64,000 nucleotides of DNA. It comes from Nymphaea colorata. Taxonomy: Eukaryota; Streptophyta; Magnoliopsida; Nymphaeales; Nymphaeaceae. Below, in pieces: positions 1 through 64,000 of this stretch (position 1 is the stretch's first letter; every line of letters starts with the position of its first letter). The notes under the pieces are model-generated. The model worked only from the letters and a program-made list of their open reading frames with translations. It made no database searches and had not been told where the DNA came from. Both the position numbers and the translations under genes were made by a program. The stretch covers positions 16,408,802 through 16,472,801 of the forward strand of contig NC_045148.1 in the NCBI RefSeq assembly GCF_008831285.2, read 5' to 3'.

Positions 1-1393
1 GTTTCACTACCTTTACCTTTTCAGCAATCATCTCCCCCTCTTTTGATTTCTTCCCACTTAACCTTTTCCTTGGTAGAACAATCCAAAAGCAAACCCAGAT
101 GTGAAATCTCATTGGATGAGTGGAGGAACGAATTGGTCCTAGTCTAAGAGCAGGTACGTATACATATACTTTTTTTACTTTTCTAATGTAAAAAAGTAAT
201 GTGCAAAATGTGAACAAATATATAATAAGAATTAATGTTCTTATACTTTTAAAATATTAAACATAACTGATGTTACTGGTGCAGTACCATGTCCCATCTG
301 CTCCACATTTCTAAGTCAAGTCTACCAGACAAACAAAAATCACCAAGATATGGCTACAAATTTTTTGTTGGTTTTCTCATAAGTTCAAAGGATGCCAGAT
401 TACCACAAACGATTTTTCTGTACATCACTATATATCCAAAGATAAGTGTTCCTCTTGGGTAGTAAGAATCGGAAATCGACCAAGTCAGCCAATTCATCTC
501 TAAAAGATATTATGATTTTGTGATTAAAGTAAGAAAAACTTTCAAAACCTTTTCAGAAAATAATACAAAAGGGCTAAAAAGCTGAGAGAGAGAAGAAAAT
601 GATGACGGAGGAACAGTTGAAAACCAAACACATTTCATTCAGCTAAAACCTTCACTGGGGTTTGCAGTTTTACTGCAAAAACTCATGATCAACAGAAGAA
701 AAACAGGTGAAAACCTTCTTCTAGATCACAAATAAAGAGAAGATGTTTCATCTTTTCTTTTCCTTAGTTTTATTTTATAAGTTAGTGGCCGATAGGTGGC
801 GCGGCAGCTTTGCATCTAAATGACGTCCATGTCAGTAGCAACTTTTCCCTGCACAGTCCGGACGTTTTGTTTGCTCCATCAACAAGAAGAGACTTTGCGC
901 TCCTCCGGTACTAGACGAAGGTTCATGGAAGAAAAGGAATGACTACTGTGGAAGAAGGTGGCGTTCTTTGGGCCACAACTGTCCACAAGTCTTGACAAGC
1001 CCCCTGCACACCCACTATCCTTTGCTTTTCCTGCTTTGTGAAACCAGAGACTTTTGAACCATCGGCTTCCTCCTGATCTTATCATCACCACCCATTATAG
1101 GAACAGAATATACATTCCCAAGAAGAGGCCAAGCAGTTCCTTCCGTGGTAGCTCCTGCATGTGATTCTCTTGTTCTTCTTTTCTTTGCAGAGAAAGATGA
1201 AGATGATGATGATATTTTGATGCTCAAGGTCGCGTATGAGGTGTGTCCACAGGCCGTAGCCTAAGAACTTCTTGGTACGCAAATACACCGAGAGACAACT
1301 GGGAGGTGTATGTTCATGTGGCCGTGAATCGCAGAGGCGCCGGAAAGTAGTTTTCCTCTTAATTATTTGCCGGACTTTAGAGTGCTTAACAGG
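1..1393. other. 5' flank of the LPR1-like gene, no gene recognised
   Basis: This stretch lies upstream of the multicopper oxidase start codon. Three overlapping minus-strand reading frames fall within about 880-1414, but none resembles a known family and they compete with each other, so I do not call a gene. The distal 800 bases are AT-rich. The proximal 550 bases are less so and probably hold the promoter and 5' untranslated region. Confidence 0.5.
1106..1113 (+). promoter_or_regulatory. Candidate P1BS-like (PHR1-binding) site
   Basis: The octamer GAATATAC fits the palindromic consensus GNATATNC recognised by PHR-type MYB factors in phosphate-starvation genes. It lies about 280 bases before the start codon of the LPR1-like gene, whose family acts in local phosphate sensing. 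A single short match is expected by chance fairly often, so this is only a candidate. Confidence 0.25.
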
Positions 1394-4300
1394 ATGGGGT
1401 TCCATGTCAAGCACTTGTTGGTCCTCTTTCTCTCAGCGTTATTGCTAGCTGGGAGAGGAGGGAGCTCCAGAGATTCAGAAATCCAAGTGGTTCTTGATTC
1501 CAGTTTCCTTCAGAAGTTCGTTGATCAGCTGCCGGACATGCCGAGGATTCAGACCTACAGCTTCAAGAATGGTGTGCCTGTCTCCAACCCACTCGAGATT
1601 GGCATGTTCAAGAAGAAATGGGTACTCTCTCTCTCTCTCTCTCTGCAGTTTCAGGATTACTGTCTATCTATATGACAGTAGACAGCAACATGATTGTCCT
1701 TATGGTAGATAAATTTTGATACAGGAGTTAACAATATTGAATGAAATCTAGGTCATCCTAGTACTTATTTACAGAAAAGATGCATTCAAAACTACACCTT
1801 GAAGTATGAATATGTCGAATTTCAATATGCAAATCTAAAAATCCACTGAAAACCAATCTAAAATGACAAAACAGATTGAATTTAAGTCTGGAACGCATAG
1901 AGTTTTTATATGAAGTTCGATTGACAGTCTAAAGACAATTTTGAGATCGTAAGTCCTGGTTCCTTTCACCACTACATTTCCCTGCTACCAACTTGCTATG
2001 ATATTCTTTAGTTTTCATACCTAAAGGAGAAGCCACTACCGGACAAACAGGAGTTCACATGGGGTTCTGCACTACAGATAGATCAGGTGCAGGGAACCTT
2101 TCACTCTGTTTTAACGACAAGCCCGAAATCTTCATTGGTTGAATCCATCTTAGCTGTTCACTTTCAAGCCATTGATAACATTTATTTCTCTTCCTTGTGG
2201 ATTTCGGTGCAAAATATTGTCCAAACTACCTTAAACAGTTTTTATACCAGTTTTAGAGGAAATGAAATACTCTTATCATCTCGATCTTCTTGTAATCACA
2301 AAACACGGAGAAATTCACAAATCCCTGGTCATATATATATATATATATGTGTGTGGAAAAGGTGAAAATAATGTTAAGACGTACACGTACATGGTCCAAA
2401 TGAAATGGACCAGTCATATAATAACGGCTACATGGCCAGAGAGGACATGTACCTTTTTTTTTTTATAGGTTTGCGCAGGGAAAAAAAAAAAACTAAACTG
2501 AAAAAGGCTTTTTTTTTTTTTTGGTGTAAAAAAGAAGGCGCACTTTTTTTCCAGGAAGCATCAAACATAGAAGAATATATAAAGGCCCTTTCCTTTCTTC
2601 AAGAAATAAAATGTACCGTCAGAAGAGTATGTATAAGTTTGGAAAATCCATTCCCAAGATGACGACACTTTAACGTAGAATCTGTAGTAAAAGTTGTCAC
2701 AAAAAGATTGGTCCATAAGCAAGAAACACAAGGCCCCTCTTTAAGATTAGTGCTAGTTTTTAAATGAGAAAATGTTTCTTAAATGAAAAAAGGTTTGAAA
2801 GCAATACAACCGATAAAATGAGAATATATAATAAAATTTGAGGACAAGAAGTTTCTTAGATACAAAAACAAACCGCAAAAACAGAAATAAAAGATAAGAA
2901 ACAGCAGTGAACTCCAATCTCCCTATGTTGGTGTTAAAGATAGCTGATGTTGATGTATTTCTCCCCAACAATAGCTCATGATATCGTTTATCTAGCAAAT
3001 ATTATGAATGAATAGCACCTTTTTTATCTTCACTCACATCAATAGTTTCAGATCTTAGATCCGAAGCTGCATAGAAAGGTATTTTTTGGAATATCCTCAG
3101 TTTAAAGTAACATGTATTTCAAAGTCATGCTACATTATAAAAACCAAAGATTCAAAGTCGAATGGGGGAAGGTCTAACCTTAAATTTATAGATCTAAGAT
3201 CATAGGATCTCAAATCACCACGGATTTGAGATCCATACAACTTTACATGAAATTGAGTATGTATGATCATGAAGGTAATTCCATTTTGAAATTAACGCCA
3301 AACGGTTATCAAAACAATATATGAAAAGACAGCAAAGTATCTTAATTTAGATGGAAAAGATTTTGCTTTCTGCAACTTGCCAATTGAAATAAGAAAATAA
3401 ATCAACCTTGGAAGCAGAATTCGAACCTAAGATCCATGAAGTTTCCAACTCTTTTTCAGATGCAAAACAGAGTTTCTTTGACAACTGATAAAGAAGCCGA
3501 TTACAGACAAATCTAAATCCAGCTATTTGGTTCAAACCAAGTATATCGAATTTTAGCGCCAGACCTTTTCTGGGAAAAGAGAAAACCTCGGGGGCAGTAA
3601 AATTAATAAATAAAAATTTGAGAGGTTAGACGGCACCACTGGATATACACAGGCTGATATTACGAGGGCGATCTGACGCAGAAATTCCACCGGGACTGGC
3701 CGGAGACTCTAGTGTTCGCGTTCGGCACCACTGCGGAGGCGGCGACGGTGCCCGGACCGACCATCGAAGCCCTCCGGGGAACCCCCTCCGTCGTCACGTG
3801 GGACAACCGCCTCCCTCGCCACCATATCCTTCCGTGGGATGCCACCATTCCGTCGGCGTTGCCCACCCGCAGGAACACCGGAATCCCCACCGTCGTCCAC
3901 CTCCACGGCGGGATTCACGGTCCAGAGAACGATGGCCACGCCATGGCCTGGTTCACCAGCCGTTTCCGAGAGACCGGCCCCACCTGGACCAACCGGACAT
4001 ACCTCTACCCCAACCTCCAGCATCCCGGCAACCTCTGGTACCACGACCACGCCATGGGCCTCACCCGGGTGAACATTCTCGCCGGCCTTTTCGGCGCCTA
4101 CGTCGTCCGCGACCCCGCCGTTGAAGACGCGCTCGGCCTGCCATCAGGGCCGGAGTTCGATCGGCACCTAGTGATCTTCGACCGCAGCTTCCTTAAGGAC
4201 GGGTCCATCTTTATGAATGCCACCGGCAACAACCCGTCGATCCACCCGCAGTGGCAGCCGGAGTACTTTGGCGAGGCGATCATCGTAAACGGTAAGGCCT

Positions 4301-5340
4301 GGCCGTACCTGGAGGTCCGGAGGAGGTCGTACCGTTTCCGGATCATCAACTCCAGCAACGCCCGATTTTTCCGCCTCTCTCTCACCGGTGGCCTTTCTTT
4401 TGTGCACATCGGATCTGATTCCGCCTACCTACCGCGCCCGATCACGAGCTCCCGCTTCCTTCTGGCTCCGTCCGAGATCGCCGACGTCGTCGTCGACTTC
4501 TCTGCCACTGACTCCGACGTCTCCATCCTCACAAACGACGCGCCATATCCTTATCCTACCGGCGATCAGGCAGACCCGAAAGGCAACGGGGTGGTGATGA
4601 AGTTCGTAATTAGTGGCGAAGCAGCAGAGGAGGCGTCGAAGGTCTGGCAGCAGTCACCACTTCCGGCGAGACTGGTAGCGAGTCCGGCGGCAATCGAGCG
4701 CGAAGCCGTGGCCACCAGGTATGTTGCGATGTACGAGTACGAGAGCAAGGAAGGGGAACCGACGCACCTGTACCTGAACGGGAAGTCGTTCGACGCGCCA
4801 GCGACAGAGACGCCAAGCGCGGGGACGACCGAGGTGTGGAACGTGATCAACCTGACGGAGGACAACCACCCGATGCACGTCCATCTGGGGCTGTTCGTGG
4901 CGCTGGAGCAGATAGAGCTGGTGGACGCGGACAAATTCAAAAAGTGCATGCAGAAGAGGAACGACGCTGTCGGGTGCCGGCTGGCAGAGCACGCCGTCGG
5001 GAGTCGGATTCCGGTGCCGGCGTACGAGACGAGATGGAAGAACGTGTTCAAGATGCGGCCGGGGTGCCTGACCAGAATGCTGGTCAGGTTCTCTCTCCTA
5101 AACTCGGACAACCAGCCTTACCCATTCGACGCGGCGGCGGAGCCCGGCTACGCTTACCATTGCCATGTAAGTCTCCTTCTCAACTGCGCCGACACTCTAC
5201 AGGCCGACCGCCGTCCGGCATGCATATCGTTTCTCACCGATCTTCCAGACGGAATCAGTTACTGAAACGCTGTTCATTCCTTGCAGATTCTAGATCACGA
5301 AGACAACGTGATGATGAGGCCATTGAAAATTGTCATGTAG
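1394..5340 (+). CDS. LPR1: Multicopper oxidase, LPR1/LPR2-like ferroxidase
   Basis: Three exons: 1394-1621, 3682-5166 and 5287-5340. All introns are GT-AG, and the exons encode 588 residues, close to Arabidopsis LPR1. A hydrophobic N-terminus (about residues 7-20) looks like a secretion signal. All four copper-ligand motifs are present: HLHGGIH (His149, His151), WYHDHAMG (His197, His199), HPMHVHLG (His472, 475, 477) and the C-terminal HCH...HEDNVMM (His569, Cys570, His571, His575, Met580). The last motif is completed only after splicing to exon 3. Proteins of this family oxidise Fe(II) in the root cell wall or ER and, with PDR2, control root-tip growth when phosphate is low. The start at 1394 is the first ATG in frame before the signal peptide. 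Exon 2 is much more GC-rich than its surroundings. The assignment to LPR is by remembered conservation along the whole length and I am confident of it. Confidence 0.93.
1622..3681 (+). other. Intron 1 of the LPR1-like gene
   Basis: This 2.06-kb intron begins with GTACTC and ends with CAG. It follows the Trp76 codon and is phase 0. It contains a CT tract at its 5' end, a short TA tract near 2333-2350 and poly-A/T runs near 2453-2530. I found no further exon and no recognisable transposon. Confidence 0.8.
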
Positions 5341-6072
5341 AGGCACAAGGTACCGAAAAGAAATACCCATCAAGGGAGAATCATTTTGTGCTTTCTTTTG
5401 TCAATCTTTCATCGTCACCCAGAGAAATTTGCCCATTTTTCTGCAGGAGCAGCAGAAGCTTAGGTGGTCTACAAGAATCAGAAGCTCCAAAATATGGGTA
5501 GATGTCCGATCGTCTTTTGTTTTCTTGCTTCAGTTGCAGGAGAGAATAGCGGATTTGATTTGCTCCAAGAGTTTGTCTTGTGTTCTTAGGATATGGGGTA
5601 AGTGGTGACCATGTGAAACACCGTTTGCCCCAGAATAGAGTGAATAAAGAGGATGGTGATGATGCCGCCGCTCTATAGTTCATCTGCGTAATAAACTGAA
5701 GGGAATGTACAGGCTTGTGGGATAAAAACAATTGGAATCAGGCTAATGAGCAGGATTTCTTGAATAATAAAAAGGCAATAGTATTGGATTGACTATGAAT
5801 TTGCACCCCTGTTCTAACTAAAATCTAGCATAGGTCCCATCAATCTCGAAGGTAGATCAACAACACCTTTTGACTTTGCATTAAACTGAAATCAATCTCG
5901 AATTCGTTGAACAAATCAGCATTTTACAGAAACTTGCGAACAAACAACATTGTGGAGAAAATAGCAAAAAATAAGAATGTAAAATGTTTTAAAAATACAA
6001 GGTTTATTTGAACAAGTCCACGACATGATTTTATTCTCAGTTCAAATTAAAATGGTTGATCATGATAGCGAA
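5341..6072. other. Short gap between convergent genes (two 3' UTRs)
   Basis: The LPR1-like gene ends at 5340 and the pyridoxal kinase, read from the other strand, ends at 6073. The 732 bases must hold both 3' untranslated regions. AATAAA-type signals on the plus strand occur near 5643 and 5688. On the minus strand one lies near 6003-6008, about 65 bases past the kinase stop. No gene is visible. Confidence 0.6.
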
Positions 6073-7682
6073 TCAGCTGCACCTCTCAGCTCTTTGGGTA
6101 ATTTGGGGATTACGAATGTCTTCTTGGCTCTGAATCAGTCGAATCTCTAAGCTGCTTGACTGAGGATCAAATCCTGCAGCTCTATAATCTGCCAATGTCC
6201 TCCGAAGAACAGCCTGCACATTGCAATTGCCCACATTATCATGAGCTTGCCACTAACTACAAACATATAGACATTAAGAAACTGATTTTAACAATATTTA
6301 AAAAATGCATGAGGAATCATGAATCGACATACTTTAGTTTGATAATTAAGCAAAAGGACGAAGACTCATTCAAGGGGGGATTGAGCTACTTGCAGCAACA
6401 GGGATGTAAACCCTCATTTGTGACGCCTATCCTGCTATCTCTCGACTGAAAAGTAAAGGTGACGCAAGAGACAAGAAAAATCGTATTGGTAATATTTAGT
6501 ACATGAAGAAAAGCCTAGGTTACAGCCGGCCATCAAATTCAGCTGCCTACTATTAGGAGACTACCATGGAGAAGCTCCAATTTAGTTGCATTGCAATATG
6601 ATAAGCTTTGAAGGAGCAGAACATTCCCCCGTTTGATCCACTGTCGTTCCAAAAAATAGTCATAGGTGTCTCTATATAAACCAAAATTGTCCCCTTGATG
6701 ACCTCAAGAATAGAGTCGAGATGCAACAGATGCATGTCTCAGTTTGGAGTAACATAGTTATTTTAAGTCTTTGCAAAAAATAAAAAAAGATCTGAAACAA
6801 GTGCTGTTCAGATGGATATTAATAAGATACCCAGCAACACACAGAAACAGAAATAATTAAGTGGATGCGTCAAGTGTTGTCTAACCATGTTAGCCATTTT
6901 TATTCTTGCAAAATAAATGCTAACGAGCAACAAAACAATGACACTTCCTCACATGACGAAAGTAGATGAAGTACTCAAATAATATACAAGGGCAAAAAAA
7001 AAAGAAGTGTTCAAGAGAGATGAGTGAGAAGTACCACCATTGCAAGCAATACCTGTAAGCTAGATACTGCAAGCTCTGATGCTTTTTCAAGGTTGTCGGG
7101 GTACTTCTGCAATTTAATGCACAGTAGAAAGTAATGAGCAAGCAAAATAAACAACGCATGCAGGAAGCTGTTTGCGATATTAATTGGCAAAAAAAAAAAA
7201 AAGAGAAGGAAATACTCACATTGCTCCATCCAAGTAAAAGGGCAGTCATTAGATCACCTGTCCCCTGAAACCATTTTTGCATGCACATTAGCTAATTTAT
7301 AAATACCTAATTATGACCCTGAGGATTTATGATTCTACTCTTCCTGGATAGAAGCCATTTAATCATTGAAGAAGGAAAGGCAACATTTCGAGAGAAACTT
7401 TTGGGGCTATGATGATAATAGATTAAAGAAAGTAAGCAATCTGTTCAGCAACCTTCACAAGGGGTTGTGGGTTTGCAGAATTTTTCAATCCTATCACAAA
7501 TCTGCCACCACCTGTTCTTGTTTATGGAAATAGTTATTTTTGTTTTGGCAGAGAACCAACCACGTTTTATTTAAAGGAATTCGCTGCAGATGAAGAGAAG
7601 GTTAGCATTTGTGTGTTGGCTCCTGATCCATAGTGATAGAAATGTAGCACCAATATCTGTAACCCGAAAACAGCACTCACGC

Positions 7683-7721
<39 letters not shown>

Positions 7722-10700
7722 TGAAAACAAGAAGAAACTGAGGAGAAGAAGCCGTAGCCAAAATGGTTTGCACGGCCTCTATTTATAATCTCATTTTCAG
7801 AATTCTAAGAGTCTCCAATCGTAGAATCCTAGGAGATTTCACAAGCTCCAAGGACATTAATTACATCATAGAAACCTAAGAGACTTCACATATTACAAGG
7901 ATATTAACTACAACATAGAATCCTAGGAGACTTCCCATATAACAAGGATATTAACTATAACATAGAATCCTAGGAGACTCTTCACATGTTACAAGGACAT
8001 TAAATATTTTAACACATTCTACAAGGAGGTGGAATCCTAAGAGACTCCTCTTCAACGTGCTGGTGAAGGATTTATATTTTAACACCCTCCCTCAAGTTGT
8101 GCATGGTTTTGCACCATGTACAACTTGCCTTTTAGAAACCAGAATCGTTCCTTTGTTAATCCTTTTGTAAATAAGTCTGCAACTTGTTCATCTGTACGAA
8201 CATAAATAGGCTGAATTTCCTTGTCTTCCACCTTTTGTCTAACAAAGTGTTGATCAATCTCAATGTGCTTTGTTCGACCATGTTGTACGGGATTAAAGGC
8301 AATGTTAATAGCGCTTTGATTATCGCACATTAACATTGATGTTTTAATCTTTTCTCCAATGTCTTCTAGCAAATGTCTAACCCATGTAACTTCAGCAGTA
8401 CCTGCAGCCATGCATCTGTATTCAGCTTCAGTGCTGGATCTTGCTACTGCCTTTTGCTTTCGACAACTCCAAGACACAAGATTACGTCCAATGAAAATAC
8501 AAAAACCAGAAATGGACTTTCTTTGATCGGGATCTCCAGCCCAATCTGCATCTGTGAATGTCATAAGTTGATGTCCAGTAGTTATATTTTCACTCTTACC
8601 ATAAACTAAGCCATCTCCTGCTGTCCCTTTAAGATATCTTAATATTCTTTTGACAGCATCCATGTGAGTATCTCTAGGTGCATGCATAAATTGGGATACT
8701 TGATTCACAGCATATATAATATCTGGTCTAGTAAATGTAAGATATTGAAGTGCCCCAACAATACTTCTATATTGCGTAGGATCTTCATATAACTCCCCAT
8801 CTTGAGCACTTAGTCTTTGATTTAGAACACTAGGAGTTCCAACAGGCTTACAATCAGACATACCTGACTTTTTCAACAAATCCAACGTGTATTTCTGTTG
8901 TGTCAATGTGAGGCGATTATTGTGCCTATCAATCTCCACTCCAAGAAAGAATCGTAAATCACCAAGCTCTTTCATTTTGAAGTTTTGCATCATCAAAACT
9001 TTAGCTTCTTCTATGTGTTTTTCTGAATTGCCTGTGATAACAATATCATCAACATATATAAGAAGTAAAGTAAATATGTTTTCCTTTCGATAAATGAAAA
9101 GAGAGTGATCTAGAGGACATCTCCGAAAACCACATTCTTGAATCTTGCAAGAGAAACTGTCAAACCACGAACGTGAGGCCTGTTTAAGTCCATAAATAGA
9201 TTTTCTTAGTTTGCAAACCCATGCATGAGAGTCTCCTTTCGTGTATCCTAGAGGTTGTTCCATATATACTTCCTCCCTTAAATCACCATGAAGAAAAGCA
9301 TTCTTCACGTCCATTTGATGTAGTCTCCATCCATATTCAACTGCCAATGATATAATCACGCGAATTGTTCCCATTTTGATCACAGGGCTGAATGTCTCAT
9401 CATAATCTTCTCCATATTGTTGTGTAAACCCTTTTGCTACTAACCTTGCTTTGTGTCTTTCTATGCTGCCGTCAGGTTTGTATTTAATTTTGTATACCCA
9501 TTTGGAGCCCACTACGTTCTTTTCGTGTGGCCTCGGAACGATCTCCCATGTTCCACATTCATGCAAGGCATCCATTTCTTCTTTCATAGCCTTTCTCCAA
9601 TGATGTGATTTTGATGCTTGATCAAATGAAGTAGGTTCTTCCTCCTTGCCAATTTTTGCCATGAATAACTGAAAATCAAGTGATAAAGAATCATAGCTAA
9701 CCCACCTGTGAATGGGATGACGAATGCGTTGGAATCTTCTAAGGTGGGGCATGTTGTCTTCTTCACTGTGAGCATCTCTGTCCCTTAGTCGTCGACTGTA
9801 GATAAGACCCGAATACCGATGTGCATCGTTGCTCTGTTCATTATTGTTTTCGTGATGACTTGATGACTGTGTTGGATCTTCTTGATTTTCACTTTGAGCC
9901 ATATCCGACGGTTGTATTGCTCTCTCTGAATCTTCACTTTGAGGCACATCATTTTCTATAACAGGATCTGCATTGAATAACTGTGTACTGGTCCAGGGAT
10001 CATAAGATTCAATGGTCATAGGCATTTCATTTGTATTATCAAAACTATGTTCATCAAAAATGACATTTCTTGAAGTTTTGATACGTTTAGTTGTTGGATC
10101 ATAGCATCGAAAACCTTTATATTCATCAGCATATCCAACGAATCTACATTGAATAGCTTTGTCTTGAAACTTGTTCCTCAAGGCAGCATCAACGTGAACA
10201 TAGCATACACAACCAAAAACCTTCAAGTTCTTGTAATCAGGTTGTTTGCCTAAGAGTGTAAAATATGGCGATTTAGACATCAAGAGTGTCATAGGCAAAC
10301 AATTTATTATGTATACAGCAGTATGGAAGGCTTCAGTCCACAAGGAAATGGGCACATTAGTATCATGCATCATGCTCATGGCGCTTTCAACTATATGTCG
10401 ATGTTTCCGCTCAACTACACCATTTTGTTGTGGTGTGTAAGGGCAGGAAATTTGTCTAGTTATCCCTTTTTCACGTAGAAATTAAATAAAATCAAGCGAG
10501 GAATATTCTCCCCCTCCATCACATTGAAAATGCACCACATTGGATGAAAATTTAGTTTGAATCATGGCATAGAAGTTTCGAAATATATGAGGTACTTCTG
10601 ATTTGTGTTTCATGAAGTAAATCCAGGTGAAACGTGAGTAAGAGTCAATGAATAAGACATAATATCTTGACCCAGACATGGAATCAATAAGGGCTGGCCC

Positions 10701-13700
10701 CCATACATCAGAAAAAATAGTTTCAAAAGGTTTGGAAGCCCTTTGATTTATATTATGGAAACGTAAAACATGACTCTTACAAAGTCCACAACTTGAACAT
10801 TTTTTGACACTTGAAGTAAGAGGTAAACTTGATCTTGGAATGAGACTATCTGTGACAAGTTTTTCAATGAAATGTCGACCACAGTGTCCTAGCCGACTAT
10901 GCCACAAATTAGACTCCAAAAATTGGTTAGGGCCCCTTACTTTTGATTGAAAATGGCAAGAACTTGGCACTGATGACACATTATGAGAAAGAGAAAATGT
11001 CTTCAATCCTATATCAAAAGTGGATGAATCCTTGGGTAGACATTCCTTGAGGACGTACATATTCCCTTGACGCTCCCCTCTAGCGAACATTTTCTTCGTT
11101 TGGAGGTCCTTGACATAGACAGAAGAAGGTGTGAATTCAACAGAAGAGCTTGTATCATCAATGAGTTTAGAAATGGATATGATGTTCTTTTTGATATTGG
11201 GAGCAAGAACAACATTAGACAGTGATAGAGACGAGGATGACAATGGAATATGTGCATTTCCAATATGTGTAATAGGATGAGATTTTCCATCACCTGTTAT
11301 AATGCAACTTCTACCGTAATGAGGGGATAAGTTAGTCAATTTACCTGCATTTCCTGTCACATGGGTAGCTGCACCTGAATCCAAGAACCATTCTCCCTGC
11401 TCATTTTGCTTTATAGTCATCTTTGAGAATGCGGCCATCAATAGCTGTTGCATATCTTCAGCGGTGGATTTAGAACTTTGTCCTCCTTGTTTATAATCAT
11501 GTCTTACCCCTTTGTTTTTATTTTGAGGATTAAACCAACATTGTGCCTTCATGTGTCCTTTCTTGTTGCACTGAAAACAAATTGGTATTTTTCTTGAAGT
11601 ATCCAAAGGAGACATACCTTGGTTATGCGGTGTTGGTAGAATGCCACGACCACCATGGTTGGAGTTCCCATGGCTCTTACCAAACTTTACATTCATAGCC
11701 AACACATTTTGGGAGTTCCCTTGATCAGTCCTTTCAATGACTCTTTTCATATTCATTTCATGTTGGAGAAGTTTACCTTGTAGTTCGTTGAAGGAAGGCA
11801 GAACAGGAAGGACCTCAAGAGCTGTAATAAAAGCATGATAATCATGCCCAAGTCCATTCAAGGTTTGCTGCACCTTTTCCTTATCAGAAATGTTATTCCC
11901 TGAGGCAGCAAGTTGGTCTGCGACGGCCTTAATACGCCCCAAATAATCCATGATAGACGTTGAACCTTTGCTCAAATTCTGAAATTCTTTCTTTAAGTAC
12001 ATAATTCGAGCTTCTGATATTTGGGAAAAGGTATTAGCAAGGGTTTCCCATAATTCTTCTGCAGTACAATCATCAGAAACTGAAAGTAACACTTGTTGAG
12101 ATAAAGTGGACAAAATATACGCAACCAGACTTTGATCACGTCTCATCCACATAGCATGTTCAGGATTGTTGTCTTCATGAACAGCAATAACTTCTCCTGC
12201 CTCATTTTTTATTTCCTGTAAGACGGATATTGGTGGAGCCTTTGTTGAACCATCGAGATGTCCAAAGAGGCCTTGACTTCTTATGAAATGCATGATTTGC
12301 CTTTTCCAGATCAGATAATTCTCATGGTTGAGTTTTTCGGTAATAAGGTGAGGAAGAAAACTTGAGGACATGCCAGAATGCGAAAGGTTTTCCATGACAG
12401 CAGAAAGGAATGGTATATAGGTAGAAGATGAGAGGGAAAGAAGACACGATATAACAAGATGTGTCCTTGGTAAGCAAGAAGAAAAAGGAACAAGAATTGC
12501 GCAAGAGAAAAGTAAATTCAGGATAGAGACAAGATGAGAAAAGAGTTCTAACCGGATCAGACCTGTTTGGGCATTTCGTTTGGTAGAGATAACGTAACCT
12601 GGCGCTCTGATACCATGATAGAAATGTAGCACCAATATCTGTAACCCGAAAACAGCACTCACGCAGGAGAGAGAGAGAGAGAGAGAAAATGAAAACAAGA
12701 AGAAACTGAGGAGAAGAAGCCGTAGCCAAAATGGTTTGCACGGCCTCTATTTATAATCTCATTTTCAGAATTCTAAGAGTCTCCAATCGTAGAATCCTAA
12801 GAGATTTCACAAGCTCCAAGGACATTAATTACATCATAGAAACCTAAGAGACTTCACATATTACAAGGATATTAACTACAACATAGAATCCTAGGAGACT
12901 TCCCATATAACAAGGATATTAACTATAACATAGAATCCTAGGAGACTCTTCACATGTTACAAGGACATTAAATATTTTAACACATTCTACAAGGAGGTGG
13001 AATCCTAAGAGACTCCTCTTCAACGTGCTGGTGAAGGATTTATATTTTAACACATAGCAGAGGTCAAGATTTCACAATACTTGTGCAGTTGCAAGAAGAA
13101 ATTTGCACTACAAGAAGAAAAGCTCTAACTTGTGATCGTAGAGAAGAACAATAAATTCATCAAAAACTTTAAGTTATTAAGGAAACATAATTATACTATG
13201 TACAACTTCCAAGCTCGTAATTAGTTAAAAGTGATTACCATCCATCACATAAGTTTTTATCATAGCATCTACAAGATGATCACAAGGTTGAAATTAAGTT
13301 CTGAAGCAACTACCAAGCTAAATACTTGCAAATAGCAAATGGGTATACAATTTGAATAACAGGATAATCAGGTTTCCTGAAGAACAGGACAACCAGGCTA
13401 AAGAAACAGACTATACAGCACAAACAATGATAGCAGGCAGATGAAGAACCCTATGGAGCCCAAGGAGGCAACAAAAGGCTGCTGAAATAATTGGTAGGGA
13501 CATGAATGAGATAATTGACATTAAGAAGACTTAAATATAGATTATGATCCTTGAAACAATCTAATTGAGAAGCAGCTTCAAGCAAGCAGTGAACCAAAAT
13601 ACATACAGTGAAATATGCAGGTATCATTGGTATCGCAATCTTGAATTGCTCAGGAGACTCCCCCTGCAAGAATTACAGACAAATATAGAAACCATGCCAC

Positions 13701-16700
13701 ACAAAATTGGCAGAAGGAAAGCCATAAACAATTCCTAATCTAACAGGATTTGAAAATTTTGGTCCATAGACTAGTTATTTTACATATTTTCACTGCAAAC
13801 CTATAAATGATAAATCACTAGGAGCGTAAGTACCACAAGTGAACCAGTTCCCATTAAATGTAAAGTAATAAACACATCTAAGTTATATCCAGATGACCAC
13901 AAGATAGGGTTCAAGAACCCCATCATAATGAAGAACAAGTCATCGGCTAAACACAAGATATGTTCAGGAAAAGGTTTTAAAGGAAATGTGACAATAACAT
14001 TACAAGCATGGGCAGCTGAAAGTCATCGGGTCACAAAAATTGGGCCTTTCGGGTCGGGTCTTAAGGCAGACCCCATAATAGTGGTATAAAACGAAGAATA
14101 GGTGTGTTCAGGGGTTTTGATCACAGTATTTGGAGTGTCTTTCCTGTCGAAGGAAGAACCCCTAATCAGGGTTTAGGGCTTGAGTGCGTGAGTTTTGCAG
14201 GGCTTTCATTGTAACAGGTGAACCATGGTAGCAAGCATCTTCCAAAATAATAGTACTGCCAGATTTTCCTAGGCATGGTAAAAAAAACATGCATAAATCT
14301 CTTCAACATTTAGGATTTAATCTAATAGGAAAGAAATAGTGCATTCTACGAGAGAGATAGAGAGGGGAGAAAGGGGGGAGGGGAGAGAAGGGATTAATCT
14401 TAAAGTGAAGAGTAATGTAATCATCATTCTGAAGCATAATATGTACTATTTAGTTCTAGGTCAGATGTAGAACTCATTTTCATTATTATACAACATTTAT
14501 TCTTGCGTAATAAAATGTGACATCTGTTTGTACTTTGTAGATCTGAATTGTTAAGTTCGTCAAGAACATCCTTGTTCCTAGTTGAACAAGACCTCAAGAG
14601 ATGTTTTAGCTTATATTATCTGCATTGTCCAATGCATACAGCTGTATATATACGTACATGAACTGAAGCAAATATATATATTCACGTGAATGCAGGTAGT
14701 TCAAGTATTGCATCAATAAATATCATCTATGTGTATCAAAAGGAAAATGGTATATTCATTATTGGATGGTCGCTGTGGTCAGATTTTTGGTAGTCACAGA
14801 AAACGCGTTTTTTTTTTTAAAAACGCGATAAATTAAATAGCTTAAAAAAACGTTAAAAAACGAAAAAAAAAACACTTTTTTTCACTTTTTCATTTTTTTC
14901 ATTTTTTTAATGCCAAACAGTTTTTTTTTATTTTCTATTTTTTATTTGTTGCAAATCTACTTATCTTTTGATGTTTGTGTTCTTAGTTTCTCACTTATTT
15001 TATTTTTCCTCTATTTTTAATTTTTTAAAATTTACCGTATTTTTCTCATTTTTTTCAAGTTCGCCGTATTATACCCGAGAAAACCTCGTTGTTTGAAACT
15101 CCGAAACTTTATTTGTGACTATGGTCATTTTTTAAAGTAAACTTCTACAAGTAATATAAAAGAACTGAAAACCTTCATGTAAGAGCATCTTTAAAGCAGT
15201 GCCACAAAAAAGGAGTTTCTTTAAAAAAAAAACATGACAAAACCCCAATAAAATAAAATTACCATTTAAAACTTAAAAAATGCATTTTTTTCATGTTTTT
15301 TCAATGCCAAAAAGTTTTTTATTTTTTATTTTTTATTTCTTGCAAATCTGTTTATTTTTTTATGTTTGTGTTATTAGTTTCTCACTTATTTTATATTTTC
15401 ATCATTTTAAATTTTTTAATTTTTAAAATTTTACCATATTTTTTCTTTTTTTTTTAAGCTGGTCGTAGTATTATACCCAAAAAAAACCTTACCGTTTAAA
15501 ATTCTGAAACGTTATTTGTGACTATCCATTAAAGAGTACAGTTTGCGGTCAGTTGAATGATCAAACAATCAGCCTGTGGAAAGACATTATCAGCACTCAA
15601 AAGTACCTTCGATTTCTGATGACTTCCAAGGAGAAGATAATCATCTCCAATATGCACACTTGTTATCACCACCTACATAGGACAACAATAGCTCTTTAGA
15701 GTTTAGACATTCCTAAACAAATCATAGACAATATACCATCTGCAACAATTATACATGGCAGAATGACCAACATGTAGTTAGTAGTGTGTCTCCCTAGGAA
15801 AGAAAGTCAGAAGTTAAAAACTTCATGGAAACTATCATTTGATTGAGTTCTTGCAAGAAAGTCAAATAAAAAATGAAAAATATTGACGATAAAACTTCAT
15901 AAAAAGTATGGTATCTATGTCATTTTTAACAACAGAAATAAGTACTAAATATTTTGTGTTTTGTGTGGCATCAAATTGTTTGCATGAAAGTGTAAAATTG
16001 AAAAATGTGAACCACATAACTTGAAGAAAAATAGCATTTTACTTTTATTTTTAATAAATAATATTAAATAGTTTGTATTTCTACATGTTTTTGAAGACAT
16101 TAATTGTTACAAGTTACAACAATGTTTTGCATATTATCTTGTTAATACAGTCATACAAGGACACCATTGAAATTGCATAATTTCATCCAACATATGTTAA
16201 AATTTGCTATAGGGCCACGTTTGAATTGTAATAGGGGTTGTCACAAAATTCTTTTCTGGAGATATTTGCAATCAATGTTCTGAATGCCCATGTTATTTCC
16301 TTTGCTTTTTCCTCAAGGTGCATTTTGATCTACTAAAATATAAAGGATCATATAAAGAAAAAGAGAGATCCATTGCCCACATCATCCTTAGGTTTTTATC
16401 AGCAAGGTTTTTCTCGAGACTAATCTAAAAATTGTTTTTCTTGAGAACACCATTGGAATTCAAAAATTTTAAAATTATGTAGAAGATAGATAAATTATGA
16501 ATTGATATCTACTAATTTATGTACAAAAACGTTGACAAAAGTTCAAATAGTTGATCAAAAAAAAAAGTCCAAATATATTGAAAAAATATTTTTCGAAAAA
16601 CCTAACAAATTTGGAAATATTTTCAAAATACCACCATAGGTTTCCATTTTTTCATTTATATTTGCATTTTTATCATGCTATTCTGAAAATGTTGCTGATA

Positions 16701-19700
16701 ACTGTGACAATGCTCACACCCTTAGACGTGACCACTTGTTTGTCCTGAGGCATATGACAATTTAGCTCTAATACTTGAGCATCCACGTCAAGGTTATCAA
16801 TTTAAATAATTTTAGCAGATTTTATAAATATTAGTTACTGCTTCTAGCCAGCCTAGCCTAGATTGGCATCAGTGTCAGGCTTCTGCCAGCCTAGATTGCA
16901 TCAGCGTCAGGCAAGGGTTACCACATTAGCAGATTTTATCAATATTAGTCACTGCTTCTAGCCAGCCTAGCCTAGATTGGCATCAGTGTCAGGCTTCTGC
17001 CAGCCTAGATTGCATCAGCGTCAGGCAAGGGTACCACACAGTGCTTGGAAACACATATGACCCAATTACTCCTAAGCCCATTTCAATCCTTTCAAAAGAT
17101 TAAACATGTGAGCGAATGGCATAGAGTAGGTTATTCCTAGGATTATCCCAACACAAACAGAAAAAATTATCACTTACAGATAATATATAGATTTATCATC
17201 TACTAGAGTATATAAACTCAGCCCACATAATATGAAACAAGGTCTTTTTTATGGGCACACTCCCTTATGCAGAAGCACTAGGATACTCACACAACGAAAA
17301 CTTCATTAATCTAAAGAGAAAAATAAAGGACCAGAGCAAATCAAGTTAGTTTAAAATTATTTTTTTAATTTTCCTAAGTAACAATTAGAAAATAAACCTC
17401 AAGAGAAATATAAATGAAAGAGAACAAATTAATCAACCTTCACCACTAAAATCATCAATTAGACATTGGCATAATGAGTCCCTAATAGGCTAATAGCAAT
17501 GTTCAATTATATGTAACCCATATAAAACTATTGAAACATGATATGCAATCCTATCAGTAATAAGAGTATCAACCCCCATTCATTTTGCAGTTTAAAAGTA
17601 GTATCAACCAGGGAAAAACACTAGAAATTACCTATCGTGGTGTAACCCTAGTTTCAATTTTGTCAACTTCAAAGTCAAATTTTCTTTTCTTAACTTGCAT
17701 GATGGTTTCAAGTTTCAACCATTACGCAATACAAGTTATATAATTTTCAGATTAGTCATGGTGCACACATCAAATTGTCAATTACTTATCTCTCAAGAAG
17801 AACGACAAGTAATTTGCCTATGTAAATACCAATACTAGCCAATTCCATTCATGACAAATTTTTAGGAAGGTCTCCTTCGGAGGTTTTCAAAAATGTGGTT
17901 AGAATTCAAAACTTTTTGATAATAAAGAATAACAGAGCAGGCTACTAATAATGAGCTTTCAGCCATTTTTCTTACAAAAATAATGACAAAAGTTCATAGA
18001 AAATTTTGAATCATAAATGGAAAAAAATGAAAAACATAGATAAATCATAAATGACGGGGCTTTGTAGAAAAGGAAATTATTACGATAATATGCAATATTA
18101 CTGTGACATTTTTGGACGATATATTGAAGCATTACCAAATTTTTAACAATATATTTTTTTGAAGCTAGTCAGTGGTAAAAACACAAAATTATCAAATTAT
18201 TATCATTATTGTGACTGGTGAACACGTATGCACAATGTACACATGCTTTAACTTGTACTTTACTTCCTTCAAGCATAGAAAGCATCCAAACCTTAGAAGG
18301 ACCTGCAGCATGAAGATACTTACATGCCTCCAAGCCATCTTTCTCTGATGTTATTCTGCAAAGCCATCATCTTCGTTAAGAATAGTATAAATTCAAGTCC
18401 ACAATGAAGCTTCAATATAAAAGCCAAAATTGAAAGAAAAACATGTGCCCCTTTTTTCCTTTAACAATTTAGAACGTCATTTTATTCTCTACTATGTCAG
18501 GAGCATTCCAGACCTTTGCTACGGTCAACAAAATCAAAGCCAATGCCAGCTCCAGTTTTAAAAAGGCTTCCAGAAAATAGAATGGCATCTATGAATTCTG
18601 TCACTTCTTCAATTTCACCATATATAGGAATCTGTCAACCATTAATAGAGGCATAGCAAGGCTGAACTACTGTTGCTCGTATCTACATACTGATGATTTA
18701 CAGAAAAGGAAGCTGCTGCAGCAAACACCTAAGCAGTTTTATGCAGCTTATGGACTAAAACGCCATCTGGCCAGGTTATCAACAGCACTTTTTCCTCTTG
18801 TTCTGTTCCATATGCTTGTTCCAAGCTCATTCTGTAATTTGGGTGTAAAAAGATGATCCCTTCTCTTTCAGATAGTCATCAACTCTTTTCTTCTAAAATA
18901 TGATATTTTCGATGCAACTTCTACCACAAAACCTAAGGTATTAATAATTTCCATAACAAAAATGTACTCCATCCCACTTAATTCTAGGATAAACTTGAGT
19001 AATAATGAAAAACTAGACTTGTCAACAAAAAAAAAAAAAAAAGGTTCTAGTTTGCTGTGCTTCATCATATGTTATGCAATATTTGTTTTAGAGCAGAATA
19101 ATAACTTTAGAATAAGATGGAAAATGAAGGGACATAAATTTAACTAGCAGATGGTTAGAACTTTCACAAACAAAAAATCAATGTCCTAATTTGACATGGA
19201 TATCTAGGAATGCAAACAGCACTTCTGGGGTTTCATTGCTTAGAATGATGCAAGAGGTCCAATACCACACCAATAAGATTAAAAACACAACACAGTTCAA
19301 GAATACTTTTGCCGGTCAAAAAATTACAAAGATGAGAGAAATCATTTTATGTTACTACTTACTCCTTAATACTAGGATACATTTAGATGCAACTAAATTT
19401 TTTCACTGTGCAAATTTTGCTGTTTTAGATGCTTTGCAGCATTGGTAACTTTCTTCTTCACTGTTAAATATTATTTCCACTATTTTTTTCTAGATGAAGA
19501 GCTGAATACTCAATGTCTACCCTGAAAAGTTTACCTTCATATTTTGGGTGCCTTAGACACACAATTATCAATCCCCTGAAACCAACACAAACTTCTGCAT
19601 GCTTTGTGATAACGTCACAAAATTGTAATCACTAATTTTAAAGTCTAAACAAATTTTAAAGTCTAAACAAATTTTAAAGTCTAAGCAAAATAAACCAATC

Positions 19701-22700
19701 AACTAGACACGAACCATTTAGGGGCAATATCCACAATATGGAGGCAAACCTCAATCAAAGATTGCATTGAAATACAGAATACAACACCTGAATCCTGTCA
19801 ATTGTTCTGCTTCAAATTGATTAGGGGTCAACATGGAGGCTAAAGGGACAACCTGCAAAATCATGTAAATAACATGGATCTTGAAGTATTTCAAAGCTAA
19901 AATATCAAAGGTTGGGGATAACATTGAAAATCAGAAATAGAAGGCTGCAGGACCTTCAGACATGGTATTGAAAATTTAAAACATCATGGTGAAATTTGCC
20001 GATAACTGCAATGGGTGAAATGTGATACTATGTTCACATGACAATGCAGGTTTATAATAATCTTCAAGGTGAAACATGTAGATTGTAGACAGTTACAATG
20101 TTAAACTTGCAATTTGCTTCAGAATTTACTTAAAGATGTTTTGTGGGGAAGCCAAAAATTTAAACCAAGATGGAACTAACTTGCTATAAATAAAAATAAA
20201 ATAGGAACAGACTTGACCTGGAACAAAAGAGTTGCGCTATCTCGAACAATAATATACTATTATGTACTAAGCATAAAACTAAAAAATTTTCATTTTAGTA
20301 TAGTAACAATTTTTGCATTTTAGTGTTAACTGTCAACACTATTTTGCAAGCCTCATGTTTTTCCAAGACCTAATATGATATTAAGACTTTAGTATTATAG
20401 ATCCTTTATAGTTTTTTAATATTCCTAAGTTTTTTTCAAACATCAACAAATATCAAAGACTTTGCTTTCTCAAATTGTTTTCTTCAATAAAGCTAAATAA
20501 TCACACATATTGTTTATTTTCTCTAAACTAAAGAAATCCTGTTATTCAAGTAATAACATGATAAAAGAGGTAAATTTTCTTAAGCTTTTGTTCTAAAATC
20601 AATCAAATAATTCACTAATTTTGATTACAATAATTTCCCACATCAATAACAAATCATATGCTCTAGAAAAAGTTAAAGCAGTAAAATGGGAAAAAAAAAA
20701 CACACTTTTACAATGGCTATGTTTCAGTAAAAGTTAATCCAAGGTTTTTCATAACCCATTAGCAAAGAACTAGGTCCATATCTACAAGTGCAGGAAAAAT
20801 GGAAGCAAAAACAAGAACCTGGAGACAGATTTTCTCCAGAAGACCATCCTTTTCGCAGAAAAGGCAGAAACATGTTTGTCCTTTTTATACAATTCTCTTT
20901 CAATGGGGGAGCCCATTTTTCTTTTTGAAAGGCAAATCTAGAAATGAGAAAAAGAGAAAGAGCCATAAGCTAAATAAGTCTGGGAAGTTGCATGAGAGTG
21001 GGAACTGCCACCCTGACATGTGCACATATTGACCCATATGGCTAAGTGATATTTGGCCTGTATACACATGCATACAGACATATGCTATTTCATTTTTATA
21101 CCAACTCCTTGTAGACATGTGCAATTATTGGTTACTTAACTCTATGAACCTGTTGAAGCTAAAAGGAAGTCAGTTGCCTACTTATTGGCTCAGGCCCAAA
21201 TAATTAAGAACTATTATAGCCGCAGTTCAGAAACATTACATAGCTACACATTCTTTCTTGTGTGAATGAAGAGAGCAACTTTCTTCAATATCATAATAGA
21301 CAGAAGATAACAGGTCCAGTCCACCTCAGAAGATATTTCATAAAAAAATAACAAAAAAGGTATTCAGCTCTTCCAGTAAGAACAATGCTCAAATTCGGTA
21401 GCATATTCAAACCCTTTGTTTTTCTTCCATGACATCCACAAGTGGATCTTGTGCAAAAAACATACTGGAGGCAAACAATATTTGAGGACGTATCTGGTGT
21501 TTACATGAATGCCAAGGATAAAGTTTTAACAACAAAAGGCCTTGTTCATGCATAAAACAGTCAAGAGCTTGACTTCAACATCAACACCAATTCCAACAGC
21601 CCTTCATAGAAATATCTAGCCTGACTTCAGACACACTAACATAAACCCATATTCCGTAGACACTTAATCTACACATGTAAGTTTATGGATGAAGAGAAAG
21701 GAGGATTTACATTCTGACGATAAAGTGACACCAGATCTGGAGGAACATAGAGCTTTCCTTCATCTCCCATAACCGGATCACAAACTAACCATAAAAAGAT
21801 ATAAGTTATAATGATGATCAAATCTTAAGAATAATCGCATGTCTATCACTTTCACATATGCTCATCTGACAGCAAAAGAAATGAGTAGACTCACACATCA
21901 TTTATCATTACGATTATCATATATTAACAATTATTGTCTCTGTTATTTTTATTATTATCCATGTGTTGCAGTGCTCATTGGTATTGGTATGTGTTTCCAA
22001 TTTTCAGTAAAAATCAACTTTGATAATGGCTTTTCTGATATTGAAATACAACACAAAGGAGCATCCCAGACTCAAATTTTTTGAAGCAACAGTTGATGGC
22101 TCCAAGCATAAGCAAATAAATACATATAAAACTCTGTTAGAAATCTAATTATTATAGTGACAGATTCTAATATCATTCATTTATGTACCTCTATGTGGCA
22201 GATAGTCATGGAACCATGTGCACAACCAATTACAAATCACCATGCAATATCTAATTAATCAAGACCTACATAAATAGAAACACATAGTATGTTGATACAA
22301 ATTGACATGCATACATATATGCATGTCTCCCTTCTATTGGCTTCTAAAAGATGTCTCTTGGTCATCTTTCTTAGTCCCCATGAAGTCATTTGTTTCCAAC
22401 ACGATCTCATATAATTCGAAAGGTATATCCCTAAGATTGCAAATAATGTTAAATATAAATTAAAGTCCAAATATTCCACAACTTGACTGGTATCCTCAGC
22501 CTGAAAATCAACAGCAGTATCATCCATCTGTGTACACATCATCAACAATAGACCAGTTTAAGAAAACCACAATATGCATGATATGAACTTTACTTATATA
22601 TTAGTCCACTCCTATAGAAATTAGGTAGCCTATTGCATTACTTTCTCCATGCAATGCACAATGTTCAGTTAGCAAGTAACAGTTAACCACGTATTTGTTC

Positions 22701-25700
22701 TATAAGTAGCTCAATTAACTCAGTTACATCCTAGTTGATGAATTTGCAGTGTATCATGCTGCAGAGTTCTGCTTTTGTGCTGAATCTTCATCTACCATAT
22801 GTTTATGTGGGTATATGAAAATCCATGATAGCCTAATCCTAGAATATGAGGTTTTTTTTATTTCTTACAAAAGCAGAAGGCATAGTCTGCTATGTAAAGT
22901 GTAAAGTGTAAACCAATCCCTCGTACACCTGAAATATCCGACAAAGTAAATTCTAAGGGCAGGTTCCTGATCTAGAGCGTAGATTCTCCTGTTCTATGAA
23001 TGCATGATATGATATGTAAATGACAACTTTCAGAAAGCAGCATCCATGTGTTCGTAAAGTACAACTGTCATCTATAGGTAGCATCTCCATTCTCTAGCAC
23101 TCCAAGAAAGCTATTTAACTCACGCCAAAAAGTAAGAAGTACATAAAAAGAGCAAAAATATATATACCAGTCAAGTAATGATGCCCGACTCGCTAGGTAA
23201 AGATGCACACTTGTAATAGAGACAAGAGAAAGGCAAGGCATCTGAGAGTGATTACCATAGATAAGCCTAGGATTTACGTCACGTAATCTCTTTACAACTT
23301 GCAAGATGGTGTTTAGAAAGGAAGCTGATCCAATATAACCTACAAGGATATGACAAAAAGGTAACATTAATGAGTTCGTGCAGCCACAAGAGGGACATAC
23401 ATTTTGATGAAGTTCCTTTCTTTTTCCCCTTCAACTCTTTTCCCCTTTTTTTTTTATATGAACTGAAGAAGTATCTGATGAAAACTAAAATCTGGAATAA
23501 GTTAACCAGAAAAAGAAACATGTTAAACCATTTAAACAATGTGACATCAGAAGTTAACAGTTTGAAGACATTGCTTCCAACACCCCTTGGCCAATCAAAT
23601 TCAGTGCATATGTTCTAAGATGATCCTCATGAGCATAGCTCACGGGATATCAGAAATTCATGCAAGAGAAAATAAGATGGCAGAAGTCCTGTGTTTCTTT
23701 AAGCATAAGGAAAAAAAAAAAGCTAGAATAAAAAATTCTTTCATAACTTGCTTCTTATTTCTTTTATTTTAATTTTTTTTAGATTTGCGCAAGGTTTGTC
23801 CAGATAAAAAAAACACACTTTGAAACATTTTTTTTCAAAAAAAAAAATCCCAAAATGATATTGTTGGTGAATATGAACTAAGACATTTAACACACTTGTA
23901 ATCATTTGATCATCCCACTTACAAATAGGGTTCATGTCAAACAAGATATTTCATTAGAAATTTCAAATTTCAATTTTAATGGCTTATTTGGGAAGAAAAA
24001 TCTTCTTCTTTCAATTCCGAAATGAGTTTGGGGAAAAAAAAGAAGCAATGACATAACCTAAACTTTGCCTACCCAGATGTTAATTATGCTAAGACCAACT
24101 GTGCTTAAATTATTCTGATAGGAACTAGGAAGAAGAGTCTCTAATGACATGATTTTCATTTGATGTTTAACAGCATCGCAAGGCAAATGTTTGCAGTTTG
24201 CACAGACCATTCCTTATAGTACTATATTAGTAGGATTACAATCAGTTTCAGAAAGTAAAGATACACAGGTTTTAAACATTCTTAGGTCTGAAAAAGTGCA
24301 TTTTGAATCACGAACAAAAAGGCACCTAAAAATAAGAACCTCAATTTTGATTGTTAATTGCATATATTCTTTAGGCACATATGGCTAACAAACTAAGAGA
24401 CTAGTGGACAACGTCTTCACCACATAGGTATGCACACATGCATAATACATGTGTAAGCATGTATTTGCATGTAAATGTATACACCTACGAGAGACTGAAG
24501 TTTCTCACGAAACTGAATTTAGAGAACCCAGAATCTTGACACTGGCATACAACCACTTTTGACATGCAAAAATGAAGATAACTGTTTTGCTGACCTGTCA
24601 ATAGGTGAGTGTAAAATAGTAAATCATTTGCTGAGAGGCCCTCAATGATATCCCATAGTTGTTCTCCATTAAGTACTTGACCTCTAAATGTAGGATACCC
24701 TGCACCACCTTGACTAATCAGATAACATCAAGCCCGCAAGCCACAGCATCTACTGTGAGCTTATACAGGAATGCAGATGTAAGTTCGCACCGTATATCGG
24801 GTCCATGAGTTCTGAGAATCTTTGAAGGAAGTTATATAGAGCAGCTTGCCTGTGTGGTTAGAGAACTGCACGGAATTGATAGGGTCCACATCAAAACCAA
24901 GAAGTTGAAGTGGAAAGACAGCTGACTTGTTCCCGACGTAACCCTGCAGTTGATTGTGCATATAGGATCATGTTTTCCATTACATTAAGTATGAACTATC
25001 AGAGATATTGGGAAGACAAGGCTACATATTATATAAACTGAGATCCTGTTTACATGTTGAACAATTCATTCATCATGTCCAGAAACCAATAACAGTAAAA
25101 CCAAAAACAAGATACTACAAGGAGTAGCCTGTCTGAGATCAACCATAACAAAGCACTTCGGAGTTCAGACTTCATGCCTAACATTCCCTTCTTAAATGTG
25201 GCCACATATGTTTATTTACTTCAACTAGCCGGTTATTAGAATCACAATGTTGCTGAAACACTGCTAAGGTACATGATTTAGATAATCCAAACACTGCATT
25301 CTACAGTATCGTTGATATGCTATAGTTGGCAGAACTGAACACATCTCCAATGAGCTAACACACAGGGCTTTCGCATTTTCCCACTAAGGGAACATTTCTT
25401 CAGCATATTTTTCATCATTTGCATGTCATGTCGGTCATTACTGAAAGAAGATGGATACATTGATGATGAGGATGCCTCTCACGTAGCAGCATTAAAGGCA
25501 TTAACGACGCTGATGAAGATGGAGAATTATCAAGAAAGATTGGCAACCAATGAGAAGTAACCAAATGCTATTGGGAAAGGGAAATCTTTATTGTAAATGC
25601 TCCTTATATTTAGGAGAAATCTTTGGAAACTGATTTGAAATTCATTATCAATAATAAGTTCATTTTGCACTATCGGCTAAGGCTGATGGTGGCTTTCCGT

Positions 25701-26144
25701 GGACTAGGTATTATTCCAGCCTCGTGAAATTATATTTTTTGTCTTTGTTTTTTATTTTTTTATCAATTACATGTTCAATACTTTGATGTCAGCGGCACCA
25801 ACTAGGCAAGCTTTCTACGATTTCTCGTTTACTCCCATATTATCCAGATCGTCTTCTAACATACACCCCATCAGATACTCGAAAATGAACTAATAACAAG
25901 CACCAAGCGCTACCCACAAATTCTACATCAACACAAAGGACCAACCACAAAGACAAAATCCCGAACACAAAGAGGAACTTCAACCTTTCTTTCGCATTAG
26001 CGGATAACAATCAACGAAAAACCCAAAAAACACAATCCTATAGAGAGAGAAAGCAAACAAAACCTGGACGGTGTGAGACTGGATACTGAGAACTCGTCCG
26101 GTTTCCGACGGAAGAGCCAAGGACAGGATCGGCGGGGTCGCCAT
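6073..26144 (-). CDS. SOS4: Pyridoxal kinase (SOS4/PDXK), 12 exons
   Basis: Exons in transcript order: 26144-26064, 24943-24850, 24699-24595, 23339-23256, 21784-21711, 19852-19788, 18355-18292, 15672-15607, 13663-13607, 7264-7220, 7106-7053 and 6213-6073. They join in frame to 309 residues, the length of the cytosolic plant enzyme. It phosphorylates pyridoxal, pyridoxine and pyridoxamine with ATP in vitamin B6 salvage; the Arabidopsis gene affects salt tolerance and root hairs. Visible motifs are the N-terminal [17 protein letters not shown], the [14 protein letters not shown] segment, [12 protein letters not shown] and the [15 protein letters not shown] block with the catalytic Asp (exon 10). 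Intron 2 has a GC donor; every other intron is GT-AG. Intron 9 (6.3 kb) contains a young Copia element in the same orientation. An in-frame ATG at 26225 could add 27 residues. No frameshift or stop interrupts the exons. Confidence 0.95.
6214..7052 (-). other. Intron 11 of the pyridoxal kinase gene
   Basis: This 839-base intron runs from the GTATTG donor after exon 11 to the CAG before the last exon. It contains only short unrelated reading frames and no recognisable element. Confidence 0.8.
7629..7633. repeat. Target-site duplication of the Copia element, left copy
   Basis: The five bases CATAG directly precede the left LTR and are repeated at 13053-13057 directly after the right LTR, as expected for integrase-mediated insertion of a Ty1/Copia element. 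Confidence 0.92.
7634..8084 (-). repeat. Copia 3' LTR (left copy on the plus strand)
   Basis: This 451-base repeat is the 3' LTR in element orientation. It has TG...CA ends, a TATAAATA box on the minus strand at 7780-7787 and a GA microsatellite around 7685-7719 that is 14 bases longer than in the other LTR. Four imperfect repeats of about 45-50 bases containing GAATCCTAGGAGAC lie at about 7815-8050, in the presumed U3 region. Confidence 0.95.
8079..12395 (-). pseudogene. Copia gag-pol polyprotein with one in-frame stop
   Basis: The frame starts with an ATG at 12395. It encodes, in order: a gag domain (UBN2-like), a zinc knuckle [14 protein letters not shown], an aspartic protease site [11 protein letters not shown], a GAG-pre-integrase segment with LWHSRLGH, an integrase core, a reverse transcriptase with YVDDIVITG, and an RNase H with [12 protein letters not shown] and SSTEAEYR. 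The frame continues to a TAA at 8079-8081 lying inside the 3' LTR. A TAA at 10482-10484 interrupts it between the second Asp and the Glu of the integrase triad, with the same frame resuming immediately. No frameshift was found. Gag, protease and part of integrase could still be made from the upstream part; without readthrough the element cannot be autonomous. A sequencing error or recent mutation are both possible. Confidence 0.9.
8085..8093 (-). other. Copia polypurine tract
   Basis: On the minus strand GAGGGAGGG directly precedes the TG of the 3' LTR. This is the standard position of the plus-strand DNA primer. The tract also encodes the last residues of the polyprotein. Confidence 0.85.
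12601..12615 (-). other. Copia primer-binding site (initiator-Met tRNA)
   Basis: Read on the minus strand, TGGTATCAGAGCGCC directly follows the CA end of the 5' LTR. TGGTATCAGAGC is the complement of the 3' end of plant initiator methionine tRNA and is the usual primer site of plant Copia elements. Confidence 0.93.
12616..13052 (-). repeat. Copia 5' LTR (right copy on the plus strand), with promoter
   Basis: This 437-base repeat is the 5' LTR in element orientation. It is identical to the other LTR except for one substitution (in the AATCCTA[A/G]GAG motif near 12799) and a GA tract 14 bases shorter. The TATAAATA box at 12748-12755 on the minus strand should drive transcription toward the gag start at 12395. 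Confidence 0.95.
13053..13057. repeat. Target-site duplication of the Copia element, right copy
   Basis: CATAG here repeats the five bases found immediately left of the element. Confidence 0.92.
14791..15121 (+). repeat. AT-rich dispersed repeat, copy 1 (candidate MITE)
   Basis: The element begins TAGTCACAGAAAACG and ends TTTATTTGTGACTA, so the ends are inverted repeats of TAGTCACA. The interior is A/T homopolymer-rich with the landmarks GCAAATCTACTTATC, AGTTTCTCACTTATTTTA and GAGAAAACCTCGTTGTTTGA. The same landmarks recur in the copies near 15.2-15.5, 48.7-49.1 and 60.0-60.4 kb. No coding capacity and no clear target duplication were seen. Confidence 0.6.
15198..15524 (+). repeat. AT-rich dispersed repeat, copy 2 (candidate MITE)
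   Basis: This copy lies 76 bases after copy 1 in the same orientation and shares GCAAATCTGTTTAT, TTAGTTTCTCACTTATTTTA, TATTATACCC and the end TTATTTGTGACTAT. Its left end is degraded (GTGCCACAAAAAAGG), so the start is approximate. Confidence 0.5.
15673..18291 (-). other. Intron 7 of the pyridoxal kinase gene
   Basis: This 2.6-kb AT-rich GT-AG intron contains a 114-base tandem duplication at 16814-17040 (listed separately). The frame at 16551-16748 shows no similarity that I recognise. Confidence 0.8.
16814..17040. repeat. Two tandem copies of a 114-base unit
   Basis: The unit starts AGCAGATTTTAT and includes TAGCCAGCCTAGCCTAGATT and GCATCAGCGTCAGGCAAGGG. The two copies (16814-16927 and 16928-17040) differ at only a few bases, so the duplication is fairly recent. 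Each unit also contains internal near-repeats of CAGCCTAGATTG and GTGTCAGGC. Confidence 0.85.
18356..19787 (-). other. Intron 6 of the pyridoxal kinase gene
   Basis: A 1.43-kb intron with a GTGTTG donor. It contains a poly-A tract at 19026-19042 and three tandem copies of a 19-base unit AATTTTAAAGTCTAAACAA at about 19634-19688. No gene is seen. Confidence 0.75.
19634..19688. repeat. Three tandem copies of a 19-base unit
   Basis: The unit AATTTTAAAGTCTAAACAA occurs three times in a row; the last copy has one substitution. It lies inside pyridoxal kinase intron 6. Confidence 0.8.
19853..21710 (-). other. Intron 5 of the pyridoxal kinase gene
   Basis: A 1.86-kb GT-AG intron of AT-rich sequence between the exons encoding the [10 protein letters not shown] and TPNQFEAE segments. 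No recognisable element or exon. Confidence 0.75.
21785..23255 (-). other. Intron 4 of the pyridoxal kinase gene
   Basis: A 1.47-kb GT-AG intron that splits a valine codon before CDPVMGDEG. The 97-codon frame at 22255-22548 has no support as an exon: the kinase reading frame is complete without it. Confidence 0.75.
23340..24594 (-). other. Intron 3 of the pyridoxal kinase gene
   Basis: A 1.25-kb GT-AG intron (GTCAGC donor) splitting a glycine codon between LLFYTHLLT and YIGSASF. Poly-A runs lie near 23710 and 23840. No gene is seen. Confidence 0.75.
24700..24849 (-). other. Intron 2 of the pyridoxal kinase gene, GC-AG type
   Basis: The exon ends CACACAG and the intron begins GCAAGC, so the donor is GC, not GT. 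The rest of the donor matches the strong consensus AG|GCAAG seen in other GC-AG introns. The acceptor is TGCAG. The glycine codon G|GG of NHTG-YPTF is split correctly, and no nearby GT preserves the frame. Confidence 0.88.
24944..26063 (-). other. Intron 1 of the pyridoxal kinase gene
   Basis: A 1.12-kb intron with donor GTTTTG right after the codon for Gln27, phase 0. No recognisable element lies inside. Confidence 0.8.
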
Positions 26145-28214
26145 TGAGGTGGAGCCTCTTCTTCTCCCGATCCTGCTCGACAAGCCAAACGAAGACGTCA
26201 GTCCTCCATCACCAATAACCACCATTCCTCTCTCTGACAAAAGCAAGCGCGAGTGCGAGACAGACAAATCGAGAGAGAGAGATTACGCGAGTCGCCGCCT
26301 ATGGAACACGGCCTCCTCGACCCCCCAAATCGCGTCCCCCACCTTCCTTGGTAGCTCACTCCAACTCCACACTTTCTTTATAAGTAGACAGACCAATTCA
26401 CTTGGCGCCTCACGGTGACGGATGAAACCAACAACCAAACACAAGACGTCGCTAACTGATGTTCTATTTCTTAATTTTTTAAATTAAATATTTATTCGAA
26501 AATAACAATTCCTGCAAAAAAAAAACATCACAAATCGTTTTTCTTTTTTTTGAAGAACGTTTAGCTGAGAGATACAGCAAAAACTGCAAAAAATTGAAAC
26601 CGATCAGCTAGGCTGCTGAGTCAATGCACCGACCAATTTAACCACTTGGGTTATCAATTAGCAAAAGGTTCATTTAAAAGAATATACAAAAATCAATTTA
26701 AAGGAAACATTAGAATCATTTATAAAATAATAAGAAATAAACAATAAATGATGCGTAACATGATTCAAATTGATTTGATAATAACTCAATGGAGGATGAT
26801 TAAACGAATCGGATTGATTTGCTAATAATTGAATTGAAGATGACCAAGTTTTACTATTAATACATATAAGGTAAGCGGGAGGATTACAACCAAGTCCAAG
26901 CCAAGAAAAAACAAAAATTCTTTTGCTTTTCCGGTCTTGCTTTTCGAGTCTTGAGTTGCATCAGGGTCAATGATAGCAGTAATGCACCTTTTAACTTATG
27001 TGTTGTACCTCCATTACTTAAAACAAACATAACTCCTATGAGAATGAATCGATGCCCTTCTAGACCTGTCAGTCTTTTAAAGACCACTTAATATTTGGAC
27101 GAAATAACGAATCGTTGTTTCGCCGTTTAAGGTTAACAAACAGTTGTTTAACTTTGAAGATGAATTTCCGAAAAGCTGCCACTGAATATATAATATGAAA
27201 CTTGAAATAAAATGGCAAAATACCTTTCATGAACAAGGATTCTTATTTTATACAAAATAGGCGCATTTTTGTTATTATTTTACATAAAAAAAAATTAATA
27301 CATCTTGATAAACTTATGGTTACTTTTTTCAACTTAATAATAGTATCTACCCCTATTTACAGTTAAAGATGAATAACATTCACAAGAACCAAACTGGTGA
27401 ACGAGCTTTCACTAACTCACCAGCTTGACCAATTATGTCATGCCCTTTCGAGTTTAGTTTTAACTCGTAATCCTAATCAGTATGGTTTTTCTACGATTTC
27501 TTAATGAAATTGAGCGCCTATTTGTTAAGTTTTAAAAGCTCAATGGGTGATTGTTACTTGCCAAAACATTAACTGCATTTTTCTTTTTTTATTTTTTTAA
27601 ACAAAACAAATAATTAAATTATCTACATAAAAATTCAAAGTTTATACAGTTCTCGTGCTTTTGAAAAGCATGATATTAAGATAAACCCAAAGCAACTGGT
27701 TGGTGTAATAAGACAGATGGGTAGTTGAGGATCAATTTCATTCAAGTGTCACTCCTTACGTAAGCCAAAAAAAAAGTGAGTCTTAATTTCTTGGAGTTCT
27801 CCTTTTGGCCGTTCTTGATTGTGAGTGTTCATGATTGGACTTTTCAGTAAGCTTCTTAATAAAAGATGGAACTGCACATATTTATAAAACCCAACAATTT
27901 GAAACACAAAATAATATAAAAGTTTAAACAAAAATAAATTTAAAACCCTTCTTTCTAACTGCAAGTTGAAGAGTCAAGAGGTCTCCATCAATCATGCCAG
28001 TTGATAAGCATCTCAAACATAAAACTCTAAAAGATTTTTTTTTCCTCCAAGAAGTTCCATGACGATTGGATGACTCCCCAAAACTCGTTTTTAAATCGTA
28101 AAACACGTTTGGATCACCCAAAAATTGACTTTTGCCAAACTCGTTTTTGGCAAAAACAAATTTTTAAAAGTAGATGTTATTCACATAGACCGCTTTTTTT
28201 TTTTAAAACTGATT

Positions 28215-28254
<40 letters not shown>

Positions 28255-30128
28255 TAAACTAGTCCTTATAAAACCATTTATTTTAATGTGTCATCCTAAT
28301 GCTACATTAAATCTTAGTTAGTTGTTGGATCCAACACTCTTGGGCCTAGAAAACATCTATAGCACAAGATTGAATAAATATAGATTTATGTAACTCTCAT
28401 AGCACAAAGATTATAGGGCTAATTTGCTTACCAATTTTCTTTTAAAAGAAAACTTCCATTACAACCACAGGTATTTCGTTAAGGGAATTATTTTCTTTTG
28501 GTGATATGTTGTTCTTTTGTAATTGTTTTTTTTTTTTTTTTTTGAGAGGTGTAGATCATTGAGCTGCAACGCGGCCTACTTTAAAAAAGTGTTTGCTACG
28601 AAACTCGTTATCAATGTCATGACCCATGGCACTACTTTCCTAAACCGTCAAAAGGGCTCAAAGCATGTTCTATGAACCCTTCATGACTATAACAAATTGT
28701 TACTATCTACGAATGTGACAAAAAAAAAATAGAGTAGAATCATGAAACACTATGTTATATGAGTACATGAATCTACCTCAATTTTTTGGTTGGTTAATGA
28801 GATGGTAAGAATTTGTACCCCTTAAGGTATAGGGGCTATGACATCTATTCGGAACAGCGAAAAAATAATGACTCACTATATTAAAAAAAAAAATTACTCG
28901 GACTGTTTTTTATGATTGTGTGTCTAACTGCCGGCCTAGTCATAGGGTTTTATTGGCTAAAGCTGTCACCCCGTGATAGGTTAGGCGGTGCAGTATTGAC
29001 TTGGAGTTTAACTGTATGGAAAGCTGTCATGGTTCAAATCCTAGGGGTGCCACTAAGCCTCTAGACTTTTTTTTTTTTGCTGCATATAAAGCAAAAGAAA
29101 TGGTCATATATGAATACTATGGTATTCATCTAAAGTTTTTAGACTATTGCCAGTTCATTACTTGTCCTAGACGATTGCCAGTTGATTACTTGTCCGAATT
29201 ATAGTTTTAAAATTTTAACAGAAGCTAAAAATATAATTTTTTAAAAATTTTTAAAAGTGGACACCCTTGGGGCGGATTTCGAAAATAATTAATGTGCTTT
29301 ATTCATCTCCCCATTAATTTTTGGTGAACTCTTCATTGAATTGCACTAGTTGGCTGATTTTTGGCGACCTATTCTTAGATTTCTAGTTTTGTCGGCAATA
29401 GGCTGCTCCTCTTTCTTGTTTGCATAACATGAAAAGAAAAGAAAACCTGTGCACATGAAGAAGAAAAATTCAACAAAAATGGCAGGTAAGAATTATTTAG
29501 AGAATCTTATATCCGAATTAAACAAACATAGCCTAAAATTTGAACATTGGCATATATATATATATATATATAAAGGAAGGCACTCGCAACAATGCAGCTT
29601 TTTCTTGTGCTAAAAAGCATGTTTTCTGCAAACGCTTTTTAATTTCAATAAGAAAAGCTGAGCTCTGGAATCGGAACACCAGCGGGCCTCTCCATTATGT
29701 ACTCGCAGAATAAGACATTTCCTCTGCACTTCAATCCAATCCCTGCAACGTCCGGTCAACCTGTTCACAGTGCAAGTTCATGGCGCCAACTTGAACAGCA
29801 GTTCAGTCATCATCTTTTCTTTCAAACGCCAGTCTAAATTTTCCCTGGGAAAATGCAGAGAGGCATCGGTTTTGAAGTGTGATTGCTTGGTAGGTGTCTC
29901 AGATTCATGGCCAACAACAGTTCGGTCTTCCTTCACCTATCAATAGTTCCAACTGCCCATTTTCTCCTTCTTAATGGCATTTGGTTGGTGGGTTGTCTGT
30001 GTGCGCATGTGTATGGGTGCATGCATGCGCCGGATGCTGCTGTCCGGGTCCCTCTGTCGTCGGTTGCTCGCCGATGGTGATGTCGACCATCGAATACCTG
30101 GCAGCAAAAAATGTATTGAGGTCAGATC

Positions 30129-30321
30129 CAGGGGCGGAGCCAAGGTAAGGTCTGCAGGGGCTTAGTTCCACCTATATATATATATAAATCTAAATTTTTA
30201 AAAATTTTACTTGTCTTATATAAAAATTTTGAAAAATGAGAAAAATGATAGTTTGGCTCATATCAAAATTTTGAAACTTTAATTTGGCCCTCCTTATAAA
30301 ATTTTTTTGGCTCCACCTCTG
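30129..30321. mobile_element. Small TIR element (MITE) with CAGGGGCGGAGCCA end
   Basis: The left end CAGGGGCGGAGCCAA and the complement of the right end CAGAGGTGGAGCCAA are inverted repeats matching at 13 of 15 positions. The 193-base interior is AT-rich and non-coding. Ends of the type GGGGCGGAGCC are common among small plant elements, so this family is probably already known. No clear target duplication was found. Confidence 0.5.
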
Positions 30322-32468
30322 ATTCGATTAGAATCAAATCCGGTACACTAAAAATTGACAAATATTCAAACCAGATCTATGGTAATCACAACCTTAATAC
30401 TAGTGAGTACTAGAAGTAGGGTTCTGCAACTTTAAAAAGGTGCATGTTTATAAATTACCAATTTAATATAAATCATGTTTTAGTTCATGTTATATATCCT
30501 CATGAAAATCTTTGATTTTTTTTTTTTTGCTATCAATTTTTTTTATGCTATAAAAGCTGTTAATTTCGTAACGAATAATTTGAACTTTAAAAATAATTGA
30601 CTCAATTTATGCTTACTACCAAGTTGCTCCAAAAAATCATGTTTATAAGTTTATGTACAAAAAATGACTTTAAATATCAATTTTTAAGCATATGGGTTCT
30701 CTAGAGTCCTTGACGAAAGTGAAGTGACATGGTCTATACCTGTCAAACTTTATTTTGAATGCCTTTTTGGTGACTTTACGAATGAAAAGGTAAGTTCTAA
30801 ATATAACTAAAAAAAGAAGTGAAAAATTATTTACGCATGAATCAAACTTTATGAGAGCTTTGATGATAATATAGAACAACACAGTTGCATATAATCGTTT
30901 TGACAATATGCATTTTTCTTTTTTCAAAGTCATAGATCTAACTCGTCTCCGTGAGAGATTTGGGAATCACATCACAACTTAGACTGATGTTTTCGTGAAT
31001 CTCTTTTCTCGAAATGAATCATATGAATGTGATCATCGTGCTGATAAACTTAGGCACGAAATCGTGGTGCTTTTGGACTTGCACACCAAAATCTTACGAA
31101 GTCGCAATCAAGAAGAATAGTTACATATGTCAAGATAATTATATATGACCACCCACCTAAGGTTTATGCCTAATTTTCAAAATTAAGACTCTTTGTTGAT
31201 CTTAAAATTAAGGATGTTATTATGAATCCAAGTGAACCTGATTCTTGTGTTAGGAACAACATGAGACTCTTTTTTGGCACTCTCAAGAAGAAATTAAAAA
31301 CAACAATGAAGAAGACAAATATTTACGTGGTTCGGAACAAAAATCTCCTACACTCACACTCTTAGAGAAGACTAAATAAAACTGCGACCCTCCTCTCAAC
31401 ATAAGGATTAGGGCGAAATCCGTATTTGTATAAAATGACATAAATACCCTTATAAAGAAAAAAAATCTCTTTCTCTCTCTCGCATATGAATGTATAGTAT
31501 AAATCAAGTTTCATACAACAGTTCTCTCTCTCTCATCCCTTTTTATTTATCTCTCATATTTCCTTACACTCAACCCCACATTATCCTTTTCCCCCTTTAA
31601 CGTTTCAGTTTGTTAAAATAATTAAACAAAATTTTTCATTCATATGATTTAATTAAAACTTTCAGGTAAATATCTGTAATAAATAACAATTCCTTTACGC
31701 GTGTAGACATATATTATGAGTGCTGGGGATATTATAAACAACGATAATTTTTTTTCCTTTTCTTTTACACAAATAAATAACCACGATTTTGACATTTTCT
31801 TTTTTTTTTTTTCTTTTTAGTTCGTATCCAAACAAGTTTGGTGATAGTTCAATTCATTTCATTTTCTTTTCTTCCTCATAATTTTTCCTCTCTTTATTTT
31901 CTTGTCTTTTGCGTCCATTAAAATTCTTTCCTTCTCATCTCTCCAAACATAACCTTATAATCTAAATTGTCTAAAATATATGGAAAGTTGCCGTCTAGTC
32001 ATTTGAATTTCACGTCAGTCTAACAAATCAAACCGTAAAAACGGATTGGAAATATCCAAGTTAAAGCTACGACATCCACGTACACACACGCATCCAGAGG
32101 CAAGGTCAACAATTAATTTCATTAACCTTTGAGTCTTAAAATCTAATTTATACATTAAAATATCGAAATATATTTTTGAATATCTCAACTCGATTTATTA
32201 CTTAATATATATATTTGTTTATTTATTTATTTATATAAAAAGCGGCACGCCATGCATAAAGAAAATAAATAGTGAAATGAAACGAGAGGGGAAGGTTGAA
32301 GACGAGAGTAATCGGCTACAGAAACGTAGAACCGACGGTCAAAAGAGGGTGAATCATGTGACGACTTCCCCGTCCCCCTTCCCTCTCCAAACTTCCAACC
32401 CTTTCTTTTCTTTCTTTCTCACTCATGCTCTACCTCCAAATCTTCTCTCTTTTTTCTCTCTCTAAGAC

Positions 32469-32525
32469 ATATATATATATATATATTAGCTTCTTTCTCT
32501 CTCTAAGACATATATATATATATAA

Positions 32526-32556
<31 letters not shown>

Positions 32557-32559
32557 TTT

Positions 32560-32612
<53 letters not shown>
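32469..32612. repeat. TA and GA microsatellites upstream of the MYB gene
   Basis: Interrupted TA tracts (32469-32552) are followed by a GA tract (about 32562-32612). The motif CTCTCTAAGACATATATA occurs twice around the first tract. They end about 190 bases before the MYB start codon, in the promoter or 5' untranslated region. Confidence 0.85.
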
Positions 32613-32616
<4 letters not shown>

Positions 32617-32801
32617 GTCACCTGCATGCGTGCTAACCGTCATTCCAAGTCAACCGCTTCTTTCCACCCACTCGAACTCTTATGGGGGCAACACGCCCCA
32701 CTTGCCTCGGCCACCTGATCCTCCTGCTGCTGCTGCATATAATTCCCCTTCCCCACTCTATCCGCTGCCTCTCTCTCTCTCTCCACAAAGGAGTAGGTAC
32801 C

Positions 32802-34816
32802 ATGAGGAGACCGTGCTGTGAGAAACAAGACACCAACAAGGGAGCATGGACGAAGCAGGAGGACCAGAAGCTCATCGACTACATCCGAGAGCACGGAGAA
32901 GGATGTTGGCGCTCGCTCCCTCAGGCTGCCGGTGAGATTCACCTTCCTTCATCCCCATCCCTCCTTTTCTTAGACGCATGTAATAAGGCAAGAGAGAGAG
33001 AGTTGCAACTATTAGTTCTGCTGTGGCAAAGAAGGCTCAATTGTCCTTAAAAAATTATGCAACCGAATCTTGTAGATTGCCATAGTCAGAAGGCTTCTCA
33101 TTTCTCGAGAGGAAAATCAAATTTCCATGCTCCCACTGAAAGGTGGGTTGCAACTTAGAAGTGCCTAATACCAGTAGGATCGACGCATACATAGATGGAG
33201 TTCTTCAAATTCTTCTCAAGAAAATGATTACTTGGAATTTGAGAAGGTGATGCATGTCACTTGGACATGGCTCTGCGGCTCTGCCTTTCCCAGGTTGTTG
33301 ATGAGATCGCCTTTGTGTGCCTTTAGGATTGCTGCGGTGTGGGAAGAGTTGCAGGCTGAGATGGATCAACTACCTCAGGCCAGATCTTAAGCGTGGCAAC
33401 TTCGCGGAAGACGAAGAAGATCTCATCATCAAGCTGCACGCACTCCTGGGCAACAGGTGATCATCAATTGCTTAAGCCTCAAACGCGGTTCATCCTAGAT
33501 CTTCCAAATCAATTTATGCACGATCGATCTTCATGTTGCTAATGAAAATTGCCGTCAAATTCTACATATAACATGTATTCCGTATGTTTCTCCCGGCATT
33601 ATTGTACCGAGGAACGGGAATTGTTCGCCTGCCATGCCCGCTTAAACCATTCATTGAAATCACGGTTAAATTTTGACGGGGATTTTGACTTAAGGTCTCT
33701 CCCCCATCCTTCGAATGTTGGTTTGAAGAGGAGTACTGGCATCAGAATACATCATGAGTTTTCACAGTAAAATCGGCATAAGAGCATGATGAAGTAAAAT
33801 GACATTTTACGACAATATGGTGAGAGAGTCGTTCTGACAGCATGAGATAGGTGTCGCTTAAAATTCAAGTCTTAGGTTAGGTGAGTCCTTTTTTACATAC
33901 GTAAGTGATTGTTATTCGTTGGAAGTATTAAGATGAAGCAACTCATCAGTTACTCGCTTCATGGCAGCATAATGGAGTCTGCACTCGAAATGTTGCAGTT
34001 CGGTTGGCCATGAACATGAGAGCACATAATATAGAGCATTTTTTTTTTTCGCTGCAGAAAACGGAAAAAGAAAAGACAAATTTTTCGTTCTCTGCCTATA
34101 TCTCAGGGATGCATGATTTTTTACTGTACAAATTTGTTTACTCTTATAAAAAATTGCAGACTGATCATGAAAAAGTTGCTGCCCTTTCCCAAGATTCGCT
34201 TTTCTGCCTTGCTTTTTTACGCTCGTACAACATCTTTCCTGCTTAGAAACGTTAGCGCTTATGAATCGCTTCTTCATTGCTCAGGTGGTCGTTGATTGCC
34301 GGGAGGTTGCCGGGGCGCACGGACAACGAGATAAAAAACTACTGGAATTCCCACCTGAGGAAGAAGCTCATCAGCATGGGCATCGACCCCAAGAACCACA
34401 AGATCACACCGTGCTGGCAGCGGCCCCAGCGCTCTCACAGCACCACCTCATCCCTCTCGAGGCCTACCAGTGCGGAGAGCAAGCCCCACAAAGAAAATGA
34501 AGATCGATTCAGTGAAGCGACCAAGAAACAGCACAAGGATCACGTCGACGAAGGCCGGCAGCAGCCATCCGGTGCTGCAACCAGCGAGGCGGAGAGCACG
34601 TTGTTGCCGGACTTGAACCTAGAGCTGAGCATCACCACCCCTCCTCCGCCACCTCCGCCGCCGTCTCTACGTCGCCATCTTCCCTACCCTAAAGCACCAT
34701 CACCGCCACCACCATCCTCACCACCAAGTTCTGAGATCCCTTCTTCTTCCACCACAATGTGCCATCTTCGACCCGTGCCCGACCCCAAGCCACCTACATT
34801 GCTTCTATTCAATTAA
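32802..34816 (+). CDS. R2R3-MYB transcription repressor, subgroup 4 (MYB4/MYB308-like)
   Basis: Three exons: 32802-32931, 33327-33456 and 34285-34816. The first two are 130 bases each, and the intron positions are those usual for plant R2R3-MYB genes. The product has 263 residues. R2 begins near residue 12 ([17 protein letters not shown]) and R3 follows [20 protein letters not shown], ending with [18 protein letters not shown]. The R3 repeat carries the DL..K...L......L...R signature for bHLH partners. The [13 protein letters not shown] stretch corresponds to the subgroup-4 C1 motif. LNLEL at 197-201 is an EAR repression motif. Proteins of this type repress phenylpropanoid, lignin or flavonoid genes in the nucleus. 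The C-terminus is Pro/Ser-rich. The start RRPCCEK differs slightly from the usual GRSPCCEK. The subgroup is inferred from motifs; the exact orthologue is not settled. Confidence 0.92.
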
Positions 34817-35517
34817 ATCATCAGATTCAGTACTTCGTACCTGTTCAGAACTCACCTATTATTGTAGAAGAAAGAAAGAAAGAAAAATGTAAGTACAGTA
34901 GCGCTCGGTCTCTCTCTCTCTCTTGGTAGTTGAGTGAGTGTGAGAGAATGGTTGGTCATGCAATGGGAGGAAGAAGAGAAAACTACCATGGTTGTGACTG
35001 GTTGTTTTGAATATATATATATATATATATATATCCGTCAAAGATGTGGTAGTGGATAAGATGTAAATCTCAAATGAAGTGAATCTCATTTATTATTTGT
35101 ACCAATCCTCTGTGTACCTAATGTGATGAATGGATGGATGGATGTTTCTTAACAAAGATGTGCACATGGTGGGCACCGAGCTTCCATGGCCGGCCCCTCG
35201 GTCGCTCTCAAACGTTCAAGTCTGCCATGTTCATGGCTTCCACAGAAGGCAGTGAGTGCCAAATTTTGGAAGTGCCCACTTGTTTTTCTCCTATTATTCC
35301 TCAAAGGTTCTGAGGGTAAGAGTTTGACATACCATATATGTCCATTTTCTTTTATCATTTGGGCTGTGCTGCAGGGTGCATATGATGTATAAGTGGTGAA
35401 TATATATCATTAATAGGGACGCAAATGGATCGGACCATTCTTTGAAGTAAATATAAAAAAATTAATCAGATACGACATGGCAAGCAAGAACATAAAAATC
35501 CCAAAACCAAAACCCAA

Positions 35518-35637
<120 letters not shown>

Positions 35638-36030
35638 GAGAGAGAGAGAGAGAGAGATTGCTAGATACCAAACCACTTAAAGGATAAAAACCAGAACTTT
35701 TAAATTTATATTAAAAGATGTTTTAAACAAAATGTGAACCTTCACAAACACTAGTTTCATCTAAATCATGTTTTAGTTTAACTCATTTTCTTTTTTAGAA
35801 AAAAAGATCTTTTTTACTACCAAAATTTTGATGTTATAAGAGTCCTTCATTTTTATATTATTAGAAAACATTATTTACGTAAGAAAACAACTAACTTAAT
35901 GTATGTTTCTCACCAAACCACTCTTAAAATCATATTTATAAGGTTAATTGTAAAAAAATATTTTAAATAATTAATATAAATAAGTTAGGTTTATCTTTCT
36001 TACTCAAGTGGTATGGTTTTTACCAACTTT

Positions 36031-36032
<2 letters not shown>

Positions 36033-36103
<71 letters not shown>
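36033..36103. repeat. TA microsatellite, about 71 bases
   Basis: An uninterrupted TA tract. The flanking sequences on the two sides of this tract resemble those beside 35521-35630 (for example AAATGTGAACCT/AAATGCGAACCT and TCATGTTTTAGTTTA/TCATGCTTTAATTTA), so the two tracts sit inside two diverged copies of a larger repeat. Confidence 0.85.
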
Positions 36104-36109
<6 letters not shown>

Positions 36110-38028
36110 TTGGTAAATGCCAAACCGCAAGGTGTAAGAGCGTGACCTCCTAATTTTGTGTTAAAAAGAGTTTTAAAAAAATGCGAACCTCCTAATGCAT
36201 TTAGAAACACTAACTTTACATCAAATCATGCTTTAATTTAAGTTACTTTTGTAAAAAAAAATGATCTTATCTATTGTCAAAATTTAATTTTGATGATATA
36301 CACCATTAAAGTAGAAAAATAACTAACTTAAATATATGTTTCTCGCTAAGTCATTTTTAAGATCATATCTACAAGGTTAGATTGTAGTACTTTGATAATT
36401 CATTTTAATAGGTCTGATTTTTACTTTGTGTGTGTGTGTGTGTATTTCTAGATAGTTGTCTTGATTTAAAAGTTCTTTGCTGAAAAGGCCATGAATTGTC
36501 ATTAAATCCACCATAAACCGCCACCACATTAAAAACCTTGGTATTTTAATGGCTGTTTTCTAATGACAGCTTTAAATATTAACCGTCTAGCAACATCGAT
36601 CCATGACAACATTAAATTCCTATATATATATATATGAATTTAATGGTGAATTTGGCTATTCAAAATCACTCAACTCATTTATGAAGGCCATTAAATTCAT
36701 AGTAAGAGATGAACATTTGAAAGAAAAACAAAACTAAAAGGGTGATGAATATTTTTGTCATCTATCTATCTAGTGTTAGTTCATACATTTTTATTCCTAG
36801 ATCAAACGTGCTTTAGCATCTATTTAGCGCGCGTACATATATATATATATATATATATATAACCTAAACATTTATTTTTGTTTTTCTCTCTTTCTTATGA
36901 TCATTCAAATATGATTTAATTGGGGCGTTAGTATTGAGAGAAGTCAAGATCTAATATATATATATATATATATATATAAGAGAGAGAAGAGGCCCAATCT
37001 TATTCATGGTCAGATTCTGCACCATTATTCAGGCAAGCCTTCAGCGATATGGTTCAGATCCACAATCTTGAGCTGTCATTTGTACATCCATTATGATGAT
37101 CAATAGTCGTCACAAGATGATTGATCTGTCCATTTATGACGCGCGCCACCACTCGGATGTGGCAATGAACCAAACTCGAATCTTGTCAAAGATCTTTTTA
37201 TTAAGTTATCACCACCTTCGATGCGAGCATAGAAAGTCTTCGGCTTTGCAGGTCACGTGTTATGACTGCGTACTTCTGATAAATAATCCAGTTGGTCTAA
37301 CTTATTAGGTTAAGAGAAAATGGCAAAAATCTAAAAGAATATCATGATTTCGGACATAACAAATGAAGTATAAGGATATAAATGCTTTGTATATAATACG
37401 ATATCCAAACCACTAAATCTGACTTCATAAAATAATATTCACATCTGATTGATTAAATGAACTTGGCTGTGTATAAGCATCAACATCCAAAAAATCAAAA
37501 TGTATCAATTGTTGATCACAGGTAGAAGAGTATAGTTAAAAGTAAAAATGTGAATGATTTACTCCATTGGCAATTACCTCTTTATCTTAGTTCAACTTCA
37601 CATGTCAAATAGAAGTTAGCTTTTGAAAGAGCAAGAAAAGTATTTCATTCTACATACGGATAGCCGGTAAAGTACATTATCTTTTCTTTTTGCCACCTTT
37701 CTGCATAATGATCCGTCGTCTTTGACGAACTCATCCTCGCAATGAAAATTAATTTAATGCGCCTTTTTTGGTTAGCCATTGATAAACACAACTACCCGCA
37801 CAAACCAACCAAGAAATACCTACTTAGTTTCCTACAAACACATCTAACACCGTAAATCAACCAAGAAGTACTTACTTGGTTTCATTTTATATAGAGATAA
37901 ATATATGGACCTATTAGGTTTCATCCAATCACCCCTACCCTATGACTTGTCTTCAACCAAACGCGCTATGAGCCAGGTGGTGTATTATGAGAGATGGAAA
38001 GATTTGTTTGTTCAAACCCAAATTCACA

Positions 38029-38079
<51 letters not shown>

Positions 38080-38153
38080 TGATTGGTAGAAATCAAAAAA
38101 ATAAGTCAAAAACAAAATGTACATGAAGTTTTTATCCTCTTTCTCTTTCTTTT

Positions 38154-38157
<4 letters not shown>

Positions 38158-38231
<74 letters not shown>
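38158..38231. repeat. Compound CT/TA microsatellite
   Basis: A CT tract of about 29 bases runs directly into a TA tract of about 45 bases. Confidence 0.95.
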
Positions 38232-38234
<3 letters not shown>

Positions 38235-39332
38235 TAGAAAGTTGACGTTGCTTTTTTTAGGGAGAAAGACCTGAGGGTTGAATATTATATAGTTCATTGC
38301 TTTTATTTTTTTTGTTTAACTAATAAATTTGGTTGAAAGGAAATAGTGTCCTTTCCCATTTATCAGCGGGACGGGACCCACAAGGTCACATCCCAAGGAA
38401 TGAGGAGAATTAGATAAGCTGACGGCCAACAAACGTTCAAAATTTCCAAGCAGTTTTGCTTTGTCATCACCTGTTCAAACACGAGTCGGAGAGATCAGAT
38501 GTTAGGATTTTAGTTACTCAAAGTTAAAAGGACTGAAAACTCTCATGTTAGAGATTAATTAAGCATGTATTTAAATTAGGATTTAGATAAAGAAAAGTCA
38601 TTTCCAAATCCACTTAAACGACTAATTATAATTAATCGGATTCGATCCGTTAAGAATGTGCATAAACACCAAATTTTTCATATGATTGATATCTCTATGT
38701 TTATTAAGAACAACCTGATATTAAAGACAATGAGGTAACGATACTGATCATACTTTAATACGAATAACTCACTTTTTCTTCTCGCTAGCTGTTGTGCATT
38801 GAATAAAGAAAGAAAAGAAAGAGTTGTACATGTTACCCAAGAGTCAGAATCTGATTTAATTTCATTGAGAGAAAGAAAAATAATAGATTACTAATTTTCT
38901 CATTTTCTTCTAAAGGGGTGTTTGATAGCCTCGAATTTGAAATCCTCAAAATTTTGGCTTCTAAAAACATTGCTTCTACTTTAATGAAAGACCCTTTCCT
39001 TAGGTTTCATTATTTTTTGCTTTTCACTGAAAAATAATTAAAAAAACATTTAAAAATATTTGATAACGACAATTTTTTTCTAACTCTTCACGGGGCTTTA
39101 TACTTATTAAAAAATGAACTCTACAGTGCTGGATCTCGTTTTCGATCCAGATTTTGAGATTGAAAAATCAGATCCAATAGGAACAGTTGGGTCCCACAAC
39201 TTGGTCCCACCAACCCCTCATCGTGAGAGCGAGCAGCTGCCACGACAGCCAGCGGCTAGTCAGGGATTAAGCCGTGGCGGTGGCGCGAAAGGCGGCCGGA
39301 CGAGTCCGCCTCCACGGACACTCGGTTTCGCA

Positions 39333-41475
39333 ATGGCAGCGTATAACGTTCTCGCTGCTTCTTCATCTTCGGTGTCTTCTTCCGCTCGCGTCTTCTTGTC
39401 CTCCCCCCCTCGGTTGAGTTCCGAAACTATCTCGACGAGGCCGTGGCTCTGCCGAAGATTCTCCCTCGCTCTGTCCAGTAGGAGCAACAAGAACCGACGA
39501 GGGATGGGTTCGTCTCCGTCCGCCATGAGCAAGGAACAAGCTTCACAAGGTCTCCTGTCTTCTCTATCCGATTCCGACAATCTTGGATCGGTTGCTTGTT
39601 GGTATGACGTCGCTTTCGGTAACATTTTTCTTGGGCTTGATTGGAACCAGTTTGGGTTTGGGTAGTTGAGGGATTTTGGAAATCTTTTCTTTGTTCGCTT
39701 TACTGTTGATACCTACCCAAAAGCAGGATTTTAGTGAATGTTCTGGAATTGTGTGTGTCCTGTTCTCTTTGGGGGTTATTGGAAGTTGCAACAGTTAGGA
39801 TTTGCAGAGTAGAGGGATTCCGAAAGCCTTTTTCAGATGACTGGGATTTCTAGTAAGAAATCGTTTTTATTATGGAGTTAAGCAATTTGTGTCTCTATTA
39901 TCGCTTTCGTTAAAGGAGGTGGTAAGCGTAAAGGCGTCCTTGTGTATAACGTGGACTGGCATGGAGCGTTTTTCGTGATTATTTTGCACTTCTTCTCCTT
40001 AGGGATTTGTTCCGTCAATTCCTGTCATCGTCCTCTGTTTGCATGCGAATTTAATTGTTCATTATCTTCTCTGTATGGCCGAAAATGGTTGCTCGGATTG
40101 GGCTTCGGTCGCGTTTGCTGTTGAATGTTAGTCTCCTAGTTGTGTTTTCACCGTCAAACTTTTTTCCCCGGTGCTAACAAATCCTCTATAGCTACCTTGG
40201 CCTGGCCTTTTGCAGGCGAAGACAGCTTTAGTGATAAATGGCTGACTGTGGAGAAAGATACTACTACAAAAGTGAACTTAATAATGGACAATGATAGAAC
40301 TTGGGAGCTCTTATTCATTGTTTGGGAATGATAATTTGTTGGTACTGAAACAGGGAAGGTGGACAATTCGAAGGTTAGTGATGATGAATGGAGAAAACGC
40401 CTTACCGAGCAGCAGTTCTATGTAACTCGACAGAAAGGGACCGAGAGAGCTTTCACTGGGTATGGCCTTCTTCTCTATTTTTTGTTTTGTGGAGTAATTG
40501 AGGGCATATCTGTCCCAACTCTGACGCCAACAAGAGTTCAGTGTGAGCCTAAGCGTTTCAACCTGTTACTTGACTGAGGTTAAGAGATCAACAATCCAAA
40601 CTGTATTTGTTGGCATAGTCTGAGGGTGCCTAACCCCAGCTTGCCGTTACACAAACAAGAATGCGACAATAAAAAGAAGAAGAAGAAGAAGAAGAAGAAG
40701 TTCCGTTTTTTGACTCTCGGTTGATTGGTTGCTGTTCAGGGAAAGATAGACAAGGGAGCGAGAAGCCACTTGAATTATTCATATGGCACTATGCGTCTGG
40801 TTACTGACTTTATTGATTATGGAACTATGTAGGGAATATTGGAACACTAAAACTCCTGGGACATATCATTGTATCTGTTGCGACGCTCCTTTATTTGAGT
40901 AAGTTGTTTTATAGAATTGCAAACTAATCATACTAAGTTGTATGGTTTTCACGTGATATATTCTTAGATTTATGTGCAAGGCAATTGCTTCTGATGCTAA
41001 AGCGAAGATGTATCAAATTGTATTTTGTAAATTTACAGATCTAATACGAAGTTTGACAGTGGGACTGGTTGGCCATCTTATTATGAACCTGTGGGAGATA
41101 ATGTGAAATCAAAATTGGATATGTCCATTATCTTCATGCCTAGACAGGAAGTTCTATGTGCAGTATGTGATGCTCATCTGGGCCATGTATTTGATGACGG
41201 TCCACCACCTACCGGGAAGCGTTACTGCATCAACAGGTTATTTCTTCTCTTCTCATTGTTCTGTTGTATCAGTCAGTAAATACATGCTTTAGTTTCGTCT
41301 TTATTTCTTCTCTTCTTATTGTTCCATTGTGTCAGTCAGTAAGACATTTTTTAAGTCTCGTTTGGACGGATAAGATTTGTATATCTTGACATGTTGAAAA
41401 TTGCCTGATTTCAAGTATTCACATCATTGTTTTGGCTTTTGTTACAGTGTATCATTGAAGCTAAAGCCTCTCTAG
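39333..41475 (+). CDS. MSRB1: Methionine-R-sulfoxide reductase B1, chloroplast
   Basis: Five exons: 39333-39549, 40354-40459, 40833-40898, 41039-41236 and 41448-41475. All introns are GT-AG, and the product has 204 residues. The first 70 residues are rich in Ser, Ala and Arg with few acidic residues, as in a plastid transit peptide. The domain has two zinc CXXC pairs (Cys121-Cys124 and Cys170-Cys173), the [13 protein letters not shown] core, [10 protein letters not shown] and the catalytic Cys193 in GKRYCIN. The long ERAFTGEYWN segment and FMPRQEV are features of MSRB1 rather than MSRB2. The enzyme reduces the R form of methionine sulfoxide in proteins using thioredoxin-type donors. The ATG at 39333 was chosen because the transit peptide begins there. 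An in-frame ATG at 39114 would add 73 residues unlike a transit peptide and is less likely. Confidence 0.94.
41237..41345 (+). repeat. Tandem duplication in MSRB1 intron 4
   Basis: The segment TTATTTCTTCTCTTCT...TCAGTCAGTAA occurs twice (about 41237-41280 and 41300-41343) with a few differences, inside the last intron and right after its donor. Confidence 0.75.
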
Positions 41476-43211
41476 AAGAAAATTGCAGGAAAGAGCTTAG
41501 GGACACAAATATATGGTCGAAAAATCCGTATGCGATTCATTACCCTGTGTCCGGTGAGTCAATGTCCTTTTAAGTGTCTTAATGTATAACATGAACAGTG
41601 AATGACAGTCTAGTTTGCACCGATGGTTGATGCAGATGATAATCTTCTGATCGCACCCTCTTGTATATCTCTATTTCCTTGGCCCTTGTCCATTTTCTTC
41701 TTCTAACGGTCTGATTTACCTGAATCCATGTGTTTCCAAATGGAACTTAAAAGAATCTATAGGTCTCATTTCTGAGAGCTGGGGTGTTGAATATCCGTAT
41801 ACAACTTGTTTCGTAGCTGTCAAACTTGTAGCCAAGATACATGATTCTCAAGAACCTCAAGAGAATTAAACCCCTTCCTTTTTACTTGTCAACTCTTCAC
41901 ACGTATTATGGTTTCTAGTCGATTTCAAATTGAGATAGCCAGAATAACAAGTGTAAGAATGTTGCCTAATCAACATGTATCACGCGCATCTTTTCCTTGA
42001 TATTTTTGTTCCTGGTCTCTGTAAGTGCTCGTAACCAAAAACAAATGCTAGCAGATGTACTGAACCCTTGATTTAACATCCTTCAAGTCGAAGGCTTTCG
42101 ATTCAACTTCCTAAGCAAATCTCTAAGCAAATCTCTGATGTATTAACCGAATGTGTTTCTACTGTTTGGCCATGGACAGGTGATTTAAGAACTTCACAAA
42201 GAATATGTAAAAGCTTTATTTCTTTTGAAATCCGGAAATTTCTGAACCTTTTGTCAAATTATTCATGGAATTTGAACAAGGGGATGCCTCTAACAGAGTG
42301 GGTGAACTGTGAGCGATTAGAAATGCTAGGCTTTGCTAGCATGAGCTTTCAGAGGAGTGCGAAGCCCCCCAAAAAGATTCAAGTCATTATTAATCAGCCA
42401 CGGTTTATATTCATGGCAGAAAACATGAGCCGTACATGAGTTTGGATTCCAGACTATCGTACTTTCTAGTGAAAAGTGATGGCTACAGGCTTTCACCAAC
42501 CAAGCCTGATGAGTTTATTGCTTAGGTATTTTGCCATTAGTTTTAACAAGAAGCCTGATAGTTTAACATGATTGTTGCGACTCCCTTATGTTTAACAAAG
42601 AAAAAAGAAACATTGTTTCCCTATTCATGTTTTGGCCTTAATCTCAGTAATCAGCCTCACCTTTCTCATTTTCGGGATATGATCTCGCCTTTCTTGCAGC
42701 AATCAAATAGAATATGCTTTCTCAATTGTATCGCCCTTAGTTAAAAACTGTCACCAAGATGCGGGGTGCAGATTTAGGTGTGGTGGTGCGGTGAGAGTAT
42801 TTATTATTATTATAATATATTAATAATATCAAATTTGTTAAACAAAAACTTAAAAAAAAAACTGAAATAAATGTGGTGCAGTTTGGGTGCCAAACTGGGT
42901 TGCACCCGCACCGTGCATTTTCTTTTCTGCCGCATCCTGGTCACTGGTTAAAAGCACGGTTACATTAAGCAACGGCACTGTTATTCCTAAAGAATTATGT
43001 TTTTCATGAGAATGTGCAAAGCTTCTCATATTTTAAGGCAAAAGATTGGGACCCCCAGAAAAGCACAAAAATTGAAGCTTCTGAAAACTCAGAAAAGCAC
43101 AAAAATGAAGTTATCTGCATTTCTGCGGTGAACGTTTGTTTGCCTTGTAAATGATTTTGTAAGGCGCGTGTAGAACATGAAAACAACTAGACATTAATGC
43201 ATCTTGTTCCC
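41476..43211. other. 3' flank of MSRB1 and intergenic region
   Basis: This stretch holds the MSRB1 3' untranslated region and non-coding sequence. A small foldback element lies at about 42740-42954 (separate entry). The open frame at 42251-42439 shows no recognisable similarity. Confidence 0.5.
42749..42946. mobile_element. Candidate foldback MITE, about 200 bases
   Basis: The left arm CTGTCACCAAGATGCGGGGTGCA is matched, with mismatches, by the complement of the right arm (AGTGACCAGGATGCGGC). The interior also has partly complementary GGTGCGG/CCGCACC segments. AGTTAAAA and GGTTAAAA flank the two ends and may be an 8-base target duplication (7 of 8 match), which would suggest a hAT-type element. 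Boundaries are uncertain by a few bases. Confidence 0.45.
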
Positions 43212-43630
43212 TAAGAGGGCGTTTGATGGTCACAGGACACGCGTGTTCTGTTCCATTGAGTTTTACATCAAACACCGTCCACAGAACAGGATGGACACGA
43301 CGGACAGTTGGACAAGGACTATAAATTATTCTTTGTTCCATGCTGTTCCGAGCTAACCCTCGGAACAGCGTGGAACAGAACAGCCTCCTGCCCCCGATCG
43401 GCCCTCGCTTTCTCTCCTCCTCCTCCGTCTCTTTGGCGAGCTGGTCACCCTTTCTCTTTCTCTCCTTCTCCGTCTCTGCCCCCGAGCTGCCCTCACCCTC
43501 GCCCTCGTCGAAAGATCACTGTATATTTAAGCTGCGAAATCTGTCGCCGATCAATCTAGTTTGCTCTCCTTCTCCATCGTCTTCGGCTTTCCTGCATCTT
43601 ATGTTATCGTCTTCCGCAAGGAAAAGGAGG

Positions 43631-43824
43631 ATGAGTTCTATAGGAACCAAGGGCGGGCATGGGAAACTGAAGTCATCTAAGTCGGTATTTCGGTCGCAGA
43701 AGGCCAGTCTGCAATTTCCGGTGGGTAGATCGCCCGATTTCTCAAAGCCGGAAAGTATGTTGAGCGAGTTGGTGCGGGTGCGCCTCTCTACCTCTTTTCC
43801 ATGCTCGAGTATCTCGCAGCCGAG
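43631..43824 (+). pseudogene. Histone H2A.X first-exon fragment with frameshift
   Basis: From the ATG at 43631 the frame reads [18 protein letters not shown] and then LQFPVGR, the N-terminal tail and first helix of plant H2A.X-type histones. Near 43729-43730 one base is missing from the codon after VGR. The expected continuation RFLKAGKY...GAGAP...LEYLAAE is found in the next frame up to 43824. There a GTATTG donor follows at the place where plant H2A genes often have their intron. No second exon was found downstream. It is a fragment inside the Pack-TIR element and cannot make a histone. Confidence 0.85.
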
Positions 43825-44329
43825 GTATTGATTAAAAGGAAGTTATATATTCGTTTCTGATTATATGTCTCTGTTCGTTAGATTGTTTTCTAATGATTCA
43901 ATCTAGGGTTTTCGTTTTTAAATCTGTGATTCGGTGCGATCTTGAATCAGTTCCTTTTTCCACCGATGTTTTCTTTTCATTCTTCAAATGAGTGAGTGAC
44001 TATTGCCCCTAAAACCGATGAAAGAAATGGCTGTTTCTATTTCCAGTTTGTCTTTCGCTTGTAGTATTTGGTTTCCCCTTTTAGTATGTGTTGGTGGAGA
44101 ACGAAAAGGAGTCTTTAGTTGATGTTCTTAGTCTTGGAACTTCTTCCTGATTTTTTTTCCATCTGGAAAATAAAAGCGATCCCTTTTGGTCAGTTTTGTT
44201 TTTGCCTATTATTTTCTTTTGGAGATTCGTTCTATTTAGCAACATCACAATCTTTTCCTCTTCATTTTGTTTTGTTGTTCTCTGGATCTCATTGAATTTC
44301 TTTCCTGTATAATCTGTTGGGGAGTTCGA

Positions 44330-44530
44330 TCTACATTATCTAATTTGGTCGACCGGATCATTGATGACCACATGGCGAGGATGGGGAGAAAAGCTGACCA
44401 ACACCCCGACAAGGTGGACGAGCTTCTAGCCTTTCTCGGAGATGTTGCCTCTGCAGGAACAGGGGATGCGCCAGATGAAGCTGCCCTCTCTACAAAGCTC
44501 ACAAGAGATAACATCAAAGCCATAATCATG
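44330..44530 (+). pseudogene. CYP84 (ferulate-5-hydroxylase) exon fragment
   Basis: The frame reads LVDRIIDDHMARM, then DKVDELLAFLGD and finally KLTRDNIKAIIM, followed directly by GTAATC. This matches the internal P450 segment of ferulate/coniferaldehyde 5-hydroxylase that ends exactly at its conserved intron. Neither the N-terminal part nor the haem-binding part is present in the window. Upstream of about 44330 the similarity stops abruptly, presumably at a capture breakpoint. The family call is from memory of CYP84 sequences; another related P450 is possible. Confidence 0.8.
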
Positions 44531-45329
44531 GTAATCTTCATCCCCCTTTCTCTCCTTCTCTCTCATTCTCTCTCTGCATAGAGCCACTTCGCCTTGGTGG
44601 ATTTTTCTGCCTGAACTTTTTCTTTACATTTTCCGACTTAGTAATTATAAATATAAAAGGTCATGAATGAAAAGAAAGGGAAGCAGATTCATGGGTGGTT
44701 CAAAATTTTCAGTACGTTATGTCTTCTTCTTGACTTGATCATGCTTACAAAATGTTTGATGATGCATTAAGTACTAATTCATGGAATCATGGTGCTTGAG
44801 GCTCAAGTGTGGTTTATGCAAAGATAGATCATTTGGTTTGAACGACTACCATTAACTATACATCCTTTTAACTATACATCCTTGAGATCCTTCTATTGTG
44901 ATTCTTGATATGCATAACCATACCGCCATACCTTTTATGTGTGGTTGCCTTTTCATGTACAACATTATTTCAATTTCCTTTTGGAAAGTTCATAAAACGA
45001 TTGAAATATGTGAACCTAGGATCCTCTTGAGGATATGTATAACCACTTTTGGTAAAAAGCAGCTCTCCAAAACCTGGAGCATACCAAGTCCTTGCTATAT
45101 AAAAGTTACGTTCAAGATACCTATATGCAGTTTTATGTTTCATACACCAAATGTCCTTAGTGCATGCAAGTGTAGGCATGCATTTGGTAATTTGGTGTGC
45201 AGATACAACTTTTGACTTTTTGAAAGAATACATGATGACACCAGCCCCTCAATATTTCTTTTTCGATTATCAGTTTCTAGTTTGTATTTATTGAGTCTGC
45301 TTCTAAGCATATGGTGAATGTGTAAGTAG

Positions 45330-45588
45330 GTGCTTGGAGGAAGGGGCAGAGGAGTTCATAGCGAAGCCGGTGAAGCCCTCTGATTTGAAGAGGTTGAAGG
45401 ATTATCTTGTTGGGAAGAAGGTGGTGGAGCAAGTAGGAGAGGGGATTCAAGCTCAATCGTGCAAAAGGAAGCTGCCCTCCTCCCCGTTATCGCCATCACC
45501 ATCGTCCTCATCTTTACTGCCATGCAATGACCTTGATGTCATTCCCCCTGCATCACCCTCTTCATCGCAGCCTCCATGGCCAGACTAG
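45330..45588 (+). pseudogene. Type-A response regulator last-exon fragment
   Basis: After a TAG acceptor at 45327-45329 the frame reads CLEEGAEEFIAKPVKPSDLKRLKDYL, the end of the receiver domain of cytokinin-induced type-A response regulators, including the conserved Lys in KPVK. A Ser/Pro-rich tail follows and ends at a TAG at 45586-45588. The phospho-acceptor Asp and the N-terminal DDS motif are absent from the window, so this is only the last exon. It is in frame and undamaged, and its intron side is retained. Confidence 0.85.
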
Positions 45589-46288
45589 ACTCTTAGTCGG
45601 CAACTGTTGACTCCTGGCATAGCTCTCCATCGAGCTCTCTCTCCCTCTCTCTCTCTCTTCAGTTTTAATTTTGTAATGGCAATTTGAAGACATGTACAAG
45701 AATCATGTAAAAAGGAAGATTAAGATATGTTCATATAGAATGAATAAAAATCTTCTTTTTTGGATATGTCTGCTTTGATTTTGTTTTTTATTTTTTTCTC
45801 TCTTCATGATGAGGGCATATCTCAACTTCTCAATTTATGAGATGGTATGATTCGACCAAGTTGGAGTACTTAAAATTTTCTTATCTATTGTTGTACTTCT
45901 AAACTGATAGAAAGCACAAGCTATTGATGTACTCTGAAATTGTGGAGGTTACTCATCGTTCCTTGTTTTCGATATCTTAAGTTCGTGCATAGCTTGCATC
46001 TTATCTCATTATTGCACGTCAATTTAAAAGGGCTTATAATTCTTATTTATATAGGTAAAAGTTAAAACAGACAGAACGGATGATCGGACAAAACAAAAAC
46101 AAACGCCAGACAGGACAGAACAGACATATGCAAAACAAACGCTGGACAAGAGGAACATAATGTTCTGTTCTTAAGATCATCAAATGGTGGACAATGAACA
46201 TCATTGTCCATAAGAACAGGACAATAGTCTGATGGACAGGACGTCCTGTCTGTCCTGTCCCAATGGACAGCAATCAAACGACCTCTAA

Positions 46289-46909
46289 ATGCCCTACGGC
46301 ATTACTTGCAGTTATTTCTACGCAGTAGCTTTACCATGAATATCCTATGACCCCTATCACAAGAGTTTGTGACAATAAGATAGTCCAGGTTATTGGCACC
46401 TCTCGGCAGAATGGTTTAGAAAAATAACCACAACGGAACAATATCAATATATTTGAAGAGGATCAGTGTTAGTTCTCATGTATTGCTTTCATCGATGTCT
46501 GCTATACAACAAAGGTGGGGAAAGACAACTTTAATAAGATGGTCTTTATCCCCAAGTAGGAGCATGAAAATTTATTGTACTGAGGCTTGGGGCCTTCTGA
46601 AGGTGGAGACAAAAAAGGGGAAAAAAAAAAAACAAATACAAAAGAGAGTGGGGAGAATGGCGCCCACTAACCTCAGTCCAAAGAATTCAGTGCGATCATC
46701 TCTCCACCATGATCTTCCTCATGATCAGCACTAAAAGATCATCGAAGGCCCAACAATAGATTCGCGTGGGAAATGCCCTTGATACACACGACTGATCTTA
46801 CTCTTCTGCAGCAAGGCAGATGGTACACCCTCAACCTCGTTTGTCCTGATGAAGCTGGTTGGTTTCAATATGAAAGTGCTAACCAACTCTTAGGACCTCG
46901 AAAGGGAAA
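46289..46909. other. 3' flank of the GT14 gene
   Basis: These 621 bases lie between the Pack-TIR element and the stop codon of the minus-strand GT14 gene, and hold its 3' untranslated region. No other feature is recognised. The open frames here are short and unrelated to known families. Confidence 0.5.
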
Positions 46910-47426
46910 TCACGTGCACTGGCTTGACTGCCAATCCCCACTAGTTGTCAACTGAGATATCAAGTTTCCCAGTCTCTTTGCTTGAGGCCCAGGCTTGAGG
47001 ACGTTGATGTTCCCCCATTTTGAGCACGGGTCTAGCCACCCATTGGGCTTGCCGAGACACCACCCACCGGGAACAACTCCATGTGGCCTACGCTTGAGGA
47101 TCCTGTCGTCCACCACTTTCAGCAAAGAGTCGTCTTCAAGAAATCTTCTAGCAAAAGCTGCACCGCTCTCCACCATTCCTTCATAATCCGTGGCATTGAG
47201 GACTCGTGGCTCTGGATTTGGGGGAGTGTCCCAGACGAGGTAACGAAGATCATTGTTTACAGTCGTGTTCTGGAATTCTGGAGAGTTGCAGATAACGCTA
47301 TGGAAGTAACCCTCTTGGGATATCACAACGTTGGTGAAATACAACAGCAAAATACGAGGAAGGTTGTCCCATCCCAAAACACAGAATTCAAGGAAAGAAC
47401 GGCTAAGAACAATCCATGGAGATCCT

Positions 47427-47465
<39 letters not shown>

Positions 47466-50400
47466 CAAGAGCTAAGCATATCTCCAACATAACAGGAATA
47501 AAAGACAACGATGATTACTAAATTAATTTCACCTGTGAAGAACTTGAAAGCATTTGGCTTTGGCCGCTTTTGTGATGCATAAAATATTGGCGGCTTGCGC
47601 AACAAATAAAGACCTGGGTCCACTACAATTGGGTTTGCCCTCTGATACCTGCACAAAATAACTAAATATCAGGTCATGAAACACGGAATATGATGGAACT
47701 ATGAATGTACATGATTGTCAGGAAAATCTTTCTTTCCACATACTCTTTCCATCCAAGCTCACTGGTGTGGTCAATGAAGTTGAGGTCTCTCCTTATAGAG
47801 GAAAAGACATGAAGCAAGTCTGCGAAACACAGAAGGCAGTGTCCACATCAGTTTAACCGCTAAGGCTAAATGTGCAGCAAAATGAGAAGGAATAACAAGG
47901 CTGGGAGCAACAATGAAGGTTCATCGACACCTTCATGCTTGGGGTTTCACGAAGAAAACTGCGAGTGCCCGTGGAAAACAATCCTGAACCTGGTCTTCCG
48001 AGCCAAGTCCACATCATGGGTACCAAGTTCAAGCTTCACTAAGATAATCCTGGTTAAGAATTTTCCCTTCAAGGCTTTTTAAGAAAAGGATTGGGCCCGC
48101 TTAGCAAACTTTAATCTCCCAAGTTTAATATATAAAGCAAAAATTGTATGATCCTAATACAAGCATCAAAAAAATCAAAATTATAGATTCTCTTAAAACA
48201 GAATTAACCTTTCTAGCAGAGTTCAATCAAAGCATTGAGAGAACGTCGAAGAATAAACCTCTAGAAGCAACACCACAAGGATGTGCTTTCCACCAACTTA
48301 GCTAAGATTTAAAAAGCACCACTTTAGTCTGAATTAACTGTATTTACACACAAAGGTTTTTCCTTCGTTTAATATGGACTTTGCTGGTCTATTCACTCTC
48401 TAAAGAAAAGTCACAATGGTTACAATGTTAGGGCTGCAAGTAAATGGAGAAGTCAATGAACTGACCCTCGCATGAGGTTGCACAAAATAAGAAATTGACT
48501 AACATAGCCACCAGTGTATCATTAAATCATCTTGTCTATATATACATAAAAGGCACACACTTGCATATGAATGATGTTACCTTAATGTAATAAACATGAA
48601 TAACGTTCCAAGTGGAACTCTTGAAAGCAGATTGAAATCCAGTATAATGGATGACAAAAGAAAGGAATGAAGCATTGTCGTGGATATCGTGTTACGAACA
48701 AAAATATTGTGATATTAATGAGAAAACGAGAAAAAATGAGAAAAATGCAAAAAAAAAAAAAAAAAACTTTCTTAAAAAATAAAAATAATGTGAAAATTTA
48801 TAACATTTTTATCACGTTTCCCACCTTTTCCCCCTTTGTTCGATTTTCTTGTTTCTTACATCAATCTCATCAGGAATCCAAATCTAAACTTAAATGAAGT
48901 TATTTATCAACATTTTATCAGCATTAAAACATTATTTTTACCATTTTAGCTACCTTTTAGTGTCTTGCTATTAGTTTCTCATTCATTTTGCTTTTATCCA
49001 ATTTTTAAGATTTTTTTCATTTTCCCAAGATTTTCCTGAGAAAAACAACTTTGCCGAAAAAAATATCCAAGAAAAACCTTGCTGTTAAAACCCCAAGAAT
49101 AATATTTGTGACACTGGAATGAAGTCAAGATAGAATAAGCAATGAAGCAGTGCAAACAAACCTAAAATAGGTTGAGAACAAACATGCAGTAAAATGAAGT
49201 TAGCATAATTTTCATCCAGAGAACCATGTAGAGTAAAAGAACCAAAATTAATTGAGTTCTTTGTGTACTTCCATCCAAAAAAACATTTTCTGACTTGACG
49301 CAGCAGTCAAGACTAATAGAAAATTTTATCTACTCCTAGTCCTAGGCCATAATCTCTATTCCTGGTGCACATGATATACAAGCCAGGGTCACCCAATCAT
49401 GTCAACAAATGCACCCAGGTTAGAACTCCTGACATCCGTCAACATGGAGTCAAGTCCAAATCCTTAGCTACGTGAACAAAGCTCCAATTGGCCAGACAAA
49501 AGAGGGAGAGGAAGAGTTTTAAAATGATGAATGGATCATATGTTATAGCAAGAAGTAAAATATTTCAAAGAGATCATAAAAAGGCAAAAAAAATAATATC
49601 TAGGCGATCACAATCCCTAAATGATACCAAGGTAAATTTGTCTGTTCTTTCCTTTCATCAAAGAAAAAGGAATTTTTTTCTCTAAGATAAATCTTTTCAC
49701 TTTTTAATACTGATCAATATTTTAATTTAACTCTACGGTCTCTACCCTCTTCCTTTTGAAACCTCAGCTTCCCATTCTTCAGATTTTAAATCTGTTCTCA
49801 TTTTACAAGTATTGCCTGACCTCCAGTAAACATATACAAGTTCGTCGTGAATTCCTGCCTGTAATAGCATCCATACACTCGTAGTACATCTATAAGTATA
49901 GGCTACTAATAAAAAATATACACATTATCTTTGACACTTCCATAGTAAATTTTTTGGTCCATGCAGCTCGTTTTAGTCATCTTCATTATAATATAAGTTA
50001 ATGACCTAATGCTAAGGAATGTTAGTTGTCCTCTCCCATAACGATGTTGCATGTCAACATTGACTCTGGCATCTTAAAAATTGGGTTTGGAACTTTGGTT
50101 ATTTAAAATTCTGCTTTTCAAAAGTATGCACTTTCAAGCCTTACACATGATCCATTTAAATCATTCTCCTCCATTTACTAGTAGGTGAAAGGTTTTGTTT
50201 TCATCGCAAGATGAGTCCCCTTGAATTGCGATCTGCAACCTAGGATTGTTGGGCAGACATAGTCATACCTGTGAACAATCCCAGGTTCAAAGGGCCTTAA
50301 ATTTTATCAAAATAACAAATGCTGCAGGGTGACACTTGTGTAGCCTGCCATTGTTAGGTGGTTGAATTCAAGAATCACAGAAATACGAGAAAGTTCAACC

Positions 50401-53400
50401 ATAGGAAAAGCATGTTCCTAAAATGGTCGCCAGCAAGCAGCAGCATAACAATTTTGCAGCAATCCATATACTTAAACCTGGTTACGCTACTGAAAAAGGT
50501 AAATCTAAGGTACTTGATAGAAGCTGAGAAATTGAGACCATGTCAAGGTAAAAATCTATAGTCATTTTCGTTGTGCTTTTCACTTTTATCTGCTACTATT
50601 TTCCAAGGTGCACAGATGCTTCCTAGGAGACAACTGCCTTACCTCAGCTTTCCCTTTTTCTAGTTTATTGTCATAGAAAATGAAGCAAATCCTAATACAG
50701 ATTAAGAATTCAGATCAACCAATGATTGCCTACTTGTAAGAAGGAAAAGAACATCAAAAACTGGTAAAAACGTACAACACCTGCAACCACGATATAGTGA
50801 GCACCGTGGCACAAAGATGCATCAGGGCAACGTACTTGTGCACCCCCATGCTGTTTGTTAGTTGTCACTCACATTCCAGTCTCAGTCACGGGGAAGCAGG
50901 CTAAGAAACGTCACAAGAAATTGATACAGCATTAGAAAGGCAAACAAATACAAGTAAAACGCATTTACATCCAAATCTCAGATATGGTCTACTAAGATCT
51001 GAACTGTGCAAAAGTTGCATCCTACTGCTTCATTATCTACTGCAGATGCAATACACTGCACTTCCTCTCCATGATACTGGTTGAACAAATGGACTAGCAT
51101 ATAATAGATTCACTAAATGAAGATATAAACAAAAAACTCCAAAATCAATAATAAGGAAAACCGTTCATGTATCAACCAGTTAATGCACAAACCTTCTCAA
51201 GAACTTGTGGATACTCTAGGGAACTACCTAGAAATCTTTCAACGTCCACATCTCGTTAGTCTACAGACTCTATACCCTTCAGTACAAGCTTATCAACAAG
51301 TAGAGCTGACCTATTATTCCTTCTCAAAACAAAGAGAAGCTTACTCATCCAATCTTAGGCAAATGAAATGGACATGATAAGTGGCAGTTCGTGAGGAGCA
51401 TAAAGCCATAAACTAATATCGATAAAGCCTAATCCACCTCATGAAATTTCTGTTAAAAATACAACCACTTATGCATGTAACTAGCCTTGCTAAGAAAAAA
51501 ATAGCATCGTTCATATTTTAATGGTCTAAATCCACCACTATCCCACTATTTCAAAAATACTTCATGCTTCCTGTAACCACTTCAATCAACAATTTGTACT
51601 TAACCACTATTTCAAAATATTGATGCAGCTCTCAGATTTCAATTTAAAGCATTTGAGAGTTCTCAGTTGATGCATATTCTCTTTCATCCACATTTAACTA
51701 ATGCAAAAACAAAAACTACAAATACAAGAAGACAACTATCCCAAAAAAGGATTTTGTTGTTCTAGGCCTTTAGCTCAATTGTAAAGCTTAAGTGCAATTT
51801 GGAGATTTTGATGAGACCAGTGTTGTACGTATCGTACGATACGTACCATACCGTTTTGAAAATACAGTATGATACACCCCCGTATCGTAAATAGGGGGTG
51901 TATTGTTCCTGTATCGCACATATCGTGCGATACGGGCTGATTTCGCAGAAACCTGCCCGAGACCTACTTATTCGACTTCTTTTTGAAAAATACCATCCGT
52001 TCTTCATTTCTCACGCTTGGATACTACCTTCAAGGAGGGCGATCGTCCATTTTCAGTTCACTATCAAAAAGTTGATTTTCATCGTGAAATCGAAGATTAA
52101 GGGGTCGATTTGTGCATGCGTGGTCGATTTTCGTTGGGAGGAAATGGGTTTTCTTCATTTCTTCTTCGTAAGGTATGAAATCTCATGTTTTTACCATATA
52201 TTGATAATTTTTTACCGTACAATCGTAGATTGAAAGATTTTGAATGTTTTTCATTAAGTTTACCATTGGATTTCATTTTTTTTTTTGAAGATATAGATCC
52301 TACGTGGCAATGGTGCGAAAGGGTGAAGGAGAATAACCGCTTGAAACTCAAATGTAGCTTTTGTGAGAATACATTTTCAGGAGGGATTAGTAGAATGAAG
52401 CACCATTTGGCAGGGACCTCCAAAAATGCGTCTCCTTGTGTTGGAGGACCAAACAAACCTTTGCTTCCATTTGTGCGTTAACAATGTTTAGATATGTTTC
52501 ATGTTTTACATCAAAAAATGATACAAAAAGAAATTGAAGAAGCAGATGTAGGCTATAATGAGCCTTTGGAAGATGAAGAAGAAGAGGAAAAAGCTTATGA
52601 ATGTGATGATGAAGATGATAATAATCTATGAACAAATTTGGAGACCTCAAGAGGTAGAGATTGTAGAGGAAAAGGGATCATGTATGAAGGAGGTCGATCT
52701 GGCATAACAGGAAGGAAGAGAAGAGGCACAACAGATATTAGGGCCAGGCATGGTATGCGACCACTTAGTGGTAGAGTTCCTACTAGTAGGTCTAGTGTTG
52801 GTTCTATTAAGGGTTGTTTCCCTTCATATACTAGCCCAGGTGGTCAGCCACAGATTCGTGTTGCTATGACATCTAAAGATATGGTATATCATGCACAAAA
52901 GATGGTAGGGAAATGGTTTTATGATGCATGTATTCCATTTAATGTAGCTAATTCTTTTCAATTCCAAGCCATGACAGATGCAATTGCTTCTATAGGCCCC
53001 GGATTCAAAATGCCATCATATCATCAGTTGAGGGGCAAAATTCTTCAAGATACGGTCAAAGAAGTGTCTGAACATTGCGATGAGTTGAAATTATGTTGGA
53101 AGGAAACAGGTTGCTCCATTATGTCAGATGGATGGACTGATACAAGGTCAAGAACACTTGTAAATTTTCTTATTTATTGCCCTAAAGGTACAATGTTCTT
53201 GAAATCTCTTGACTTGTCTGATGTTCCTAAGTCAGCTGAGATTTTGTTCAATGTTTTTGACAATGTTGTATAAGAAGTTGGACCTGCAAACATTGTACAG
53301 TTTATTACAGATAATGCTGCAAATTATAGAGCTGCAGAAGATTTGTTATTTCAAAAGTATAGAACATTCTATTGGAGTCTATGTGTCACTCATTGTGTTA

Positions 53401-56400
53401 ATCTAATGCTTCAAGATCTTAATGAGATGCATGATATGAAATCAGCCATTGACCAATATCAAGAGGTAACAAAATTTATCTATAATCATGCATATGTATT
53501 GAGTTTGATGAGAAAGTTTACAAAAGGAGTTGAATTAATACGACCTACATAAACTAGATTTGCCACAAATGTATTGACTGTGCAGAGTGTGGTGAAACAA
53601 AGAACTCATTTGAGGCAGATGTTCGCTAGTGAAGAATGAGTTGCATATCCACATGCTCATAAAAGAAATGCTTCTTTAGTTGTGGATATTGTATTCAATA
53701 ACGAATTTTGGAAACATGTGTGAAGCTATTGAAGGTCAGAGTGTGGTGAAACAAAGAACTCATTTGAGGCAGATGTTTGCTAGTGAAGAATGAGTTGCAT
53801 ATCCACATGCTCATAAAAGAAATGCTTCTTTAGTTGTGGATATTGTATTCAATAACGAATTTTGGGAACATGTGTGAAGCTATTGAAGGTTTGTGTTCCT
53901 TTAGTTAAAGTTCTCAGGTTAGCTGACAACGAGGATAGACCTTCCATAGGGTACTTATATGAGGCTATGCATAGAGCGAAAAAGGCAATTCGAGACAACT
54001 TGAAAGAAAAGAAAAAGTTATATATGCCCATATGGAAGATTATAGATAAAAGGTGGACTGGACAACGTCATCAACCTCTTCATGCAACAGCTTACTATCT
54101 AAATCCTGCAATTAGATTTTCTCCTACATTTAAGAAGGACAGAGAAGTCTTAGGTGGCTTGTTAGATTGTATTAATGTGTTAATGGTAGATTCTAGAGAA
54201 CAAGATGTTGTGCACAATGAGTTGGATCTATATGATACTTGTTTTCGGAACATGGGACAACCTGTCGCCATTCGAGCCAGGACAACCATGCGTCCAGGTA
54301 AATACATAGAAATTTTTAATTTACTTTGCATTTGTTACATTTGATTCTTTTAAAATTTTCACATTGATTTGTTATATTTTTGTTTAGATTTGTGGTGGAA
54401 TAGGTATTGGTTTGATCGACCAAACCTAGCACGTTTTGCAATCAAAGTCTTCAGCCAGACAAGCAGTGCTAGTGGATGCAAAAGGAACTGGAGTGTGTTC
54501 CAACATATTTATAGCAAAAAAAGGAATAGGCTTGAACATAAAAGGTTGAATGACCTTGCCTTTGTTCGATATAATATGAGGTTGAAACAAAGGTAATATA
54601 GGCATATAGCTTAATGTTTACATTTTTTGTACAATATATTTATATGAAATTATATATTAACAAGTTTTCTCTTATTTAACGTAGAGAATTAAAAAAATCA
54701 TTAGCAAGGAAGCACACATCTCAGTTCGATCCTATCAGCTTGGAAAATTTTGACGATCTAGAGCCACAGATTGAGGAAGAACCAGCTACAATATTTGATG
54801 ATGAAGATCTTGAATGCTTCAACCTTGAAGCTGAAGCAATAGAAGACTTTGTTGATGAAGGAGAGTCTGCTACTGCTGGTGATGAATATGTTGGTGAGGA
54901 TCTTCCAATTCTTGACGATGAAGATGATGAAGATTATGAATCATGAATCATGAATGAGAGTCAAGTCAAGAGTGCTTTCATTTTATATGTATCAAACGAC
55001 TTAAGAGTTATGAATCTATGGTTGTTGAACACTTGAATGTTTTATCACTTGGCTTATGCTTTGTTGAATGATATTGTTATGAATTTTGATGTCTATGAAT
55101 GATGAATGCGTAAGTTTATAGCAATAATAAGTCTATCATTATCTCAAACATGTTTTCTATGAAGAATTTATTATTTTTAATTTTTTCTGATTTTTTTATG
55201 AATTTTCCGATTTTTTTATTTTTTTATTTATTAATAATTTTTTTTATGAATCATGAATGAAAGTCAAGTCAAGAGTGCTTTCATTTTATATGTATCAAAC
55301 GACTTAAGAGTTATGAATCTATGGTTGTTGAACACTTGAATGTTTTATCACTTTATGGCTTATGCTTTGTTGAATGATATTGTTATGAATTTTGATGTCT
55401 ATGAATGATGAATGCGTAAGTTTATAGCAATAATAAGTCTATCATTATCTCAAACATGTTTTCTATGAAGAATTTATTATTTTTAATTTTTTCTGATTTT
55501 TTTATGAATTTTCCGATTTTTTTTATTTTTTTATTTATTAATAATTTTTTTTAAAAAAATTACGATATTTTACGATACGGCGTATCTTAAAGCCCGACTG
55601 ATACGGCTTATGATACGCGTTTTACAACATTGGATGAGACAATTACCAAGTCAATGAACCTTACTGACTAATTTGATGACTAGATTTATGTGTAATCCCA
55701 GAACCACTAGTCAGGAATGGATAATAGTATAATACCAGAACCACTAGTCAGGAAGACAACAAACAAGACCAGTCTAACAATACTAACTAGCAATTTGTTA
55801 TAAAGTGACACGTAGTTTCTCAAGCTATAAGTGAAAGGCAAAAGTTTAATTGAAAAGACAGCATTTTCTGAACTAAAAATATGCCTTAGAATCATTAAAT
55901 AATAATGTATGACCAGCTATTTTCTAGCATCTCCAGCAGCAATCGCAGTCTCAATCAAATAGAACTGTCAAAATATGGTAATAGTGATGATTAATTGCCT
56001 TCTATAATTAAAACATTACAGGCACATCAACAATGTATGATACCACATCTCGCATAGATATATTTGCTGTGCCAAATGGCATGCAACAGATAGAAATTTA
56101 ACTTATTTTAGCATTGGAAAATAAATGATAATGGCCATGATTTTATTTTGCAGATCTCCAATGCTATCTTCATGTTTTTTGTACTTTTTAGTCTTTACTT
56201 GTTACAAATGCCAAACTTGTAGTTCATTCTAGTTGTTGAACAAGTTACCTTTACATTTTAAGCAACAGGTCATGTGTACCAAGTAATTAAACCCTCATCA
56301 TGTATATTTAAATAGCCAAATATAATATATCTGAAGCATTATTGTTTGATGAGCCAGTCGCAGGTAAAAAGCAATGTGCGTTAATTCTGCTTTCTACCTT

Positions 56401-57876
56401 GAAGCACTAAAAAGAACATAAATCAAGCTGATTCATGAAGTAAAAGGGAAGGAAACACACTTAACAAGCAGTCAAGGCTGAGATAAACTGAGAAGAGTAA
56501 TGGTAATGTCAGAACCCAACAATTATCAAGCAAATAGACTAACATCACCCAATTACCAGAGTTAATTTTACTAAATAGGTACCAGAAAGGAATAAGTAGA
56601 TGAGGATTCAAGCAATATAGCAGCAATGATAAAGCAGTGTATACAATTCATTAGCAGAAAGGGCTCACGCATGTAAATCATGTAAACCTTCGGCCTTTTC
56701 TGGAAAATTCGTGACAATATTGACATACAAATGCCTACCCGTGACGAGCATTCTTCAGAAACCGTGCATGAGGAGCCTAATTTGAAGGAAGAATGCTATT
56801 TTGAAAACGTCATGTTCTTTGAGACTGCATCCGGAGTTGAAACATGTTCGCTATCAGCATATCTTTAAAACATGGACGTAATAAATCATATACACTGTGC
56901 TTGTAAGGGACAGATTATCTTTGTGGGCAAGATAATGTAAGGAAAGATTTCCAGCTTAACACACCCATTTTGTCTCTTACTTGATGAGCGTGTAGCAAAG
57001 ACACGATACAGGTTGCAAAAGATAAGTCACGTAAAATGAACAAAAATTCTACAGACGTGTTCTATCTATGAAACCATTCTATGCTCAGCAAGGGGCGATC
57101 ACAGCAGGAATGTGGAAGGAATCCATTTAAAGGAGAAACGTGACTCGAAAATCCACCTTTATACAAACAACTTATAACAAGAAAAAGAGTCCCAAAAAAA
57201 TTTAAATCGTTTGATCACCTTGAACCACCAAAGAACGAATCCAGAGGACAAAGAAACGACAAGGATGAGAGGAAAATCCATGACACGGAAGAAGCTCACC
57301 ATCTTGGGTCACAAGTGGATAGTCCGAAGCGCTCAGCGTGACGAACCAATCCCAACCCCCATCGATCCTGAGAAGCACGGCAGCTCCGTGCAGTATCGCC
57401 GAAAGCGTCGACGATCCCATGTAATTCGAGGCATCTGCCTTCCCGACAACATCCACATTCCCGAAAGCGCGAAAAACCCTAAGGGCCCTCACCGCGACGG
57501 CGAGCTCCTCCCGCTCGTTGTTGGACGCGGCGGAATCGAGGTGGAGGAGATAGCGGTTCCGCGGGTGGTACACGGCCTTGAGGAGGCGAAGCACCTTGTT
57601 CTTGTCGCCGCGGCTACCGGAGATCCAATAAGCGAAGACTGGAGGGAAACCGGGGCCCTTGAGAACGCCAGTGGCACGGGCATCGGCAGCCGGCCGGCCG
57701 GCGACCACCTTGTAAAGATTGAAAGTGGCAGGAGCGCCGTGGCCGGAAATGACAGTGAGGAACAGTATCAGGGAGACCAGCGACAGGGAGAGGAGGAGGA
57801 AGACCCACCTCCTCTCTGAACGCCAACGAATGATGGTAAGAAGCCATTTCCTGTTGATTAAAGGCCGAGCTATCAT
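46910..57876 (-). CDS. GT14 family glycosyltransferase (GlcAT14/BC10-like)
   Basis: Four exons in transcript order: 57876-57300, 47819-47744, 47648-47533 and 47424-46910. The product has 427 residues. It is a type II Golgi membrane protein: a basic N-terminus, one membrane segment at about residues 24-43, then a lumenal Core-2/I-branching domain. Recognisable segments are FAYWISGSRGDKNKVLRLL, YLLHLD, DWFVTLSASDYPLVTQDDLL, DLNFIDHTSELGWKE, PIVVDPGLYL, FTGSPWIVLSR, EGYFHSVICNS and VPGGWCLG. Arabidopsis GlcAT14 proteins add beta-1,6-linked glucuronic acid to arabinogalactan; rice BC10 affects wall strength. The ATG at 57876 precedes MIARPLINRKW; no ATG lies upstream in frame. Intron 1 is 9.5 kb and contains a decayed hAT transposon. 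The exact donor and acceptor sugars cannot be read from the sequence. Confidence 0.93.
47820..51809 (-). other. Intron 1 of the GT14 gene, 3' portion
   Basis: AT-rich non-coding sequence between exon 2 and the hAT element. It contains an AT-rich dispersed repeat at about 48688-49114. The frames here are short and not recognised. Confidence 0.7.
48688..49114 (+). repeat. AT-rich dispersed repeat, copy 3 (candidate MITE)
   Basis: The left end GTGTTACGAACAAAAATATT and the complement of the right end GTGTCACAAATATTATTC are imperfect inverted repeats. The interior shares TTAGTTTCTCATTCATTTT and AAGAAAAACCTTGCTGTTAAAA with the other copies. It is longer (about 427 bases) and more diverged than copy 1. 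Confidence 0.5.
51810..51817. repeat. hAT target-site duplication, left
   Basis: GATGAGAC directly precedes the CAGTGTTGTA end of the hAT element and is repeated exactly at 55633-55640. Eight bases is the standard hAT duplication length. Confidence 0.93.
52282..54946 (+). pseudogene. hAT transposase remnant (BED, DUF659, dimerisation domain)
   Basis: A BED-type zinc finger begins near 52291 (DPTWQWCERV...LKCSFCENTFSGGISRMKHHLAG). A DUF659-type segment follows (LRGKILQDTVKEVSEHCDELK, GCSIMSDGWTDTRSRTLVNFL, FITDNAANY, and THCVNLMLQDL). After an intron-like gap the C-terminal hAT dimerisation region appears at about 54389-54500 (LWWNRYW, LARFAIKVFSQTSSASGCKRNWS). An acidic tail ends at 54944. 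In-frame stops occur at 52479-52481, near 52629, at 53271-53273, near 53550 and in each copy of the 154-base duplication. The main body stays in one frame through the first of these, so decay is mainly by nonsense mutation. No function is expected. Confidence 0.9.
53583..53890 (+). repeat. 154-base tandem duplication inside the hAT transposase remnant
   Basis: Two copies (53583-53736 and 53737-53890) start CAGAGTGTGGTGAAACAAAG and differ at only about two positions. Each carries the same in-frame TGA after the AGTGAAGAA segment, so the stop preceded the duplication. Confidence 0.9.
54945..55550 (+). repeat. 303-base tandem duplication in the hAT 3' region
   Basis: Two nearly identical copies (54945-55247 and 55248-55550) start GAATCATGAATGA. 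They begin at the end of the transposase frame and run through AT-rich 3' sequence. They differ by a few bases and small indels. Confidence 0.9.
55633..55640. repeat. hAT target-site duplication, right
   Basis: GATGAGAC, identical to the copy at 51810-51817. Confidence 0.93.
55641..57299 (-). other. Intron 1 of the GT14 gene, 5' portion
   Basis: AT-rich sequence between the hAT element and the GTGAGC donor after exon 1. AGAACCACTAGTCAGGAA occurs twice at about 55700-55755. No gene is seen. Confidence 0.7.
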
Positions 57877-59224
57877 TTTCCTCCTCCTCCTCCTCCTCCT
57901 TCTTCCTTCCTCCTTCCTCCTCCTCCTGCTTCCAAATTCGTCGGATCTTCTCTCACTGTTGCTCGCCCTTATAAACAATAGACACTCAGAATCTCCGCGG
58001 TTGCTGTTTCCTCTCCCTCTCTTCCCCTCTCCCTCTCACTCCACAAATTTCCATATTGTTTTCCATTTCAGAAGTATTTATAATGAATAAATGAGCTGCC
58101 GGCAACTCTTATTTAACACAATAAGAAAGTAGTTTTGAAGGTACACCGCCAACAAACATAATATATAACATTGAAAATGACAACAACAAATTTACTTTTT
58201 GTCTCACATAAAAATATAGCACGGATTTTTCTTGATCTCTCATTACTTGTCGACTTCGTCTTGTTTGAAAGTAAGAACAGACAGTTTCCTTGTAAAATGT
58301 AGTGTTGCATTGATGCTTGGATTCGAATCGTTGTTACACTTCAACTTGGCTTCCCTCTGTTAGCACAACGATAGCATTTAGCTTTCAAAATGTGTTATAA
58401 AATGTATAAGGTCATAAATAAACAACTCGTTAAATCGAATATACAAAAAAAATTGTGTTATTTTAAATTCAATTCATAAATTTTGATCTATATATAACAT
58501 TTTTAAGTCTTTTTTGTTCATTTTAAAATTTTCTAGACTTTATGTTCCTTCACATGATTGGATTTATGAACAATAATTTAGAGCACTATAGATGTGCCTG
58601 TCAAGTAAATAAATAAATAAATAAATTGTTTATCTATAGATGTGCCTCCTTCATCCTCCACAAATTTCCAATGTCAATGATTCACCAGGATTCAGATTGA
58701 GACTTTCTCTGTCATATTTAAACGTGAGTCTGAATTAAATGTCTAAGCAAATTTGTTGGCTTTCCACTCATAAAATAAAACCAAATTTTTATTTATTCAA
58801 TAAAACAAAGAATTACATGCCCAGAGGTACTGGATCGAGTGGCATGAGCGCTTTTTCGTTGCACCAATAGAATTGAAGCGAAACAGAAATTGAACATCAA
58901 TTTTAATTTAGAGACCGACACCGACGCAGTTCTAGACCCTGAGAGTAGGATAAGAATGAAGCTTCGGACGGTGATATAAAGCTCATGCTCACTTGAAAAG
59001 TATTATTAAAGTAACTATGTTGTCATCTCACAATACTCTAGACGCAGGCCAAGACATTTTTAGATGCCCCCAAGTCAAGGTGTTTTTAAACTTGGGCCCT
59101 TCTTGGATGTAACATTTTATGCATTTTTTTGGCATTTAGGTGATCATAAGATTTCGAAGCATTCATGAAAATTGAACCGAGCCATTATAAACCTGCTAGT
59201 CTAACCAGCTATGCTTTGCCTTTA

Positions 59225-59421
59225 GAAACTTTAGATATGAACATGATTTATGTCAATTAAAAATTTTATATTGTTTGCATTCGAAACTTTAGATGTGAAC
59301 ATGATTCACTGTCAATTAAAAAATTTATATTGTTTGCATTCGAAACTTTAGATGTGAAGTTTTTTCATGATTCACTGTCACCTACTTGTTTTTCAAATTA
59401 AAAATTTTATATTGTTTGCAT
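59225..59421. repeat. Three imperfect tandem copies of a unit of about 62 bases
   Basis: The phrases GAAACTTTAGAT[A/G]TGAA, CATGATT[C/T]A, CAATTAAAAA and TTTATATTGTTTGCAT recur three times. The third copy has an insertion around TTTTTTCATGATTCACTGTCAC. Confidence 0.8.
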
Positions 59422-60026
59422 GTGACTTCATGGAGATGCCAAAAAGGGGCATACCAACCTATAAGGTTACTCGATTAGGCGAAATTTTCAATGCGATATT
59501 CCTCCTGATGTTGGCCAAGATCTAAGCAAAATGAAATGATGACTCAATTTTGGTTTTTCTTCAAATTCAACGTTGATAGCATCCGTATGAGAGTCACATT
59601 GTCTTCAGAACAATATAAAAAATCAAAACGTTGCCCTTATCTCTAGAATATTTATTACTTAAAACTGTTTTTATAAAAAAAGGGTAATTGTTGCCATTTT
59701 ATTTTTTTTTAAAAAGCTTTGCGAGTTCTATGATCTGCTGACGAAAAATATTGTAAGGGGGGGACCTTTGTTGGCAGCGGATATCAGATTTAAAATCGGA
59801 TATAATGGAAGATCCGACGGCATAACAAACGCTCGACCTGAAATCCACATAACTTAGCAATTATTTATTTTCACATAATGTCAGGTCACATATAGTTATT
59901 TATTTAGTTACAACGACTGATGCAGGACTTGTGCTCATAGATCTTCTCATTCTAATCTTCATGCAACATCTTTGCTACATGTATCCTTGCCAAAGTAGGT
60001 GTTACTATGTTCAGAACTTCAGAATA

Positions 60027-60385
60027 TAGTCACAAATACATGGAGTTTTAAACGATGAGGTTTTTCTCGGGTATAGTACAGCGGACTTAAAAAAAAAAAA
60101 ACAGTATTTTTTAAAATAAAAAAACTAAGAATAAAAAAAATAAAACAAGTGAAAAAATAATAACAGAAACACCAAAAGATAAGTAGATTTGCAACAAATA
60201 AAAAATAGAAAATGAAAAAAAAACTGTTTGACATTAAAAAATTTAAAAAAATAAAAAAAACGTGCTAAAGACGCCTTTTTTTTACTGTTTTTCACGTTTT
60301 TTTCAAAAAAAAAAACTTTTTTTTTAAGTTTTAAACGGCCATTTAATTTATTGCATTTTTTTCAAAAAAAAACTTATTTTCTCAA
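60027..60385 (-). repeat. AT-rich dispersed repeat, copy 4 (candidate MITE), inverted
   Basis: On the minus strand it ends with GTATTTGTGACTA and shares ACCCGAGAAAAACCTC, GCAAATCTACTTATCTTTTG and GATAAATTAAATAG-like landmarks with copy 1. The left end in element orientation is degraded, so the upper boundary is approximate. Confidence 0.55.
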
Positions 60386-62754
60386 CTTTTTTCCTTATTG
60401 TCAAAATTGATTCCAAGAATCCAACATATGGTACATCCTCACTAGAAACATTTGGAACTTAACTCTTGCTTTGAACCCGTTTCAGTTCAACATTGGCTTC
60501 TATTGCCTCATTTCCTTCATGCAAGTGTCTTCGTCCACTGTTTGAGTAGCATTAACCTCTAATACATCTCTGCACTTGTACCTGCCAACATGTCTCACTT
60601 CCTTGCTACATTCGAAATTTTGGACCTATAGAGCTACTATTTGGACGCGTATCTGATGATCTTCCTGGCGTAGAACCAACAAGGACATATTACAAACACC
60701 ATATGGTTACAACATTGTCCCAATTATAGATGACAAACAACACTTATACTGTAAAGTGTAAACACAAAAGACACAAAAGCCAAGTAGCAAAACATGAGTA
60801 ACATATTCTTAGTAACATGAGCGTGGATATTTAACTATTGCTAAGTTGCATATATAGTTAATAGTCAGACCTGGACTACCAACACCAAAATCTTATGGTA
60901 ACAGTAGGAATCAAACAACATTTAGCATTCTAGTTCCTGCCTTGATAGTTACCATGGCCACACAATTTCCAGAAAAAGCTTTCCATAAAACGAAAACAAC
61001 ATTATCAAACTAGAAGAAAATGGAAACCAAAAGATTAACACATATTGTAACCTCTAACAGTAACTCAATGTCATTCGATGAAGTCCTTACCTGCAGCTGG
61101 TATACTACATGAATATATCATACATGTTTCTCCATTAGTCATCAACAACATTCTTAATATATTGATCGACAGAATGCAGTCATATGATCATGAAAAGAAA
61201 AATACAGACTGTGTGGATATTGTGCAACGAGAACGCGAAACAGATGTTCCTGAAGCGTCACATAGATACACTATGGATCAAACCCCAGTTATATTGCTAA
61301 TGGAAAATGAAGGAAGCCGGTAGAAGCATTGCAACGGCACAAATGTTATACTTGGCAAGACCAAACTTTATCCTCAGTTTCCCAGAAGCTGTTGTATCTT
61401 GTGACCTTAACATGGTTTCTTTTTAATAATAATCAAATTGAAATCAGCCAGCTATCTTATTGACTTAGTCATTTCATGGATTGAAGCCTGAGCAGGTGCA
61501 GACTTGCAGCACTTAACCAGCCATTCTCGGACCTGCCCAGATGCGGCTATTTTTGGCGGGACCAAGTGGAATATTGCCACCTGCGCATTCGGAAAGGAAG
61601 ATGGTAGATGGCCACGCGTGAGCAGATGATAACGGTTTGCTTTCTCTCTCTCTCCCCCTCTCTTTCTCTGTGTGTGCAGGTAACCGACTCGCCCTGTTGG
61701 AATCGTCTTTTTGCTGCATTCTCTTTTTTCATCCCTCCATCGGAGGGGACATCACCCTCGCTTTATTTTGGTAAAGTTGGTGGCCCCAGAGGCAAAATTT
61801 CTCCTCCTCGTCCTCCCCTCTCTTTCTGTCGTTCACGCCCATCTTTTATTTTTTCAAGAACGTTTTGCTTGATCTTTCCTCTACCATAATTAGTTCATGG
61901 GATACGTTTAGACGAAGTTGGGAGAGTTTTGCATGTACACCATTTTGGTCGAGGTTAACGTATATCTTGAAACAACTGACAACTGATGAGTGACACGGGC
62001 TGAATTGTCTGTGCTGTTTCTTTCATGGTAGCTTTGTGTTCGCCAGAGGTGAGTTTCTGGTTTTCCTTCTTTCTTTTTTTTTCAGGATCGCAGGCGGTGT
62101 TTCGAGTCTTCTCCTACGATTGACTCCGTTCCCAATTGGATGGAGTGGTGCTTCTATCCCTTCAAGGGAAAGTTTGTTTCTTCTGTTTTCTGGCTTGGTT
62201 GTGGGGCGGTGGTTCAGTCCCCAAGGCAACCTTTGCTAGGAGTAAAGGTTTGGAATGAAGTTTCCAGAAACTTTATTCTGGAAAAGTGAAGTCGCCTACT
62301 TCCAGGCCAAGTCTAGCCCAAAGATTAAGGATTCTTGTCGGTATGCTAGTTGTAAGCCATATCCGGCGATAATCAACGACTCTAACTTTTTTGTCTCACA
62401 TTGTTTCTCAACGATCATTTGTATAAGCTGACAACTTTTGATTTTCTGTTTGCAGTCAGGTTCCTGGAAGAAACTAAAGTTTCAGAATTCGTGAAATCTT
62501 TTTGGATAAGAGCTTCAGAAGATGTGGCAGACTTGCCCTGTTAGATGGGAATTGTGTTTGGCAGGAGATGTTTCTAAGAAATCCTTAATTAGCTAAGTTG
62601 AGTTACTAATAGATTCAAGGACAGAGGCCTATGCTGCTATGCAATTCATTTTGGTTAATTTGGATCATCTTCAATCACATTTGTGGCTTGAGATTTTCTC
62701 AAGCTCTTTAAATAAATACTTCATAGCCTCATTTAACGGCATATAAAACTATAA

Positions 62755-64000
62755 ATGAGTGACGGAACCGAGGAAGTAGAAATAATGAATGCAAGGATTG
62801 AGAATGTCAAAAACCAAGCTCACAAAGAGCCTTCAAATGGACATGAACTTTGGGTAGATGGACTTCTTTGTGCTTTTGAGTACATTCGGCCGCGAGGTAA
62901 GGCAAATTACACAAAATCAGGCTCGAAGATGCACCTCATCAAACACCCCCGGAGTCAAGAACTGGACAACCAAAACCAGCAGCCTGCAGCTTGTGACGAT
63001 GGTCCTATTGAAAAGGATGAAAGTGCATACAATTATGTTCAAGAACTAGATGAAATAAACCAACAGTCTGCCGCCTATCGGTATGCTCTTTTTGAAGGTA
63101 GTGAAGGTACTAACGAGTATGTTTGGCGCAATAGTCAAGCCATCGGAAATGTTTCGGATAATCATTGGGTTCCAATTGGATGGGAAAGAATTTCTGAACT
63201 TGTCAGATCCGTGCAAGTTGATCAAGACAGGTTTACACGAACAATAGACATGAGTGCCGAGGATGAGGATCTCACAGTTGCAGATATTGCAGCTCCTTAC
63301 TGGGAAAAACCAGCTGGTCCTACGTGGTGGTGTCATGTCATTCCAACTCATCCAAATGTCGATTCATGGTTACGAAATGCACAATGGTTGCATCCTGCAA
63401 TTAGTACTGCTTTAAGAGATGAAAGTCGTCTGATCAGCGAGCGAATGAAACACCTGTACTATGAGGTTATCTTTGAGCTCTTTTTAGTGCCTACAGCTTC
63501 CCGATTTTCAGATTTTGCTTGTCTAATTTGTTGCCTGTCTATTTCCAAACGAGTGAATTGTATTTTGTTTCATAGAAGCTCCAGTCTTCCTATAGCGAGC
63601 TCTTTAAATTTCCATGTGTTTATCCTGTTTATCTGCTTATGTGCACCATGTCGGTCATTCTCCTTTACTCATTTTCTGGCCTTTAGCATGTTCAGGCTTC
63701 ATGTTTGTGTTGCATATTTTGGCAACTCCTGTATCTCTGACTTAGACAGCTTACAAACTTCTTGTTTATCCTTTGATATATATGTTCACTTCCAGAGCAA
63801 GATATAATTGTGTTTCATAAATGGTCTGGTATATTTTCTGTTTTCATTTCTTAGCCAGTGGATGGTGAATCTTGCATAGGTTCCAGTCAGAGTTGCTGGT
63901 GGGTTATTGTTTGAACTCCTTGGCCAGTCAGTAGGGGATCCCTTCTCCTATGAGGATGATATTCCAATTGTTCTTCGATCATGGCAAGCCCAAAATTTTT
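62755..64000 (+). CDS. CorA-like (Mg2+ transporter-like) membrane protein, 5' part
   Basis: Two exons are visible: 62755-63465 (237 codons) and 63880 to the window end, joined by a GT-AG intron. The N-terminal soluble part includes SNGHELWVDGLLCAFEYIRP, HWVPIGWERISELV and PTWWCHVIPTHP. Exon 2 reads VPVRVAGGLLFELLGQSVGDP and then DDIPIVLRSWQAQNF. These match my memory of the plant CorA-like family annotated as magnesium transporter-like (the Arabidopsis At1g29820/At2g42950 type). In that family the two membrane helices lie in the C-terminal part, beyond this window, so the GMN-type pore motif cannot be checked. Transport activity is unproven for the family. The ATG at 62755 opens the frame after an in-frame stop; the gene may have a 5' untranslated intron. 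The long extension of the frame to 63807 is intron read-through. Confidence 0.75.

Follow-up and report, generated by a model that had tools for sequence, protein, structure and literature searches.

Is the DNA at 43215-46285 of the window, the whole 64-kb stretch of Nymphaea colorata DNA analysed here, a single transposable element that has picked up pieces of host genes, or did its ends and its contents come together in another way? The original prediction had described this region as one non-autonomous PIF/Harbinger-like element. We also consider it likely to be a decayed, non-autonomous PIF/Harbinger-type transposon carrying gene pieces (Pack-PIF), a reading that is supported by the motif in its terminal inverted repeats (TIRs), the TAA duplication, the paired subterminal repeats and the gene pieces inside.

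Terminal inverted repeats and subterminal clusters

The proposed element comprises 3071 bp between two TAA duplications, which can be read directly from the sequence at 43212-43214 and 46286-46288. Sequence comparison and a count of inverted pairs delimit two arms of 15 bp, the left TIR GAGGGCGTTTGATGG at 43215-43229 on the + strand and the right TIR GAGGTCGTTTGATTG (reverse strand) at 46271-46285 on the - strand. Both termini begin with GAGG. When GAGGGCGTTTGATGG is compared to the reverse-complemented arm GAGGTCGTTTGATTG, 13 of 15 positions are identical and a TAA stands directly outside each arm, so the inverted ends with TAA on both sides that had been claimed are indeed present. PIF/Harbinger elements are recognized by a 3-bp TTA/TAA duplication and by TIRs of at least 14 bp with the motif G(N)5GTT (the TIR criterion as given in PMC2213677), and both of the 15-bp arms contain that motif.

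The inverted pairs were counted over the whole 64-kb window as 15-mers with at most two mismatches and with arms 100-6000 bp apart. This gave 27676 pairs, of which 1642 have at least six G+C in the left arm, and only one of these 1642, the TIR pair of the element, is flanked by identical TAA/TTA on the outside. In 24 dinucleotide shuffles the mean number of such TAA/TTA-flanked pairs was 0.29, and at least one pair was found in six of the 24, which makes TIR and TAA by themselves weak evidence. The shuffles are a lenient control, as they contain a mean of 204 pairs with six or more G+C compared to 1642 in the real window. Most of the excess pairs in the real window are of low complexity; 257 are left if at least eight distinct 3-mers are demanded in an arm, and identical 3-bp flanks of any kind occur in four of these complex pairs. 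A TAA/TTA-flanked pair with G(N)5GTT in both arms exists once in the window and in none of the 24 shuffles. Regardless of the flanks, two pairs in the window have the motif in both arms, and matching flanks are present only at the element.

The feature that decides for an element beyond a chance pair of TIRs is independent of them, namely the clusters of GGACAG/GAACAG (GRACAG) repeats. Counted on either strand, seven of them lie in the first 300 bp of the element and eight in the last 300 bp, with none in 43515-43815, two in 43815-45985 and none in the flanks (about 600 bp on each side). The left subterminal region with its seven repeats covers 43215-43386 and the right one with its eight repeats 46068-46285, the inner borders being set by eye. 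Out of 1274 sliding windows of 300 bp across the 64 kb, 11 contain at least five GRACAG and all of them overlap the two ends, which means that the dense repeats predicted near both ends are the only two dense clusters in the 64 kb. The inverted likeness of the two end regions, measured with a lenient score, was reached by 0 of 500 dinucleotide shuffles and by 1 of 500 8-base-block shuffles, and the score of the direct orientation by 141 of 500 8-base-block shuffles.

Alternatively, an older patch of pseudogene fragments could be flanked by two independent MITE-type insertions that belong to the same family, in which case the outer TAA match would be due to chance and nothing would have moved as a unit. 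Under strict scoring no clear likeness of the ends is seen beyond 13 bases (the inverted likeness is reached by 37 of 500 shuffles, and the direct orientation scores 22 versus 21 for the inverted one), and the six shuffles with chance TIR and TAA pairs point in the same direction. Moreover, a reversed TIR-like stretch with three mismatches is located inside the left end at 43265-43279. However, there is no TAA behind this inner stretch, and it would delimit an element of 65 bp, a very small size for a transposon. Near the right end, allowing up to three mismatches gave no inner TIR. The outer TIRs each have TAA on the outside, and neither repeat cluster extends past them. Furthermore, Pack-TYPE elements have been proposed to arise by the joint mobilization of two neighbouring insertions. 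We therefore regard two unconnected insertions as unlikely and retain the single decayed transposon as the preferred explanation.

A close second copy of the TIR was not found in the 64-kb window; the pattern with up to three mismatches yielded five matches where 3.82 are expected. The TIR-like stretches at 37954-37968 and 62936-62950 on the - strand, each with three mismatches, are within this chance expectation. Comparison of the element with the whole window revealed no second element, only the match to itself, simple repeats, palindromes of the ends and matches of chance length.

Gene pieces between the ends

Host coding DNA between the TIRs characterizes Pack-TYPE elements and is found here in the form of three pieces, of which the H2A piece was identified by PDB, while the other two were assigned by comparison to hand-typed reference sequences. 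All three are located on the + strand, in agreement with the single orientation that had been proposed.

The H2A exon-1 fragment was delimited by PDB chain comparison and translations and extends in two frames from the start codon to ...LEYLAAE (43631-43824, + strand). Positions 43729-43830 translate into 34 residues, for which the best PDB match is 7bp2_A (Histone H2A.6) with an E value of 3.2e-13 and 29 of 34 identical residues; the other five residues of this conserved stretch are changed. The part with the start codon (from 43631) is in a different frame from the downstream part, and one base appears to be missing after ...FPVGR. Pfam gave no match for this piece, including the six-frame search of the element. 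The claim that the piece derives from H2A.X stands with respect to H2A, whose identity is given by solved H2A chains, whereas the subtype is read from the N-terminus, which looks like that of H2A.X; the diagnostic C-terminus is absent from the element. The parent is probably H2A.X. A TATA-box-like sequence, TATATTTAA, is situated about 100 bp upstream of the start codon (43522-43530, + strand), and this region is perhaps the captured promoter/5'UTR of the H2A gene. On the other side, the sequence which begins with GTATTG and reaches up to the P450 piece (43825-44326, + strand) is putatively from the first H2A intron, which would be expected after the exon-1 fragment.

The second piece is a CYP84-like P450 fragment (...DRIIDDHM ... 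KLTRDNIKAIIM) at 44327-44530 on the + strand, which was delimited by alignment to a hand-typed reference and is directly followed on its 3' side by the donor-like GTAATC. The region 44301-44560 scored 105 against a hand-typed part of a CYP84, while the maximum of the shuffles was 40 and none of 500 reached the score of the real sequence. The proposed CYP84 origin is thus far above the shuffles against this reference, but neither Pfam nor PDB gave a P450 match and NCBIfam gave no confirmation. The silence of Pfam and PDB says little, because the piece ends upstream of the P450 signature. Vinculin was the best PDB match (E 0.0012) and was judged to be spurious.

The third piece (RCLEEGAEEFIAKPVKPSDLKRLKDYL ... 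stop), a fragment from the last exon of a type-A response regulator, is located at 45330-45588 on the + strand according to an alignment to a hand-typed reference, with an acceptor-like TAG immediately 5' of it. Compared to a hand-typed, idealized type-A stretch, the region 45200-45600 reached a score of 125, with a shuffle maximum of 48 and 0 of 500 shuffles reaching the real score. In Pfam a 30-aa query matched Response_reg weakly (profile positions 88-107 of 111, 13.6 bits versus a cut-off of 30.2), and this match was gone with an 85-aa query. The assignment to a type-A regulator therefore holds against this hand-typed reference, but Pfam is weak on it and NCBIfam and PDB did not confirm it. 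About 155 bp 3' of the regulator stop an AATAAA resembling a poly(A) signal is found (45743-45748, + strand), and this region is perhaps the captured 3'UTR of the regulator. IMG/VR provided no confirmed relative of the P450 or the regulator piece, and four peptide words from these two pieces had no match in the literature searched.

The donor-like GT after the P450 piece and the acceptor-like AG before the regulator piece suggest that the capture took place at the DNA level together with introns; these sites presumably correspond to introns of the parent genes. The non-coding stretch between both pieces (44531-45329, + strand) presumably consists of parts of two introns joined. It may hold another insert as well, and a further capture between 44.6 and 45.3 kb had been suspected. 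At 44657-44796 on the + strand the words GKQIHG and AYKMFDDALSTNSWN occur in two frames and resemble plant PPR proteins. No PPR match was obtained for this interval in Pfam, NCBIfam or PDB, the score against a hand-typed PPR consensus was reached by 39 of 500 shuffles, and in a frameshift-tolerant comparison 18 of 200 shuffles reached the score. The PPR-like words are consequently not significant, the suspected fourth capture is unconfirmed, and we treat it as a lead only. The element also contains a 16-bp tandem duplication without mismatches (44852-44883), which is perhaps a repair scar.

Coding capacity and possible transcription

The absence of a transposase inside is a further characteristic of Pack-TYPE elements. 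In the six frames of the element, searched against Pfam with E values up to 0.1, no transposase-like match was obtained, although the sensitivity of this search is low for short decayed pieces; the only match belonged to an irrelevant family and was below the family's own cut-off. As Pfam missed the H2A piece too, its silence excludes only a well-kept transposase. PIF/Harbinger families have a DDE transposase and an ORF1, either in the element itself or in a partner, and the lack of a match would be expected of a non-autonomous copy. The gene pieces are now non-coding. The reading frame of H2A is broken, and splicing the P450 piece onto the exon of the regulator shifts the frame and leads to a stop after 17 residues.

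On one strand and in the order of a gene the element contains the TATA-like sequence at 43522, the start codon, a donor-like site, an acceptor-like site, the stop and the AATAAA at 45743. A transcript is for that reason possible. The same order of signals could be expected from an expressed chimeric host gene that was assembled out of these three fragments and has been maintained by selection. The broken H2A frame, the five changed residues among the 34 of its conserved stretch and the out-of-frame splice between the P450 and regulator pieces argue against such a gene, which we consider very unlikely. It is similarly hard to believe, though conceivable from the arrangement of the signals, that a decayed Pack-PIF of this kind works as a composite transcription unit made up of H2A promoter and first exon, P450 middle exon, and regulator terminal exon with poly(A) signal. 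Although no fused protein could be made from its transcript in the splice form examined, this RNA could be a source of small RNAs that match the three unrelated parents. If this was true, these small RNAs would link a chromatin gene, a gene of the lignin pathway and a cytokinin-response gene. Rfam gave no match at the gathering threshold in the whole window.

Origin, surroundings and relation to known elements

The GRACAG arrays together with the 15-bp TIR were likely the binding sites for a transposase which would have been supplied by another element elsewhere. A cut-and-paste insertion at this site would have duplicated the target TAA, and before that insertion fragments copied from at least three host genes would have come between the ends. 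From an H2A gene these would be the 5' end, including the start codon and a portion of its intron, from a CYP84-like P450 gene the final part of an internal exon, and from a type-A response regulator gene the last exon together with the 3'UTR. The capture itself may have occurred by copying during gap repair, or by two neighbouring elements being mobilized as one. We infer the superfamily, the binding of the transposase and the mechanism of capture, and likewise the parentage of the CYP84 and regulator pieces from the hand-typed references. An extended PIF target consensus was not found in the literature searched and was not used.

On the - strand, a gene with matches to PF02485 (Core-2/I-branching enzyme) probably has its last exon next to the proposed element, whose right end lies about 625 bp downstream of the stop in this exon; the gene pieces of the element run towards that gene. 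The PF02485 matches are located at 46913-47668 and 57205-58035 on the - strand and cover the profile positions 161-241 and 1-106; they probably belong to a single gene as exons separated by about 9.5 kb. Between these two matches, on the opposite strand, an ORF with DUF659 (PF04937), a domain often found in hAT-type transposons, is encoded at 52632-53270 (+ strand). A copia-type LTR retrotransposon occupies 7634-13053; its direct repeats of about 450 bp share 96.7% identity and enclose gag/pol ORFs of the - strand. The window further contains an ORF of 535 codons that matches multicopper oxidase domains (3658-5262, + strand) and pieces of a Myb-type DNA-binding domain at 32637-33047 and 34265-34813 on the + strand (profile positions 1-30 and 22-46), which are perhaps exons of one MYB-like gene. 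The retrotransposon, the Myb-type domains and the Core-2/I-branching enzyme domains indicate that the DNA is most likely from a plant nucleus. Near-identical tandem duplications are found at 54943-55553 (about 304 bp), 53572-53890 (about 165 bp) and 16812-17038 (about 114 bp).

Multi-gene capture is best known from the Pack-MULE, CACTA, hAT and Helitron groups, and the pieces might thus have been gathered by an element of another type, the PIF-like ends being incidental. At the ends of the element, however, neither the 9-11-bp duplication of a Pack-MULE (the flanks are TTGTTCCCTAA on the left and TAAATGCCCTA on the right) nor the 8-bp duplication of a hAT element (TTCCCTAA and TAAATGCC) is present, and the termini start with GAGG and not with CACTA. 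We regard this origin as very unlikely. Rice Pack-MULEs share with the element described here the host gene fragments between inverted ends. Pack-MULEs have longer TIRs and 9-11-bp duplications, which are not seen at this element.

The Pack-PIF assignment is in line with published TIR tables. A GTTTG core is contained in 10 of 10 Medicago consensus TIRs (PMC2213677) and in six of the seven PIF TIRs in the table of an orchid paper (PMC6327408), and the duplications in both tables are mostly TTA/TAA. The second TIR base of the element, an A, is not the usual base in these Medicago and orchid tables. Pack-PIF elements of maize were described by Gisby and Catoni 2022 (PMC8903248), who also surveyed PIF-type Pack elements in rice and state that Pack-TYPE elements of maize often contain more than one locus. 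In the description given there, the maize Pack-PIFs have PIF TIRs, mostly TTA/TAA duplications, captured gene DNA and no transposase in common with the element, whereas the sequence of the TIR differs and the element is known from one copy in the window. Inside grapevine PIF elements such as Pifvine-3, stretches that match exons and introns of the host were reported by Benjak et al. 2008 (PMC2528002), but this family was defined with transposase-bearing members, while the element here is without a detectable transposase. Host gene fragments are also carried by Tgm-Express of soybean, for which the title of the paper announces new exon combinations by alternative splicing (PMC1947982); this transposon belongs to the CACTA superfamily and its transcripts are known, whereas the element in the window is known from DNA alone.

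The original prediction had regarded a PIF-type capture element as unusual. That view does not hold, since Pack-PIFs and multi-locus captures have already been published (PMC8903248, PMC2528002), and this kind of element is therefore known. For the same reason a single case by itself changes little. What the element adds is one readable case of gene shuffling of the PIF/Harbinger type in which a 5' part, a middle and a 3' part lie in gene order on one strand, an order that is relevant to the way in which such elements acquire or retain their pieces.
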